A stretch of DNA of 64,000 nt from Hexactinellida sp. DTS-2022 (taxonomy: Eukaryota > Porifera > Hexactinellida). The position numbers and the translations under genes were made by a program. Of the stretch, positions 1 through 64,000 are shown in pieces. A model generated the notes under the pieces. That model was not told where the DNA came from, did not search any database, and saw only the letters and a list, made by a program, of their open reading frames with translations. Numbering within the stretch: position 1 is the stretch's first letter; the number at the start of each line of letters is the position of its first letter. Where the stretch lies: positions 5,893,042 to 5,957,041 of the forward strand of contig JAPNXP010000010.1 in assembly GCA_028753945.1 (NCBI GenBank), written 5' to 3'.

Positions 1-1
1 C

Positions 2-955
2 GCTATCAAAGAGAGGCTAGATGTAGACATTGAGTTGAGAACAGCTGAGAAGGTAGCAGTAGCAAATCTGGAGTTTGTTGAGTTTCGTTGTTTCTCTGGT
101 AGGATTCGTAAAGCGATCGAAGAGACTGATTTGATAGAACTGATACCAGAGTATGTGGGGAGAGTAAACCCTGTTATAAAGAGGTGTAATGAGGGTAGAG
201 GAAATGGAGAGTTTAATAATCCCAGAGGAATATCAGTCGATAGAAATACGAATGAGGTTTTCATTGCGGATGAAGGTAACAGTCGTATTCAAGTACTGAA
301 TACAGAAGGAAAATATCTGCGTTCATTCGGAACTGACCACTTGGAAGAGCCATATGGTATCTGTGTGTCACAAGATGGAGTGTTTGTGACAGATAAGGCT
401 ACAGATAGTTTGTTGAGGTTTAGTCTAGCCGGACAGTTCATTAAGAAAACTGGCTCTCGAGGCACTGCACTAGGATGCTTTTCTCGAATAGCAGGATTGT
501 GTTATGAAGCGGGATTCGTATTTGTGTGTGATTTTAGTGTACAACGAATCCAAGTATTTAACTTAGATCTCCAATTTGTTAAAGAGTTCGGTTATGGAGA
601 AATCGAATTCCCCACTGACATCGCTATACACTCAGACACTCTCCACATTATATCTCAAAACCAGAGTACTATCTACTGCTACAACAGAGACGGTATTTAT
701 CTGAGGAAGATAGAGTTAAGAGGACAAGAACAACAAATGACATCAGCCTACTTCTTCACAATCGATAAGAGAGGTAACTTCCTAATTACTGACTTATCAA
801 CCAACGAAATCCGTATCTTCTCGCCTGATGGAGTATTCAAGCATACTCTAGGCAAAGAGCACCTCACATTCTTAAACGGTATTACACTAGACAACACAGA
901 TAATATTATTTGTGTGTGTAGTGGTGATGGTAATGACTGCTTCCAGAAATACTAA
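2..955 (+). CDS. NHL-repeat beta-propeller protein, 5' part outside the window
   Basis: The frame is open from base 2 to the stop at 953-955, giving about 317 residues. It aligns end to end with residues 85-401 of the complete 401-residue genes at 47930-49135 and 53068-54273, so about 84 N-terminal residues (coiled coil) lie off the window. The visible part has the end of the coiled coil, then about six NHL blades with recurring motifs such as GEFNNPRGISVD, NEVFIAD and NSRIQV, and the family ending DCFQKY. NHL propellers bind protein or RNA on one face; no ligand can be named. The first ~170 bases are nearly identical to the other copies, while the propeller carries private substitutions. Paralogy is certain; function is unknown. 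Confidence 0.85.
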   Translation, partial: AIKERLDVDIELRTAEKVAVANLEFVEFRCFSGRIRKAIEETDLIELIPEYVGRVNPVIKRCNEGRGNGEFNNPRGISVDRNTNEVFIADEGNSRIQVLNTEGKYLRSFGTDHLEEPYGICVSQDGVFVTDKATDSLLRFSLAGQFIKKTGSRGTALGCFSRIAGLCYEAGFVFVCDFSVQRIQVFNLDLQFVKEFGYGEIEFPTDIAIHSDTLHIISQNQSTIYCYNRDGIYLRKIELRGQEQQMTSAYFFTIDKRGNFLITDLSTNEIRIFSPDGVFKHTLGKEHLTFLNGITLDNTDNIICVCSGDGNDCFQKY

Positions 956-1322
956 CATTATATGCCATGTCTTGTTTGATAATTAGTTTGCTATAGCATT
1001 TGTATCTTTGTGCAATATTCTAGTTATCCCCCTAGTAATATATTTTGTATGATTGTTGTATTAAGAACAATATATATATACAAACATAAACATAAACATA
1101 AACACAAATACAAATACAAATACAAACACAACAAACAAACAAACAAACAAACAATCAAACAAACAAATACAAACAAGCATAAGGATTTCATGAATCTACA
1201 TAAAATTATATACCAAACAATATCGAAAAGGTTGAAACCATTAGTTTACAAAAGAGGCCCTTAATCTACAAATAATGTCAAACTGAAATATTAAATTTAT
1301 TTCAATAACATATTAAAAACAA
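956..1322. other. Spacer between convergent genes, with an ACAAA/ACATAA-type microsatellite
   Basis: The stretch separates the NHL gene (+) from the mannosidase gene (-). Bases 1081-1170 are a degenerate 4-6 bp tandem repeat (AAACAT, ACAAAT, AACA units). An AATAAA on the minus strand near 1296-1306 suits the mannosidase poly(A) signal. I see no gene. Confidence 0.6.
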
Positions 1323-4300
1323 TTACTGATTAGCTTTAGTTGCAAAAGTTAATTTAAACGATTTAAGATCCATAGCATCAAATTCAGCTAGAGATGTCTT
1401 TACTTTTGGTTTCAATTCTTCCAACAAAGTTAAGCTCATGTGCTTAATTTCTACTATTCTCTGTTCTAAAAATAGTTTAGTCAGGTCTAGGCCTTCGTCT
1501 CTATGGTTACTGCAATGGGTGATTGGAATTCCATTGTTGGGTAATTCGCAGTCAAATAGGAACTTGTGTATGATGAGTGCAACTTCGGTGTTTAATGGAT
1601 TTTCTGTTTGTTTCAGCCCTCTCATGTTAACAATTTGTAGATCACAAGGTAATGGAGAAGTTAATGTTGAAACCTGAAGAGGAGAATCAATATTCATATT
1701 TTTAACAGTTTTCTTTGAAATAAGTTTGAAAATTGGATTTTGCAGCGCTTCACGGATCATATGGGAAAGTAGAGATGGGAATGAAAGTTCAGAATTTGGA
1801 TTTTCAAAGCCCTTTTTTGTGAATTCTACTAATAATCTGAATTTCTCGACAGTTGCTTTATTATCGGTCAAACCTTGTTCAAGTCCTCTGCTATCATCCA
1901 AACTAGGTCGCCGATCCAACATTACTTCAAAACACCCATTTTCGACACTACCAACCCCTAGAGATTGTTTTGAATGCAGTGATATTCTAGTGTTGGTATC
2001 CTCTATATAAGCTAGAGTTGGCATTGGATAGAAATTCCCTTGTATTCCTAGCTTTTCATAGTATTTCCGTCTCTGTACAGTAAACCCATTCAAGTCTGTG
2101 TAAAAGTAGTTATAATCCTTACTTAAAACTGAAGTTCTAAATCTCATAACTACCTCATCGTTGTCAGAATTAAGGTCAATGTAATTCTCAAAATGTAAAG
2201 TTTGTGCTTCCAAAGATTCTGTGTGTAACAAAGAACAACAATGAGTTAGGTAACTAAAACGCGCGCATATTTTCGAAATTAATTTCCCTTTTATCATGAA
2301 TACTTTTGGACTATTCAAATCATTGAATAACTTTGCTGGTCCATTTGGAATGAATAGATAAGCGCCTGACCTATCATCTTTCGAGTTAAAGTTACTTCCG
2401 TACGTTAGAAACTCAATTGACACTTTGGTATGGAAATCAGAAGAACTTATCCCGCTTAAAGTTCCCTGGTTTCGATTGAAGGTCGCAGTTATGTAACTAT
2501 TCTCGAAACTAATCTCAGAATTATCAATAGGCTTTGTATCGAAAATGTCAGATATAAATCCTTTATAATTATGAACAAAAAGTTTTGAAAATGTTGTTTG
2601 TGTATTTTCTAGATCTCTTTTCTCGATTCTGTACAGACTAACTCCCAAAGGAGGGACTGAAATTTCAAAGTACAAATCAAACAAATTATCACGTAATTTA
2701 TAAGGGAATTCTAGAACTGGTGTTATTTGTGCCGAAATAATTTCACCTGTCGGACAAATTACTGCCAAATGTGGATAACTAACTCTCAAATTAACCAACT
2801 CTCTTCTCTCATGGCCAAGTGAGTTTACAAACAGCACATTCCTATTGTCATCCACCATCTCTATGGTGATCCGTTCAGGAAGACCATCTTGCCTGCTTCG
2901 AAACTCATCGACATCAAACATTAAATTCGTTATCGATCCTTGCCCGATTAGTATTTGGATTGATTGTGCGATTATATGTTGGCAGTTCTTTAGTGATGTA
3001 AGCATTCGTTCTCCATAGTCGTTATTCACAAATGTTTTAGCGGTTCCGGTTACACCATCATGATGCTGAAATAATGCGGCACTCCTTCGTGAGTAAACTA
3101 ACAAATCGTACATTCCATTCAACCGTTCGGTATCCTGGATACGCGCGAGTGAGAAGAATATTTCAGCTGCTCTGAGATTAGATCTTAGTTCTCGATCCAT
3201 TTCTTTATAGAACGGTCGGGAAGTATAATAGCCAGACCAATAATGGTTAAGTCGATCGGCGTATGTAAAAAAGTCTCCTGAAATTGGTTGGAAATTTTCA
3301 GCTAAGTTAGAACCACTCCATGCAAGTTGTGTTTTTTCTTTTTCAAGCGCAATAAAATAATCGGTAAGGGTACTCCATTTAATACTAGTTTTCAATTCAT
3401 CTTTGTTAAGATTAATGTGTTTAAACAACTTTTCATAATTCTCAAATTGTGATCGTGTTTCCTCAGCTGTTTCGTACCTAAAATCATCACCAAGTATAAT
3501 CAATAGTTTATTAGTGCTATAGATTGAAGAATGCTTTTTGTACTGATCAATTAGTGTATTTGTTCTTTCAACAATATTATTATCATCAATAGGTCTCGCA
3601 CTAACGCCCCAAGGGCAAGTTAATCGATGAGGTTGCATTCGTTTGAAATCGAACTGGCAACATATTTTCGGATCAGGGCCACAAGTATGTGGTATGTCGT
3701 ATGAGTAAAATGGGAAAAGATGAGTTAGAGTGTCAGTTGAACTATCTTGCGTTCCAACTGCCCATGACTGTCGCCATGGAAATTCAAGTCGTTTATGACC
3801 TGCGAGGTACTTTTTGACTTCATAATGTACTCGTTGCATTGCTAGATAAGGAATCCCGACACGATTGAGAATAAAAGCCATGGTGGGAGAAGTGCCAAAT
3901 GGGTCAATGCACCAAGATGATTTAGGCTTGAATTGATGATTGACATTATCCATAGTCCATTCGTGTCCTTCAAACATTTGATCAATCATTGACGAATAGT
4001 GAGTGTTTGCCTCATCATTCATAACCCAACCACCAGTGACGATCTCAAATTGGCCGTTTGAAACTAATTTCTTAAACTGATTTTTCCGCAATTCAGTTTG
4101 TTCGTTCCACCAAAGATCAAGATAACTAATTTCTGCCCAAATGAATCTCCGGTTTTTATCTTCGCTTAGAGAATCTACAATGTTATTGAGAATATTCCTT
4201 GTTTGAGAAGTATAGTAATCCCAAAAGGTTTTGATCCAACCAGGGTCATTATGGGAGTGAGGAACAACAAATACTTCAAGAGGATTATCAATTGTATAAT

Positions 4301-4727
4301 CGGTATCCTTATATTTGAGTTCCCAACCTTGTTTCCATATACCACCATCAATATTGCTAAATGCTATTTCTTCATAAGTATCCATTATTTTAGTTCCATT
4401 TACTTTCCCACTATAAGAAACACAATGGAAATTAAGAGTTTCTAATGTATGTTTTCCGAGTGTTTTATTTATGTTTTGAATTGGTTCGAATAGTTGCGTT
4501 GTTTGTTCGATCGGTTTTTCTTTATTTGGAAATTTAGGAATAAGCGATGTACTTTTATCAACGGCTTCCTTTATTTCCATTAATTTCTGTTCCATTTCAT
4601 CTACAGCATTTTCAATAGAATCGAGATCATTAACTTTTTCTTCTCGGCGAAACGAGTTGTATAAGAGGAATATAATGCAAACAGAAATGAAGCAAGCCAG
4701 GATAATTACACGAGTCACATATTTCAT
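1323..4727 (-). CDS. MAN2A: Golgi alpha-mannosidase II (glycoside hydrolase family 38)
   Basis: A 1134-residue protein in one exon, close to animal MAN2A1/2 in length. It has a short cytosolic tail, one membrane anchor (about residues 6-24), a coiled stem (30-70) and a luminal GH38 enzyme. Zinc and catalytic motifs are present: HNDPGW (H159, D161), WCIDPFGTS with nucleophile D275, GDDFRY near 414 and QHHDGVTGT near 555; YYTSRP near 501 is also family-typical. The family trims two mannoses from GlcNAcMan5GlcNAc2 in the medial Golgi, committing N-glycans to the complex type. One oddity is DPFGTS where I recall DPFGHS in the fly enzyme. Vertebrate orthologues have many exons, so the intronless form stands out. 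Lysosomal MAN2B is less likely given the anchor and stem. Confidence 0.95.
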   Translation of the reverse strand: MKYVTRVIILACFISVCIIFLLYNSFRREEKVNDLDSIENAVDEMEQKLMEIKEAVDKSTSLIPKFPNKEKPIEQTTQLFEPIQNINKTLGKHTLETLNFHCVSYSGKVNGTKIMDTYEEIAFSNIDGGIWKQGWELKYKDTDYTIDNPLEVFVVPHSHNDPGWIKTFWDYYTSQTRNILNNIVDSLSEDKNRRFIWAEISYLDLWWNEQTELRKNQFKKLVSNGQFEIVTGGWVMNDEANTHYSSMIDQMFEGHEWTMDNVNHQFKPKSSWCIDPFGTSPTMAFILNRVGIPYLAMQRVHYEVKKYLAGHKRLEFPWRQSWAVGTQDSSTDTLTHLFPFYSYDIPHTCGPDPKICCQFDFKRMQPHRLTCPWGVSARPIDDNNIVERTNTLIDQYKKHSSIYSTNKLLIILGDDFRYETAEETRSQFENYEKLFKHINLNKDELKTSIKWSTLTDYFIALEKEKTQLAWSGSNLAENFQPISGDFFTYADRLNHYWSGYYTSRPFYKEMDRELRSNLRAAEIFFSLARIQDTERLNGMYDLLVYSRRSAALFQHHDGVTGTAKTFVNNDYGERMLTSLKNCQHIIAQSIQILIGQGSITNLMFDVDEFRSRQDGLPERITIEMVDDNRNVLFVNSLGHERRELVNLRVSYPHLAVICPTGEIISAQITPVLEFPYKLRDNLFDLYFEISVPPLGVSLYRIEKRDLENTQTTFSKLFVHNYKGFISDIFDTKPIDNSEISFENSYITATFNRNQGTLSGISSSDFHTKVSIEFLTYGSNFNSKDDRSGAYLFIPNGPAKLFNDLNSPKVFMIKGKLISKICARFSYLTHCCSLLHTESLEAQTLHFENYIDLNSDNDEVVMRFRTSVLSKDYNYFYTDLNGFTVQRRKYYEKLGIQGNFYPMPTLAYIEDTNTRISLHSKQSLGVGSVENGCFEVMLDRRPSLDDSRGLEQGLTDNKATVEKFRLLVEFTKKGFENPNSELSFPSLLSHMIREALQNPIFKLISKKTVKNMNIDSPLQVSTLTSPLPCDLQIVNMRGLKQTENPLNTEVALIIHKFLFDCELPNNGIPITHCSNHRDEGLDLTKLFLEQRIVEIKHMSLTLLEELKPKVKTSLAEFDAMDLKSFKLTFATKANQ

Positions 4728-4817
4728 TCTTCAAAAGCAGATATTATCGCTATGTAAATAAAGCTTAAACTTACGTTATTTGGTTAAATCTTATATCTAA
4801 AAAGGTTAGAATTTGTT

Positions 4818-4974
4818 CAGTGGATGCCGGTTATAAGAACATCGTCGGGAACTGCATATAATGTTCTTATAATCGGCATAAGTTATATAGGTTATATGGC
4901 AACCGTTTTCCAGTAGAATGTTCTTATATCCCGCATTTTCTTATAACCGGTATTCTTATATCCGGCATCTACTG
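4818..4974 (+). mobile_element. Family D MITE (pogo-like)
   Basis: Ends are CAGTGGATGCCGG...CCGGCATCTACTG. The core GTTATAAGAAC/GTTCTTATAACCGG recurs several times inside. Other copies are at 20860-20984, 21350-21488 and 60830-60973, with parts near 16.1-16.6 kb. No coding capacity. Confidence 0.75.
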
Positions 4975-4984
4975 TAGTAAAATG

Positions 4985-5098
4985 ATGGAATTACTTATGT
5001 ATCGCTGGAAAGGTCATTTTAACATCAAAATTCACCTTTAACAAGCTGGGTTTTGATACTGAAAAGGTTTTGGCCGATAAAAGTAAGCCCTTTCCTTA
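4985..5098. mobile_element. Family M foldback MITE, degraded
   Basis: Ends resemble ACTTATGTATCG...GGCCGATAAAAGTAAGCCC, and the interior matches other M copies (AAGGTCATTTTAACATCAAA, TTCACCTTTAACAAGC). Related copies: 12960-13072, 15255-15505, 19205-19340, 29669-29812, 40825-40950 and 44040-44166. Superfamily not assigned. Confidence 0.6.
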
Positions 5099-5826
5099 AG
5101 TAACCACTTGTTTTTTGGTTAAATTTTCAGTTGACTTAGGGCATAGAAACTTTAACTTTGGGCAAAGATGTTTACAGTAATTCGAGAGTTTAATTAACAT
5201 AAAAACTTCAACTTAATTAACCAATCAGGTTAAATATCAAACTTTGTAGTGCAAATTTAAATGTGTTAAGCCAGTTGCTGTTTTTGTTATCAAAATAAAA
5301 TAATTCAAATGCAAAGGTCAAGTATCACTGAGAAAATGTGTGTACCTTAATTTGTGGTGTAATTAAATTAAAGAGGGTGGATATATGAAATTAATATCTC
5401 GTGTTGTTACTTACCTGGGTGAATTGATTACTCAATTTATTTTACACAAAACTAAGGTCCAATATAAACCAAATAATCAGGTTTCCAATTTCGAACTATT
5501 TTGTTGAGTAAAATTACAAGTTAGCATTTATTGTGTTTCAAATTAATATTACACAAAATTTTACACGAGAACTAAGGGTGATACAATTTATACTCAATTA
5601 AATAAATTTACAAACCAACCACATGGAAATGCATTTGTAATAATTGAAGTGGAACCCAATTAAACGGTTGTGTAATATGTAGTATACTTTGGTTAATGAA
5701 CATGTATTACACATCATTTTTGATAAGAATTCAACACATATAATGAAACCACATTGAAGATATTGGGTAATATTTTTGATAAAATATTGGACAGAAAGTG
5801 TCTCCAAAATTGAGAATTATTAATTA

Positions 5827-6223
5827 CATCAGGTCTGCTTATTGTGAACAACTTTTCGTCTGCTTAATACAGTCAGGTTCTTTTATTATGGACATTAAAG
5901 GGACCAAAAATTGTGTTCATAATAGAAATACTTCATAATAAGTGACTCAACTTAATACAAACCCTATGTAAGTTGTTAAACTGGGACCATAGGGCTTGTT
6001 CAAATAAAAAAACTTCATAATACGCAGACGAAAAGTTGTTCGCAATAAGGATAAGCAGACCTGACTGTATGAAGTTTTTTTATTATGAACAAGCCCTATG
6101 GTCCCAATTTAACAACTTACATAGGGATTGTATTAAGTTGAGTCACTTATTATGAAGTAGTATCTCTATTATGAACACAATTTTTTGGTCCTTTGAATGT
6201 TCATAATAAAAGAACCTGACTGT
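5827..6223. mobile_element. Family C MITE with a second family C MITE inserted in it
   Basis: A plus-orientation C element is split at CTTAATA/TATGAAG by a complete reversed C element (5870-6067, CAGTCAGG...CCTGACTG). The host reads ...TTAATA, then the insert, then TATGAAG..., so the target duplication is TA. This supports a Tc1/mariner-pogo type mechanism. Within C the core CTTATTATGAAC recurs about five times. Confidence 0.8.
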
Positions 6224-6488
6224 ATTTATGAAATCCAGGATATCAAAAATGTGTCCATAATCAATAACCGAATTTCTGAAAAATTGGAAGGCCTTTTTTT
6301 AGAATGAAGTTCGATTTTGGATCCATGGATTTGAAAAAGTGTCAAACATTACAAATATAAATTGTATAGATAATTGAAAATATTTACAAATTGATGTTAA
6401 TCGATATCAATGGTACAATAATATATTTACATAAAACAGTACACAACAACAACAACAACCAACCAATCAATCAACAAACAAACAAAAT

Positions 6489-7799
6489 TCATATATAAAC
6501 ATAATCATTTTCCTTATCTGCATCAAGACTGAGATTTTCACAAATATATTGCGAAAATAAATTCTTCGCTCCTTTCAAAATGAATTCAAAATTATGTGTT
6601 CCACTAACTTCGCTAAAATATTCACACATTTCAGGCATACTAACTCTCTTTTTCATAAATTCCCGTTTATAAGTAGCCAACAGTTGGTAAGCTAGGAAAA
6701 GTGTAAATATATCCTTGTAGGCCTCAACGAGATAATTATCTTTTTCATCAAAAATTTTTTTCGTGTTTTCATCATCGTTTTCCAGAGGCATTTCAGGATA
6801 TTGCATCAAGTTAGAATTTGTGTCAATCGGACATTCATCATTGTTGCTTAGTAAAGGTGGAATGGTACTTTGGACCGCGGCCAATAATCGTGTTGCTATT
6901 ATAGTCTCGAATACTTTCACAGATTGTTCAAATGTAAACTCGCGTTTCAAATTAAGCAAAAACCACCTGTATGTAAATAGCATGTTTGAAGCTTCATTTG
7001 CTTCGAGAAACCGAAAAAATTCTGGGTCCAATATCTCAATGAGCGAGCCTAGCAACGCACAACGGGCTGGAAATGCATCGGTTTCCGGCTTGAAAATAGA
7101 TAATTGGTCGTTCATAAAATTCTTGAGACAAGCATATGCAAGCGATTCACTCTCGAAAATAACAACAAACACAGATACAATATCTGTAAATCCTTGAGCG
7201 TAGATAGAATAATCGTGAATATCAGTTGCAATAAAAGTAGCGACAACATTAAAAAGTTTTATGAAATGAGGATGATCATTTGTAACTTTAAAATATGGTA
7301 CATAACGATCAGTTCGATCAACATCTTTGTAAATTAAATTGAAAATAGCTTGACTTTTTATTTGGTCGATTTGCCAACGATATTTATGAGCAGTATATTC
7401 AGCATCAAGTTTGAAAATTAGTCTCATTTTATCGATTGTCGAAATGCCCAAAGGAAATACTTTTAAAAGATACGGCCAAACAGCTTGTCTTTCAGTTGAA
7501 ACAATTCCTGAATGGAAAACGTGAACACCTAAATCGAGTGTAGTGTGGAAATTAGCAATATTATCAAACGAAATGGGTTTGTAAGAATGTTTTTCTTGAA
7601 ATTTCCCTTTGGTGTGTTTATAATGGGTTGAAATCGATCGAGACCAGTGGTTAGTCTTTTCACGCAAAGAATTCTCAAAAACAGAAATCGATTTTAAAAC
7701 CTCTTTCGAGTTTAAGGAACGGATTTCCGGAATATTCGCGTCAATACTCGATGCAGTACTCGATCGGCGATCTTTTGTTTTGAAATTGAATAATCTCAT
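6489..7799 (-). CDS. Rab GTPase-activating protein, TBC domain, TBC1D25-like
   Basis: A 436-residue single-exon protein with one TBC domain over about residues 95-320. Both catalytic fingers are intact: the arginine finger in IYKDVDRT (R162) and the glutamine finger in YAQG (Q202), so it should stimulate Rab GTP hydrolysis. The segment TYRWFLLNLKREF is close to the YRWLLLELKREF I recall in human TBC1D25 (OATL1), which acts on Rab33B in autophagosome maturation; TBC1D15/16 are alternatives. The protein is shorter than TBC1D25 (about 690 residues); the N-terminal ~90 residues are basic, serine-rich and unlike it. The start is the first ATG of the frame. It lies 387 bp downstream of the SEFIR gene on the same strand. 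Confidence 0.85.
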   Translation of the reverse strand: MRLFNFKTKDRRSSTASSIDANIPEIRSLNSKEVLKSISVFENSLREKTNHWSRSISTHYKHTKGKFQEKHSYKPISFDNIANFHTTLDLGVHVFHSGIVSTERQAVWPYLLKVFPLGISTIDKMRLIFKLDAEYTAHKYRWQIDQIKSQAIFNLIYKDVDRTDRYVPYFKVTNDHPHFIKLFNVVATFIATDIHDYSIYAQGFTDIVSVFVVIFESESLAYACLKNFMNDQLSIFKPETDAFPARCALLGSLIEILDPEFFRFLEANEASNMLFTYRWFLLNLKREFTFEQSVKVFETIIATRLLAAVQSTIPPLLSNNDECPIDTNSNLMQYPEMPLENDDENTKKIFDEKDNYLVEAYKDIFTLFLAYQLLATYKREFMKKRVSMPEMCEYFSEVSGTHNFEFILKGAKNLFSQYICENLSLDADKENDYVYI

Positions 7800-8186
7800 T
7801 TTGTTGAGTATCTAATAAAGGAATGATTCTATTAGTATTTACCTTTCGGATAAATAGTTAAGTGTATCTTATTCCAAGTTTATATACAATAATCGATTGA
7901 TTAGAATTTCGTTACTAAAGATTGTTGAAATAAATTTTTAGGGAAAATATCAAAAATATTTTATTGGCGTTAATAAGTTAAACTCTAATATAAAGTTTTA
8001 TAATAAAAACACAAACGTAAACAAAATAGCAAGCAAGCAAAAGGCCTAATTAAGAAGCAGAACAAAGCAGTAAGAAATTAATGAATACAATTAATGCGAA
8101 TAGAACAACAACAAGTTGGCATAGGTATTTAATAAGAGAGCAAATTAATTAAATTTTGTTGGTTATTTATTTTGGAATATTAAGAT
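7800..8186. other. Short spacer between TBC and SEFIR genes
   Basis: AT-rich sequence that must hold the 3' end of the SEFIR-Death transcript and the promoter of the TBC gene. I see no transposon and no convincing core promoter motif. Confidence 0.4.
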
Positions 8187-9158
8187 TCATGGCTTTGCTT
8201 GGGGATGCGAAACCTGAGTAGACTGTAAACTTTGATCGTGGTAAACTACATTTTTATAAATTTCAAACTGGGCTTTAGTTTGGTACATCAAATCTTCCCT
8301 TCCAAACTCAGCTAAAAGTTTTCCCAATTCTGCAAAAAGTGAATAAACGTCAGATTTCTTTCCCAAGCCCCTTAACCAAATTCTTAACATTTCCCTAAAA
8401 CTTTTGTTGCAATCCTGATTCATTTTCAGATACTTTTTCAGAATTTCAGTATCTGAATGTATCATTCGATCCTCGAAAATTCCTGCAATGAAATCGATTG
8501 TGTATTGATCCATAAAATAAAAGCACCAATCTTGGTCTACAATATCAATATCAGTAATAGGACTTTGTGGAATTTCCTGGAAAGTTTCCATGTGTATTAT
8601 CCTAACTAATCGGTCAATTGAATGTTGTTGAGCTGCCCAAAATTCATCTTCTCCGAATGGTGGTGTAGCAATACAAACTTTAACGGGAGCAGAATTCACC
8701 AACATTTCGGGGGGTAGGTAATTTCCGATATAATCAGAATGGGTGTTTAAAAATATAGGAATTAATCTGTTTCGATAATCAAATAAAAGTTGTCCCAAAA
8801 TTGACTTTAGTTCGATTATTGCATGAAATTCTTGGATTTTATCATAATCTCGAACTGAGTTTGATAATAAGTAAATAAGGGCAGGACAACAAATAACTAG
8901 AATACAGTCGGACTGTTTAATCTTTTCGCTGATGTTAACATTATCGAATTCTTCTTCTGAAAAATCAGCACTGCAAACAACTTCTATCCCTGTTCCTTTT
9001 TTTTTCAAGCATTTTATGAAAATGGCAACTGTATCTAGAAATACTTTCCGTTTATAAAGTGCATAATCGTGCATTGCATTATTTGGATCAGGATCATTTG
9101 GGTGACAAATAAAAACCTTTTTTTTAATGGAGTTACTTTCAATTTCTTGAGTGGCCAT
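8187..9158 (-). CDS. SEFIR-Death domain cytosolic adaptor
   Basis: A 323-residue single-exon protein without signal peptide or membrane segment. Residues 13-160 look like a SEFIR domain (the TIR-like fold of IL-17 receptors and ACT1): KKVFICHPND strand, FLDTVAIFIKCL helix, GIEVVCSADF, then a second half with SDCILVICCPALIYLL, FHAIIELKSIL and NRLIPIFLN. Residues about 215-290 look like a Death domain: IDFIAGIFED, CNKSFREMLRIWLRG, LFAELGKLLAEFGREDL. SEFIR domains pair with SEFIR and Death with Death, so the protein could link an IL-17R-like input to Death-domain effectors; that is inference. TRAF3IP2 (ACT1) is a SEFIR adaptor but I do not recall this arrangement there. A TATA-like motif lies about 25 bases upstream of the ATG. 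Confidence 0.75.
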   Translation of the reverse strand: MATQEIESNSIKKKVFICHPNDPDPNNAMHDYALYKRKVFLDTVAIFIKCLKKKGTGIEVVCSADFSEEEFDNVNISEKIKQSDCILVICCPALIYLLSNSVRDYDKIQEFHAIIELKSILGQLLFDYRNRLIPIFLNTHSDYIGNYLPPEMLVNSAPVKVCIATPPFGEDEFWAAQQHSIDRLVRIIHMETFQEIPQSPITDIDIVDQDWCFYFMDQYTIDFIAGIFEDRMIHSDTEILKKYLKMNQDCNKSFREMLRIWLRGLGKKSDVYSLFAELGKLLAEFGREDLMYQTKAQFEIYKNVVYHDQSLQSTQVSHPQAKP

Positions 9159-9182
9159 TTGATATATTTGATCGATTAGATG

Positions 9183-9190
9183 CTTTTATA
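9183..9190 (-). promoter_or_regulatory. Candidate TATA box of the SEFIR-Death gene
   Basis: On the minus strand the sequence reads CTATAAAAGC, 25-32 bases upstream of the ATG at 9158. If used, the 5' leader would be very short. Motif match only. Confidence 0.3.
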
Positions 9191-9413
9191 GTTTAATAAT
9201 AAAGTTGAAAACTCCCTTCTAAAGGGAGAAATCAGTCTTGTGCATAATAAGCAATTTGAGAGGATATTACAGGAGTACTTGAATATGATATTTATTCCAT
9301 AAGCAATTATAGAGTTGATAAGTTAGGTAGAAATGTGATGAGCTCTTAGCATGGCATAGATTGTATTCCCACAAAATTGCTAAACTTAATTAATTCGGTT
9401 TATAGTCGTATTA

Positions 9414-9586
9414 TAGTATACTCTCGTTGAAACGAACACAAGGTGAACATCTTAACAATGTTCGTATAAATCGGAATTATGTTAACCGGAGTCACTTGTA
9501 TATATTGTATAGGTTAGGGGAATTAAACTTTGTACTCCTTAACTGATATTTTGCTTATCCGTGTTCGTATTAACGAGAGTCTACTG
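9414..9586 (+). mobile_element. Family B MITE (pogo-like)
   Basis: Begins TATACTCTCGTTGAAACGAA and ends TTCGTATTAACGAGAGTCTACTG. It contains the family-specific segment GGAGTCACTTG...TAGGTTAGGGGAATTAAAC. The best copies are 40463-40621 and 63768-63934. Confidence 0.7.
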
Positions 9587-11941
9587 TAATCGTAAGAAAT
9601 GGGTTTGTTTTGTAAAAAAGCATAAATACCAAAAATAGCAACTGGATTGTTAAAATTTGTTGATTAAATTTAAAATTTATAACATAGAAAACAAAGAAGT
9701 AAACGTTTTGCATTCAAACAAAGAATTTAAGGAAATATACGTAAGTATTCTTTTTTAATGAAAAAATAAAATTATTGAATAAAATATGCAAGTTAGGATT
9801 CCTTTTCTGACACGGGCCAAAATTAAATATCCGATTTGGACAAAAGCTAAAAATAAGCATTAATAATTGAATTGTTAAGAAAACACAAAAAATAACCATA
9901 AAAATATTAGAATTTGCAAAAAATTGACCAATGAAATTTAAGACTTCCGAGAGAATCCAAATTTTCAATTTTAATTTTGTAACATGTAAACAACTCAAAA
10001 TATAAAAAAATTAGGATTTTATTTAGGTTTTCGCATTCAAAAGGTATTAAATCACGTTCTATTCATTCAATCCGCGAGGTATTTACAAATTTTCATTCAA
10101 TTCCAAATCAAAAATTGTAAGTGCAAGAATTGCAAAGAATGGACTGATACCTTGTAACAAGTCATGAGGAAAGAATTAACATTGTTATCAGATTAAATAT
10201 ATCTTTAAAGAATCAATATTTGCTTGAGTACGTTCAACCAGGGTTTCCGAACGAAGTTTTCTAAGATTTTGAGTTAATTTGTATACAAGTTTATTACTTC
10301 GTCTCAATTTGTCAGTTAATTAATGTGTTTAACTCTAAAATTGTAATGCATTAAGAATACACGTGATTTCGCTATTTTCTAACAAGAACTATATTTTACC
10401 TTTGTAAGCATTTTGAACTCTAAATCCCCATTGATTCAATGTATAATTTTTTATGTATTTTTCAGGTTTATTATTATTATTATTAATCAACTTGGTAAAT
10501 ATCGATTGATTTGTGTTATGCAATAATTAAATTCCAGAAAATCATCAAAAACAAGTACAAAATTACAAAAAACATTTGATACTTACTTATCAAATACGAA
10601 TTTTCAAAATAGAGAGAAAAATACCAAAGTATAGTTTATTTGTGAGTTAAAATTGTTAAAAAGTTCGAAAATGAATCTGAAATTTGCCCTTCGATTACTA
10701 TTAATTAATTAATTGCTTAATTAATATTACGCAATAACTTTGGATTCCAAAGAACTACTTCCATTACCAAGAAAGGGCTTAATTATACAATTCAAATTTA
10801 CAAGTTTCACAGAATAATTTGGTTCAAAGGATTCATTTGAAATACGTTCGACTAATTCAATAAATATTATCTAAACCACAAATTGACTCAAGTTTTAACA
10901 GGTGACAACAATGTATGGTATTTGATAGACAAAATATTTCAATGAAATCCAATTGCTGACATTTTCCGCAATTATTTGAGGACAAATTCAATAACATGGA
11001 AATTCCTTGATGCACATTTTCATGAGAGTATATATTGACCAATCAATAACTCCCCACAAATCCATAGTGCATACTCAATGGAAAATAATTTCTCAATTAA
11101 ATAAACAAGCAAATTCTTGGTACCTAAAAATCATTATTTCCAAAGCTTTGCTTTCTCCTAAATGTTGTTTAAATTTGTAAAATATGATTATTTCCAAAAA
11201 AGATTCATTCATGTAGGATTCAGTCATAGCCATTGATTCGAAATGTAATAATTTACATTTAAATACTGTATCGAAATGAATGAATGTATTAATTAATAAG
11301 TTATCGGTCAAAATAACTTTAAACATAAGTTGGTATTTTGCGGAGATTTGGGATTTTATAATTTTCTCCCTTTAATAGGGTTAAAAATACGACTCTGTTT
11401 GTGAAAAATCCCAAAATAACTCACAATGGGCAAATAAGTAAGTGCAAACCCTATTGACATACTCAGATTTCAATAATATTGCCAAAACTGAATTTTACAT
11501 CCTCTAATACATAAGAAACCAATTTTTTGAAATCACTTCCAGAGAAATTCAAATAATTCTCTAATATTTTGGCAAAATGCCTATTTCCAGTAAACTACCA
11601 TTTTTTAGCAATCTTAATTCTATAATATTTTGTCAGAATCCAAATCCTTTGTACTGAAAATAATTTATAGATTTCCTTTCATTACCGCTATTATTTCTAC
11701 GCTCAATTGTCCTATAGTTAAATTATAATCCAATTAATAGAATACTTTTCTAGAATTCTATGAAAAATACGATTCATCAAGATTTCGAATCACGACTGTA
11801 TAAATTTGTGGACATAATATAATCGCGTAAAAATTACATAAATTTTTCAAAAGTTCAAAATATGGCTTAAATAATTAAATTAAAGTACGTAAGTAAAAAT
11901 CAAACTAATGGCAAGTGTATTTAGCTGCAAAAAAAACTTAG

Positions 11942-12075
11942 CAGTAAAACTTCGTTAGTGCGAACACCAGGGGACCATCAAAATGCGTTCGTCTTATCAG
12001 GAATTCGTATTAACCAATATCATTTGTATTGAAAAGATTTTGAAAATGGGATTGAAATATTGTTCACGCATACAC
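11942..12075 (+). mobile_element. Family A MITE, 3' part lost
   Basis: Starts CAGTAAAACTTCGTTAGTGC, continues through ACACCAGGGGACCATCAAAA and GAATTCGTATTAACCAATAT, then fades after ATTGTTCACGC. Truncated copy. Confidence 0.65.
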
Positions 12076-13156
12076 AAAACAATTGTGCTTATAATAGATA
12101 GATATACTATCTCATATAATACAATAGCTAAATTCGAAACAAACAAACAAACATACAACAAACAAACATAATTTTTAGATTTTTCTTCCCAATAATTTTC
12201 ATGATTCCATATTACTAGGGTAAGGTTTTCCGTCAAAAATCTATTGATTTTGAGCATTAAAAGTGTTCGGACAAAATCAAATGGTTTAAAATTACAAAAC
12301 ATCAAAGATTATACAATAAACACCTTATCTTTGATTTACACAACAATTACAAGCCCTTTATCAACTTATGTGAACGAATTTGGCTTATAAATTATAATCA
12401 ATCTTCAAAAAAGTGCGCAACAATAAAAGGTAGAATACCCAACTTAATGATAGTAAACATTATAAGAAACCTGGCAACGACCAAAAGAATGTTAGCACTA
12501 GTATTTGAAGGGAAAACATATTCAAGTTTACTTGCCATTGCCTCAGTTTTTGTAAGATAGCATATTAGGAAAACGTATAGAAATAACTTTGATAGAATTC
12601 GTTAACAATTTATACAAAACTTTGATGTTTACTGTTTAATACACAGCAAACATTAACACAAACTTAAAATGTTTATAATAATGAGCGTAAAAAGGTGTTA
12701 TATTGATTCGTAGTTAATTAGACTGGTTGATAGTATTCATATGATGTTGGGATTAATATGGGTTATTAATTAATTAAAATAATTAGACAAAATTTCCCAC
12801 ATTTTGTGAAGATAACTTAATAATTCATAGAAGCCAAATTTATAAAATAAAGAATAGAAATTAAATAGGAAAATGACAATAGCCCAAATAAATAAGGTTT
12901 GTTTAGTAACAAATAGAAAAGGAAATTATATCGATTCTTGTTTAAAAAAATTAGAAATATTTACTTTTTGGGCTTACTTGAATATCGGCCAACAGTCCAA
13001 CACCCATCAATATAAAAACCCGGATTCGCAAAGGTGAATTTCGATGATAAAAAAGACCCTACAAGTTTAAGTGCCTGAAATTTTTGGCATATAAGTATAT
13101 CAATAATTCTTAATATGAACCTATAGTCTAGAAATTTCAGAATTTAAGCGATATAT

Positions 13157-13462
13157 AGTTACTCCGCTTAATAGAGCCACCGGTTAATAGATTTCTCCAC
13201 TTTATCGGGTCAAAATTTCACAGGATTTATAGGACGGAATTACAGTTTGGCTTAAATATGCTCGGTTATTATATTTCTCCGCTTAATCGGGTCAAACTAC
13301 CCTAGAACAAAACTGACTCAATTAAGCGGAGAAATCTATCAACCGAACATATTTTAAGCCAAACTGTAATACCATATACCGTCCTATAAATCCTGTGAAA
13401 TTTTGACCCCATTAAGCGGAGAAATCTATTAACCGGTGACCCTATTAAGCGGAGTCAATTAT
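13157..13462. mobile_element. Family E foldback MITE
   Basis: Two inverted arms meet near 13320, each with ACTCCGCTTAATAGAGCCAC, TTTCTCCGCTTAATCGGGTC and TCACAGGATTTATAGGACGG. It is a longer palindromic relative of the copies at 37720-37900, 40250-40429 and 60075-60176. CCGCTTAAT recurs as the internal core. Confidence 0.7.
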
Positions 13463-13705
13463 ATTTTATACTGTATAAACCCCATTCCCATAAGGCAGGA
13501 TAAAACACATGAATAAATAAGAATAAATGTAATTAATGTATAACAAAGAATGCGAACAGCTCATAAAAATATACAACAAGGGGTTTGTGGAAGTATAAAG
13601 TATACTAAAATTCTAGCAGCGAGAGCCATTCAATTACACAGTGTTATAGTTATATCAAAATAATACGAAATAACAATGTTGTATGTATATGACTCTTATA
13701 TAATA

Positions 13706-16700
13706 TTAAACTTTTAAAGTTTGCTCCATCGATGATTCAAAGTCCCCCATTACAGTTAAGTCAGTATCAGAACGGTCGCGACCTTTTAGTGTTGCTTCGG
13801 TGTCCGTTCTAATTCTTCCATACGAACAGTCGGTATTCAATATATTTCGCTCATTATTATTTGTTGACCAGTTTGTTGAATAAAAAGAACTTTCCATTTT
13901 AATATTATTTGAAGGGTCGATACTTAATTGTTGGAAGTTCGATTCGTTAAAATGATTGTTACTATGAGTCAAATTGGAACTTAAATCTCCTTTGGTTCCA
14001 AAAGTGAATGGATCGATATGTGAACCCCCTGTTCCCGAGGATTTGGGAGCGTCGGACGAATAATTTGATCCAACAGGAGAAGGGGCAGGTGATGGCCCTC
14101 TTGGCGAAATCGAATTTGTATCAATGGACTGTCTTCTGTAAGGAATATTGTTTTGAGTTAAAATCGCTTCTAATTCCTTTACTCGGTCTTCAAAGAATTT
14201 TCTTTCGTTTTGTAGTTGCTTTATGTAGTCAACTGATGCCTCAAGGATTTTACCTGTTTTGTAATAAATAATTTCATAAAATTATATTGTAGTAACATTT
14301 AACTGGAATTAAACTATATTATTATAGTTTATAATAAACAATGGGATTACTTATACCAAATCTTTTTATAATTTTCAGGCACTGACAAGGAAATTTATAA
14401 ACATAAAAAATTTACTTTTGAGAAATCGGGTTTTTAAATAGAAAAAGTGTTTGTTGATATAGTTTAAATAATCTCACTAAATCACTCAGTAGTAATACTA
14501 AAATGTTTCTTTGAATAAACTCCAATTTCACAGTCCCATTTGTGCAGTTTTAAGTCCAATTCCTTTATAATTAATGGTTTCTAAACATATTGGTAAACAC
14601 GTTTTCCAATCATCAAAATTCTTAACATCAAAATTATTAAAAAAATCTTTGCGAAGCCAGGTTTATTAACAAGTATTATAGGACAAATTTCACAGTTCCA
14701 CTTATACAGTTTAAATTCAATTCATTTATTATTAAATCTTTTATTAAAAGATACCTTATTTTACTCTCATGACATTTAATCTTAAATAACAGTTTAAGTA
14801 TCAAAATTGCAATTGAATATTTGATAATGTCAGTCAATTGCTTCGTATTATTCAAATTTTGAAATGGAGATCGCAAACAATAATTAGAGAATACCCTTAT
14901 TAAATCATATGACTATAAACAGGTTTCATTATACATGTGATTATTTAACTGGTCTCTATTTATTTGCTATCAATTTTGAAATTAATACAGTTAATCACCC
15001 ATAATACAATACTATGGTCTTGATTAGCAAAATGTTAATCAATTGTCATAATTAGTGTGGTTTCTTAAAGTATAACAAAACAATTCAAATTCAATGAACA
15101 ATAACATTATTTCAACCATTCATAGAGACACTTAATAAGTGCAATGGAATCTTAATTTATAAATTTAACGGTCACTAAATATGAACACCAGGGGACAAAA
15201 TTAGACAATAATATTTGAACTGTTATAAAAACTTTAATTTTATAGGAAATATTATACGTGTATATCGACCAACACCTTTCTAATATAATTTCAGGCACTG
15301 ACAAGGTCATTTTTAATTCACCTTTGCGAAGTGAAGTTTGTATATTAAAAAAATACCTGATATATAAGTATATATAAGCCAAGTATATATAAGCCAATTT
15401 TAAAACGTGTCCTCTTATTAAACATCAAAAAATCTCCTTTGGTAAGACAGGTTTTTGTAATAAAAGGGTGTTAGCCGATATATAAGTAAGCCCTTTTCAA
15501 AAAAATTGTGCCTTCTTAAAGGTGTGAAAACATGAACATACCTTTATGTGGTTTCATATCCTCATGGCATGGTAGTAGAGTTAACAAATCTGTAATTCTC
15601 TCATTAATATGATATCTCCTACGACGTTCAATAGCATTATGATTATCTTTTTTCCGTCGCTCCTTTACTTGAGTTCGTACTTCCTTTTCTTGGTAAACTA
15701 AACCGTCGGGGACTATGCCATAGTCAAACTCTTCTGATTTCTTAACCTATCAAAATACAGGGATTTTAATTACAGTATAACCTGTATAATCCAAGTGTAT
15801 TAGTGTATTATTCTTAACCTTTAACCTATCAAAATACAGGGATTTTAATGAAATTAGCCTTGGTAAGTATGTTTTTTATTTATTCCAAAGTATCCATAAC
15901 AGACTTATTAACCTATCAAAATATAGGGATTCTAATTATATTAGCACCAGTGTATTATACAGATATTTGTAAATACGCTCCTAATCCTAGTTTGATCCGG
16001 TTTTAATTCCTAAATCACAAATTAATGTTACGGTATAGGAGAGTATTCAAAATTTTCCAAAAATAATGCTCCAAAAGGAGCGTCTCGCGCTCCTGGATAT
16101 TTCCTTGCATATACCCTATCTGATTAATGTCGGTTATAAGAACATTATATGCAGTTCCCGACGATGTTCTTATAACCGGCATCCACTGTAAACTATACGG
16201 AATATTCGTTCGTTCATTTCGAACGAATATTCCGTATACAGTCGTCTGGAACTGCATATGTATAATGTTCTTATAACCGGCATTAATTATACAGGGTATA
16301 TGACAACTATTTTTCCAATATAATATTCTTATAACCAATATAAATTAGATAGGGTATATGCAAGGAAATATCCAGGAGCGCGAGACGCTCCTTTTGGAGC
16401 ATTATTTTGGGAAAATTTTGAATCCTCTCCTATACAGTAATATTAATGTGAGATTTAGGCGTATGAAAATTGGATCAGACCAGGATTAGGAGCGTATTTC
16501 CAAATGACTGTATAATACACTGGGTATATGGCAACCGTTTTCCAATATAATGTTCTTATAACCGGTGTTCTTATATCCGGTATCTACTGTATTAGTTTAT
16601 TAGTTTAATCCCTACAAACAACTAACTTCGCTTACTTGTCCCTGTAAAGGCATCCCAAATCCGGATCCCGGATGAGACCTAGATATTTGTAGGTTCTGCA

Positions 16701-19700
16701 TAATCCCATTTTGCTGATAGAACAAGGGTCTTTCGAAATGTTCCGAATTAATCGGCTGTTCGATTAAGACTTGTTGTTGGAAGAAAGGGTAAGGAGCCCC
16801 CGTGATAGCATGGTCCATATTTAGAGGATTAAATTGTCCGTCATCCGAATATTGTGAGTGTTCTGAAATACTTTCCTCTGACGAAGCAGGGGGTAAAGAC
16901 CGTGGGTATTGGTTTGGACCGGTCAAGAATTCCATCGGGCCTGTGAAATTAGATTTATGGGGTAGACTTGAGCTTGAGGAATCGCCGTGTGGAATTTGTA
17001 TTGGCGAAACTGAACGTGAACAAAGTGTTGGGTTAGATTGAGTGTGTGTTAGAGTTGAGTGGTTTGGGTTTTGGTTTTGAGGATAATTAGCAGTTTGAGT
17101 TAGTAATGATTCTGCTTCTTGGGGTTGGGAGTAAGGCTGGAAAGATTGTGCAATATTCTATAAGGAAATATGTGTGTGATTTAATCAAAACTGGTGTGGT
17201 GTTATATGACGAGGAAACATGTACTTTTAAGGAAATAAGTAAGATTGTTTTGATGACAAATTTGATGGTATAACCCCGAAAACAATATATTTTTAGTCAA
17301 AAAGTATGATTCTTTTTTTGATATTTTCATTTTTATGAAAAATTCATGTTATAACTTGAAAAATGATTAAATTTTAGCAAAAACTGATTTTTATTTTGAC
17401 ATTTTCCGAAATTCAGTAAATTAATCAAAAAGTAAGATTATCTAAATATTTAAAATATGTGAATAATTAAACAATAAATAGAATCGACGATTATATACAG
17501 TATTACTTAAGATGCTTAGCCTATAAAATAATAAATATTTGAGGAAATTTTTATCTGTAATTAGGTTTGAAATTCCATTCTGATTAAAAAATCAAAGTTC
17601 AGAATTACGAAATTAACCAAACTATAATTAGTACCAAATTCAATAATGCAACAATAAATTGAATAAAATTTCTTTCCGTTAAAAATTCAATCCAAAATAG
17701 ACTCATAAACCCAAATAAATTAAATCCCAAATTACATGCGTTATAATTGAAATCAAAATACTGAATGAATATGTTTGAATTTTTGAATTTATATTATTGC
17801 TAGTTGAACTTCTTTGCTTGGGATTTCATAGTAATGAATATTTACTTGTTCAACCTTAAAACAATGGTATGCTTAACTATTTTGGTTTTACGGTCAAAAC
17901 TTCAGAATTCCAAGTTTTAAAAATCAAATTTGAAATTTAGAGATTACAAGAATATATATATGTATATATATAAATAATATTTTGTTGAGATAGCAATTAA
18001 ATCATTACAAATCATTAGATTATAAAAAGGTAATGTGATTTTAATTTCAAAAGATCGATATCCTTGTGATTCGGTTAAACAATGAATGTAACTTCAAGAA
18101 AAGTATAAAAGAATACAATAAATGGATACTTATACAAATTATATGAAGAACAAAGTTTTTTGTGTAAACCCAATTTGCTGAATCTAATTGACAAATATTT
18201 CCCGAAATTAAGGCATTTAAATTATATCAAACATGCTTCGAAATCAATTAATATGGAAAACAGGTAATTATCATATAATTATACAGTAGAACCTCGTTAG
18301 TAGGAACACCAGGGGACCGTCAAAATGCATTCGCCTTATTCGGAATTCGTATTAACCAATATCATATGTATTGAAAAGGCTTTGAAGGGGATTGAAATAG
18401 TGTTCGTATTAACCGTGTTCGTACTAACGAGGTTCTACTGTATTTACTTGTATCACTTTCACAGTTTTCCTTTCGTATTATATTATAGTACATCCTCGCT
18501 AATCCGAATGGAGCCATCAAATGTTTCGTATCGCAAATTCCCAAAAATTATATACCCCTCCCTTTGTCGCGCACTTTTGACCATTTTGTATCCCCAAAAA
18601 GATGAACGAATGAATGTGTGATATGTCACACATTGGTTAATCCCCCCTTAGAAGCGTTACATAACGTTTGAACGACCTAATGTTAATATAACTGGCAATA
18701 TTATTCGGATTAGTGAATACTTATTATATAATTGAGTATACAGTCAGGTCTGCTTATTATGAACAAGATTTCGTATGCTTAATATGAAGATTTTTTATTA
18801 TGAACAAATCCTACGGTCCCAATTTAACAACTTACATAGGATTTGTATTAAGTTGAGTTCGCTTATTATGAAGTCTCTCTATTATGAACACAATTCGGTC
18901 CCTTGAATGTTCATAATAAAAGAACCTGACTGTATTTGAATTATAGTTTGCTATTACACATTTAATATCCGTTCAATCGTTACGTAACGCTTCTAAAGGG
19001 AGGATTAACCAATGTGTGACATATCACATATTCGTTCATCTTTTTTGGGATACAAAATGGTCAAAAGTGGGTACGTATATAATTTGCCCAGAATTTTATG
19101 TTTGAATGGCCCCATATAAATCGACACTAATTTGAAAGTCTATTTATTTCGTTCCATAAAGTTCATTGTATACAATTCTAAATACGTCATATAGAAAAGA
19201 CAATGCCAAAATATACTAACACCTTTTTGACCCGATTTCTAGCATTGGGAAGGTAATTTTTATTATCCATCAAGTTTCACCTTTGCGAAGCCTGTTTTGT
19301 GTTTTTAAGAGGTGTTGACATATAATAAGTAAGGCTTTTAATATTCAAATTGTAAACGAAGACTTGTAACTCAATTCTTCAAAGAAATATAATTGAATTT
19401 ATATACATTAGACTCTCGTTAGTCAAAATGCGTTCGCCTTATCCGGAATTCGAATTAACCATCATCATTCGAGCCCCCCTAAAGCCTTTATAAATAGTGA
19501 CTCCGGTTAATACGAATTCCCGATAATACGAACATATTTCGACGGTCCCCTGGTGTTCCTATTAACGAGAGTATTATAAGTAAACTAACCTTTTGTACTC
19601 GATTTATAACTAACGAAGTAAATACAAACAAACAACAGAACAACAACAACAAACGGATATGCATATCCTAGTGTATATATAGTGTACTCTGATAAATACA

Positions 19701-21682
19701 AACTTATAGAATCAAATCAAATTGCACATTCCATTTTGACAATATGTAACTATGGATTTATAAGAATGAAACATAATTTGTCATTTTCTAAATTAATATA
19801 GGAATTTGCATATCCAAGGTGACTAATGGAAAAGTATAGTCTCATTTATTTATACGAATCATAATTGTAAACAACAACAATGACATTTCAGTATTGAAAT
19901 ATAGGATTTATAGTAAACATATTGTTTACCTACCAAAATATTTATTTTCACACTCAATTGTATTTGAATATATATACAGACAAACAATAAACAATCGAGT
20001 TTAATAAAAATAGATTTTGATTGGTCTATTTTGAACCCCAGGGGTACATAAATGTAACCAAAAGATAGAAACTTCAGTTTCTATTGGAACTGAAAAATTC
20101 CATAAAATTCATGGTTAGTTCATTATTAACAGAATAAGTATAGTAAAACGTCGTTAGTAGGAACACTATTTCAGTTCCATTCAAAGCCTTTTCGATACAA
20201 ATGACACCAGTTAATAGTATTCCGGATAAGGCGAACACATTTTGACGGTCCCCTGGTGTTCCTACTAACGAGGTTCTACTGTATTTGGCTGGACGCATTT
20301 TGACGGCTACTGTATACTCAATTATAATAAGGTATTCACTAATCTGAACAATATATTTGTCAGTATATTCGGTTCGGGTTATAAATTAGAAAATTAGAAA
20401 GTCTATTAATTATTAATTAAACTTACATTTCCGCCAAATGGTTCACTAGGTTGTATGTAATTCCCTCTATTCATTTCTGTGTAACTATGGTTACTCAGGT
20501 GTCCACTGGAATGGCTATTAGGAATATTCCCGAATCCACGATTAACTTGATTAGAAAATCCTCCATCAAACCCTATAGAAATACCAGTTACAATAGAACC
20601 TCGTTAGTACGAACACGGTTAATACGAATTTCCGGATAAACCGAACAGATTTTATCGTCCGTTGGTATTCGTATTAACGAGGTTCTATTGTACTAAACCA
20701 ATTAATAAATAAATAGAATAGCATTCCAAGGGCCGTATAACGTTGCCATGGGGTTCTCTTAACAGGGGTTTATACAGTAAACCTGTCTAATCCGACACCC
20801 TTTGGAAAACTTGGTATAGGAAAATTGGTACTGTTATTTTCCCCGTTATAATGATACTACAGTGGATACCGGTTATAAGAACATTGTCGGGAACTGCATA
20901 TAATGTTCTTATAACCGGCATAAATTATATTGGGTATATAGAAACCGTTTTCCAGTAGAATGTTCTTATATCCGGCATATATTGTAGCAATGCCTGCATA
21001 ATCCGACACCCGTTGGGATTGGGAAAAAATGTCGGATTAACCAAATTATCAGATTATGCCGTATAACCTACTACCTAATACAAATTCGTCCGTACACAAA
21101 ATTATGTCGGTTCTACTAAATTCCGGATTATATAGGGTCGGATTATGCAGGTTCTACTGTACTTATACATACTGTAGGATTATTATACAGTAGAACCTGC
21201 ATAATCTGACCCTCTATAATCCGGAATTCAGTAGAACCGACATAATATTGTGTACGAACGAATTTGTATTAGGTAGTAGGTTATAATGAATAATCCGACA
21301 TTTTTCCTTATCTCAACGAGTGTCGGATTATGCAGGCACTACTACAGTACAGTAATGCCAGATATAAGAACACCGGTTATAAGAACATTCTACTGGAAAA
21401 CGGTTGCCATATATCCTATATTCATTATCCCGGTTATAAGAACACTATATGCAGTTCCCAACGATGTTCTTATAACCGGCATCCACTGTAGTATCATTAT
21501 AACGGGGCCAATAACAGTGGTATAGTATTCGCACCTGTTCCATACGAATTGTGTAATCCGTCTGAGCTATCAAGCGAGCTCGCCGGTGACCCGATACTCA
21601 GGTCGAGTCTCCTTTGTTCCTCCTGTTCCATTTGTTGCTTCTGAAACATGTTCTTCATGTGTGTGCGACTATGCGACGTCAT
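13706..21682 (-). CDS. MITF: MiT/TFE family bHLH leucine-zipper transcription factor (five exons)
   Basis: Model (minus strand): 21535-21682, 20427-20572, 16636-17157, 15542-15746, 13706-14253; 1569 nt, 522 residues, phases consistent and GT-AG at every junction. The N-terminus [20 protein letters not shown] resembles the Rag-binding N-terminal helix of MITF/TFEB (SRIGLRMQLMREQ...EEQRE, from memory). The basic region [20 protein letters not shown] (about 301-320) is diagnostic for MiT/TFE rather than USF or MAX. Helix 2 and zipper follow in the last exon ([14 protein letters not shown] onward). The loop is about two residues shorter than in MITF. The family binds E-box/CLEAR sites and drives lysosomal, autophagy and differentiation genes. 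Introns 1 and 3 contain long MITE foldbacks. A non-coding first exon or upstream ATG is possible. Confidence 0.88.
14254..15541 (-). other. Intron 4 of the MiT/TFE gene
   Basis: Donor GGTATGTTC on the minus strand at 15541 and acceptor AAAACAG at 14254. It interrupts the loop/helix-2 junction of the bHLH domain after HKG. It contains scattered family M pieces (about 15255-15310 and 15425-15505, with GATATATAAGTAAGCCC) and a short TATATAAG repeat near 15357-15395. The rest is AT-rich. Confidence 0.75.
15736..15945 (-). repeat. Three direct repeats carrying the exon 4 splice-acceptor region
   Basis: TTAACCTATCAAAATACAGG occurs at about 15742 and 15821, with a diverged copy (ATATAGG) near 15908, spaced about 80-87 bp. 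On the minus strand each reads CCTGTATTTTGATAGGTTAA, the pyrimidine/AG context of the exon 4 acceptor (AG at 15748-15747). Only the copy next to the exon continues into the bHLH reading frame. Confidence 0.75.
16022..16441. mobile_element. Palindrome of two inverted family L copies flanking family D sequence (intron 3)
   Basis: Arms 16022-16135 and about 16340-16441 contain CAAGGAAATATCCAGGAGCG and AGCGTCTCGCGCTCCTGG in opposite orientation. Between them lies family D sequence with several GTTCTTATAACCGGCAT cores and a palindromic centre (GGAATATTCGTTCG...CGAACGAATATTCC). The whole lies in intron 3 of the MiT/TFE gene, which is transcribed through it. Confidence 0.75.
16520..16589. mobile_element. 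Family D MITE, 3' part only
   Basis: GGGTATATGGCAACCGTTTT...TTATATCCGGTATCTACTG matches the right half of the full copies. It ends 47 bases downstream (minus strand) of the exon 3 donor at 16635. Confidence 0.65.
18284..18440 (+). mobile_element. Family A MITE, well preserved
   Basis: 157 bp, CAGTAGAACCTCGTTAGTAG...CTAACGAGGTTCTACTG, flanked by TA. Internal marks: ACACCAGGGGACCGTCAAAA and ATTGAAAAGGCTTTGAAGGG. The copy at 59498-59654 has the same length. Confidence 0.85.
18549..19083. repeat. Inverted-repeat element with a family C MITE in its centre
   Basis: Left arm 18549-18676 and right arm 18970-19083 share GACCATTTTGTATCCC, AATGTGTGATATGTCACACA and GAAGCGTTACATAACG in opposite orientation. 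The loop carries the complete C element 18741-18932. Diverged sequence with CGTTACGTAACG palindromes recurs at 22080-22345. Confidence 0.65.
18741..18932 (+). mobile_element. Family C MITE, complete
   Basis: 192 bp, CAGTCAGGTCTGCTTATTAT...AAAAGAACCTGACTG. The core TTATTATGAAC recurs through the element. Other copies: 36633-36824, 41682-41883, 47420-47801 (interrupted) and 52754-52940. Confidence 0.85.
19205..19340. mobile_element. Family M MITE, degraded
   Basis: Contains ACACCTTTTTGACCC, TTTCACCTTTGCGAAGCC and GGTGTTGACATATAATAAGTAAGGC, matching the M interior and one terminus. Confidence 0.55.
19407..19575 (-). mobile_element. Family A/B-type MITE
   Basis: Starts TAGACTCTCGTTAGTCAAAA and ends CCCCTGGTGTTCCTATTAACGAGAGT, so the termini are of family B while part of the interior (GCGTTCGCCTTATCCGGAAT) is shared with family A. 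Confidence 0.6.
20141..20281 (-). mobile_element. Family A MITE, reverse orientation
   Basis: TAGTAAAACGTCGTTAGTAG...CCCCTGGTGTTCCTACTAACGAGGTTCTACTG. Lies in intron 2 of the MiT/TFE gene. Confidence 0.7.
20591..20690 (+). mobile_element. Short family A MITE beside a splice acceptor
   Basis: 100 bp, CAATAGAACCTCGTTAGTAC...TTAACGAGGTTCTATTG. It is an internally deleted A copy; the exon 2 acceptor AG is at 20574-20573. Confidence 0.75.
20831..21518. repeat. 688-bp palindrome: D-I / I-D inverted duplication
   Basis: Left arm: CCCCGTTATAATGATACTAC, a D element (20860-20984), then a family I element ending CATAATCCGACC...GCAGGTTCTACTG near 21158. The right arm mirrors this from CAGTAGAACCTGCATAATC (21192) to D (21350-21488) and GTAGTATCATTATAACGGGG. 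The mirrored host-like flanks outside both D copies show that a whole segment was duplicated in inverted orientation, rather than four independent insertions. Confidence 0.8.
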
Positions 21683-23264
21683 TATGCCCGTAATATGTAC
21701 AGCAATTAAAAAGACTACTATTTATATCCACCAACAAATTCAATATATAAATCCAGCAAGGAATTATCCAGGAGCGCGAGACGCTCCTTTTTGGAGTATG
21801 ATTTTGGGAAATTTTAATTTAGGAGCGCGAAAATTTGGAATCCTCTCCTATACCGTAATATTAATTTGTGATTTAGGCTTATGAAAAGCGTATTTACAAA
21901 TGCCTGTATAATACACGGAGTGTAATTTGACGTCATAACTTATATTAGGCATATAAATTTCCCGCCCAAATAAAGGCAATCTCACCAAAATACAAGTTTA
22001 GATGTTTATTGTATTTTTGAATTTTCTACTACAATTTTTGATACAAAATAACATATAGTATATGTCGATTGTATGTAATGAGCCGTTCAAACGTTACGTC
22101 ATGAAAAATTTACAGAAAATTATATACAACCTTACCTATATAAGCTTTTATGACCATTTTGAGTACAAAAATACGTCCGTCACACATTGGTTAGGGTATT
22201 CAAACGTTTTGTAACGCTTTTAATAAACATGATAGTGTCAATTAATTAATATGTGACAAACGATGCTTGCGTAAACGTTTGAACGGACAATAATATTATT
22301 TTGACCCTCACACAACAAATTTTGAAGCGTTACGTAACGTTTTATCCTCCAATATTAATTAACTAAACGATCCTTATATGGAATAATAACATTTTTGAAA
22401 AACTAGTATCATTACAAATCAACCGGGTTTTATTGTATTTATATATCCAGTCAATAAATTCATGGTTTCAAGGCCTATAATTATTATAAAGTAAATAATA
22501 ATAATAATACTCCGTATTTTCATTATCGTTGAAATTTTTGATTTATCTACAAATTTCTGAAAACAATATTACCTATAAAATAATAAATTATCGGAATTTA
22601 TTTCTAAGTTTAGTAGTTTCGAAATGGAGATTATATAATATTAATTTATTATATTGAAAATAATTACAATTAATTAATTAATTAATTAATTGAAATTAAT
22701 ACAAATATGTATTGCATAATGAAATGCTACTGACACAATTTGTTAGTTCCTATAATCAACTTTCACTGTTCGAATAATTCTTGGAATTGTTATCTGGCCT
22801 TACATCATTTTTGGTCAGGGTTTTATAATGGTTTTATAGGCCCGAAAATCGGTCAATTGTTTCTAAAAACCTTGGCTAACATTCAAAAAATATTAATAGT
22901 CGGTCATAAAAACTGACCTAACTTTTCAGTGACTTAAAAATACATAAAATTGCGGAAAATATCGGTGCCCGTTTTATAAATCAGAAATTTGATTGGTTGT
23001 TAAAGTACATACTAAGTTATTAATAAGTCTGACATTCCTTTACAAATATATTAACTTTTTAATTAAAAGTTTATTACAAACACAAAATAGGCTTTCATTA
23101 TTCTATAGGTATCAATTCGGGATTTTAATTAACTGAAAGGAATGTTTAATTAATTAAAATTCTCAACTCTATAAGAAATACGTATATATATATGTCTTTA
23201 GAAAATATGCTTGAGGGCTTTATTAGATGTGAAAAAATATTAATTTCATTTTTACTGCGTTCAG
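21683..23264. other. Region upstream of the MiT/TFE gene
   Basis: The family L element (21757-21917) starts 75 bases upstream of the ATG. 22080-22345 carries several copies of a near-palindrome related to AAGCGTTACGTAACGTTT, as at 18.65-19.0 kb. Bases 22671-22691 are a TTAA tandem tract. The rest is AT-rich without a gene. Confidence 0.5.
21757..21917 (+). mobile_element. Family L MITE (hAT-like)
   Basis: CAAGGAATTATCCAGGAGCG...GCCTGTATAATACACGG. The GAGCGCGAGACGCTCC hairpin is the family mark. Eight-base target duplications are clear at two other copies (41008-41187, 46807-46990). Confidence 0.7.
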
Positions 23265-23265
23265 T

Positions 23266-24090
23266 AATTATGAAGTTTCCTCTCTTATCTATTGTTAAGA
23301 AGTTAGCTGTTGTCATTTGTTGTTCCTGTCCTGTTAATTCTATCTTCTTTAGATAAGTACCGTCTCTGTTATAAGAAGTTAGCTGATGTCATTTGTTGTT
23401 CCTGTCCTGTTAATTCTATCTTCTTTAGATAAGTACCGTCTCTGTTATAGATAGTAATTCAGTGGGTGTTTCATTTTTCCATAACCGATTTCTTTCACAA
23501 ATTGGAGATTAACTATTTATATACTTTTAAATTTTTGATTTTGAGTTCCTAATTTCGGGGCTCAATTTCCTCCCGCATTTCTCTTGAATTTTCTGGATCG
23601 ATTCTATTTCCTTTCTCAGATCCATCAACTTGTCAGCCTCCTTTAAAATCGGAAAAAAACTAATTCAGCTTTTATAGTTTATTAAATTAAGCATTTTTTC
23701 CTGCATTTTTTCTTGATTTCTATCTGTCACAAACACTCCATCTTGTGACACACAAATACCATGTGGCTCTTTCAATTGGTCAGTTCCGAATGAACGCAGG
23801 TATTCTCCTTCTGTATTCAGTACTTGAATACGACTGTTATCTTTATCTGCAATTAACACTTCATTCGTATTTCTATCGACTGATATTCCTCTGGGATTAA
23901 TAAACTCTCCATCCTCAACACCCTTCATTGCACTTCTTAAGAACAGGGTTTACTCTCCCCACATACTCTGGTATCATTTCTATCAAATCAGTCTCTTCGA
24001 TCGCTTTACGAATCTTACCAGAGAAACAACGAAACTCAACAAACTCCAGATTCGCTACTGCTACCTTCTCAGCTGTTCTCAACTCAATTT
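23266..24090 (-). pseudogene. Broken copy of the NHL-propeller gene
   Basis: Minus-strand sequence matches the 401-residue NHL genes in pieces. 23701-24090 covers the end of the coiled coil and the first blades (SRIQVLNTEGEYLRSFG, PHGICVSQDGVFVTD) with stops and frame changes. 23266-23515 covers a later blade region, and the blades between are missing. A 76-bp segment is tandemly doubled (23301-23376, 23377-23452). Between the two homologous blocks, 23527-23661 is unrelated and could encode a coiled coil (KEADKLMDLRKEIESIQ). The N-terminal ~90 codons are absent. It is the fourth member of this gene family in the window. Confidence 0.85.
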
Positions 24091-25082
24091 ATTTATGCAA
24101 CTTTATAGTTTTAGTCGCTTTCAAGCCTTGATAACTTATTATTTATTATTTGTCTAATTTTATTTTTATCTTTGAGAGAGATTTGAATATTTGTATTTAG
24201 ATTTAAGATTTAATCAATTCAGGTAATAAACTTCCTTGTCGTTTAAACATGGGTACTTTGGAATTTGGATTTAAATACTAATTCAAGCCTTTGCTTTATA
24301 AAGGCCATCATTTTAACTATCTTATTATAGGAATAAACGTTAATTTAATGGAGCGTTAATTTCCTATAATAAGGTATTCAAACTTTTTATTTCGCGATCT
24401 TTTCTCGGTTTATTACCTTGGCGACTCAATATTCCAATGTAGCAGATAGGAACAAATAGTAATAATTATCAAGCTATATTATATTTTGATTACAGTAGAG
24501 CCTCTGAACAACGGACACCTTGGGACCGGAACCGTTGTCCGCTATTTAGAGGTTGCTTTTCTATTAGACATATGCTAAATAAATAAATCCGTGCCACGAG
24601 GGTTGTCCGCTATTTGGAGTGTCCGTTATGGGAGGCTCCACTGTATACGTATTTAGTATTCTAGCTATTTCCGGAAGAATTCTATTGAAAAAGACTTGTT
24701 TATTATATTCTCAAATAAATCAGTTTATTATAGAATGAATAACTGATTTATACTTTTTTATCACTTCATTAACAATGTCTTTTTTGTATGAATTTACTCT
24801 TTCTTTTTGCAAGTAATTTCTCAATGCTGTGAAAAGTAATTATTTCATACGTGTATTAATCCACGTTTATTATCCATGGTACTAGCAACCTCTTAACTAC
24901 AGTTATCATCCAACTTATATTGTGTGGCTTTGAAATGCCTTATACGTAAGAGAGGATAAAGTATCATATCAGGTCACCTGTTATATCATCTCATATACAT
25001 TTCAATGCATTCTAATTAGTACTACAATACATCAGGTATTTTACAATTACATTATTTGTTTTCTGTATTCTCTGTATTTTAT
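24091..25082. other. Intergenic region
   Basis: Contains the family H MITE (24493-24643) and a short palindromic stretch at 24323-24372 (CTTATTATAGGAA...TTCCTATAATAAGG) similar to the ends of the palindrome at 42371-42474. Otherwise AT-rich without a gene. Confidence 0.5.
24493..24643 (+). mobile_element. Family H MITE (pogo-like)
   Basis: CAGTAGAGCCTCTGAACAAC...GTTATGGGAGGCTCCACTG with TA flanks. Internal repeats of the core: AACGGACACC, CGTTGTCCGCTATTT and GTCCGCTATTTGG. The only copy seen here. Confidence 0.75.
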
Positions 25083-25088
25083 TTGAAT

Positions 25089-25310
25089 CGTTTCCAACAA
25101 ATATTTGTCAAGTTTTCTCACACTTATTTTAACTTCAATTTTTCAATCGTTTCCAACAAATATTTATTTGCGTTTTCTCACAATTAATTTACCTTCAATT
25201 TCTGACTTTTATAACAAGTATTTATTTGCGTTTACTCACAATTAATTTACCTTCAATTTCTGACTTTTTATAACAAATATCTATTTACATTTGGTAGCAG
25301 TTAATCCCAT
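25089..25310 (+). repeat. Tandem repeat of about 60 bp, 3.7 units, just upstream of INSIG
   Basis: Units start near 25089, 25148, 25207 and 25266 and share AACAAATATTTATTTGCG and TCTCACAATTAATTTACC. The array ends about 12 bases before the INSIG ATG, so it occupies the likely promoter and leader. Confidence 0.8.
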
Positions 25311-25322
25311 CTACAATCACAA

Positions 25323-25901
25323 ATGGAAAGTCCAGGCGCCTACAAACTAGGGCCTCGCATTATAGTATTATTCCTGACAGGTTTTTTCTGTGCTTTGGCC
25401 CTACTTTTGCAGCAAATCCAGAGAAACGTGATCGTTCCCGGTTCGCTAACTCATCTCCACAGATCCGCTTGGTGGATAACACCAGGCTCAGCGACAGCCG
25501 CTGTTCTGATTGGCTTAGCTTACCCCTATGTAGATGAATGTATGGGTGAAAAACATAATTTCGGTCGGGAATGGTCAAGTGTTTTGAGGTGTTTGGCAAT
25601 ATTTGTTGGAATTACACATGCCTCTGTGAAGATTTGTTTCGTAGATGAGTTACAGTTGAGTATCGCGATCGCATTTTTATCGTTTGGTATGTGGTGGTTG
25701 TTTGATCGGTCAATTGGTGGACTAATACTCGGGTTTCTCATTGCGTTTATTGGAACTGGGTTTATACATTTGTTGGCTTCCTATGGTTACTTCGCATTAT
25801 CGGAAACTGATTATCAATATTTGTCTTGGTTGCCTGGAATTATATTCGCTGGGGGTACAACATTTGGAAGTATCGGAAGGCAACTAGCTATTTCTATTTG
25901 A
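25323..25901 (+). CDS. INSIG: INSIG, ER sterol-sensing membrane protein
   Basis: 192 residues, one exon, six predicted membrane segments, close in size to INSIG2 (225). Signature segments match INSIG1/2: LLQQIQRNV, SAWWITPGSATAAVLIGLAYP, REWSSVLRCLAIFVGITHAS, LWWTFDRS-like WWLFDRS and SWLPGIIFAGG...GNIGRQLA-like GSIGRQLAI. The aspartate of FDRS, needed in mammalian INSIG1 for SCAP binding, is kept. INSIG holds SCAP-SREBP in the ER and presents HMG-CoA reductase for degradation when sterols are high. The N-terminus is short (about 8 residues before the first helix), as in INSIG2-like forms. A poly(A) signal lies 88 bases past the stop. Confidence 0.95.
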   Translation: MESPGAYKLGPRIIVLFLTGFFCALALLLQQIQRNVIVPGSLTHLHRSAWWITPGSATAAVLIGLAYPYVDECMGEKHNFGREWSSVLRCLAIFVGITHASVKICFVDELQLSIAIAFLSFGMWWLFDRSIGGLILGFLIAFIGTGFIHLLASYGYFALSETDYQYLSWLPGIIFAGGTTFGSIGRQLAISI

Positions 25902-25989
25902 TTTATTGTAATAGTATTATTCGTAACTTGAGTGTATTATTTGAAGGGTAATATTATGATAACTCGTATACCTTATTGTAAGCGAGATT

Positions 25990-25995
25990 AATAAA
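25990..25995 (+). terminator. Poly(A) signal of INSIG
   Basis: AATAAA 88 bases after the INSIG stop codon. Confidence 0.5.
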
Positions 25996-26088
25996 ATGAA
26001 GTCCCATTTTTGGTATAAATTATAGGGTTTACTTATGCAGTAGAACCTCGTAAACTTAAAATTACTTAATGTATTATAAACAATGAAA

Positions 26089-26440
26089 TAACTTATATGT
26101 AGACTGTCTATTTCTAGACCAGGTTTTCTTGACTTAAAATACTATTACCCATAGACGGCAGGGCTTTTGGTCTACAGAATTTATAGACGGTCACAATTTT
26201 TAGCTTACTTTATATGGTCTTTTATAGACCGTCTACATATAAGGATGCTTTTATATAAAAACTTTTTAGGAGCATCCTTATATGTAGACGGTCTATAAAA
26301 GCCCATACAAACTAAGCTAAAAATTTGTAGACCGTCGATAAATTCTGTAGACCAAAAGCCCTGCCGTCTATGGGTAATAGTATTTTATATGTAAGAAAAT
26401 CTGGTCTAGAAATAGACGGTCTACATATAAGTTATTTCTT
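26089..26440. mobile_element. Family N foldback MITE
   Basis: About 350 bp, almost entirely two inverted arms of about 165 bp: ACTTATATGTAGACTGTCTA...AGACGGTCTACATATAAGT. GTAGACGGTCTATAAA is repeated within each arm. The terminal TTACTTATAT is shared with families M, O and P. Confidence 0.8.
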
Positions 26441-26829
26441 TATTAAAACTGATGATCATTTCTTATCTACGTACATTTACCCATGATCTCTATACAAAGG
26501 GAATCCGTTATATAATGTTTATAGAATACATGATAGATATGTATACAGTAGTTCGTATTAACGGGTTCTACTTGTATACTGTATACATAATAATGGATAT
26601 GTATAGTTTGTTACTTATATTACTCTGTTTAATCGAATAGATTAGCCTGATTATTGTATAAATGTCATTTTTTTGTAAAAACTGACTTTTTTGAGTTTAC
26701 CTGAATTATAACAAAATGAGCTCAAAATAAGCTCAAAATAAGTTAACTATAGTTTTATTATAACTAAACCATTGGATTTAATTTACAAATCAAAATTAAG
26801 TGAAATACTGTCCAATATATGATAACAAA

Positions 26830-27669
26830 ATGTTACTAATTCTACTTATTATTTGTATTGTTATAATTTCGCTTTTTTCCGTATGGTTTTATAAGAAAAA
26901 GTTTCATCAAAAACCAATGTCAATTCGTTATAAATTAGAAAGAATTCTTTCAAACATTGATTCTGCTTTTATTCGTTTCAACAGAAAACAAACTGAAATC
27001 ACTACAAACAAACCAAGGCTGGTCGCTGTTTCAAAAACAAAGCCAATTGAATCGATTTTAGAAGCGTATTTATCGGGGCAACGACATTTTGGAGAAAACT
27101 ATGTTCAAGAATTATTTGAAAAAAGCACAAACCCAAATATACTACAAACCTGTAATGAAATTAACTGGCATTTCATTGGTCATTTACAGCGTAAAAATGC
27201 AAGGTTATTAACACGTATTCCTAACTTATGGATTTGTGAATCGATTGACAGTCAAAAAATCGCCGATACTTTGAACTTTCAATGGGAGAAAAGTAATCTG
27301 CCAGTACTAAGGGTAATGGTACAAATTAATACGAGCAGAGAAGAAAATAAATTTGGGTGTAATCCAGAATTATGTTTTGAGTTAGTTGATTACGTCATCA
27401 AGAAATGTCCTCGTTTGAAATTCACTGGGCTTATGACTATAGGAAAGTTTGGGTATAATGTCAAGACAATGGGTGTTAATCCTGATTTTATAGAGCTCTT
27501 AAAATGTAAGCATTCCTTGTGTACAGACCTGTCGTTATGCAGTGATGATGTTGAGTTAAGTATGGGCATGTCAAGTGATTACGAACATGCAATTGAATTG
27601 GGGAGCAATAATGTTAGGATCGGAACAGAAATATTTGGAGTTAGGAATTATACTAAGAAAGATAGTTAG
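26830..27669 (+). CDS. PLPBP: PLP homeostasis protein (YggS/PROSC family) with a hydrophobic N-terminal leader
   Basis: 279 residues from the ATG at 26830. The core matches PLPBP: RLVAVSKTKP with the PLP-binding lysine, FGENYVQELFEK, WHFIGHLQRKN, VMVQINTSREENKFG, GLMTIGKFG, ELSMGMSSDYEHAIELGSNNVRIGTEIFG-type end and RNYTKK. The family is a single-domain TIM barrel that buffers pyridoxal 5'-phosphate. Oddly, the frame begins with MLLILLIICIVIISLFSVWF then YKKKF, a good signal-anchor; other PLPBPs are soluble. An internal ATG at 26917 (MSIRYKLERIL) would give a normal 250-residue cytosolic form. A six-codon upstream ORF starting at 26819 overlaps the first ATG. No intron. A poly(A) signal AATAAA lies at 27803-27808. 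Confidence 0.92.
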   Translation: MLLILLIICIVIISLFSVWFYKKKFHQKPMSIRYKLERILSNIDSAFIRFNRKQTEITTNKPRLVAVSKTKPIESILEAYLSGQRHFGENYVQELFEKSTNPNILQTCNEINWHFIGHLQRKNARLLTRIPNLWICESIDSQKIADTLNFQWEKSNLPVLRVMVQINTSREENKFGCNPELCFELVDYVIKKCPRLKFTGLMTIGKFGYNVKTMGVNPDFIELLKCKHSLCTDLSLCSDDVELSMGMSSDYEHAIELGSNNVRIGTEIFGVRNYTKKDS

Positions 27670-27802
27670 GTTTAGTATAGTTATTGTTTGTTGTCTATTC
27701 ATGTGTGTTTGCGTTTGTAATTGCCTTTGGAAACAAAGCATATATTATTATTATCTTGATTGCTTTATAAACTTAATTTACTCATTTCCACTTAAATGAT
27801 CC

Positions 27803-27808
27803 AATAAA
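27803..27808 (+). terminator. Poly(A) signal of PLPBP
   Basis: AATAAA 134 bases after the stop codon. Confidence 0.45.
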
Positions 27809-28164
27809 TACTATAAATGTAAAGGGATTACAATTGAAACCGGTTTTTCTAACCATTCTTTTCAGATAAAAATAGTAAAAATCGATAGTTAGAAAAAAAC
27901 CGATGAAAAATACTAGTAAAAGTTGGAATTTCTTACAAAATATTGCATCACAATTAGTTAGAATAACCCGAGTTAGTATAAACCGGTTTCGACTGTATAA
28001 ATTAACACAAATACTTTATTTTAGTTATGAAATACACTCTTTTTAACCTTCAAAAGTCAAACTATTTTATTTAATGTTAATACACCACGGATATACATAC
28101 TATATTGCTATATTACTGTATAACATACATTCGAGTATACTAATATAGTTTGAATACAATCCTG

Positions 28165-31932
<3,768 letters not shown>

Positions 31933-32793
31933 ATTTATTGGAAAACTATTTTATAGTTCTTCGCTTGTATTTATACTAATTGCACCAGCTTTCTGTAAAA
32001 TTGTCCAACCAGAATTGAGGGTTTTACTGTTACTTTGTGACTTTTTTTAGATTTATTATAGTAATTCCCAATTATTAGATATCTCAATTGCTTTCCATTT
32101 TTTATAAATAATTATCATTTTTTATAAATAATTATCATTTTTATTGTTGCTAACAGTAAACAGTGGACTAGCGAATTTCTCGTTATCCAAATTTGTAAAA
32201 ACTATGTCACTAAGTAGAATATTAATTAATACGTTTTAATGGGATGGAAATTCCAATTTTATTTTAGTAATTGTTCGTATTGGAAGTACAGTTAATACGA
32301 AGTAATTTTTAACCCTGCAATGTTATAACGTCAGTAAGTTCAGTGTTTATATATTGGAATATTTGTGGAAATTATCGTGTTTTAATGTCTACTATAGCAT
32401 GACTTGAAGTCATGCTATAGTAACTAAACGTAAAAATAGCATAATATGTTTTAGGATATTAGTTTAATTAATTTTCAAATTCAAAATCTGATCATGTTTG
32501 TTCAATATAGTCAATTCGATTTTCGCATTCTTGATATGACTTCGAAAACTAAATATCATTTCTAATTAATATTCATGCAAAATATTGTCTGTAATCAAAT
32601 CGATAAACTTTAGACGAATATATTAATCACATTTCTGAGTCTAAACAAGTTTACGGATCTCTTTTGGTTTAGATGACTTGGATTTATTTGTACCGTTGAC
32701 CGCAAAGTTTAAAATTTATTTTTAGATTATTGTATAATATGAATACAGTCGACTCCGATTAACTAATATATTGGTCACCAACCAAATACATGT

Positions 32794-33027
32794 ACAGTAG
32801 AACTTCGTTAGTACGAACACCAGGGGACCTATCATTATGTATTCGCCTTACACCGGAATTCGTATTAACCGGTGTAATTTGTATTCAAAAAGCTTTGAAG
32901 GGGACTCAAATAGTGTTCATATTAACCGGAATTTCGTATTAACCGGTGTCATTTGTATTTAAAAGGCTTTGAATGGGACTGAAATAGTGTTCATATTAAC
33001 CATAATTATACTAACGAGGTTCTACTG
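32794..33027 (+). mobile_element. Family A MITE with an internal duplication
   Basis: CAGTAGAACTTCGTTAGTAC...CTAACGAGGTTCTACTG, 234 bp. The block GTATTAACCGGTGT.ATTTGTATT...AAAGGCTTTGAA.GGGACT is present twice, making it ~75 bp longer than other A copies. Confidence 0.75.
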
Positions 33028-33374
33028 TGTATCAGATACATAATATCAACCGAATATAAACAACAGTCAACTACGCTTAAAATTGTGTCATTCATTCCAA
33101 GGAATTAATGACACAATTAAGCAGATAGCACAATTAACCGAAATTGTACTATTTTGAGGGTATAACTAGTTTTTATTTTTATTTCTTATTAGAAATACAT
33201 GTATACTGCACCATGCACCACACGAAATTAAATATATAAATACTGTACTTTTCAAATGTAAATTTAGAAAATTGACCCAATTATTTAAAATTATTTTGTA
33301 TTAAAAAGGTTTTTTTGGCATGATTCTGTTCTTGGATAAATAAAAGGGTTTTTGAAAGGTTGATACCAGACTAC

Positions 33375-33470
33375 CAGTAGAACTCGGTTATAATGTACCC
33401 CCTCGGGAAATATAAATTAGTAAGTAATATCCAAGTATACGTACTAACCGAATTGGCACTACTGTCACTA
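33375..33470 (+). mobile_element. Family F MITE, left half
   Basis: CAGTAGAACTCGGTTATAAT, GTACCCCCTCGGGAAATATA and TACGTACTAACCGA are the family marks. The right terminus is missing. Confidence 0.65.
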
Positions 33471-34125
33471 CATAGAAATATATATATAAATCGACAAACT
33501 TTTAGTCATCATCTAATTTCCTTTGAACTTAATGACTTCGGTTTAAACTTTCATTTTCTTGTCATGTTTTGTTGTTTCAAATAGTTCCTATTCCGATGAC
33601 GCAAATAGTATACATTTATATTCAAAAGAGAAATATTCAGAATGTGCTTTCTAGTTTGTTTAATAAGGAGAAACAATGGTACAATTTCGACACCCGATAA
33701 CCCCCAATTTTTTTACGTTTTTGGACAGTACACGTTATTCTAAGAAGGACATAGTAACTCAGAATTTCTAAAATTAAGACAAATTTGAATTAGATATTGA
33801 TAGTTTAATTAGAATAAAGGTGAATCCATACTAGTTTCAATGGCAATTCTAGCAAATTTCTCTGTTTGGCGTAAGTTTTTAATTTAGTGCCAATTTAAAT
33901 CTACTCTATTAGTAAAAGGGATTTCTCCACCGGAATTTCGATTTTGATTTTATTCTTTTTCTCTAAAGATTTTCTAATAATTACTCGATTTTATTCTTTT
34001 TTTCTGAAGATTTTCAAATAATCACTCGATTTTATCAGAAATTTGGCATTATATAATTACTAACTCTATAACTTTGTATTAATAAATAAGTTTTTTGCTA
34101 AAAGAAAATCAATAAATCTAGCGTT

Positions 34126-34275
34126 GGTGTTCGCGTGTTTGCAGATCGCATTTTGCACGAAATTGGCGAATTTAGGCGAATTTGCTATTAAAGGAACAGA
34201 GTTAACATTAAATGCTTGCTTGGGAGTGAAATAACTTGAAATAAGGGAATATTTATATTAGGCGAACACCACTGT
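34126..34275 (-). mobile_element. Family R element (pogo-like end)
   Basis: Shares AGATCGCATTTTGCACGAAAT, GAACAGAGTTAACATTAAAT and the end ATTAGGCGAACACCACTGTA with 38027-38175. On the minus strand it begins CAGTGGTGTTCGCCTAATAT. Confidence 0.65.
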
Positions 34276-34329
34276 AATAACTAATTATTTATGAATATTT
34301 GTTAGCAAATTCACGAAATTTTAAATATT

Positions 34330-34449
34330 AAGTAGAACCTCATTAATAATACGTGTTCGCCTTATCTTAATTTCGTATTAATGTCATTTGTATTGAAAAA
34401 GGCTTTGAAAGGGACTGAAATAGTGTTCGTATTAACCACGTTCTACTGT
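34330..34449 (+). mobile_element. Family A MITE, shortened
   Basis: AGTAGAACCTCATTAATAAT...ATTAACCACGTTCTACTG; lacks the ACACCAGGGGACC block. Confidence 0.65.
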
Positions 34450-35225
34450 ATCTACTGTTGTTATTATTGTTGTTGTTGTTGTTGCAACTATGTTAATTGC
34501 ATTACCTGGATTTAACCTACGTTCATGTATCTACTTGTCTCAAAATGGGTGTTAATTTGAAAACAAAGTTTAAGATGCCTTACACTTCCATTCATTGAAT
34601 CAATTACACATCAGTTAGATAACTTTCGTGTTGTTATTAGAGGAATTATTAACTGCTTTTGTAATTAACAGGATTCATTTAATTACTGACACCTTTTCAG
34701 CTTATGATTCCTACTATCTTAACATTTTGAAGGAATTTTCAATTTTTATCAAATCAACACTTATATTTCAAAGTTTTTTTTAATGTTTCGTCTTAATTTA
34801 GTCTTATACATAAATTACTTTTGCACAAATATAGTCTTTGGAATTTTTAATACTTTAATTTTGACTGATAAGCATTTATTGAAGATTATTAAATTTGAAT
34901 TTAATTGCACCAGATGTACACACAAGTTTTTAACAAACTTCAAAATATTTAAATATTCTCTTTCTATGATTTAACATCAACACAACACTATTATGAATTC
35001 GTCAGCAAACAGAACTAGACATGACAACTGAATCTATATGTCACGATGCTTACATGCATTATGCATCGTACTACACTAATGAGTTGTGTAATGCTGGCTT
35101 CTACTTGAGATCCAAAAGGTTTAAAAGGAGTGAACTTGACGGAAATTCAGTATTCAAGCTAACTGCTGAACTTACAATTTCTTATTTTTTGACTTTTTGA
35201 ATTTTTTTCTTACTTTCATCTCAAA

Positions 35226-36387
35226 ATGGAATTTCAACTCCATAATAATATTTTCCAACAACCCGAAATTTTGGAAACTAAAATTCTAACTCAAGTCAAC
35301 AAATTGCCTTGCAAACCTGAAAACGCGAAATTATGCATTGAAAACAACACGAATGGAATTTCTTCTCAACAACCATTCCAATTCCCAGCTTTACAAACCA
35401 ACCAATTCGCGATCCCAGAAGATAAATTAGTTGCTTTCCATCAATTCTCAATTGATAACCTCCCATTCATTCCAGTCGTTACTAATCAAGCCGATTCTCA
35501 AACCACAAACAAATCGAAATCTCGAACGCGATTACCCAAAATTTGCAGAGTTTGCGGCAAAAGTGTACTTGATCTTCGCCGACATTTGGATCAGTGTCAC
35601 AAGGAACTAAACCGTCTACAAATAGTCAAGATAGTCGCTGAATCGAAACGTTTTCGCCGGGATCTCAAAAAGAGTCCTTCAAAAGCAGTCAGGAACGTTC
35701 TTCTTTGTCCCTACACAAATGAATTTGGAGAAATATGCAACCGACCAATCGTGGAATATAAGTGAGTTTTATTTTAATTTGCTAAACACATTTTGTTGTA
35801 CACATTTTGAATATTTTTGATCAATTTTTATTTTTTTTAGACTTTACCAACATTTGAAATTCTACCACCACATTCATCCCAAATCCGACGAAGGAATCCG
35901 ATTGGTCAAACACGCGAGAGCTAATCCATTCGCTTCCAAATCTATTTTTTCAGAATCGAGTGAAATTCTCAACAACGATTCCGGATCTGAAAATTCTACA
36001 ATTTCAAATGAAACTTTCGATTTCGATTCAGAGCCTTACCAAATACACTTGTCTTTCCCAGGCGAAACTTCACCTGTGAACTTACCAACATTTTCCGATA
36101 ACAATTCGACTCTAATCACACATTCACCGATACAATCTGACTCAAATTCTTCAAGTCCTATTACAATTCTAACTCCATCATCGCCGATACAAACACCACA
36201 CTGTATACCATCTTTACCAGAAATTTCCTGTAAAGTTGTATCGATTGGAATCAACTTAGCTGTCTCTTGTAAGAATCTACCTTCAATCACATCTTCTCAG
36301 GAAACCACTTGTCTTATAACTCGACACGAAGACGATGATATTCTTTACATTTCAATTCCAAATTTGACCATAAATGACACTTCATAA
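35226..36387 (+). CDS. Zinc-finger-like protein of unknown function (two exons)
   Basis: Model: 35226-35761 and 35841-36387, 1083 nt, 360 residues; donor AA/GTGAGT, acceptor after an oligo-T tract (TTTTTTTTAG), phase 2. The intron is only 79 nt. Residues about 104-122 (CRVCGKSVLDLRRHLDQCH) form a C2H2/C2HC-like finger. A second cysteine-histidine group spans the intron: CPYTNEFGEIC then EYKLYQHLKFYHH (C-x9-C-x11-H-x4-H). A basic stretch RFRRDLKKSPSK lies between. The N-terminal 100 residues are Q/N/P-rich; the C-terminal 150 are S/T/N-rich and acidic. It resembles a small nuclear DNA-binding protein, but I cannot assign a family. The ATG follows a pyrimidine-rich leader. Confidence 0.7.
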
Positions 36388-36632
36388 CCAAGGATGATTC
36401 ATTTCTCTCAATATACGTTTTATAATAAGTATTATTTCTGTCAATTTGTATTCTCTGTTTCATAATTTCACTCAGTTAATACTATTAATTAAATTCAGTT
36501 CATATTAAACTTATGATATTTAACCTACGAACCAACATAGTAATTCTTAACAACTAATATTATGCGGCAAAGTCCTAATAGTATTTTAAGTTGAGTGCTT
36601 TAAATTCACGAAGGCTTAAAAGGTAACAAATA

Positions 36633-36824
36633 CAGTCTGGTTATTTATTATGATCATTCAAGGGACCAAAAATTGTGTCCATAATAGAGAGACTTCATAA
36701 TTAGCGAACTCAACTTAATACAAACCCTATGTAAGTTGTTAAATTGGGACCATAGGGCTTGTTCATAATAAAAAGTTTCTTATTAAGCAGACGAAAAATA
36801 ATTCACAATAAGCAGACCTGACTG
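36633..36824 (-). mobile_element. Family C MITE, reverse orientation
   Basis: CAGTCTGGTTATTTATTATG...CAGACCTGACTG, 192 bp, TA on both sides. Confidence 0.8.
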
Positions 36825-37001
36825 TATAAATTATAGCATTCGTTAAACCCTAATAATTTATGAACTTTAATATATTTGTAGAACTTTACTATTATGAGTA
36901 ATGAAATGAATCTTCATTTTTCGAAAACTCCTATCCACAATTTCTTATATTCTTAACTATTTAATAATATTAAACTAAACTAACGTTTAATTTTAAAATT
37001 A

Positions 37002-37156
37002 CAATAAACTCCCGTTATAACGAAGTCAGATATAACGAAATGGATATTTCCCCCAGAGCACTAAATGCATTAATTATTATCCGCTTATAACGAATATCCG
37101 GATATAACGAAGGAATTTACAGGTCCCAAGCACTTCGTTATAACGAGAGTTCATTG
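37002..37156 (+). mobile_element. Family G MITE (pogo-like)
   Basis: CAATAAACTCCCGTTATAAC...CGTTATAACGAGAGTTCATTG, with internal CGCTTATAACGAA and GGATATAACGAAGG repeats of the core TATAACGAA. Single copy here. Confidence 0.75.
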
Positions 37157-37719
37157 TACTTTGTTAATTTCTTGGGAATATTCAATGATTTAGCAAGTAA
37201 GAAATTCGATAAGAGTTTGTTTGGACATAACATAATTTGGCTCAGACTAAATTATTTAAATTCAATACTTTTAATGACTCTCATGGCATAATAAGATATT
37301 GACTGTAATGAGTTCAAATGTAGATATAATATTTATTGGATAATTGTCTATAAATGTAATTATGTCTCATTTCTATCATTTGTTGACTTTATTGGTTACT
37401 TGATTACTTGTCATCGTAATTCAGTTAGTTTATAAGGCCAAGGGCGAAAAATTATTAACTAATTAAGAGTGTAATTTGGTAATTACCCTAAGGTTAAGTA
37501 AATAGGGTCTCTAATAGTAATTAACTGATTGCAATATAGCAATTAAAGTGCAACCTCAATTGTCCGAACATACCTGGCTGGTCCCAATTTAGTTCCATTA
37601 ATTATTTCAGCCTTAAATTATCTGAAAATGTTTGACTTTTCCCAATGAGTTCGGTTAATATAAGTTTGACAGTTAGATTATCTTAATTGTATCAATTATT
37701 TACATACGCTTATATTATA

Positions 37720-37900
37720 CAGTCGACTCCGCTTAATAGAGCCACCGGTTAATAGATTTCTCCGCTTAATCGGGTCAAAATTTCACAGGATTCATAGGAC
37801 GGATTACAGTTTTACTAAAAAAATTTCGGTTAATAGATTTCTCCGCTTAATCGGGTCAAACTACCCTGGAACAAACTGACCCTATAAGCGGAGTCAACTG
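37720..37900 (+). mobile_element. Family E MITE
   Basis: CAGTCGACTCCGCTTAATAG...TATAAGCGGAGTCAACTG; core CCGCTTAATCGGGTCAAA twice. Confidence 0.8.
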
Positions 37901-38026
37901 TTTATTCAATTTATATGTGCTTAGATAGACGAAATAATGATTGAATTTATTACGATTACTTTCTAGAAGAGTGACTTTTACGTCTCAAAATAATTAAAGA
38001 ATCTTAAGTGGAGTAATATATAATAG

Positions 38027-38175
38027 CAAGTCGCATTTTGCACGAAATTTGCACGAAATTTGCTTGCTAATAGGCGAACTTGCATTAGAGGAACAGAATT
38101 AACATTAAATACTCGCTTGGGGACTGAAATAACTTGCTAATTGAGCAATATTGATATTAGGCGAACACCACTGTA
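38027..38175 (-). mobile_element. Family R element
   Basis: Second copy of the 34126-34275 element; ends GATATTAGGCGAACACCACTG followed by TA. An extra GCACGAAATTT unit is present near 38045. Confidence 0.65.
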
Positions 38176-38767
38176 ATATCTTTAATATTCCATTAGCAAG
38201 CATATATTGTAAATACTACATGTTTGTAGAAAGATAATTAAATTAAGGTTTAGGGTAAGCATTTTGTTTGAATACATTTTGTAATAATTTATAAATATAC
38301 TTAAGTACTTGAGTTTTCAAAGATTTGAATAAAGTTTAAATTTAATTAATTCAAATGTTATCAATAACTTAAAATGATGATGTTGAATTATTCTCAGTAA
38401 TTTGTCTCAATTATTCAGAATATCTTATTGCAGCTTATATTACACTACATTTATTGGATGGTCTTGATATTACCGATATGACCAACACCTTTTCAATATA
38501 TAAACACATTCGCAATGATGAATGTTTGTTTATATAGAAAAGAAGGTATTTCCTTGAATATTAGTAATTTTTATTATAATTTCCGTACGTATAACTTTAC
38601 CATATTTTGATGGTTTATAGTGTCATATAAATGCTAAACCATTGTTGGATTTTAAATATGTATAAATGTGTGAAATAACAACAAATTAAACACTAATACA
38701 ATCCCTATTTAAACTGTTAATTATTACAAATCATTAGTCATACTGATTGATTGAGTTTTAAGGACCA

Positions 38768-39848
38768 ATGTTGGAAATGTCAAATACCAGAAAAATTATT
38801 ACAGCGGATGCAAATGAGCGTAGGAACAGTTTAGTGCATCAGGGAAAAAGAAAACTGTCTCTCCCAATGAAGGGTAGAAAATGGACCTCAATTTCAGTGA
38901 GTTTTTGTTAGCTTATTGGTCGATAATCAATTAAAAAGTTTCCTAAAATGGAAGTTCAAATTAACTGAATATATTGTTGCAATCATAATATTGGAAATTT
39001 TGAATGGTGAATTTTTGAAATACAGTAGAACTCGGTTATAACGTACCCCCATGGGAAATGAAAATAAGTACGTATTATCCGAGTGTACGTAGTAACCGAG
39101 TTTACCCTACATAGAAATACATACTGCTTTATAAACCTTGTTACAAAAATATAGTACAGTAAAACTTTTAGAAAGTGAACACCCTGGGGACCAGCCAAAA
39201 CGTTCACTTTTCATGATTTATCATAACGTGTGTCTAAAGCAATGGGGAAAATTTGGGACTGGGAAAAAGTGTTCATATTTTGGAGTTGTTCATTTCTTGG
39301 AGGTGTTCACTTTTGGAGGTTTTATTGTACGTACTAACCTAGGTACATTATAACCGAGTTCTACTATACCTATACTCCTGTAACTACACTTAATTCCCTG
39401 TTTAGTCCCCGGAAAAGAGATCTCCTCTAATCTCATCCCAATCCAGCCGTTCCAACAGACTACTGACCGCATCTTCAAAGCGCTTATCGATACAATCATC
39501 CAACTCACCTAGTCTGTCCAGTATGACGTCATCTCCTAACTCACAGAGCTCTAGATACTCCCCACACATTAGCTTAAAAGTAGGCTTCGAATTGTGGATA
39601 ACTAGCTTTAAGTTCTATGCTCTTATAATGTACAGTAGAGCCTCGTTAGTAGGAACACCAGGGGACCGTCAAAATCCGGAATTTCAAATAACCAATTTGT
39701 ATTGAAAAGATTTTGTAGGGACTGAAATAGTATTCGTATCAACCGGAATTTCGCATTAACCGTGTCCGTACTAACGAAGTTCTAATGTCACTCTAATATA
39801 TCCAAAATTAGGTCCATTTATTGTTCATAATAAACTAACTTGACTGTA

Positions 39849-39912
<64 letters not shown>

Positions 39913-42900
39913 ATACATAAATTCTACATTTAGGCTCGACAAAAGAAAATATCTTCTGAACTTCATAAACTAGAATTAAAAGATGAGTCAAGTGAAGAGG
40001 ATACTTTTGAAAAAGACAGCATACAAGAAGAATCGACAGCAACTAGTGGCCGTTTGAAAAATATAATTTCTTCAAAATTCGGTATCGGAAGTGCTAAGAA
40101 TAAGCATGCCGCTGCAATGAATGCGCTTTTGCGAATGCGACCGAAAAATTTGCAGCGAAGAGGTAGTCAAGATGAGCTTAGAAGAATGGCTTTTAATTGG
40201 ATGGAAATACTAATCAATAGAATATCAACTCTATATAAGTTTTCAAAGGTTAGTTAGGTTAATAGAGTCACCTCGGGACCAGGTTATTTTGACACGATTA
40301 AGCGGAGATATCTATTAACCGACAAATTTTAAGCCAAATTGTCATTCTGTCCTATAAATTCTGTGAAATTATGACCCGATTAAGCGGAGAAATCTATTAA
40401 CCGGTGGCTCTATTAAGCGGAGTCGACTGTATATGGATAGGTAATAGATGATATTTACTATACAGTAGACTCTCTGTTAATAGGAACACCAGGGGAGCGT
40501 CGAAATACGTTCGTATTATCCGGAATTCGTATTAACCGGAGTCACTTGCATGCATTTGTATAGGCTAAGGTAATTAAACCTTGTACTCCTTATCTGTGTT
40601 CGTATTATGCAGAGTCTACTGTGTATGTATTTACCAAATAGGGTTAATTAATTTTCCAGCTGTGATTGTTGAAAGGAATCGTTGCTTAAAAAATGTCCTT
40701 TTTGTTCGAAATATATGCAATATTTTATGAAAGATTTTCTTACTTCGTCGTGTAACTAATTATATATGGTATAAGACAGTCTTAGTAGGATAAGCAATTA
40801 CACTCTTTAACCAAAAAGGAAGGGTTTACTAATATATCGGCCAACAGCTTTTCAATATAAATACTCAGAAAGGTGAATTTTTTATATTAAAAAATGACTT
40901 TGCCAGTATCTGAAAACAACATTAGAAATAGTGTTGGCTAATAATCAGGCCTCATTTAAATGAAATAGGCTTAATATAAATCTACCAATTAAATTGTATG
41001 AGGCACCCAAGGAATTATCCAGGAGCGCGAGACGCTCCTTTTGGAGTATGATTTTTGGAAAATTTGAATTTAGGACGAAAATTTGGAATCCTCCCCTATA
41101 CCGTAACATTAATCTGTGATTTAGGCGTATGATAATTAGATCAGACCATAATTAGGAGCGTATTTACAAATGGCTGTATAATCACTGGAGGCACCACAGT
41201 AGCTCACAGCTTGATAGGCTTAATATAAATCCACCAATTAAATTGTGGCCCTATGTTGTTCATACTGTATAGGCTTAATATAAATCGGACCAATTAAATT
41301 GTGCCCCTATGTTGTTCATACTTGTATACATAATTATGTGTGTAACAATTGAGGTTATACAGTAATTATGTGTGTAACAATTGAGGTTATACAGTAATTA
41401 TGTGTGTAACTATTAAGGTTATGCGGCATCACAGTAGCTCACAACTTGAGAGATCTGCCAGAATGGAAGCGGAACATGTTATGAGGATAGAAGACAGATC
41501 TGATCTCAGAAATAAATCTATTAAAGGGAGAACCAATGTTCCGTCTCTCCCGTTTAGACCTAGATCTCTCTTACCTCCAAGGTATAAACCTATTCTAAAC
41601 TAAACTACAGTAGAACATCGTTAATATGTACACCAAGGGACCGTCATAATGTGTGCTAACGAGGCTCTACTGAATTAAATGCAGTCAGGTCTGCTTATTG
41701 TTAACAATTTTTCGTCTGCTTAATATGAAAAACATTCGTTATGAACATTATGTTATGAACAAGCCCTATGGTCCCAATTTAACAACATGTATTAAGTTGA
41801 GTTCGCTTATTATGAAGTCTTTCTTTCTTTATGAAAACACAATTTTTGGTCCCTTGAATGTTCACAATAAGCAGGCTTGACTGTAGTTCCTATAACAAGT
41901 TGTATTTATTTGCCATTATACTCAGGTACATACGAATTCTATACAAATACCCCGAAGCACGTACTGAATCAGATATTTCAGAATTGAGAGTATTCCTTCG
42001 TTCCAGCATAAACGAATTCAGACAATATTCAGAATCAACTCAGATTTCGCTATGCATGTCTATGTATTATATATTATATGAGAAAGGTCGAGTAATTGTA
42101 AGGCAAGGGCATCTTGGGAAAAACTTCTATATAATACTATCAGGTGAGATAGTGCAAAGTTTAATTGTTACTTTTCACGTATTGTTAGATAGCTATAACT
42201 AGTGTGACTATATTATGTTAACTAGTCTATTATTTAAAGCGCCTTTTTTAACGTTTAATGATTGAATTACATGTGCATCTTAAGGAAATTGGAACTATAA
42301 TTATTGGCGCTTTAATTTAGGCGCATAATAGTTACAAATATAGTTCCTGTTGTCCGCTTAAAATAGAACTACCTTATTACAGGAAATTAAAGCGCCATGA
42401 AATTAATACGAAATTAACTCGAATTGGAGTAATTCGCGTTAATTTCATGGCGCTTTAATTTCCTATAATAAGGTCTGATTAATTAGCTCAATATTTTACA
42501 GGTTAATATAACTGAATTTGCAACGTTTTCGGTGATTTGGATTTCCACTTTATTGGGTCAAAATAACATCGAACCAAATTTACCCAATTTAACGGAGTCG
42601 ATTGTATTTAGAAATAATTCAATAAAAAGTGCTTTTATTAAAGCTCTATTATATAAGTAAACTAAATATATTCATAAATGAGTTTGCGTAGAATTATGTA
42701 ATCTTTTTAAACGAAATTTTTCTGTAATTCATTAACGTATATACCCGTATTACTCAACTTATAAATTAAGTGACATTAAGTCTAGGTAATACACAAATGC
42801 GTCTGTATTTACACAATTGAGTTTACAGCAGGTTCATAAATGCAATTCATGTTTCGTCTGGTCACTTTCCCACTTACCCATTCTAAAACTCATTAGTTTG

Positions 42901-43708
42901 TTTTGTAGATAAAAAGGATGATAATATGGTAATCTAATTAGCTTAACTAAGTCTATCGATGTAATAAATCCTTTTAAGAGACACACAGGTGCATTTAGAA
43001 ATGCAGTCAAAGTTATTTTGAAAATGAAAAGTTATGTATTAATTAAACATTTTGTTTTGTATACATTTTGGCGCCAGTATAACGGTCTACTTATAAATAA
43101 TGTTTTGACTCTTCTCCCAAATACTTTCGCCCATAATTGATCTAATATGCTATTGAATTCTATGACAATTGCATCCTTAGTAGATGAGAAATGATTGTAT
43201 AATATACAGCTCTTATCTCAACCAGATGCTGGTATATTAGAGATAATATTAAATTATTACAGTAGACTCTCGTTAATTAATAAGAACACCAGGGGACCGT
43301 CGAAATTTGTTCGTATTATCCTGAAATTCGTATTATCCGGAGTCACTTGCATGCATTTGTATAAACTAGGAGAATTAAAGATAGGGGAATAAAACATGTA
43401 AATGACTCGGTGTAATACGAATTTTCGGATATTAAGTACAAAATTTCGACGGTCCCTAGTCTTCGTATTAACGATTTTAAAATACTTTATTAAAAAATAA
43501 AGTATTATAGTAATCTATGCTACAATTACAGTTTACATAGAACTTGATTAGTACGTATTATCAAAGTATACGTACTAACCGAGTCGACATCTACATTGAG
43601 ATACATATAGATTGATTTGTTTATACAAATTAGTACGTACTAAACCAGGTACCTACTAACCGAGTTACACTGTAATACAAATCAATTTAATGTAATTCTT
43701 GTTTATAC

Positions 43709-43746
<38 letters not shown>

Positions 43747-46700
43747 GGGTTCTACTATACTATTTGATTAGGTTCTCTTGTTTGGATGCAAACTGATATC
43801 GATAGAGAAACTGGAGAGGTTTACACATCTGATAATGTCATGAAGGCAGGAGAGAAATTTGGTGAAATCGCTTTTCTAAGGAAAACAACAAGAACAGCAA
43901 CAGTTGTTTGCTGTGAAGATTCAGAACTTTTGATGGTCGATAAGGAATTATTTGACAAATATTGTCCTAATTTGTTTGAGGAACAATTGAGGGAGAAAGT
44001 AAGGATTAGTCATGCATTTAATTTTAGATTTTTTCAAAATATGTATAGGCTAACACCTTTTCTGATGTAATTTCAGGCACTGGCAAGGTCATTTTTTAAC
44101 AATATTCATTTTTGGAAATCAGGGGTTTATATTGAAAAGGTGTTTTCCGATATATAAGTAAGCCCTTTGATTTATTAAAACCATTAATACACATTTAACC
44201 AATATTATCCCAAAGGTAAATATACTAGGTATTTAGTGCATTGCAATAATTTAACTTTATATCTATGCAAGTTGAACAATGGATATATTATCAATTATCC
44301 ACAATAATTATAGTATTTATAATATAGGTACTTTATTTTTAGACGGATATTTCGTATGATATTATTTGAAATGGATTCACATTGTTTAATCGAGACATTT
44401 AGTTGGTCGTAATAAAACTTGCTTTCCTGAATTAGCGATTAAACTGTTTATTTTCATCCGACAAATCACAAATAATTAGTGACCCTTATACCATATATTT
44501 CCCCGAATAAAAGTCGGTTCAATAAAATTGCAATTCCAAATTGATCCTTTACTTATTATTTTCACTATTTACAAGTTAGCTATTAATAATTCATAAAAGA
44601 TGACTTTAAATGCTGAAACTTTTCCAATTCCCTCTGCAATTGCTTTTCTTGAATTCACAGATTTGGGACCAACTCTTATACGACAATCTCCAATCGGATA
44701 TTTCACTCATGAACAAATTTCTAAAATGCATTCTTTTGTATTTCCCTCTGCATCTTTATTTGATAAAACTTTAACACTTTTGTATGAAGACAAGAAATTG
44801 ATTGGCCATGCTAAAAGCATTGAAGGTGAATACCGGCGAAATACGTATTCTTTCAATGTACTTTTATGTTTCGAGGGAAATCTCGATATTTTTCCCTACC
44901 AAGCGATTTTGAAGAAATTAGTTAATGAATTCTGCGTTTACGAAACAGAAGAATCTTACCTCACTTCACAAAGAGACAAATTACAATTCGTTCTTGACAA
45001 GATTCTAGAAGGATTGCAAATGCATGGAAAAGTTAATTTAGAAATAACCGATAGCAATTGTCTTTTCCTCAAAATAATTCCAACAAATATATGCAATATG
45101 GACCCAATTGAGCCTAGATCAGTACCGATTCTTAATCACAATATTCGAAACATTTCCCACACAGAATTAGATCTCACAATAACGGAAGTATTGTCTCGTA
45201 TCGATGAAATACGACCCTTAAACTTACTTGCGAAAGATTGTAATGTAACTCTAAAAGAGTTAGGTACTGATGTTACTAGACATTTACAATATTTTAACAT
45301 TGTAAAGGGGTATGTACCTTTATTCCAATACACTAATGCGTATCTTATTTCGCCAAATATATCACTGTTACTAAACAACACTGAATTCCAAAGAAAAATG
45401 ATCGTTTACCTCAAAAAGGATTTTGATTTGCATCAGTTTTGTATTAATGACATCATAAAGTTATTTCTTTCGTTAAAACATGCACAGTCTCTATACCAAC
45501 TATACAGACTAGAACTAAATGAAATGCATTTGTTAGCTCAAACAGGTTTAGTAAGAAGAATAATAGAGTTTGGTATTTTTAACAAATTAATAATACCCCT
45601 TAAAGAGTATCTTTATATAACACCTAATTCGGGAGGGAGATTTTCGGGTTTGTTGGGAAGAAATGATGAATTTGTTGAGGTTGGTGCACTTTGTTGGAAC
45701 CAGGGAGGTTTACATAGAGATTTCGCTTTACAGATACTAGAAGAGTATACAACTCTATATGTATAGGTGTTTGTTGTTTGTTGTTTTGTTGTTTGTTTGT
45801 TTGTTTGTTTGTTGTTTGTTGGTTTGTTTGTTTATTTGTTTGTTTGTTTGTTTGTTGGTTTGTTTGTTGATTTGTTTTTGCTATTTGATTGTTTATTTAG
45901 TTGTTTGTTTGTTTATTTGTTTGTTTGTTTGTGGTTTGTTTGTTGATTTGTTTTTGCTATTTGATTGTTTATTTAGTTGTTCGTTTGTTTTTTGATTGTT
46001 GATTGTTTGTTTGTTTGTTTGTTTGTTTGTTTGTTTATTTGTTTGTTTGTTTGTTGTTTGTTGTTTGTTTATTGGGCTTAAAGATTTAAGCATCTATTTC
46101 GGATTTTGTGATTAGTTTAATTTTAATTTTTTTGTTATAATTTTCATAAATAAGGGACAGCTTTTAATAAACTTAGTTACCATTAAGTACGATTGAAATG
46201 TGCACTATTCATATTGGTTCCCCTTATAGATGCTGGCAGTAAGGAATGTGGGTTTATTCGAATCTTGGAGTTATTCCGATTTGGAAGAAGTTCTGTTAGA
46301 GGCTCGACTACAAGAATTCCCGATAAACAGAGTCGTAGTAAGGGACAGTATGGATTGTCCGTTGTTCTATTTAGTAGTGGAAGGCAAATGTCGGGTTTTG
46401 AAAGAGATTAACGCTCTTAAAATGGACAAGAAACAAGTTCAGATTGGAAATAAGGATTCCAGACATTTCCATTTATCCGAGCTCCCTCCAAGCCAGTATG
46501 CCCAGTTACAAATGTCTGGCACTGATTATAGTGAAGTCGACAAGCGAAGGGAAAGTAAGGGGTGGTTAATCGTTTGTTTGTTAGCGTTTGTGGTTATACA
46601 GTAGAACCTCGTTAGTAGGAACACCAGGGGACCGTAAAAATGTGTACTCCTTATCCGGAATTCGTATGACCATATCATTTGTATCGAAAAGGCTTTGAAG

Positions 46701-47374
46701 GAGACTGAAAAATTCGTATTAACTGGAAATTCATATTAACCGGAGTCACTTGCATGCATTTGTATAGGCTAGGCCGCTAGGGGATTTAAACCTTGTACAC
46801 CTTAACCAAGGAATTATCCAGGAGCGCGATACGCTCCTTTTGGATTAAGATTTTTGGAAAATTTGAAATTAAGAGCGTGAAAATTTGGAATCCTCTCCTA
46901 TACCTTAACATTAATCTGTGATTTAGGCGTATGAAAATTAGATCAGACCAGGATTAGGAGCGAATTTACAAATGGCTGTATAATACACTGACCTTAACCG
47001 ACATTCGCCTTATCCGTGTTCCTATTAACGAGAGTCTACTGTTTGTTGGTTTAAGTGTTTATTTGTTAAGTGTGCATATAGATATCTCCCCTACTGATTG
47101 TGTGCCTCACATGTATGGGATAATAACCAGAGACGGTAGAGCTTACCTACAGTTAAGAGAGTTATGTTCAGGTGACATATTTGAGTTGACAGAAATGTAT
47201 AAATCCCATCTATCCAAAACGGGAGGACGAGCTAATAAACAAGCCATGAATTATACACAGTCGCTAATGCTAGTTAGTAATGGAGCTAAACTGTTGCAAA
47301 TTACAAAGTCAAAGTTTAAAAGCAAAGCTGGTGGAAGTTTTTTGGATACTTTATACAAGTATTTTATCAAGTAA
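38768..47374 (+). CDS. CNBD2: CNBD2-like cyclic-nucleotide-binding-domain protein (seven exons)
   Basis: Model: 38768-38896, 39934-40248, 41418-41581, 41926-42143, 43772-43998, 46230-46554, 47082-47374; 1671 nt, 556 residues, all junctions GT-AG and in phase. Two regions match human CNBD2 as I recall it: EKGRVIVRQGHLGKNFYIILSG plus KFGEIAFLRKTTRTATVVCCEDSELLMVDKELF form one cNMP-binding fold, and VGLFESWSYSDLEE plus LFYLVVEGKCRVLKEI the next. CNBD2 is testis-expressed and binds cAMP. The usual FGELAL...PRAAT-type phosphate cassette reads FGEIAFLRKTTRTAT here; the arginine-alanine pair is altered, so ligand binding is uncertain. Exons 1-2 are basic and low-complexity. Exon 3 and the last junction are the least certain; ATCAA/GTAAGT at 47367-47376 could be a donor to an unseen exon. 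Confidence 0.78.
39023..39366 (+). mobile_element. Family F MITE interrupted by family K
   Basis: CAGTAGAACTCGGTTATAAC...CATTATAACCGAGTTCTACTA. Family K sits at 39157-39328 with TA on both sides. Confidence 0.8.
39157..39328 (+). mobile_element. Family K MITE nested in family F
   Basis: CAGTAAAACTTTTAGAAAGT...GTTCACTTTTGGAGGTTTTATTG, 172 bp; core AAAGTGAACACC/GTTCACTTT repeated four times. The TA target duplication is visible. Confidence 0.8.
39633..39788 (+). mobile_element. Family A MITE
   Basis: CAGTAGAGCCTCGTTAGTAG...CTAACGAAGTTCTAATG; 156 bp with a small internal loss. Confidence 0.75.
39849..39911 (+). repeat. (TTG)n microsatellite, about 21 units
   Basis: Pure GTT/TTG repeat in intron 1, just upstream of the exon 2 acceptor, where it also acts as a pyrimidine-rich tract. 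Confidence 0.9.
40250..40429 (-). mobile_element. Family E MITE beginning at the exon 2 donor
   Basis: GGTTAATAGAGTCACCTCGG...ATTAAGCGGAGTCGACTG. The right terminus is complete; the left one is lost at the exon/intron boundary (donor AAAG/GTTAGT at 40248). Confidence 0.7.
40463..40621 (+). mobile_element. Family B MITE, complete
   Basis: CAGTAGACTCTCTGTTAATA...ATTATGCAGAGTCTACTG, with the CACTTGCATGCATTTGTATA block that marks the family. Confidence 0.8.
40960..41440 (+). repeat. Nested direct repeats overlapping the start of CNBD2 exon 3
   Basis: GGCTTAATATAAATC(x)ACCAATTAAATTGT occurs three times (about 40968, 41217, 41270). GGCA(C/T)CACAGTAGCTCACA occurs at 41190 and again inside exon 3 at 41426. 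A 32-bp unit (TAATTATGTGTGTAACAATT...) is repeated 2.5-3 times at 41333-41424, the last copy ending in the acceptor AG at 41416-41417. Confidence 0.8.
41008..41187 (+). mobile_element. Family L MITE with 8-bp target duplication (hAT-like)
   Basis: CAAGGAATTATCCAGGAGCG...GGCTGTATAATCACTG, flanked by GAGGCACC at 41000-41007 and 41188-41195. Eight-base duplications and CA...TG ends fit hAT. Confidence 0.85.
41608..41672 (+). mobile_element. Minimal family A MITE, 65 bp
   Basis: CAGTAGAACATCGTTAATAT...CTAACGAGGCTCTACTG with only the ACACCAAGGGACCGTC block between. Little more than the two termini; 27 bases after the exon 3 donor. Confidence 0.75.
41682..41883 (+). mobile_element. Family C MITE
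   Basis: CAGTCAGGTCTGCTTATTGT...AGCAGGCTTGACTG; ends 42 bases before the exon 4 start. Confidence 0.75.
42371..42474. repeat. 104-bp near-perfect palindrome
   Basis: ACCTTATTACAGGAAATTAA and AGCGCCATGAAATTAA mirror TTAATTTCATGGCGCT and TTAATTTCCTATAATAAGGT. A diverged relative lies at 24323-24372. Family S; no target duplication resolved. Confidence 0.8.
43260..43476 (+). mobile_element. Family B MITE
   Basis: CAGTAGACTCTCGTTAATTA, ACACCAGGGGACCGTCGAAA, CACTTGCATGCATTTGTATA, then a mirrored GACGGTCCCTAGTCTTCGTA and a damaged right end. Confidence 0.7.
43709..43746 (+). repeat. (TTAG)n microsatellite, 9 units, ending TTAGGGG
   Basis: AGTTAGTTAGTTAG... directly followed by GGGTTCTACTATACTATTTG and the exon 5 acceptor at 43770-43771. 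It may contribute to the pyrimidine tract. Confidence 0.9.
43999..44599 (+). other. Intron 5 of the CNBD2-like gene, upstream of nested NPRL2
   Basis: Contains a family M copy (44040-44166) and AT-rich sequence that must hold the NPRL2 promoter. No clear core promoter motif seen. Confidence 0.5.
44040..44166 (+). mobile_element. Family M MITE
   Basis: TATAGGCTAACACCTTTTCT, TTTCAGGCACTGGCAAGGTC, then ATATTGAAAAGGTGTTTTCC and GATATATAAGTAAGCCC. Confidence 0.7.
44600..45766 (+). CDS. NPRL2: NPRL2, GATOR1 complex subunit, nested in a CNBD2 intron
   Basis: 388 residues in one exon (human NPRL2 is 380). Matches along the length: AIAFLEFTDLGPTLIRQSP, LYEDKKLIGHAKSIEGEYRRNTYSFN (human KLIG...YSRNALLFN), SYLTSQRDKLQFVLDKILEGL, DLTITEVLSRIDEIRPLNLLAKDCNVTL, LLAQTGLVRRIIEFGIFNKLI. 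The family has an N-terminal longin domain, a linker and winged helices, pairs with NPRL3, and with DEPDC5 forms GATOR1, the RagA/B GAP that shuts off mTORC1 when amino acids are low. It lies on the same strand as CNBD2, between its exons 5 and 6, so it needs its own promoter and poly(A) site. Some vertebrate motifs, such as FFCEFHPTLGPKI, are looser here. Confidence 0.9.
   Translation: MTLNAETFPIPSAIAFLEFTDLGPTLIRQSPIGYFTHEQISKMHSFVFPSASLFDKTLTLLYEDKKLIGHAKSIEGEYRRNTYSFNVLLCFEGNLDIFPYQAILKKLVNEFCVYETEESYLTSQRDKLQFVLDKILEGLQMHGKVNLEITDSNCLFLKIIPTNICNMDPIEPRSVPILNHNIRNISHTELDLTITEVLSRIDEIRPLNLLAKDCNVTLKELGTDVTRHLQYFNIVKGYVPLFQYTNAYLISPNISLLLNNTEFQRKMIVYLKKDFDLHQFCINDIIKLFLSLKHAQSLYQLYRLELNEMHLLAQTGLVRRIIEFGIFNKLIIPLKEYLYITPNSGGRFSGLLGRNDEFVEVGALCWNQGGLHRDFALQILEEYTTLYV
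45768..46073 (+). repeat. (TTTG)n microsatellite, about 300 bp
   Basis: GTTT/TTTG units with TTGATTTG and TATTTG interruptions. A 60-bp block (TTTGCTATTTGATTGTTTAT...) is doubled at about 45876 and 45951. It begins right after the NPRL2 stop. No AATAAA seen between stop and repeat. Confidence 0.95.
46599..47041 (+). mobile_element. Hybrid family A/B MITE with a family L insert
   Basis: Left end is family A (CAGTAGAACCTCGTTAGTAG, GTATCGAAAAGGCTTTGAAG); from 46738 it is family B (GGAGTCACTTGCATGCATTT, GGGGATTTAAACCTTG) and ends AACGAGAGTCTACTG. Family L is inserted at 46807-46990. Lies in intron 6 of the CNBD2-like gene. Confidence 0.8.
46807..46990 (+). mobile_element. Family L MITE with 8-bp target duplication (hAT-like)
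   Basis: CAAGGAATTATCCAGGAGCG...GCTGTATAATACACTG, flanked by ACCTTAAC on both sides (46799-46806, 46991-46998). The target lies within family B sequence. Confidence 0.88.
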
Positions 47375-47419
47375 GTTGTTGTTGTTGTTGCTGTTGTTGT
47401 TGATTTAATCGTTACATAA

Positions 47420-47801
47420 CAGTCAGGTCTGATTATTGTGAACAATTTTCGTCTGCTTAATATGAAACTTAATATTATTATTATGAAATTACTTATATAG
47501 AGCTGAGCTTTGTAGAGTTCAGTTTTTCACTATGTGTATTCATGCACTGAGAAAGGTCAGTTTTTTTCCAGAATTTGAAATTGACCTTTAGAAAGTAAGC
47601 CTGGGCTTTTAGTATGGGAAAAAATCTGAACTCTACAAAGCTCAGCTCTATATAAGGATTCCCTATTATTATTAACAAGCCCTATGGTCCCAATTTAACC
47701 ACTTATATAGGGTTTATATTAAGTTGAGTTCGCTTATTATAAAGTTTATATATCATGAATACAATTTTTGATCCCTTGAATGTTCATAAATGAATTGAAT
47801 G
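47420..47801 (+). mobile_element. Family C MITE of unit 1, interrupted by family O
   Basis: CAGTCAGGTCTGATTATTGT...CCTTGAATGTTCATAAATGA. Its counterpart in unit 2 (52754-52940) is uninterrupted. Confidence 0.8.
47487..47664. mobile_element. Family O foldback MITE, inserted after the duplication
   Basis: ATTACTTATATAGAGCTGAG...CTCAGCTCTATATAAGGAT, inverted arms with GAGCTTTGTAGAGTTCAG. Absent from the matching place in unit 2, where TATTATTATTAACAAGCCC is continuous. Confidence 0.85.
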
Positions 47802-47929
47802 TATTTATAATTGTATACTTGGGGGAGGCAAATGTTTATTCGTAGAAGAATCAATACTACAAGATATCAATACAAATGTAATACAAAAAGTATTATGGTA
47901 AACAGCATGCAATAACTAATGGAATTATG

Positions 47930-49135
47930 TTAGTATTTCTGGAAGCAGTCATTAGCATCACCATTACACATACAAATAATATTATCTGTGTTGTCTAGCA
48001 GAATACCGTTTAAGCATGTGAGGTGCCCTTTGCCTAGAGAATGCTTGAGTACTCCGTCAGGCGAGAAGATGCGGATTTCGTTAATTGACCAATCAGTAAT
48101 TAGGAAGTTTCCTCTCTTATCTATTGTGAAGAAGTTAGCTGAAGTCATTTGTTGTTCTTGTCCACTTAATTCTATCTTCCTCAGATAAGTACCGTCTCTG
48201 TTGTAGCAGTAGATTGTATTCTGGTCTAGAGTTATAATGTGGAGAGTGTCTGAGTGTATAGCGATGTCAGTGGGGAATTCGATTTCTCCATAACCGAAAC
48301 GTTTAACAAATTGGAGATCTAAGTTAAATACTTGGATTCGTTGTACATTACAATCACAGACATATACGAATCCCGCTTCATAACACAATCCTGCTATTCC
48401 ATTAAAGCATCCAGGTGTAGTACCTCTAGAGCCAGTTTTCTTAATGAACTTTCCGGCTAGACTAAACCTCAACAAACATTCTGTAGCATCATCTGTCACA
48501 AACACTCCATCTTGTGACACACAAATACCATATGGCTCTTTCAATTGTTTAGTTCCGAATGAGCGCAGGTATTCTCCTTCTGTATTCAGTACTTGAATAC
48601 GACTGTTATCTTGATCCGCAATGAAAACCTCATTCGTATTACTATCGACTGATATTCCTCTGGCATTACTAAACTCTCCATTTCCTCTACCCATCTTACA
48701 CTTCTTAAGAACAGGGTTTACTCTCCCCACATACTCTGGTATCAGTTCTATCAAATCAGTCTCTTCGATCGCTTTACGAATCTTACCAGAGAAACAACGA
48801 AACTCAACAAACTCCAGATTCGCTACTGCTACCTTCTCAGCTGTTCTCAACTCAATGTCTACATCTAGCCTCTCTTTGATAGCGTCTAGGGACTGGCCTA
48901 CTAAGTTGCTAACCATTGTACCCTGAATGGTATTCCTTGTTATCCTCAGCTGACTAATCGCTTCCTCCAATTCCACATTCCTATCGTGTCCCTCTTTGAT
49001 CCTGGCAAGTCGGGACAGGAGGCAGTTCCTGCGTTCCTCGAGACTCCGTAACAGCTCTTCGAACGTGCGGAGTATCTCCAACTTAAGGGCTTCTAGCCTA
49101 GCGTCGATATCGAATGCTTCTCTTGCAGCGGCCAT
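47930..49135 (-). CDS. Coiled-coil/NHL beta-propeller protein, unit 1 copy
   Basis: 401 residues, one exon. Residues 1-100 are a long coiled coil (LEALKLEILRTFEELLRSL, ERRNCLLSRLARIKEGH); about 145-401 are six NHL blades (GEFSNARGISVD, NEVFIAD, GICVSQDGVFVTD, GFVYVCD, GNFLITD, DNIICMC). This is a TRIM2/3/71-like body without RING or B-box. Compared with the unit 2 copy, residues 1-147 differ at one position (K118R); residues 148-401 differ at about 41, mostly clustered once per blade near 156-158, 175-176, 196-197, 216-220, 245-250, 263, 279-287, 302-304, 331-334, 347-351, 373-379 and 391-394. The pattern suggests variation on one face of the propeller. Function unknown; no signal peptide, so probably cytosolic. 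Confidence 0.9.
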   Translation of the reverse strand: MAAAREAFDIDARLEALKLEILRTFEELLRSLEERRNCLLSRLARIKEGHDRNVELEEAISQLRITRNTIQGTMVSNLVGQSLDAIKERLDVDIELRTAEKVAVANLEFVEFRCFSGKIRKAIEETDLIELIPEYVGRVNPVLKKCKMGRGNGEFSNARGISVDSNTNEVFIADQDNSRIQVLNTEGEYLRSFGTKQLKEPYGICVSQDGVFVTDDATECLLRFSLAGKFIKKTGSRGTTPGCFNGIAGLCYEAGFVYVCDCNVQRIQVFNLDLQFVKRFGYGEIEFPTDIAIHSDTLHIITLDQNTIYCYNRDGTYLRKIELSGQEQQMTSANFFTIDKRGNFLITDWSINEIRIFSPDGVLKHSLGKGHLTCLNGILLDNTDNIICMCNGDANDCFQKY

Positions 49136-49184
49136 TTGGTATTAGGTTATTTGTCTAATAATTATGGGATGTACACAACTTTAT

Positions 49185-49304
49185 AAAAATCTAAAATTAC
49201 ACCTGTGCCGACAAAATGTTCTTTTGGAGGCACTACATTTTGTTGGTTGGTTGGTAGTGCCTCCATAAGAAAATGCTGTCTGCACAGGTGTAATTTTAGA
49301 TTTT
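49185..49304. mobile_element. Family T foldback MITE, unit 1
   Basis: AAAATCTAAAATTACACCTG...CAGGTGTAATTTTAGATTTT with GGAGGCACTAC/GTAGTGCCTCC arms. It lies 50-170 bases upstream of the NHL ATG and is retained in unit 2 (54325-54439). Confidence 0.8.
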
Positions 49305-50811
49305 AAGTCATGTCATCAACATCAAAAGGTGTTAAACCATTGCACAAAGGTGTTTCGGAATTTAAGATCCTTCGTAGATTAATGATATTTAGCTAGTTAG
49401 TATAAATAATAATTTAATTTATTAATAATATAACACCAATTTTAGTGTAAAGTTAAATTTATTTAGTAATTATTTGGAATATGTAGTTAACTATTAATTT
49501 TAGATACATTTCCCTACAATATTTGAATTCTGCACTCTAAGTTATCCCTATAAACAAATTAGAAGCGTCTTTAAACACGTATGTTAAATACAGACGGTAT
49601 TAATTGTAATTTAATTTTTTAGTATATTTATTGTACATGCGTATTCTTGTAGAAGGAAATTAAACACACAATCTGACATTGTTAGGGAATATAATCTTAA
49701 TCTCAATTAGAAAATAGAAGCCTACTCGCAAGTTGTATCAATATAATGATCACAAGTTGAAATAATAGAATTAGATATAACACTTTAAGTTGAACAGAAC
49801 TGTTAGTAAACAAAGGAAATTAACAACTCAATTATGGCACAAACTAAGCCAAATTTGAAATTCGTGCAATGTGAAAAGATGTAGAATTAATTTATCTATC
49901 GAATGCCTATAAATTGAATAGTGGGCACTATTTATTGTAACTGTTGTGACATAAAATAGGTGTAAAATATGTCCAAAAATAAAGCAAAATCGCGATCCAA
50001 AGCGCACATTTGTAATCCATGAGAAACCTATTCTGAAAATTGGGGCTCTTAGTTAATAAACTGTTCTGTGGAGAAAATAGGTAGCAAAAAATCTAAAATT
50101 ACAGCTGTGCCGACTGCATGTTCCTTTGGAGGCACTATATTTTGGTGGTTTGTGGATTTATAGTGCCTCCAAAATGAAATTGCCAACGGAAATCCGGCAG
50201 AACGATTTAGAACTGTGCATTTTATAGTATACAACTATAGTATGAATATGCACACAAAAATTAGTAGCGTCAAAGTTTTGGTGAACCACGTAACGATTTT
50301 CAGCTTTATTTCAAGTTTATTTCACGCAGTTAGCCAATATAATGAAGTTTATAGTTTTGTTAATTAACACAATAATTAGCACTTAAAATTATTAATTATT
50401 CACTATAACTCACTTGATAATGTGATGATAATAACAAGGAACGAACTTTTGTTGTTGTTGTTGTTGTTTGGTATTGTTTTGTATGTGATATATTGATAAC
50501 TCAATGGGATATATTTTATATATTTTAGCTATAACTTTCAAATATATAGTAAGCAAAGTTTTCTCAATTTGTGGGTCTACAAAATTGACTCAACTATCAG
50601 ATTACCTCAAACTAACAAAACTAATATATTATTTATTTCAAAAGTTGATATTTGATATAGTTGAATGTTTAATGTAACTTAGTGTATAATGTATCAGGGT
50701 ACATCTAAGGGATTCAATTTAATATAACATCATATTAATAACTTATAAATGTAGATATGTTTTCGTTTAGACCACAGAAATTAGAATATTTAATAGAAAC
50801 CATTATACATT

Positions 50812-50903
50812 ATATAGTAGATTTTCGCTAATCCGAACAGAGGTGTTCTGATTCAAAATTTTCTGTTTCGATTAGTGAAATGTTCGGATTAGTTGGAGTA
50901 ATA
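50812..50903. mobile_element. Family J MITE remnant, unit 1
   Basis: TAGTAGATTTTCGCTAATCC...TGTTCGGATTAGTTGGAGT; core CTAATCCGAACA mirrored by TGTTCGGATTAG. The unit 2 copy is at 56357-56442. Confidence 0.65.
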
Positions 50904-51105
50904 CATTTTATGTGGAAACACATTTCTAGTGCATCATCTATAAAATAAAAACCTCGATGATCCAACTTAAATTATTCAAACTTTTAACAGTCAATTAATC
51001 ATCATAAAGAGATTACAATATGAACTTTAAATTTAGATTATATTACTATTCATGACTATCAATGATTATTTATCACAAAAACAATAACACTTGGGCCTAC
51101 TGAAG

Positions 51106-51122
51106 TAAATATATATATAAAT
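51106..51122 (+). promoter_or_regulatory. Candidate TATA element of the 421-aa gene
   Basis: TAAATATATATATAAATTC followed by a CACACCTATCATT direct repeat, about 50-65 bases before the ATG. Conserved base for base in unit 2 except one position in the repeat. Motif match only. Confidence 0.35.
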
Positions 51123-51172
51123 TCACACCTATCATTCACACCTATAATTATCACTCAATCGTTATTATTTTC

Positions 51173-52438
51173 ATGGCATCTTTTATTGTGAGTTCGCAAT
51201 CAAATCCAAACGAGCCTAAAAACGAATATTTGGAGACTATAAACGGGAAAAAGCGAACTGTTCATGAAGAATTTCAATCATACCATCTTCTATTAGAAGC
51301 TAAAGAATCTCAAATTTGCACTCAACTAGACGGAATTTGTATTTCAGAAAATGACAAATTCCACGATTCGCTACAACCAACAAGCGACATGATTATATAC
51401 CTTTCTTCTCAAGTTCAGAACTTACAACTTTGTTTCCAAGAAAAGAACATGCTGCATAATGTCGAATATTACATAGTTGGTTTGCTGCAAGTTTTAGAGG
51501 AGAAAAAGAGATTGGAACAATCACCACCGATTCTTTCAATAAAACTTACTTTCGATACGAAATTAAGGGATATGCTTAACAGTTGTTGTACTATCGAACA
51601 AATAAGTGTTTTCCGTTATGACCCATATCCGGCTAAATTCCGTAACAAACAAACTCCAAATGAATCAATTGAAGCCTTGGCCATTGACCCTGCATCAAAC
51701 CGTTTATTCGCTCTCGTAAAAAGCACTGCTTCTTGCATTAAAATATTCAATACAGACGAATTAACCGAAGTAGCAACATTCGCAGACCAAAAAATTATGT
51801 TTCCAAATAACCTAGCACTTTGTGGAGAATTTATTTTCATTGTTTGTGATCGATCTCTCTTGAAATTAACAAAACATCCACTAGCCGTGATTGAAATCGC
51901 TAATAGTCAATCTACATTTTCAGGTTTAGCTATAAACTTCATAAACCCAAGTGTTTATATTGGTATTGCTGAGAAATTAGTAATAAATGTTTTCGATATC
52001 GAACTTCAACAAATCAAGGTCATACAATTGAAAACATCCGAGCAAACTAAACATAGGAAACATACAAGGATTCAAAACATTTGCATAGTACAATCTGAGT
52101 TATATGTATTGTTTTCAAACACAAACCATCCATTACAATCCTATACCCTCAGTGGAGAAGTTTTGAGGTGTATTATTCCAGAAAGTTTACTGAAAGAAGG
52201 TAGAAAGTTTTGTTTTGATCATCACCTGAATATTTTCATCACAGATCGAGACGCACATGAACTAAAAATGTTCACAAATGAAGGAATTATTGTCCATAAA
52301 ATGGGTCATGAGGGTTGTACTCCTGGGAATTTTTCTTTCCCCAATGGCCTAGCTATTGATGACACGGGTAGTTTGTTTGTCACAGACGGAAAAGATAATG
52401 CCATGATGCAAAAGTTTGTTGTTAAAAGACCTTATTGA
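51173..52438 (+). CDS. Coiled-coil plus NHL-like propeller protein, unit 1 copy
   Basis: 421 residues, one exon. About 30-120 is helical/coiled coil (EEFQSYHLLLEAKESQICTQ, NVEYYIVGLLQVLEEKKRLEQ); about 140-421 is a degenerate six-bladed propeller: ESIEALAIDPASNRLFALV, FPNNLALCGEFIFIVCD, SGLAINFINPSVYIG, IQNICIVQSELYVLF, FCFDHHLNIFITD, FPNGLAIDDTGSLFVTD. It is a distant relative of the neighbouring 401-aa NHL family with the same coiled-coil-then-propeller plan. It differs from the unit 2 copy at only about 8 residues (20, 68, 74, 75, 86, 128, 175 and one near 236), so this pair is much more conserved than the adjacent NHL pair of the same duplication age. Function unknown; probably cytosolic. 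Confidence 0.85.
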   Translation: MASFIVSSQSNPNEPKNEYLETINGKKRTVHEEFQSYHLLLEAKESQICTQLDGICISENDKFHDSLQPTSDMIIYLSSQVQNLQLCFQEKNMLHNVEYYIVGLLQVLEEKKRLEQSPPILSIKLTFDTKLRDMLNSCCTIEQISVFRYDPYPAKFRNKQTPNESIEALAIDPASNRLFALVKSTASCIKIFNTDELTEVATFADQKIMFPNNLALCGEFIFIVCDRSLLKLTKHPLAVIEIANSQSTFSGLAINFINPSVYIGIAEKLVINVFDIELQQIKVIQLKTSEQTKHRKHTRIQNICIVQSELYVLFSNTNHPLQSYTLSGEVLRCIIPESLLKEGRKFCFDHHLNIFITDRDAHELKMFTNEGIIVHKMGHEGCTPGNFSFPNGLAIDDTGSLFVTDGKDNAMMQKFVVKRPY

Positions 52439-53067
52439 GAGTTAATAAGTAAAATCCATTTATCCATGTTCTTCCAATGTATGTTATATTATAATTGATA
52501 AACTAATACCTTCATTTGAATAATTAACATAATTAACAAATTCCTGTATTGTGATATGACTCAAATTCATATTTCTGATAATTAATAAGTAAACTTATAT
52601 CCATGGTTATTTACTACCAATGATAATAGTATTCTAATTACTATTGTTTGTTATAATATTAATAAACTACATAATCGTTAGTTAATTTTGGAAACTTTAT
52701 ACAAGTATTTTATCAAGTAAGTTGTTGTTGTTGTTGATTTAATCGTTACACAAAAGTCAGGTCTGCTTATTGTGAACAATTTTCGTCTCCGTGATATGAA
52801 ACTTATTATTATTAACAAGCCCTATGGTCCCAATTTAACCACTTACATATGGTTTATATTAAGTTGAGTTCGCTTATTATGAAGTTTATATATCATGAAC
52901 ACAATTTTTGTCCCTTGAATGTTCATAAATGAAATGACTGTATTATAATTGTACACTTTGGGGAGGCAAATGTTTATTAGTAGAAGAATCAATACTACAA
53001 AATATCAATACCAATGTAATACAAAAAGTATTATGGTAAACAGCAAGGAATAACTGATGGAATTAGG
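52439..53067. other. Junction region between the two units
   Basis: 3' flank of the unit 1 421-aa gene, the duplication junction at 52685/52686 with the 35-base CNBD2 exon remnant (TTTATACAAGTATTTTATCA), a (GTT)n tract and the uninterrupted C element 52754-52940. Confidence 0.7.
52754..52940 (+). mobile_element. Family C MITE of unit 2
   Basis: AGTCAGGTCTGCTTATTGTG...GTTCATAAATGAAATGACTG; the empty counterpart of the O insertion in unit 1. Confidence 0.75.
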
Positions 53068-54273
53068 TTAGTATTTCTGGAAGCAGTCATTATCATCACC
53101 AATACACATACAAATAATATTATCTGTGTTGTCTAGTGTAATACCGGATAGGATTCTGAGGTGCCCTTTGCCTAGAGAATGCTTGAGTACTCCGTCAGGC
53201 GAGAAGATGCGGATTTCGTTAGTTGAGCTATCAGCAATTAGGAAGTTTCCTCTCTTATCTATTGTGAAGAAGAAGGCTGATATCATTTGTTGTTCCTGTC
53301 CTCTTAATTCTATCTTCTTTAGATAAGTACCGTCTCTGTTGTAGCAGTAGATAGTATTCTGGTTTCGAGATATAATGTGGAGAGTGTCTGAGTGTATAGC
53401 GATGTCAGTGGGGGCATTGATTTCTCCATAACCGAGCTCTTTAACAAATTGGAGATCTAAGTTAAATACTTGGATTCGTTGTACACTACAATCACAGACA
53501 TATACGAATCCCACTTCATAACACATTCCTGTTATTCCAGTAAAGCATCCTGGTGCAGTTCCCCTAGAGCCAGTTTTCTTAATGAACTGTCCGGCTAGAC
53601 TAAACCTCAACAAACTTTCTGTAGCCCTATCTGTCACAAACACTCCATCTTGTGACACACAAATACCATGTGGCTCTTTCAAGTGGTCAGTTCCGAATGA
53701 ACGCAGGTATTCTCCTTCTGTATTCACTACTTGAATACGACTGTTGCTAAAATCAGCTACGAAAACCTCATTCGTATTTCTATCGACTGATATTCCTCTG
53801 GGATTATTAAACTCTCCATTTCCACTACCCTTCTTACACTTCTTAAGAACAGGGTTTACTCTCCCCACATACTCTGGTATCAGTTCTATCAAATCAGTCT
53901 CTTCGATCGCTTTACGAATCCTACCAGAGAAACAACGAAACTCAACAAACTCCAGATTCGCTACTGCTACCTTCTCAGCTGTTCTCAACTCAATGTCTAC
54001 ATCTAGCCTCTCTTTGATAGCGTCTAGGGACTGGCCTACTAAGTTGCTAACCATTGTACCCTGAATGGTATTCCTTGTTATCCTCAGCTGACTAATCGCT
54101 TCCTCCAATTCCACATTCCTATCGTGTCCCTCTTTGATCCTGGCAAGTCGGGACAGGAGGCAGTTCCTGCGTTCCTCGAGACTCCGTAACAACTCTTCGA
54201 ACGTGCGAAGTATCTCCAACTTAAGGGCTTCTAGCCTAGCGTCGATATCGAATGCTTCTCTTGCAGCGGCCAT
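53068..54273 (-). CDS. Coiled-coil/NHL beta-propeller protein, unit 2 copy
   Basis: 401 residues, one exon, intact. N-terminal 147 residues are the same as the unit 1 copy except R118. The first ~440 coding bases differ by only three substitutions, whereas the propeller half differs at about 41 residues (for example ADFSNS for ADQDNS, RATES for DATEC, KELGYGEINAP for KRFGYGEIEFP, ADSST for TDWSI). The partial gene at 2-955 shows a third set of residues at the same places (ADEGNS, KATDS, KEFGYGEIEFP, TDLST). Blade-framework residues (RGISVD, NSRIQV, GICVSQDGVFVTD, TIYCYNRDG, IRIFSPDG) do not change. Likely a binding protein whose ligand surface varies among paralogues; that is inference. Confidence 0.9.
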   Translation of the reverse strand: MAAAREAFDIDARLEALKLEILRTFEELLRSLEERRNCLLSRLARIKEGHDRNVELEEAISQLRITRNTIQGTMVSNLVGQSLDAIKERLDVDIELRTAEKVAVANLEFVEFRCFSGRIRKAIEETDLIELIPEYVGRVNPVLKKCKKGSGNGEFNNPRGISVDRNTNEVFVADFSNSRIQVVNTEGEYLRSFGTDHLKEPHGICVSQDGVFVTDRATESLLRFSLAGQFIKKTGSRGTAPGCFTGITGMCYEVGFVYVCDCSVQRIQVFNLDLQFVKELGYGEINAPTDIAIHSDTLHIISRNQNTIYCYNRDGTYLKKIELRGQEQQMISAFFFTIDKRGNFLIADSSTNEIRIFSPDGVLKHSLGKGHLRILSGITLDNTDNIICMCIGDDNDCFQKY

Positions 54274-56714
54274 TTGGTATTAGGTTATTTGTCTAATAAT
54301 TAAGGGATGTACACAACTTCATAAAAATCTAAAATTATACCTGTGCCGACAACATGTTCTTTTGGAGGCACTACATTTTGTTGGTTGGTAGTGCCTCCAT
54401 AAGAAAATGCTGTCTGCACAGGTGTAATTTTAGATTTTACGTCATGTCATCAAAAATGTGTCAAACCATTCACAAAGGTGTTTCGGAATTTAAGATCCTT
54501 CGTAGACTAATGATATTTAGCTAGTTAGTATAAATAATTATATAATTTGTTAATAATTTAACACCAATTTTATTGTAAAGTTAAATTTATTTAGTAATTA
54601 TTTGGAATAGTTAACTATTAATTTAGAAACATTTCCCTACAATATTTGAATTCAGCACACTAAATTATCCCCTATAACTGCTAGGGTGCGACCCGTACGG
54701 GCTTTTTTGTAAATCACGGGCTGCGGGCCTTTTTTCACAGGCCGCGGTCCAAAACGGGCCGAAAAGAGTCAAAAAGATCAATTGCTAATTTTTCAATAAC
54801 AAATAATTGTAAACGTCTAGATGCACTAAAGCTACTAACTTCCATCATTAATAGAAAGAAAACAACTAAACGCAACTATCAAAGTTTTGCCGGTATAAAA
54901 AGTTTCATATATATATAATTTACGCATACGATTTCCCGCATCTTATAACGCGGAAATATATGAATTCTCAATTATTAGAGAATATTTTCACGAATTTAGC
55001 CAACGGTGCAATAAAATAAACAAATTTTCTAGTCTACGGGCTGGCGGAATAAATAAGCGGGCCACGGGCCGCGGGCTTTGAATAACGGGCCACGGGCCAT
55101 GGGCTTTACGGGTCGCACCCTAGCCTATAAGCAAATTGGAATCGTCTTTATACGTATGTTACATACAGACGGTATTAATTGTAATTTAATATTTCAGTAT
55201 ATTTATTGTACATGCGTGTTCTTGTAGAAGGAAATTAATCACACAATCTGACATTGTTAGGGAATATAATCTTAATCTCAGTTAGAAAATAGAAGCCTAC
55301 TCAATCTCACAAGTTGTATCAATATAATGATCACAAGTTGAAATAATAGAATTAGATATAACACTTTCAATTGAACTGAAGTGTTAGAAAGCAAAGGAAA
55401 TTAACAACTCAATTATGGCACAAACTAAGCCAAATTTGAAATTCGTTCAATGTGAAAAGATGTAGAATTTATTTATCTATCGAATGCCTATAAATTGAAT
55501 ATTGGGCACTATTTATTGTAACTGTTGTGACATAAAATAGGTGTAGAATGTGTCCAAAAATTAAGTTCTGAAAATTGGGGCTCTTAGTTAATAAACTGTT
55601 CTGTGGAGAAAATAGGTAGCAAAAAATCTAAAATTACAGCTGTGCCGACTGCATGTTCCTTTGGAGGCACTATATTTTGCTCGTTTGTGGATTTAAGCGC
55701 CTCCAAAATAAAATTGCCGACGAAAATCCGACAGAACGATTTAGAACTGTGCATTTTATAGTATACAACTATTGTAGGAATAAGCACGCAAAAATTAGTA
55801 GCGTCAAAGTTTTGGTGAACTTCGTAACGATTTTCAGCTTCATTTCAAGTTTATTTCATGCAGTTGGCCAATAAAATAAAGTTTATAGTTTTGTTAATTT
55901 CCATAATAAGTAGCGCTTAAAATTATTAATTATTCACTATAACTCACTTGATAATGCGATGATAATAACAAGGAACGAACTTTTGTTGTTGTTGTTGTTG
56001 TTGTTGTTGTTGCTTGGTATTGTTTTGTGCGTGATATATTGATAACTCAATGGGTTATATTTTATATATTTTAGCTGCAACTTTAAAATATATAGTAAGC
56101 AAAGTTTTCTCAATTTGTGGGTCTACAAAATTGACTCAACTATCAGATTACCTCAACTAACAAAACTAATATATTATTTATTTCAAAAGTTGATATTTTA
56201 TATAGTTTAATTTAATGTTTAATGTAAGTTGTGTATTATTATGTATCATGGTACATCTAATTTATATAAACATCATATTAATAACTTATAAATGTAGATA
56301 TGTTTTCGTTTAGACCACAAAAATTTGAATATTTAATAGAAACCATTATGCATTATACAGTAGATTTTCGCTAATCCGAACAGAGGTGTTCTGATTCAAA
56401 ATTTTCTGTTTCGATTAATGAAATGTTCGGATTAGTTGGAGTAATTCATTTTCTGAACAAACACATTTCTAATGCATCATCTATAAAATAAAAACCTCGA
56501 TGATCCAACTTAAATTATTCAAACTTTTAACAGTCAATTAGTCATCATAAAGAGATAAGAATTTGAACTTTCAATTTAGATTATATTACTATTCATGACT
56601 ATCAATGATTATTTATCACAAAACAGTAACACTTGGGCCTACTGAAGTAAATATATATATAAATTCACACCTATCATTTACACCTATAATTATCACTCAA
56701 TCGTTATTATTTTC
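54274..56714. other. Bidirectional intergenic region, unit 2
   Basis: Same content as the unit 1 region (family T at 54325-54439 and 55620-55756, (TTG)n 55985-56011, family J 56357-56442) plus the GC-ended insertion. The (TTG)n tract is longer than in unit 1. Confidence 0.6.
54678..55123. mobile_element. 446-bp transposon with GC-rich inverted ends, inserted after the duplication
   Basis: Ends CTAGGGTGCGACCCGTACGG and AAGCCCATGGCCCG...CGGGTCGCACCCTAG in inverted order (right end GGGCTTTACGGGTCGCACCC), AT-rich inside, flanked by CCTATAA at 54671-54677 and 55124-55130. Unit 1 has the empty site (TATCCCTATAAACAAATT). A 7-8 base duplication and TAGGG-type ends suggest a hAT-like non-autonomous element. 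Subterminal CGGGC(C/T) repeats are numerous. Confidence 0.85.
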
Positions 56715-57980
56715 ATGGCATCTTTTATTGTGAGTTCGCAATCGAATCCAAACGAGCCTAAAAACGAATATTTTGAGACTATAAACGGGAAAAAGCGAAC
56801 TGTTCATGAAGAATTTCAATCATACCATCTTCTATTAGAAGCTAAAGAATCTCAAATTTGCACTCAACTAGACGGAATTTGTATTTCAGAGAATGACAAA
56901 TTCCACGATTCGCTAGAACCAACAAGCGACATGATTCTATTCCTTTCTTCTCAAGTTCAGAACTTACAACATTGTTTCCAAGAAAAGAACATGCTGCATA
57001 ATGTCGAATATTACATAGTTGGTTTGCTGCAAGTTTTAGAGGAGAAAAAGAGATTAGAACAATCACCTCCGATTCTTTCAATAAAACTTACTTTCGATTC
57101 GAAATTGAGAGATATGCTCAACAGTTGTTGTACTATCGAACAAATAAGTGTTTTCCGTTATGACCCATATCCGGCTAAATTCCGTAACAAACAAACTCCA
57201 AATGAATCAATTGAAGCTTTGGCTATTGACCCTGGATCAAACCGTTTATTCGCTCTCGTAAAAAGCACTGCTTCTTGCATTAAAATATTCAATACAGACG
57301 AATTAACCGAAGTAGCGACATTCGCAGACCAAAAAATTATGTTTCCAAATAACCTAGCACTTTGTGGAGAATTTATTTTCATTGTTTGTGATCGATCTCT
57401 CTTGAAATTAACGAAACACCCAATTGCCGTGATTGAAATCGCTAATAGTCAATCAACATTTTCAGGTTTAGCTATAAACTTCATAAACCCAAGTGTTTAT
57501 ATTGGTATTGCTGAGAAATTAGTAATAAATGTTTTCGATATCGAACTTCAACAAATCAAGGTCATCCAATTGAAAACATCGGAGCAAACTAAACATAGGA
57601 AACATACAAGAATTCAAAACATTTGCATAGTACAATCTGAGTTGTATGTATTGTTTTCAAACACAAACCATCCATTGCAATCCTATACCCTCAGTGGAGA
57701 AGTTTTGAGGTGTATTATTCCAGAAAGTTTACTGAAAGAAGGTAGAAAGTTTTGTTTTGATCATCACCTGAATATTTTCATCACAGATCGAGACGCACAT
57801 GAACTAAAAATGTTCACAAATGAAGGAATTATTGTCCATAAAATGGGTCATGAGGGTTGTACTCCTGGGAATTTTTCTTTCCCCAATGGCCTAGCTATTG
57901 ATGACACGGGTAGTTTGTTTGTCACAGACGGAAAAGATAATGCCATGATGCAAAAGTTTGTTGTTAAAAGACCTTATTGA
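56715..57980 (+). CDS. Coiled-coil plus NHL-like propeller protein, unit 2 copy
   Basis: 421 residues, one exon, about 98% identical to the unit 1 copy. Domain plan as described there: helical N-terminal third, then six degenerate propeller blades ending NGLAIDDTGSLFVTDGKDN. Differences include F20, E68, L74, F75, H86, S128 and G175, most of them in the coiled-coil third rather than in the propeller, opposite to the neighbouring 401-aa pair. Both copies look functional: no stops, conserved upstream TATA-like element, conserved 3' flank. Confidence 0.85.
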   Translation: MASFIVSSQSNPNEPKNEYFETINGKKRTVHEEFQSYHLLLEAKESQICTQLDGICISENDKFHDSLEPTSDMILFLSSQVQNLQHCFQEKNMLHNVEYYIVGLLQVLEEKKRLEQSPPILSIKLTFDSKLRDMLNSCCTIEQISVFRYDPYPAKFRNKQTPNESIEALAIDPGSNRLFALVKSTASCIKIFNTDELTEVATFADQKIMFPNNLALCGEFIFIVCDRSLLKLTKHPIAVIEIANSQSTFSGLAINFINPSVYIGIAEKLVINVFDIELQQIKVIQLKTSEQTKHRKHTRIQNICIVQSELYVLFSNTNHPLQSYTLSGEVLRCIIPESLLKEGRKFCFDHHLNIFITDRDAHELKMFTNEGIIVHKMGHEGCTPGNFSFPNGLAIDDTGSLFVTDGKDNAMMQKFVVKRPY

Positions 57981-58514
57981 GAGTTAATAAGTAAAATCCA
58001 TTTATCCATGTTCTTCCAATGTATTGTTATATTATAATTGATAAACTAATACCTTCATTTGAATAATTAACATAATTAACAAATTCCTGTATTCTATTGT
58101 GATATGACTCAAATTCATATTTCTGATCATTAACAAGTAAACTTAATATCCATGGTTATTTACTACCAATAATAATAGTATTCTAATTACTATTGTTATG
58201 TTATAATTAATAAACTACATAATCGTTAATTAATCGCCAAAATTAGTTTATATTTATAGTACTTCATGAATTTACCAGCTTCATTTGTATAAGCTAGGGG
58301 AATTTATCCTTTTAACTGTGTTCGTTTTAACGAGATTCCACTGTACTATTAAGGTACAATTGTATATGAATTATTCATGCAACATGTGTTATAAAGTATT
58401 TTAATGTTCAAGCAATAATAAAGTTTTGATATTTTATTATAAGCTAATTCATAATCCAAAAGTGTTTGAGTAAAAACTAAAGAAAACACACAAACTAACG
58501 TTAAAATCCACAAG
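57981..58514. other. 3' flank of unit 2 and spacer to the acyltransferase gene
   Basis: Conserved with unit 1 to 58234. Then a B-element right half (58271-58344, TAAGCTAGGGGAATTTATCC...ACGAGATTCCACTG). A poly(A) signal for the minus-strand acyltransferase gene is TTTATT at 58433-58438 (AATAAA in reverse). Confidence 0.6.
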
Positions 58515-60745
58515 TTACAATTGCACTTCAGAATACATTTCTTCTAGAACTTTTGGAATCTCGTTTATAAACTCACTAGGATCTTCCATTAGCACTGTAT
58601 CTACTTTCACAGTTAAATGCATCTTCCCTCTATACGTCACAAACACAATGCTTAATGCCTGATTCCATGACGTCATAACTGTACCATAAGCCTCGTCAAT
58701 AGGAACACCACTACAAACCAATTGAGATAATGGACCAGGGACATTTGAATATACACCTAGTACATTAAAGGATGCAAGGAGTTTGATAATATATCGTGTT
58801 GGTATAGGCAAAGCTAAGAGCCAATTTAGTGAAAAACTGAAAAACCAAAGCCATACACCATATTTTAATCTGTTCATATTACTTTGATTGATTTTAAGTT
58901 GTTCGAATTTTCCTTCAATATTAACTGGCATTTTTAGAGGGATACCAGAAATGTTATTTGTTAGCGTATAATTATCCATATTTCCTTCTAATGCAATTGC
59001 TGATCCAAAAATTATTTCTTTTTCTAACATATCCCCATAAGGGTGAAGTGTGAAATACCTTTTCATCGATTCCGTAACTAAGGTCAAAAGTACATCATTT
59101 ACACTAGTGTTTGTTTTCCGTTTGACTGTTCGTATCTTTTCAAAATCAATGTTGTTTGTCCATACAACTTTTTTAACACCAGTTACTTCGTCCGTATATT
59201 TCCTATTATACTCTATAATGAAAAATATATGATTTATTGTTAAAATTGGGAGAGCAAAGAAAGTCTGTATTTTTGCAATTGCCTTCCGAAAAGGTGGAAT
59301 TTGAATTGCAGCTAATCTATTTGCACCTAATTCATCTCTGTTGTTTTCGTCACAAATTCTTAAGAATACTTTCATTGTAGATAAACCATCACACAGAGAG
59401 TGGTGAAACCTGAAAATATAATGAAATGATGTAGTATATTTATTTGTTTATAACACTTGGCTTTTCTAAATAATTTCTTGTTTTACTGTGCTAACTACAG
59501 TAGAATCTCGTTCGTAGGAATACGGTTATTACAAATACTATTTTAGTCCCCTTCAAAGCCTTTTCAATACAAATGATATTTGCTAATACGAATTCTGGAT
59601 AAGGCGAACACATAATAAGAGTCCCCTGGTGTTTGTACTAACGAGGTTCTACTGTACTTCGTAATTAGCTAAGATATAAACCAAATGACTTGGTATTTTT
59701 GTTTTGTAATTTTTCATGTCATATTGTACAGGCCATTGCCATTATTCCAAACTGAATTTAATAGTAAAATATTACTCATTTTAGTGGGAAATTTTTCGTA
59801 AATTTTATATTAATAATTTATTGTTAACATACTTCATTATAGTATAAGAAATATCTTCACAGTTTGGGTCTGTAATAAAATAGTAATGCCAATTGGGTTT
59901 GTTTTTTGGAAGAGTTACTTTTTCAAGATTGCTGAAAAATATTTTAATTGAGTTTTCATCTGTTAGATCGAGTTCAACTTCACTCGTTTGTTCTTCAATG
60001 TTAATTTCGCCTTCATACTCCCAAGTAGAAAATAATTTCCCATTTCTGATAACCTAAAAAACACAGTATAAATACAGTCAACTCCGCTTAATAGAGCCAC
60101 CGGTTAATAGATTTCTCCGCATAATCGTGTCAAAGAAACCTGGTCCCGAGGTGACTCTATTTAGCGGAGTCAACTGTACTTATATAATAAGTAATTTTGT
60201 TCACAATCTGACGATCAAGATTAAATTAGGATGGCCATATTCTGAAAAACTTCAATGAAAAACAGGGAATTACATAATTTGACAATAAATATGTAAGGTC
60301 TCACAATAAATCTATTATTTACCACATTTATTTATTCTATTTGCCAATATGGACAAATATATAAATACCGAAATAACCAAATAAATCACCTATTGTAAAA
60401 TCAAAACTTACAATTGTACAACTCCGTTAAATTATTATTATTATCCATGGTTCACTTAATACAACCTAATACCTGTTTGAATTTTGGGAAAATAGCTTGA
60501 CCTTTCTCATCTATTCCACTAAGAAGTTTGTCCCTAAGTGTATTTTTCCATTTTCCGATATCAATTTTTGAGTTGAACTTTAGTATCATGTTGTTATAAC
60601 TCAGGTTTTTGGGTGTCTCAATCCAGTAGAAAAATTTTTCTTGGAAGTTTACAACTCTGGTATATGGGAGTCCTAATAATTTAATAAATATATGCAATCC
60701 AAATTTCCCACACTAAGTACTTTAATCAGTTTATTGTTCGTGTTT

Positions 60746-60799
<54 letters not shown>

Positions 60800-61252
60800 T
60801 TGGATACCAAGTAAGCATTAAAAACAGTACAGTGGATGCCGGTTATAAGAGCATCGTCGGGAACTGCATATAATGTTCTTTTAACCGACATATTCTTTTA
60901 ATAACAGCATAAGTTATATAGGGTATATGGCAACCGTTTTCCAGTAGAATGTTCTTATAACCGGCATTTACTGTACTTGGTAATTTCTAGTTAGTTCAAT
61001 GGACATTTAGTGTAGAAAATCATGTCTAATATTTGTTGTTGTTTACAAGTATAGAAATATATTTGTTAATACATTTAAATGAAAATACTTACCATTTAAT
61101 CTTGCTTCTCTCTGACTGAAATAATAATAAGTGTCGATAGAGTAAAGTAATAAATGATAAATACAAATATTTATCAAAAGTATTGTGTAGTATAGGCTAA
61201 ATGGGATGTATAGGAGAATATACAGGCAAAATAAACCAACTGTATTAACCAT
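58515..61252 (-). CDS. Wax ester synthase/diacylglycerol acyltransferase (WS/DGAT, WSD1-like)
   Basis: Model (minus): 61093-61252, 60473-60672, 59833-60053, 58515-59409; 1476 nt, 491 residues, all GT-AG and in phase (donors AATG/GTAAGT, CAG/GTATTA, AA/GTATGT). The active-site motif HHxxxDG is HHSLCDG at about residues 196-202, reconstructed across the intron 3 junction (TIMK/FHHSLCDG). The last exon holds the C-terminal WS/DGAT half: RTVKRKTNTSVNDVLLTLVTESMKRYF, FNVLGVYSNVPGP, GTVMTSWNQALSIVFVTYRGKMHLTV. N-terminal residues 1-40 are strongly hydrophobic, a likely ER anchor. The family acylates fatty alcohols or diacylglycerol to make wax esters or triacylglycerol. It is typical of bacteria and plants, with scattered invertebrate members. 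Confidence 0.88.
59410..59832 (-). other. Intron 3 of the WS/DGAT gene
   Basis: Contains a complete family A element (59498-59654). The rest is AT-rich. Confidence 0.75.
59498..59654 (-). mobile_element. Family A MITE, 157 bp
   Basis: CAGTAGAATCTCGTTCGTAG...CTAACGAGGTTCTACTG, with CCCCTTCAAAGCCTTTTCAA marking reverse orientation; TA on both sides. Confidence 0.8.
60054..60472 (-). other. Intron 2 of the WS/DGAT gene
   Basis: Contains a shortened family E element (60075-60176, CAGTCAACTCCGCTTAATAG...TTTAGCGGAGTCAACTG). The rest is AT-rich. Confidence 0.7.
60673..61092 (-). other. Intron 1 of the WS/DGAT gene
   Basis: Contains a (TTG)n array (60744-60788) and a complete family D element (60830-60973, CAGTGGATGCCGGTTATAAG...CCGGCATTTACTG). 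Confidence 0.75.
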
Positions 61253-61804
61253 CTTGTGCAGAAATTAAATCAATAATAACAAACTTATATTATTCAAGTT
61301 ATTTAGTTTATTAATTTGTAGTATATAAGAACTATGGTTTCAAAACAAGTTATAATACAATTGTAACAAGCTTAATAATTTGTATGTAATGTTATTACTA
61401 TATAGCATGTACAAGGTTTCACTTAGAGCTACGTATTTGGAATTATTGGATGCAAAAATTCATAGCGCTCGAATTTTGAGCGCCAAAATGATGATTTCGT
61501 ATTTCATACTATTAATTTTCCCGCTTATTATGATTAAATTTACGCGCCATAATGGAACCTTGAGCATGCATAAAATATTTTTCCTTAAAATAAATTAATA
61601 AAAATGGGATTTTCTATTTATACCTTTTGCCCCAAGTGTGGTTAGGGAATAATTATTAACCAGAATTTTTGTATTCGAATTTTACTTACAAGTTTCCAAT
61701 AACTGAATTATTATATCTTTTTCTATAAATTATTTGTTAAATTCCAAATCTCCATCTAGTTTTTTTTCTATAAATTATTTTGTTAAATTCCAATCTCCAT
61801 CTAG
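61253..61804. other. Spacer upstream of the WS/DGAT gene
   Basis: AT-rich. 61466-61490 has a small hairpin (AGCGCTCGAATTTTGAGCGC). 61718-61804 is a tandem doublet of about 43 bp (TCTATAAATTATTTGTTAAA, TCCATCTAG), each copy ending in a splice-acceptor-like CTAG. Confidence 0.5.
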
Positions 61805-61967
61805 GTATCCAGGAGAAGAAGAATTAACCAGGAATTATAAAGAGCACATTTCATGGATAGTTTACAAGCGAGGTATTGTAGTACAAGAATTAGCTTACCA
61901 AAAAGCAAAAGGCATAAAGAGAGCTGAAAAGACTTGCGGTCTTATTTCAATTGATATTATGTCTTAA
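61805..61967 (+). CDS. Possible 3' terminal exon of an unrecognised gene
   Basis: After the acceptor CCATCTAG the phase-2 frame reads YPGEEELTRNYKEHISWIVY then KRGIVVQELAYQKAKGIKRA and stops at 61965-61967 after GLISIDIMS. Charge pattern and codon use look like coding sequence, with a helical character. No upstream exon could be fixed in 61253-61717, and the strand opposite holds the WS/DGAT promoter. It may be a relic or belong to a gene with a distant first exon. Confidence 0.35.
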
Positions 61968-63300
61968 CTAATCCATGGTTAACCTATCACTTACAACATT
62001 ACGCGCGAATAAAACATAAAATTTTTATATATTCGAGCACAATAAATAGTATTTATTTTTGTTGTATAATTATTTATTTTCATTTACTCAATTGTTTACC
62101 TTTGTTACTTTTTGGGTCAGTTTTACATTTTAGAAATAATTCCTACAAAATATTCAAAAGAACAAGCAAGGCTTATTAAAATTTACGCGCCTAAAATTAT
62201 TTGCGCCTAAATTAAGTGTGAAAATTGGATACACTCTCAACAACATAATACAACACATGATTTCAGTAGAGCATTTACAATTTTGAGATTTATAATATGA
62301 AATACACAAATTAATCTCCTTCTAACTGTTTTAACACGTTTCGATTATACAATGTGAACAAGAGTTATCCATTCCAATCTACCTTATCAGTTGCTACGTT
62401 ATCTACTTCCAGTTACGAATACTATGTCAGCAACTAGTTAACACAATGATAATTATTTGAGACACAATTATTGAGAACCTATCAAACAATATGTTATTAC
62501 AACCATAATTATAGGGTAGTCATTGTAATAATAACATTTAATGCAAATTAAAAGGTTTCCGATATTTTGGTGTTTACAGAAGAATATTTTCCTTAGTAAC
62601 AATACGTGTTAAATGGTATTTCTCTGTCTGCAGGGTTTATAATGGATTGAATCATTAGAATACATTTCTATTCTTAATTCTATTGAAAAGATATATAATA
62701 TGGATTCAATATGGATGCTACTGTCTGTTATATGTTGTGACGATGTTTCTATAACATCTTTGAAATGCTTTGAAGGAAACAAAAAAACCAAAATAGTGAG
62801 ATTATTAAAAGATAGGTTTCACATATGAAGATTGGTTATTTAGAATCCCATTTATTACATATCTAATATGTTAGATGGTAACTATAGCTACATAGTATGC
62901 AATATAATCGAAGGTTAATTTGTTCTTATCTTTCTTCCCTAGAAACAAGAATAACCAAAGATTTGTCTTCTAGATTTTGGCGCACAAAAAGGTCAATTTT
63001 AAAATCACTGTGTTGAAAATGAGTGTATTTCTCAACTTAACGAATTCACCATTCACCAACTATTTTAATCAAACGAATACTTTCCTGTATTCGTATTAAT
63101 TAAAATAGTTTAATTCCATTTAACCTACACGAATCCATAATTTATTCTTTGAACAATTCACCATTTATAATGAAAATTTCAGACTTTTGAGTTCTATAAT
63201 TAATAATTAGTGGGACAGACACCAATATAATGAAAAATATTTACTTTAGTTGATGATATAATTTGTTTAAAAATAACATAATTAGTTACTTGATCGGGGC
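61968..63300. other. Region without a supported gene
   Basis: AT-rich. A frame at 62609-62791 (-) behind a pyrimidine-rich acceptor-like tract (TTTTTTTGTTTCCTTCAAAG) has no recognisable content. GGCGC-type dyads (TTTACGCGCCTAAAATTATT near 62180) resemble those near 42240. Confidence 0.4.
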
Positions 63301-63308
63301 GAACTTAC

Positions 63309-63404
63309 TTTTTTAGGAAAACCCATTTCACCAAATTTACCAGTTCTATACAATTGCACAAGTTCAGGTCTTAAATTCTTTGTTAATTGGGGATCATAGA
63401 ATAA
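63309..63404 (-). CDS. Possible internal exon of an unrecognised gene
   Basis: On the minus strand, acceptor GAAAAGTCAG, then NLFYDPQLTKNLRPELVQLY, RTGKFGEMGFPKK, then a consensus donor AAA/GTAAGT (63308-63303). The 96-base frame is open with coding-like composition. Neighbouring exons were not found in the window; upstream exons may lie beyond 64000. Boundaries are good to a few bases. Confidence 0.4.
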
Positions 63405-63767
63405 ATTCCTGACTTTTCAACGTATATTTTATTCATTATTTAATTTAAAACTACCTATAATTTAATTGTTTTTATATTAGAAAATTAGGGTTGAACGATC
63501 CATAATTATTTGAACAAATCTAGGAGAGTTTAACATCCTTCTGTTATACTTTGGATGCATATTTCAATGTTATTTGTGGCTTTTATATTAATGTTATTAT
63601 ATATGGAATCCTACTCATTAATTATATAGTGGTGTCTAATTTATAATTCATATTCTCGATCATATTTTGAGAAATTCATTGGAATATACATTGTTTCATA
63701 AATATATAACTAATGTATAAGTGTAACACTCAATTAATTACTAAACAAAACTGTATTACTAATTTAC
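63405..63767. other. AT-rich sequence
   Basis: Nothing recognisable apart from long AT tracts. Confidence 0.4.
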
Positions 63768-63934
63768 TATAGACTCTCGTTAATACGAACACGGAAAAGG
63801 TGAATATCGGTTAAGGAGTACAAGGTTTAATTTATCTAGCCTATACTAATGCATGCAAGTGACTCCGGTTAGTACGAATAAGAACAAATTTCGACGGTTC
63901 CCTGGTGATCGTACGTACTAACGAGAGTCTACAG
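63768..63934 (-). mobile_element. Family B MITE, reverse orientation
   Basis: ATAGACTCTCGTTAATACGA...CGTACTAACGAGAGTCTACAG, with ATGCATGCAAGTGACTCCGG showing reverse orientation. Confidence 0.75.
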
Positions 63935-64000
63935 TAATTAAACAATTAAATATTCAGTACTATTTAATACCATTTTAGTTGTAAGAATTTGAAATGTAAG

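Follow-up and report, generated by a model that had tools for sequence, protein, structure and literature searches.

The glass sponge Hexactinellida sp. DTS-2022 carries a large, clustered family of genes that exchange sequence between copies and encode a helical N-terminal region followed by a six-bladed NHL β-propeller. Positive selection is concentrated on one putative ligand face of that propeller in all four subfamilies modelled (groups A to D), less clearly in group A, where a tree-free test on disjoint pairs was not significant. We infer from the sequences, with a probability of roughly 0.6, that these genes supply a germline-encoded repertoire of recognition proteins that work inside the cell, probably in innate immunity. 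The first-pass annotation had proposed "variable recognition proteins" as an attractive idea; this is still an interpretation, yet it is the best one.

The window, by which we mean the whole 64,000-nucleotide stretch analysed, contains two complete group A genes of 401 codons, both on the minus strand and both without internal stops: copy 1 (L031, 53068–54273) and copy 2 (L033, 47930–49135), which match Pfam NHL at 1.8e-20 and 6.3e-17, respectively. A third group A gene (L032, plus strand), described at first as a partial copy, is indeed cut by the window edge so that only its 3′ part is present (2–955), but its full reading frame is intact in the genome. There is also a decayed group A remnant (23230–24130, minus strand), detected with tblastn and blastn, in which the matches are broken across several frames. 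Copies 1 and 2 lie inside a tandem duplication identified by self-BLAST (47664–52686 and 52804–58234; two matches of 93.5% each), with about 450 bp of additional sequence separating the halves of the second unit. The same duplication includes a divergent pair of coil-NHL genes of 421 codons (51173–52438 and 56715–57980, both plus strand), whose dS of 0.077 and dN of 0.008 indicate ordinary purifying selection. In copy 1, codons 1–135 (53869–54273, minus strand) are near-identical to those of copy 2 and are predicted to form long helices, probably a coiled coil, at a pLDDT of at most 56 per block; no TRIM coiled coil appeared among ten sequence matches to this region, at E up to 5. Codons 142–401 (53071–53850, minus strand) form the six-bladed NHL propeller, as found in TRIM-NHL (RBCC-NHL) proteins.

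Copies 1 and 2 differ at 73 bases, giving 42 nonsynonymous and 12 synonymous codons. The near-identity of the 5′ part noticed in the first-pass annotation is borne out by only three differences (at 66, 82 and 353) within the first 440 coding bases, and its estimate of about 41 changes in the last 254 residues agrees with the 41 of 42 nonsynonymous codons located there. Among the 12 positions it quoted as recurring with the blade period, ten alter the residue; positions 333 and 375 differ only synonymously, but their neighbours 334 and 376 change the residue. The top face was defined as the B–C and D–A loops and the two residues that open strand A. It makes up 94 of 259 positions and carries 28 of the 41 propeller changes (Fisher p=5.8e-6); the strand A residues were joined to it only after the family pattern was known, and without them the count is 23 of 41. 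Bottom loops hold three. Omega for the whole propeller of this pair is 1.00, and the loop excess becomes clear only from the family, not from the window pair alone.

The low-divergence tract of the pair runs from about −150 to +442 relative to the ATG, that is, roughly 150 nucleotides of non-coding DNA and the first 442 coding bases (1.2% versus 10.0% divergence). It occupies 48694–49285 in copy 2, with limits set from the divergence profile, and 53832–54423, with approximate ends, as the matching interval of copy 1 (both minus strand). Its end near codon 148 places the boundary where it had been expected, near codon 147. Because the upstream non-coding DNA and the synonymous sites are homogenised too, the tract points to conversion rather than to protein constraint alone. 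The flanking DNA had been called intermediate, which fits only in part: divergence is 2.7% in the 150 nucleotides upstream and then 5.6%, but reaches 19% still further upstream, and in the 300 nucleotides downstream it is 7–12%, like the propeller.

Across the four groups, 5′ homogenisation is not a general rule. For group C, 330 of 351 pairs had lower synonymous divergence in the N-terminal part than in the propeller, but this held for only 232 of 406 pairs in group B, 87 of 231 in group A, to which the window genes belong, and 2 of 105 in group D. Trees of the N-terminal part and of the propeller reject each other in topology tests in all four groups; the PHI value at non-hypervariable sites was reached by none of 1000 shuffles in any group; and mosaics among copies are visible, for example L044/L051/L049. 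The claim of exchange rests on these three lines, because tests confined to silent sites were significant in group A only, both for PHI and for a Sawyer-type run test on silent codons (p=0.003 in A; 0.068, 0.163 and 0.377 in B, C and D).

An Antp-type homeodomain query against the 112 Mb genome gave only three hits, at most 46% identical and by eye Msx-, NK- and Bar-like; no Hox-like gene was among them, which speaks against Xenoturbella bocki as the source. The genome contains at least 428 distinct full-length coil-NHL loci, 403 of them without stops, and 292 of the 428 lie within 25 kb of another. The count is a lower bound, made by hand-picking rows with at least 350 aligned residues among the matches listed, and remoter members such as L122 and the 421-codon genes of the window stand outside it. 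Each gene is one open frame of roughly 400–440 codons encoding the coil and the propeller. Selection was tested in groups A to D, with 15–29 sequences each; groups E, F, H, H2, I, I2 and C2 enter the count only. Group A was represented by 22 of the 30 loci L031–L060, omitting L038 and L047 (stops) and the incomplete L052, L055 and L057–L060; from L001–L030 we omitted the incomplete L012, L024, L025, L027, L029 and L030, the group E pair L016/L017, and L014, whose protein is identical to that of L013. Alignment columns with 40% gaps or more were removed before codon modelling.

Positive selection is strong in the propeller and absent to weak in the N-terminal part. Twice the log-likelihood difference between M8 and M8a was 104.5, 814.5, 468.5 and 178.1 for the propellers of groups A to D, versus −0.3, 25.0, 19.0 and 5.4 for the N-terminal parts, so that B and C, and weakly D, favour M8 there too. 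The codon models (M8/M8a, FEL) are our own implementation and can be inflated by recombination, a concern that segment trees and tree-free counts lessen but do not remove; with its own tree, each third of the propeller preferred M8 in 12 of 12 cases (6.5–307.5). Of the 111 selected sites, 82 belong to the D–A and B–C loops on one side of the propeller and another 19 to the beginning of strand A next to them, while loops of the opposite face have three. The proposal that one face diversifies is thus upheld by 101 of 111 selected codons across the four subfamilies, and neither of the outcomes set against it in advance, sites scattered over the fold or omega below 1 at the variable sites, was found for the family. 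Summed over groups, 82 of 340 top-loop columns were selected versus 3 of 179 bottom-loop columns; taken singly, groups A (p=0.05) and D (0.051) are borderline. Selection recurs at homologous positions in all six group pairs (Fisher p 1.9e-6 to 2.9e-12), and positions 148, 157, 175, 176, 200, 202, 216, 248, 263, 287, 303, 334, 349 and 376 (copy 1 numbering) were selected in at least three groups.

All 14 positions corresponding to RNA contacts in LIN41 were selected in at least one subfamily. At this set, fixed in advance, the ratio of pN to the pS of the propeller body was 2.0, 7.8, 4.2 and 5.3 in groups A to D for close pairs, and 1.4, 9.2, 3.5 and 4.0 for disjoint pairs, the group A value being non-significant (1.40, CI 0.90–2.30). 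In groups B, C and D the hypervariable codons show an excess of synonymous differences as well; for this reason pN/pS within those codons is low in group D (0.89 for all pairs, 1.08 for close pairs), where the excess exists only relative to the pS of the remaining propeller. The propeller body of group B is weakly constrained (pN/pS 0.92). Strings of hypervariable residues are nearly all unique: 21 of 22 in A, 29 of 29 in B, 26 of 27 in C and 15 of 15 in D. Hypervariable codons often show two or three base differences, and synonymous diversity next to them is no different from that farther off, giving no sign of a mutation hotspot. Directed hypermutation, which the multiple base differences and the raised pS in B, C and D brought into consideration, is not favoured, since neighbouring invariant codons (13–41 per group) have no synonymous excess; a mechanism restricted to the single hypervariable codons may operate.

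Each protein consists of an N-terminal region that is helical, probably a coiled coil, and likely serves for dimerisation, a linker, and a propeller whose top face presents hypervariable loops as a paratope-like patch. New copies arise by tandem duplication, of which the window holds an instance; the trees show different histories for the N-terminal part and the propeller, as conversion or exchange would leave; and in the four subfamilies positive selection alters the amino acids at one end of every blade. The most likely function would be innate sensing of diverse foreign or microbial polypeptides, comparable to that of B30.2-TRIMs and fungal HNWD propellers. The family differs from the TRIM-NHL proteins TRIM71/LIN41, TRIM2/3, Thin and Brat in its hundreds of paralogues, in contact positions that are hypervariable and not consistently basic, and in the lack of RING or B-box domains from 14 ORFs scanned with Pfam, although a separate upstream exon could supply these. 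The same scan of 14 NHL proteins found no known immune effector domains.

FinTRIM and other B30.2 TRIMs resemble the family as large, tandemly expanded sets of coiled-coil proteins with diversifying loops in a C-terminal recognition domain, but their recognition fold is not NHL and they possess a RING and B-box. Tachylectin-2 is a propeller lectin and, to our knowledge, not an NHL protein. Its coral gene, described as having a putative role in immunity, is reported to be highly diverse in amino-acid sequence and under positive selection (PMC2880987), like the present family, but is apparently a single gene. A further likeness is to the WD40 propellers of Podospora HNWD proteins (het-d/het-e), reported to evolve in concert and to combine a conserved scaffold with hypervariable positions under diversifying selection that share a single interaction surface (PMC12222747); there, homogenised WD40 repeats of an NLR are reshuffled as units, whereas the sponge family uses NHL blades. 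It further differs in having no NACHT domain in the scanned ORFs and in varying between paralogues.

A less probable alternative is RNA-directed defence, in which the ligands of the propellers would be a variety of RNAs, foreign or from transposons, and each copy chases another element, an RNA counterpart of KRAB zinc-finger arrays. Selected sites are enriched in Tyr, Trp, His or Arg (in group C, Tyr 13.9% versus 3.2% and Trp 7.9% versus 1.0%). Their makeup in groups B to D, where Tyr, His, Trp or Gly abound, argues against RNA as the ligand, although the argument is less clear for group A, with its higher share of Arg and Lys. Net charge at the 13–14 LIN41-contact positions, a residue count rather than an electrostatic surface, averages 0.5, −0.4, 1.4 and 0.0 in A to D versus +7 in LIN41, with extremes across proteins of −3 to +6, the latter reached by single group C proteins. 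Group means thus fall short of a LIN41-type basic top-face pocket, and plain LIN41-type binding of the RNA backbone is disfavoured because selected sites are not consistently basic.

Allorecognition, or other within-species self-recognition with co-evolving protein partners, is unlikely. Fungal HNWD propellers do serve this role, with the hypervariable positions gathered on a face of the propeller (PMC12222747), but surface contact is improbable for the sponge proteins because their ORFs, judged by eye, have no obvious signal peptide, and more than 400 dispersed loci exceed, in our judgement, what such systems usually need. Still less likely is endogenous regulatory diversification, with copies acting as substrate adaptors or RNA regulators that each have a different self target. 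Other animals do use TRIM-NHL proteins as regulators (PMC5908797), but near-unique loop strings in close paralogues together with strong positive selection are, we judge, not what stable self targets would usually produce. Relaxed constraint, mutation bias or assembly error in place of adaptive diversification is the least credible, for while it could accommodate the omega of just 1.0 in the window pair, the raised synonymous differences in B, C and D and the disjoint-pair result in A, it sits badly with contact-set pN 3.5- to 9.2-fold above body pS in disjoint pairs of B, C and D, with far less variable positions between the loops, with the missing synonymous hotspot beside them, and with 403 of 428 stop-free ORFs.

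For the repertoire of recognition proteins that we prefer, it is about an even bet that the NHL propeller serves a non-bilaterian animal as a scaffold in the manner of antibodies, with more than 400 intracellular germline genes whose copy-specific top faces favour Tyr, Trp, His and Arg and were produced by tandem duplication, exchange and selection on loops. The open-licence literature searched, at the level of titles and abstracts, yielded no description of an NHL-fold variable recognition repertoire. Because the selected sites are exact and common to the subfamilies, the identity of the ligand is directly testable. If the reading is true, a scaffold known from work on RNA regulation and ubiquitin ligation became, in an early-branching animal that has no antibodies, the basis of several hundred recognition genes, which would show the evolvability of the NHL top face, the face that reads RNA in LIN41 and Brat.

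Two complete coil-NHL genes of 401 aa each are present as ORFs on the minus strand of the window (C2:5893042-5957041), at 47930-49135 and 53068-54273, together with a third (L032) at the window edge, whose full ORF lies partly outside the window, and a decayed remnant of the same subfamily, group A (23230-24130, minus strand), with matches spread across three frames. The complete genes are contained in a tandem duplication (47664-52686 versus 52804-58234) that also carries a divergent pair of 421-aa coil-NHL genes (51173-52438 and 56715-57980), one beside each group A copy. NHL repeats were detected by Pfam in all five coil-NHL proteins of the window; RING and B-box domains were detected in none of them. 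A short dispersed repeat (~185 bp, 76-91% identical) also occurs in the window, at 46806-46990, 41007-41187, 15948-16107 and 16361-16522.

As the first-pass annotation had observed, the two 401-aa copies have few base differences at the 5' end (3 of 73 fall within the first 440 coding bases) and differ at 41 of the last 254 residues. Their divergence profile is a mosaic. A tract that starts ~150 nt before the ATG and extends to coding base 442 is 1.2% divergent. The remainder of the aligned gene half, comprising the propeller, non-coding DNA 3' of the gene and the more distant upstream DNA, is 10.0% divergent (Fisher p=7.9e-15), and the partner half of the duplicated unit 3.9% (p=4.7e-4 relative to the tract); both p-values are optimistic because the tract limits were picked from the profile itself. 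The homogenisation earlier proposed for the 5' part is thus borne out, the tract stopping near the coil/propeller boundary and including synonymous sites. Conversion of the tract accounts for the low 5' divergence better than protein constraint does, since non-coding DNA in front of the gene shows the low value as much as synonymous sites do. For the final 254 codons, dN and dS are both 0.098 (omega 1.00); the 421-aa pair of the same duplication, which is a natural control, has an omega of 0.10, indicating purifying selection.

The window genes belong to a large, clustered family with a conserved scaffold. Searching the genome with one query for each of seven sequence groups, which gives a lower bound, recovered at least 428 distinct loci with at least 350 aligned residues each, of which at least 403 are stop-free. 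They are spread across all 18 contigs, and at least 292 lie within 25 kb of another. An Antp-type homeodomain query of the genome gave three hits, the best at 46% identity, and no Hox-like gene; with 18 chromosome-sized contigs, this points to a sponge, tentatively a demosponge. Judging by ORFs in the genome matches, a typical member is one open frame of ~400-440 codons. N-terminal regions of eight group representatives share 20-27% identity with the window protein and align with two invariant columns and a recurrent PxY/PDY linker motif. Group I forms two dense arrays (C17:293000-511000 and C6:900000-1141000), with stops in 8 of 54 full-length copies among the matches listed. Two group C loci ~75 kb apart, L008 and L009 (C1:13.68 and 13.76 Mb), encode proteins that are 100% identical (rounded) and represent a very recent duplication inside an array.

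Coil and propeller have different histories. In all four groups tested (A-D), N-terminal and propeller trees rejected each other by the AU test. PHI was significant in all four groups at non-hypervariable sites, and in A only at silent sites; association between hypervariable sites weakens with distance in B and C but only slightly in A, and is noisy in D. Locus L051 (C1:14.47-14.56 Mb), whose N-terminal half is as in L044 and whose C-terminal end resembles L049, looks like a chimera at the sequence level. Greater homogenisation of the coil does not hold throughout: group D is reversed, N-terminal dS being lower in 2 of 105 pairs.

Models M0, M7, M8a, M8 and FEL were fitted with custom code to aligned complete genes (22, 29, 27 and 15 in A, B, C and D, the order used below), with separate trees for N-terminal part and propeller. 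In the propeller, M8 was favored over M8a with 2dlnL of 104.5, 814.5, 468.5 and 178.1, and assigned an omega of 3.5-7.6 to 6-27% of codons; estimates with a single omega were 0.41, 1.90, 0.91 and 0.57. The N-terminal values of 2dlnL were -0.3, 25.0, 19.0 and 5.4. FEL (p<0.05, uncorrected) gave 6, 40, 23 and 3 positive sites in the propeller and 1, 6, 1 and 2 in the N-terminal part. When the propeller was cut into thirds, each with its own tree, the M8 signal was kept in all 12 segments (2dlnL 6.5-307.5).

AlphaFold2 predicted a six-bladed propeller well, and the helical N-terminus poorly, for the window's proteins. A blade of four antiparallel strands has its B-C and D-A loops on one face (here, top) and its A-B and C-D loops on the opposite one. 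With faces assigned from the strand order of the model and this standard topology rather than from coordinates, the diversification of one face suggested by the first-pass annotation is supported: among the 111 sites with M8 posterior >0.95 in the four groups together, 82 are placed in B-C or D-A loops and 3 in A-B or C-D loops, a further 19 occupy residue 1 or 2 of strand A, on the same rim, and 7 fall in other strands. Fisher p for top versus bottom loops was 0.05, 2.2e-8, 1.5e-4 and 0.051. At 14 homologous positions, selection is seen in at least three of the four groups, and sharing exceeds chance in all six group pairs (p 1.9e-6 to 2.9e-12). The group B D-A loop ahead of blade 5 (model residues ~323-333) is nearly all hypervariable and varies in length, slightly like a CDR3.

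A contact set chosen before testing came from zebrafish LIN41, in which 14 residues contact RNA according to Kumari et al. 2018 (PMC5908797), mapped via mouse TRIM71 chain 8j72 (14 letters agree) and its alignment to the family. Selected contact positions numbered 5/14, 14/14, 11/13 and 8/14. The tree-free ratio of contact-position pN to body pS in close pairs was 2.0, 7.8, 4.2 and 5.3; in disjoint closest pairs it was 9.2 (7.3-11.7) in B, 3.5 (2.8-4.6) in C and 4.0 (2.1-10.9) in D, and not significant in A (1.40, CI 0.90-2.30). Body pN/pS in the latter pairs was 0.31, 0.92, 0.32 and 0.34. Bottom-loop pN over body pS was 0.16-0.66. Counting against selection, pS itself is elevated at hypervariable codons in three groups (B, C and D). 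Moreover, while pN/pS inside M8 sites is 1.54 (all pairs) or 2.27 (close pairs) in A, 1.68 or 1.83 in B, and 2.62 for group C, it reaches no more than 0.89 or 1.08 in D. Two- or three-base differences, which by themselves raise counted pS, make up 45-66% of differing pairs at hypervariable codons versus 10-21% elsewhere in the propeller, and invariant codons adjoining hypervariable ones had no synonymous excess in any of the four groups (p 0.34-0.91, 13-41 codons). Positive selection is one-sided in all four subfamilies tested.

Hypervariable strings are unique in 21/22, 29/29, 26/27 and 15/15 proteins; N-terminal parts are distinct in 21/22, 29/29, 27/27 and 15/15, with fewer changes. Selected sites of group C are enriched in Tyr (13.9% vs 3.2%) and Trp (7.9% vs 1.0%); B and D trend likewise, and the sites of A have more Arg, Lys, Asn and Gln. 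Mean net charge at contact positions is 0.5, -0.4, 1.4 and 0.0 (-3 to +6 in single proteins), LIN41 having +7.

Coil-NHL proteins share their fold with TRIM-NHL proteins; neither RING nor B-box was detected in the 14 ORFs scanned. TRIM-like genes with a partly lost RBCC signature are already known (PMC3503706). The same principle is seen in fungal HNWD propellers, there with WD40 repeats as the scaffold (PMC12222747). Searches of openly licensed literature yielded no account of a diversifying NHL repertoire. Of two sponge immune-receptor papers, the consulted parts of PMC8242945 mention NHL a single time, among the domain names keyed in a figure legend, and those of PMC6208332 do not mention it.

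Coil-NHL proteins are probably cytosolic, as no signal peptide is evident by eye, and may dimerize via the coil, the top face binding a ligand that would differ from copy to copy. RNA binding by this face is possible because the selected positions include RNA-contacting ones. The near-neutral, Tyr/Trp/His/Gly-rich face of groups B-D suggests instead that the ligands are polypeptides, and the arms-race signature suggests that they are foreign.
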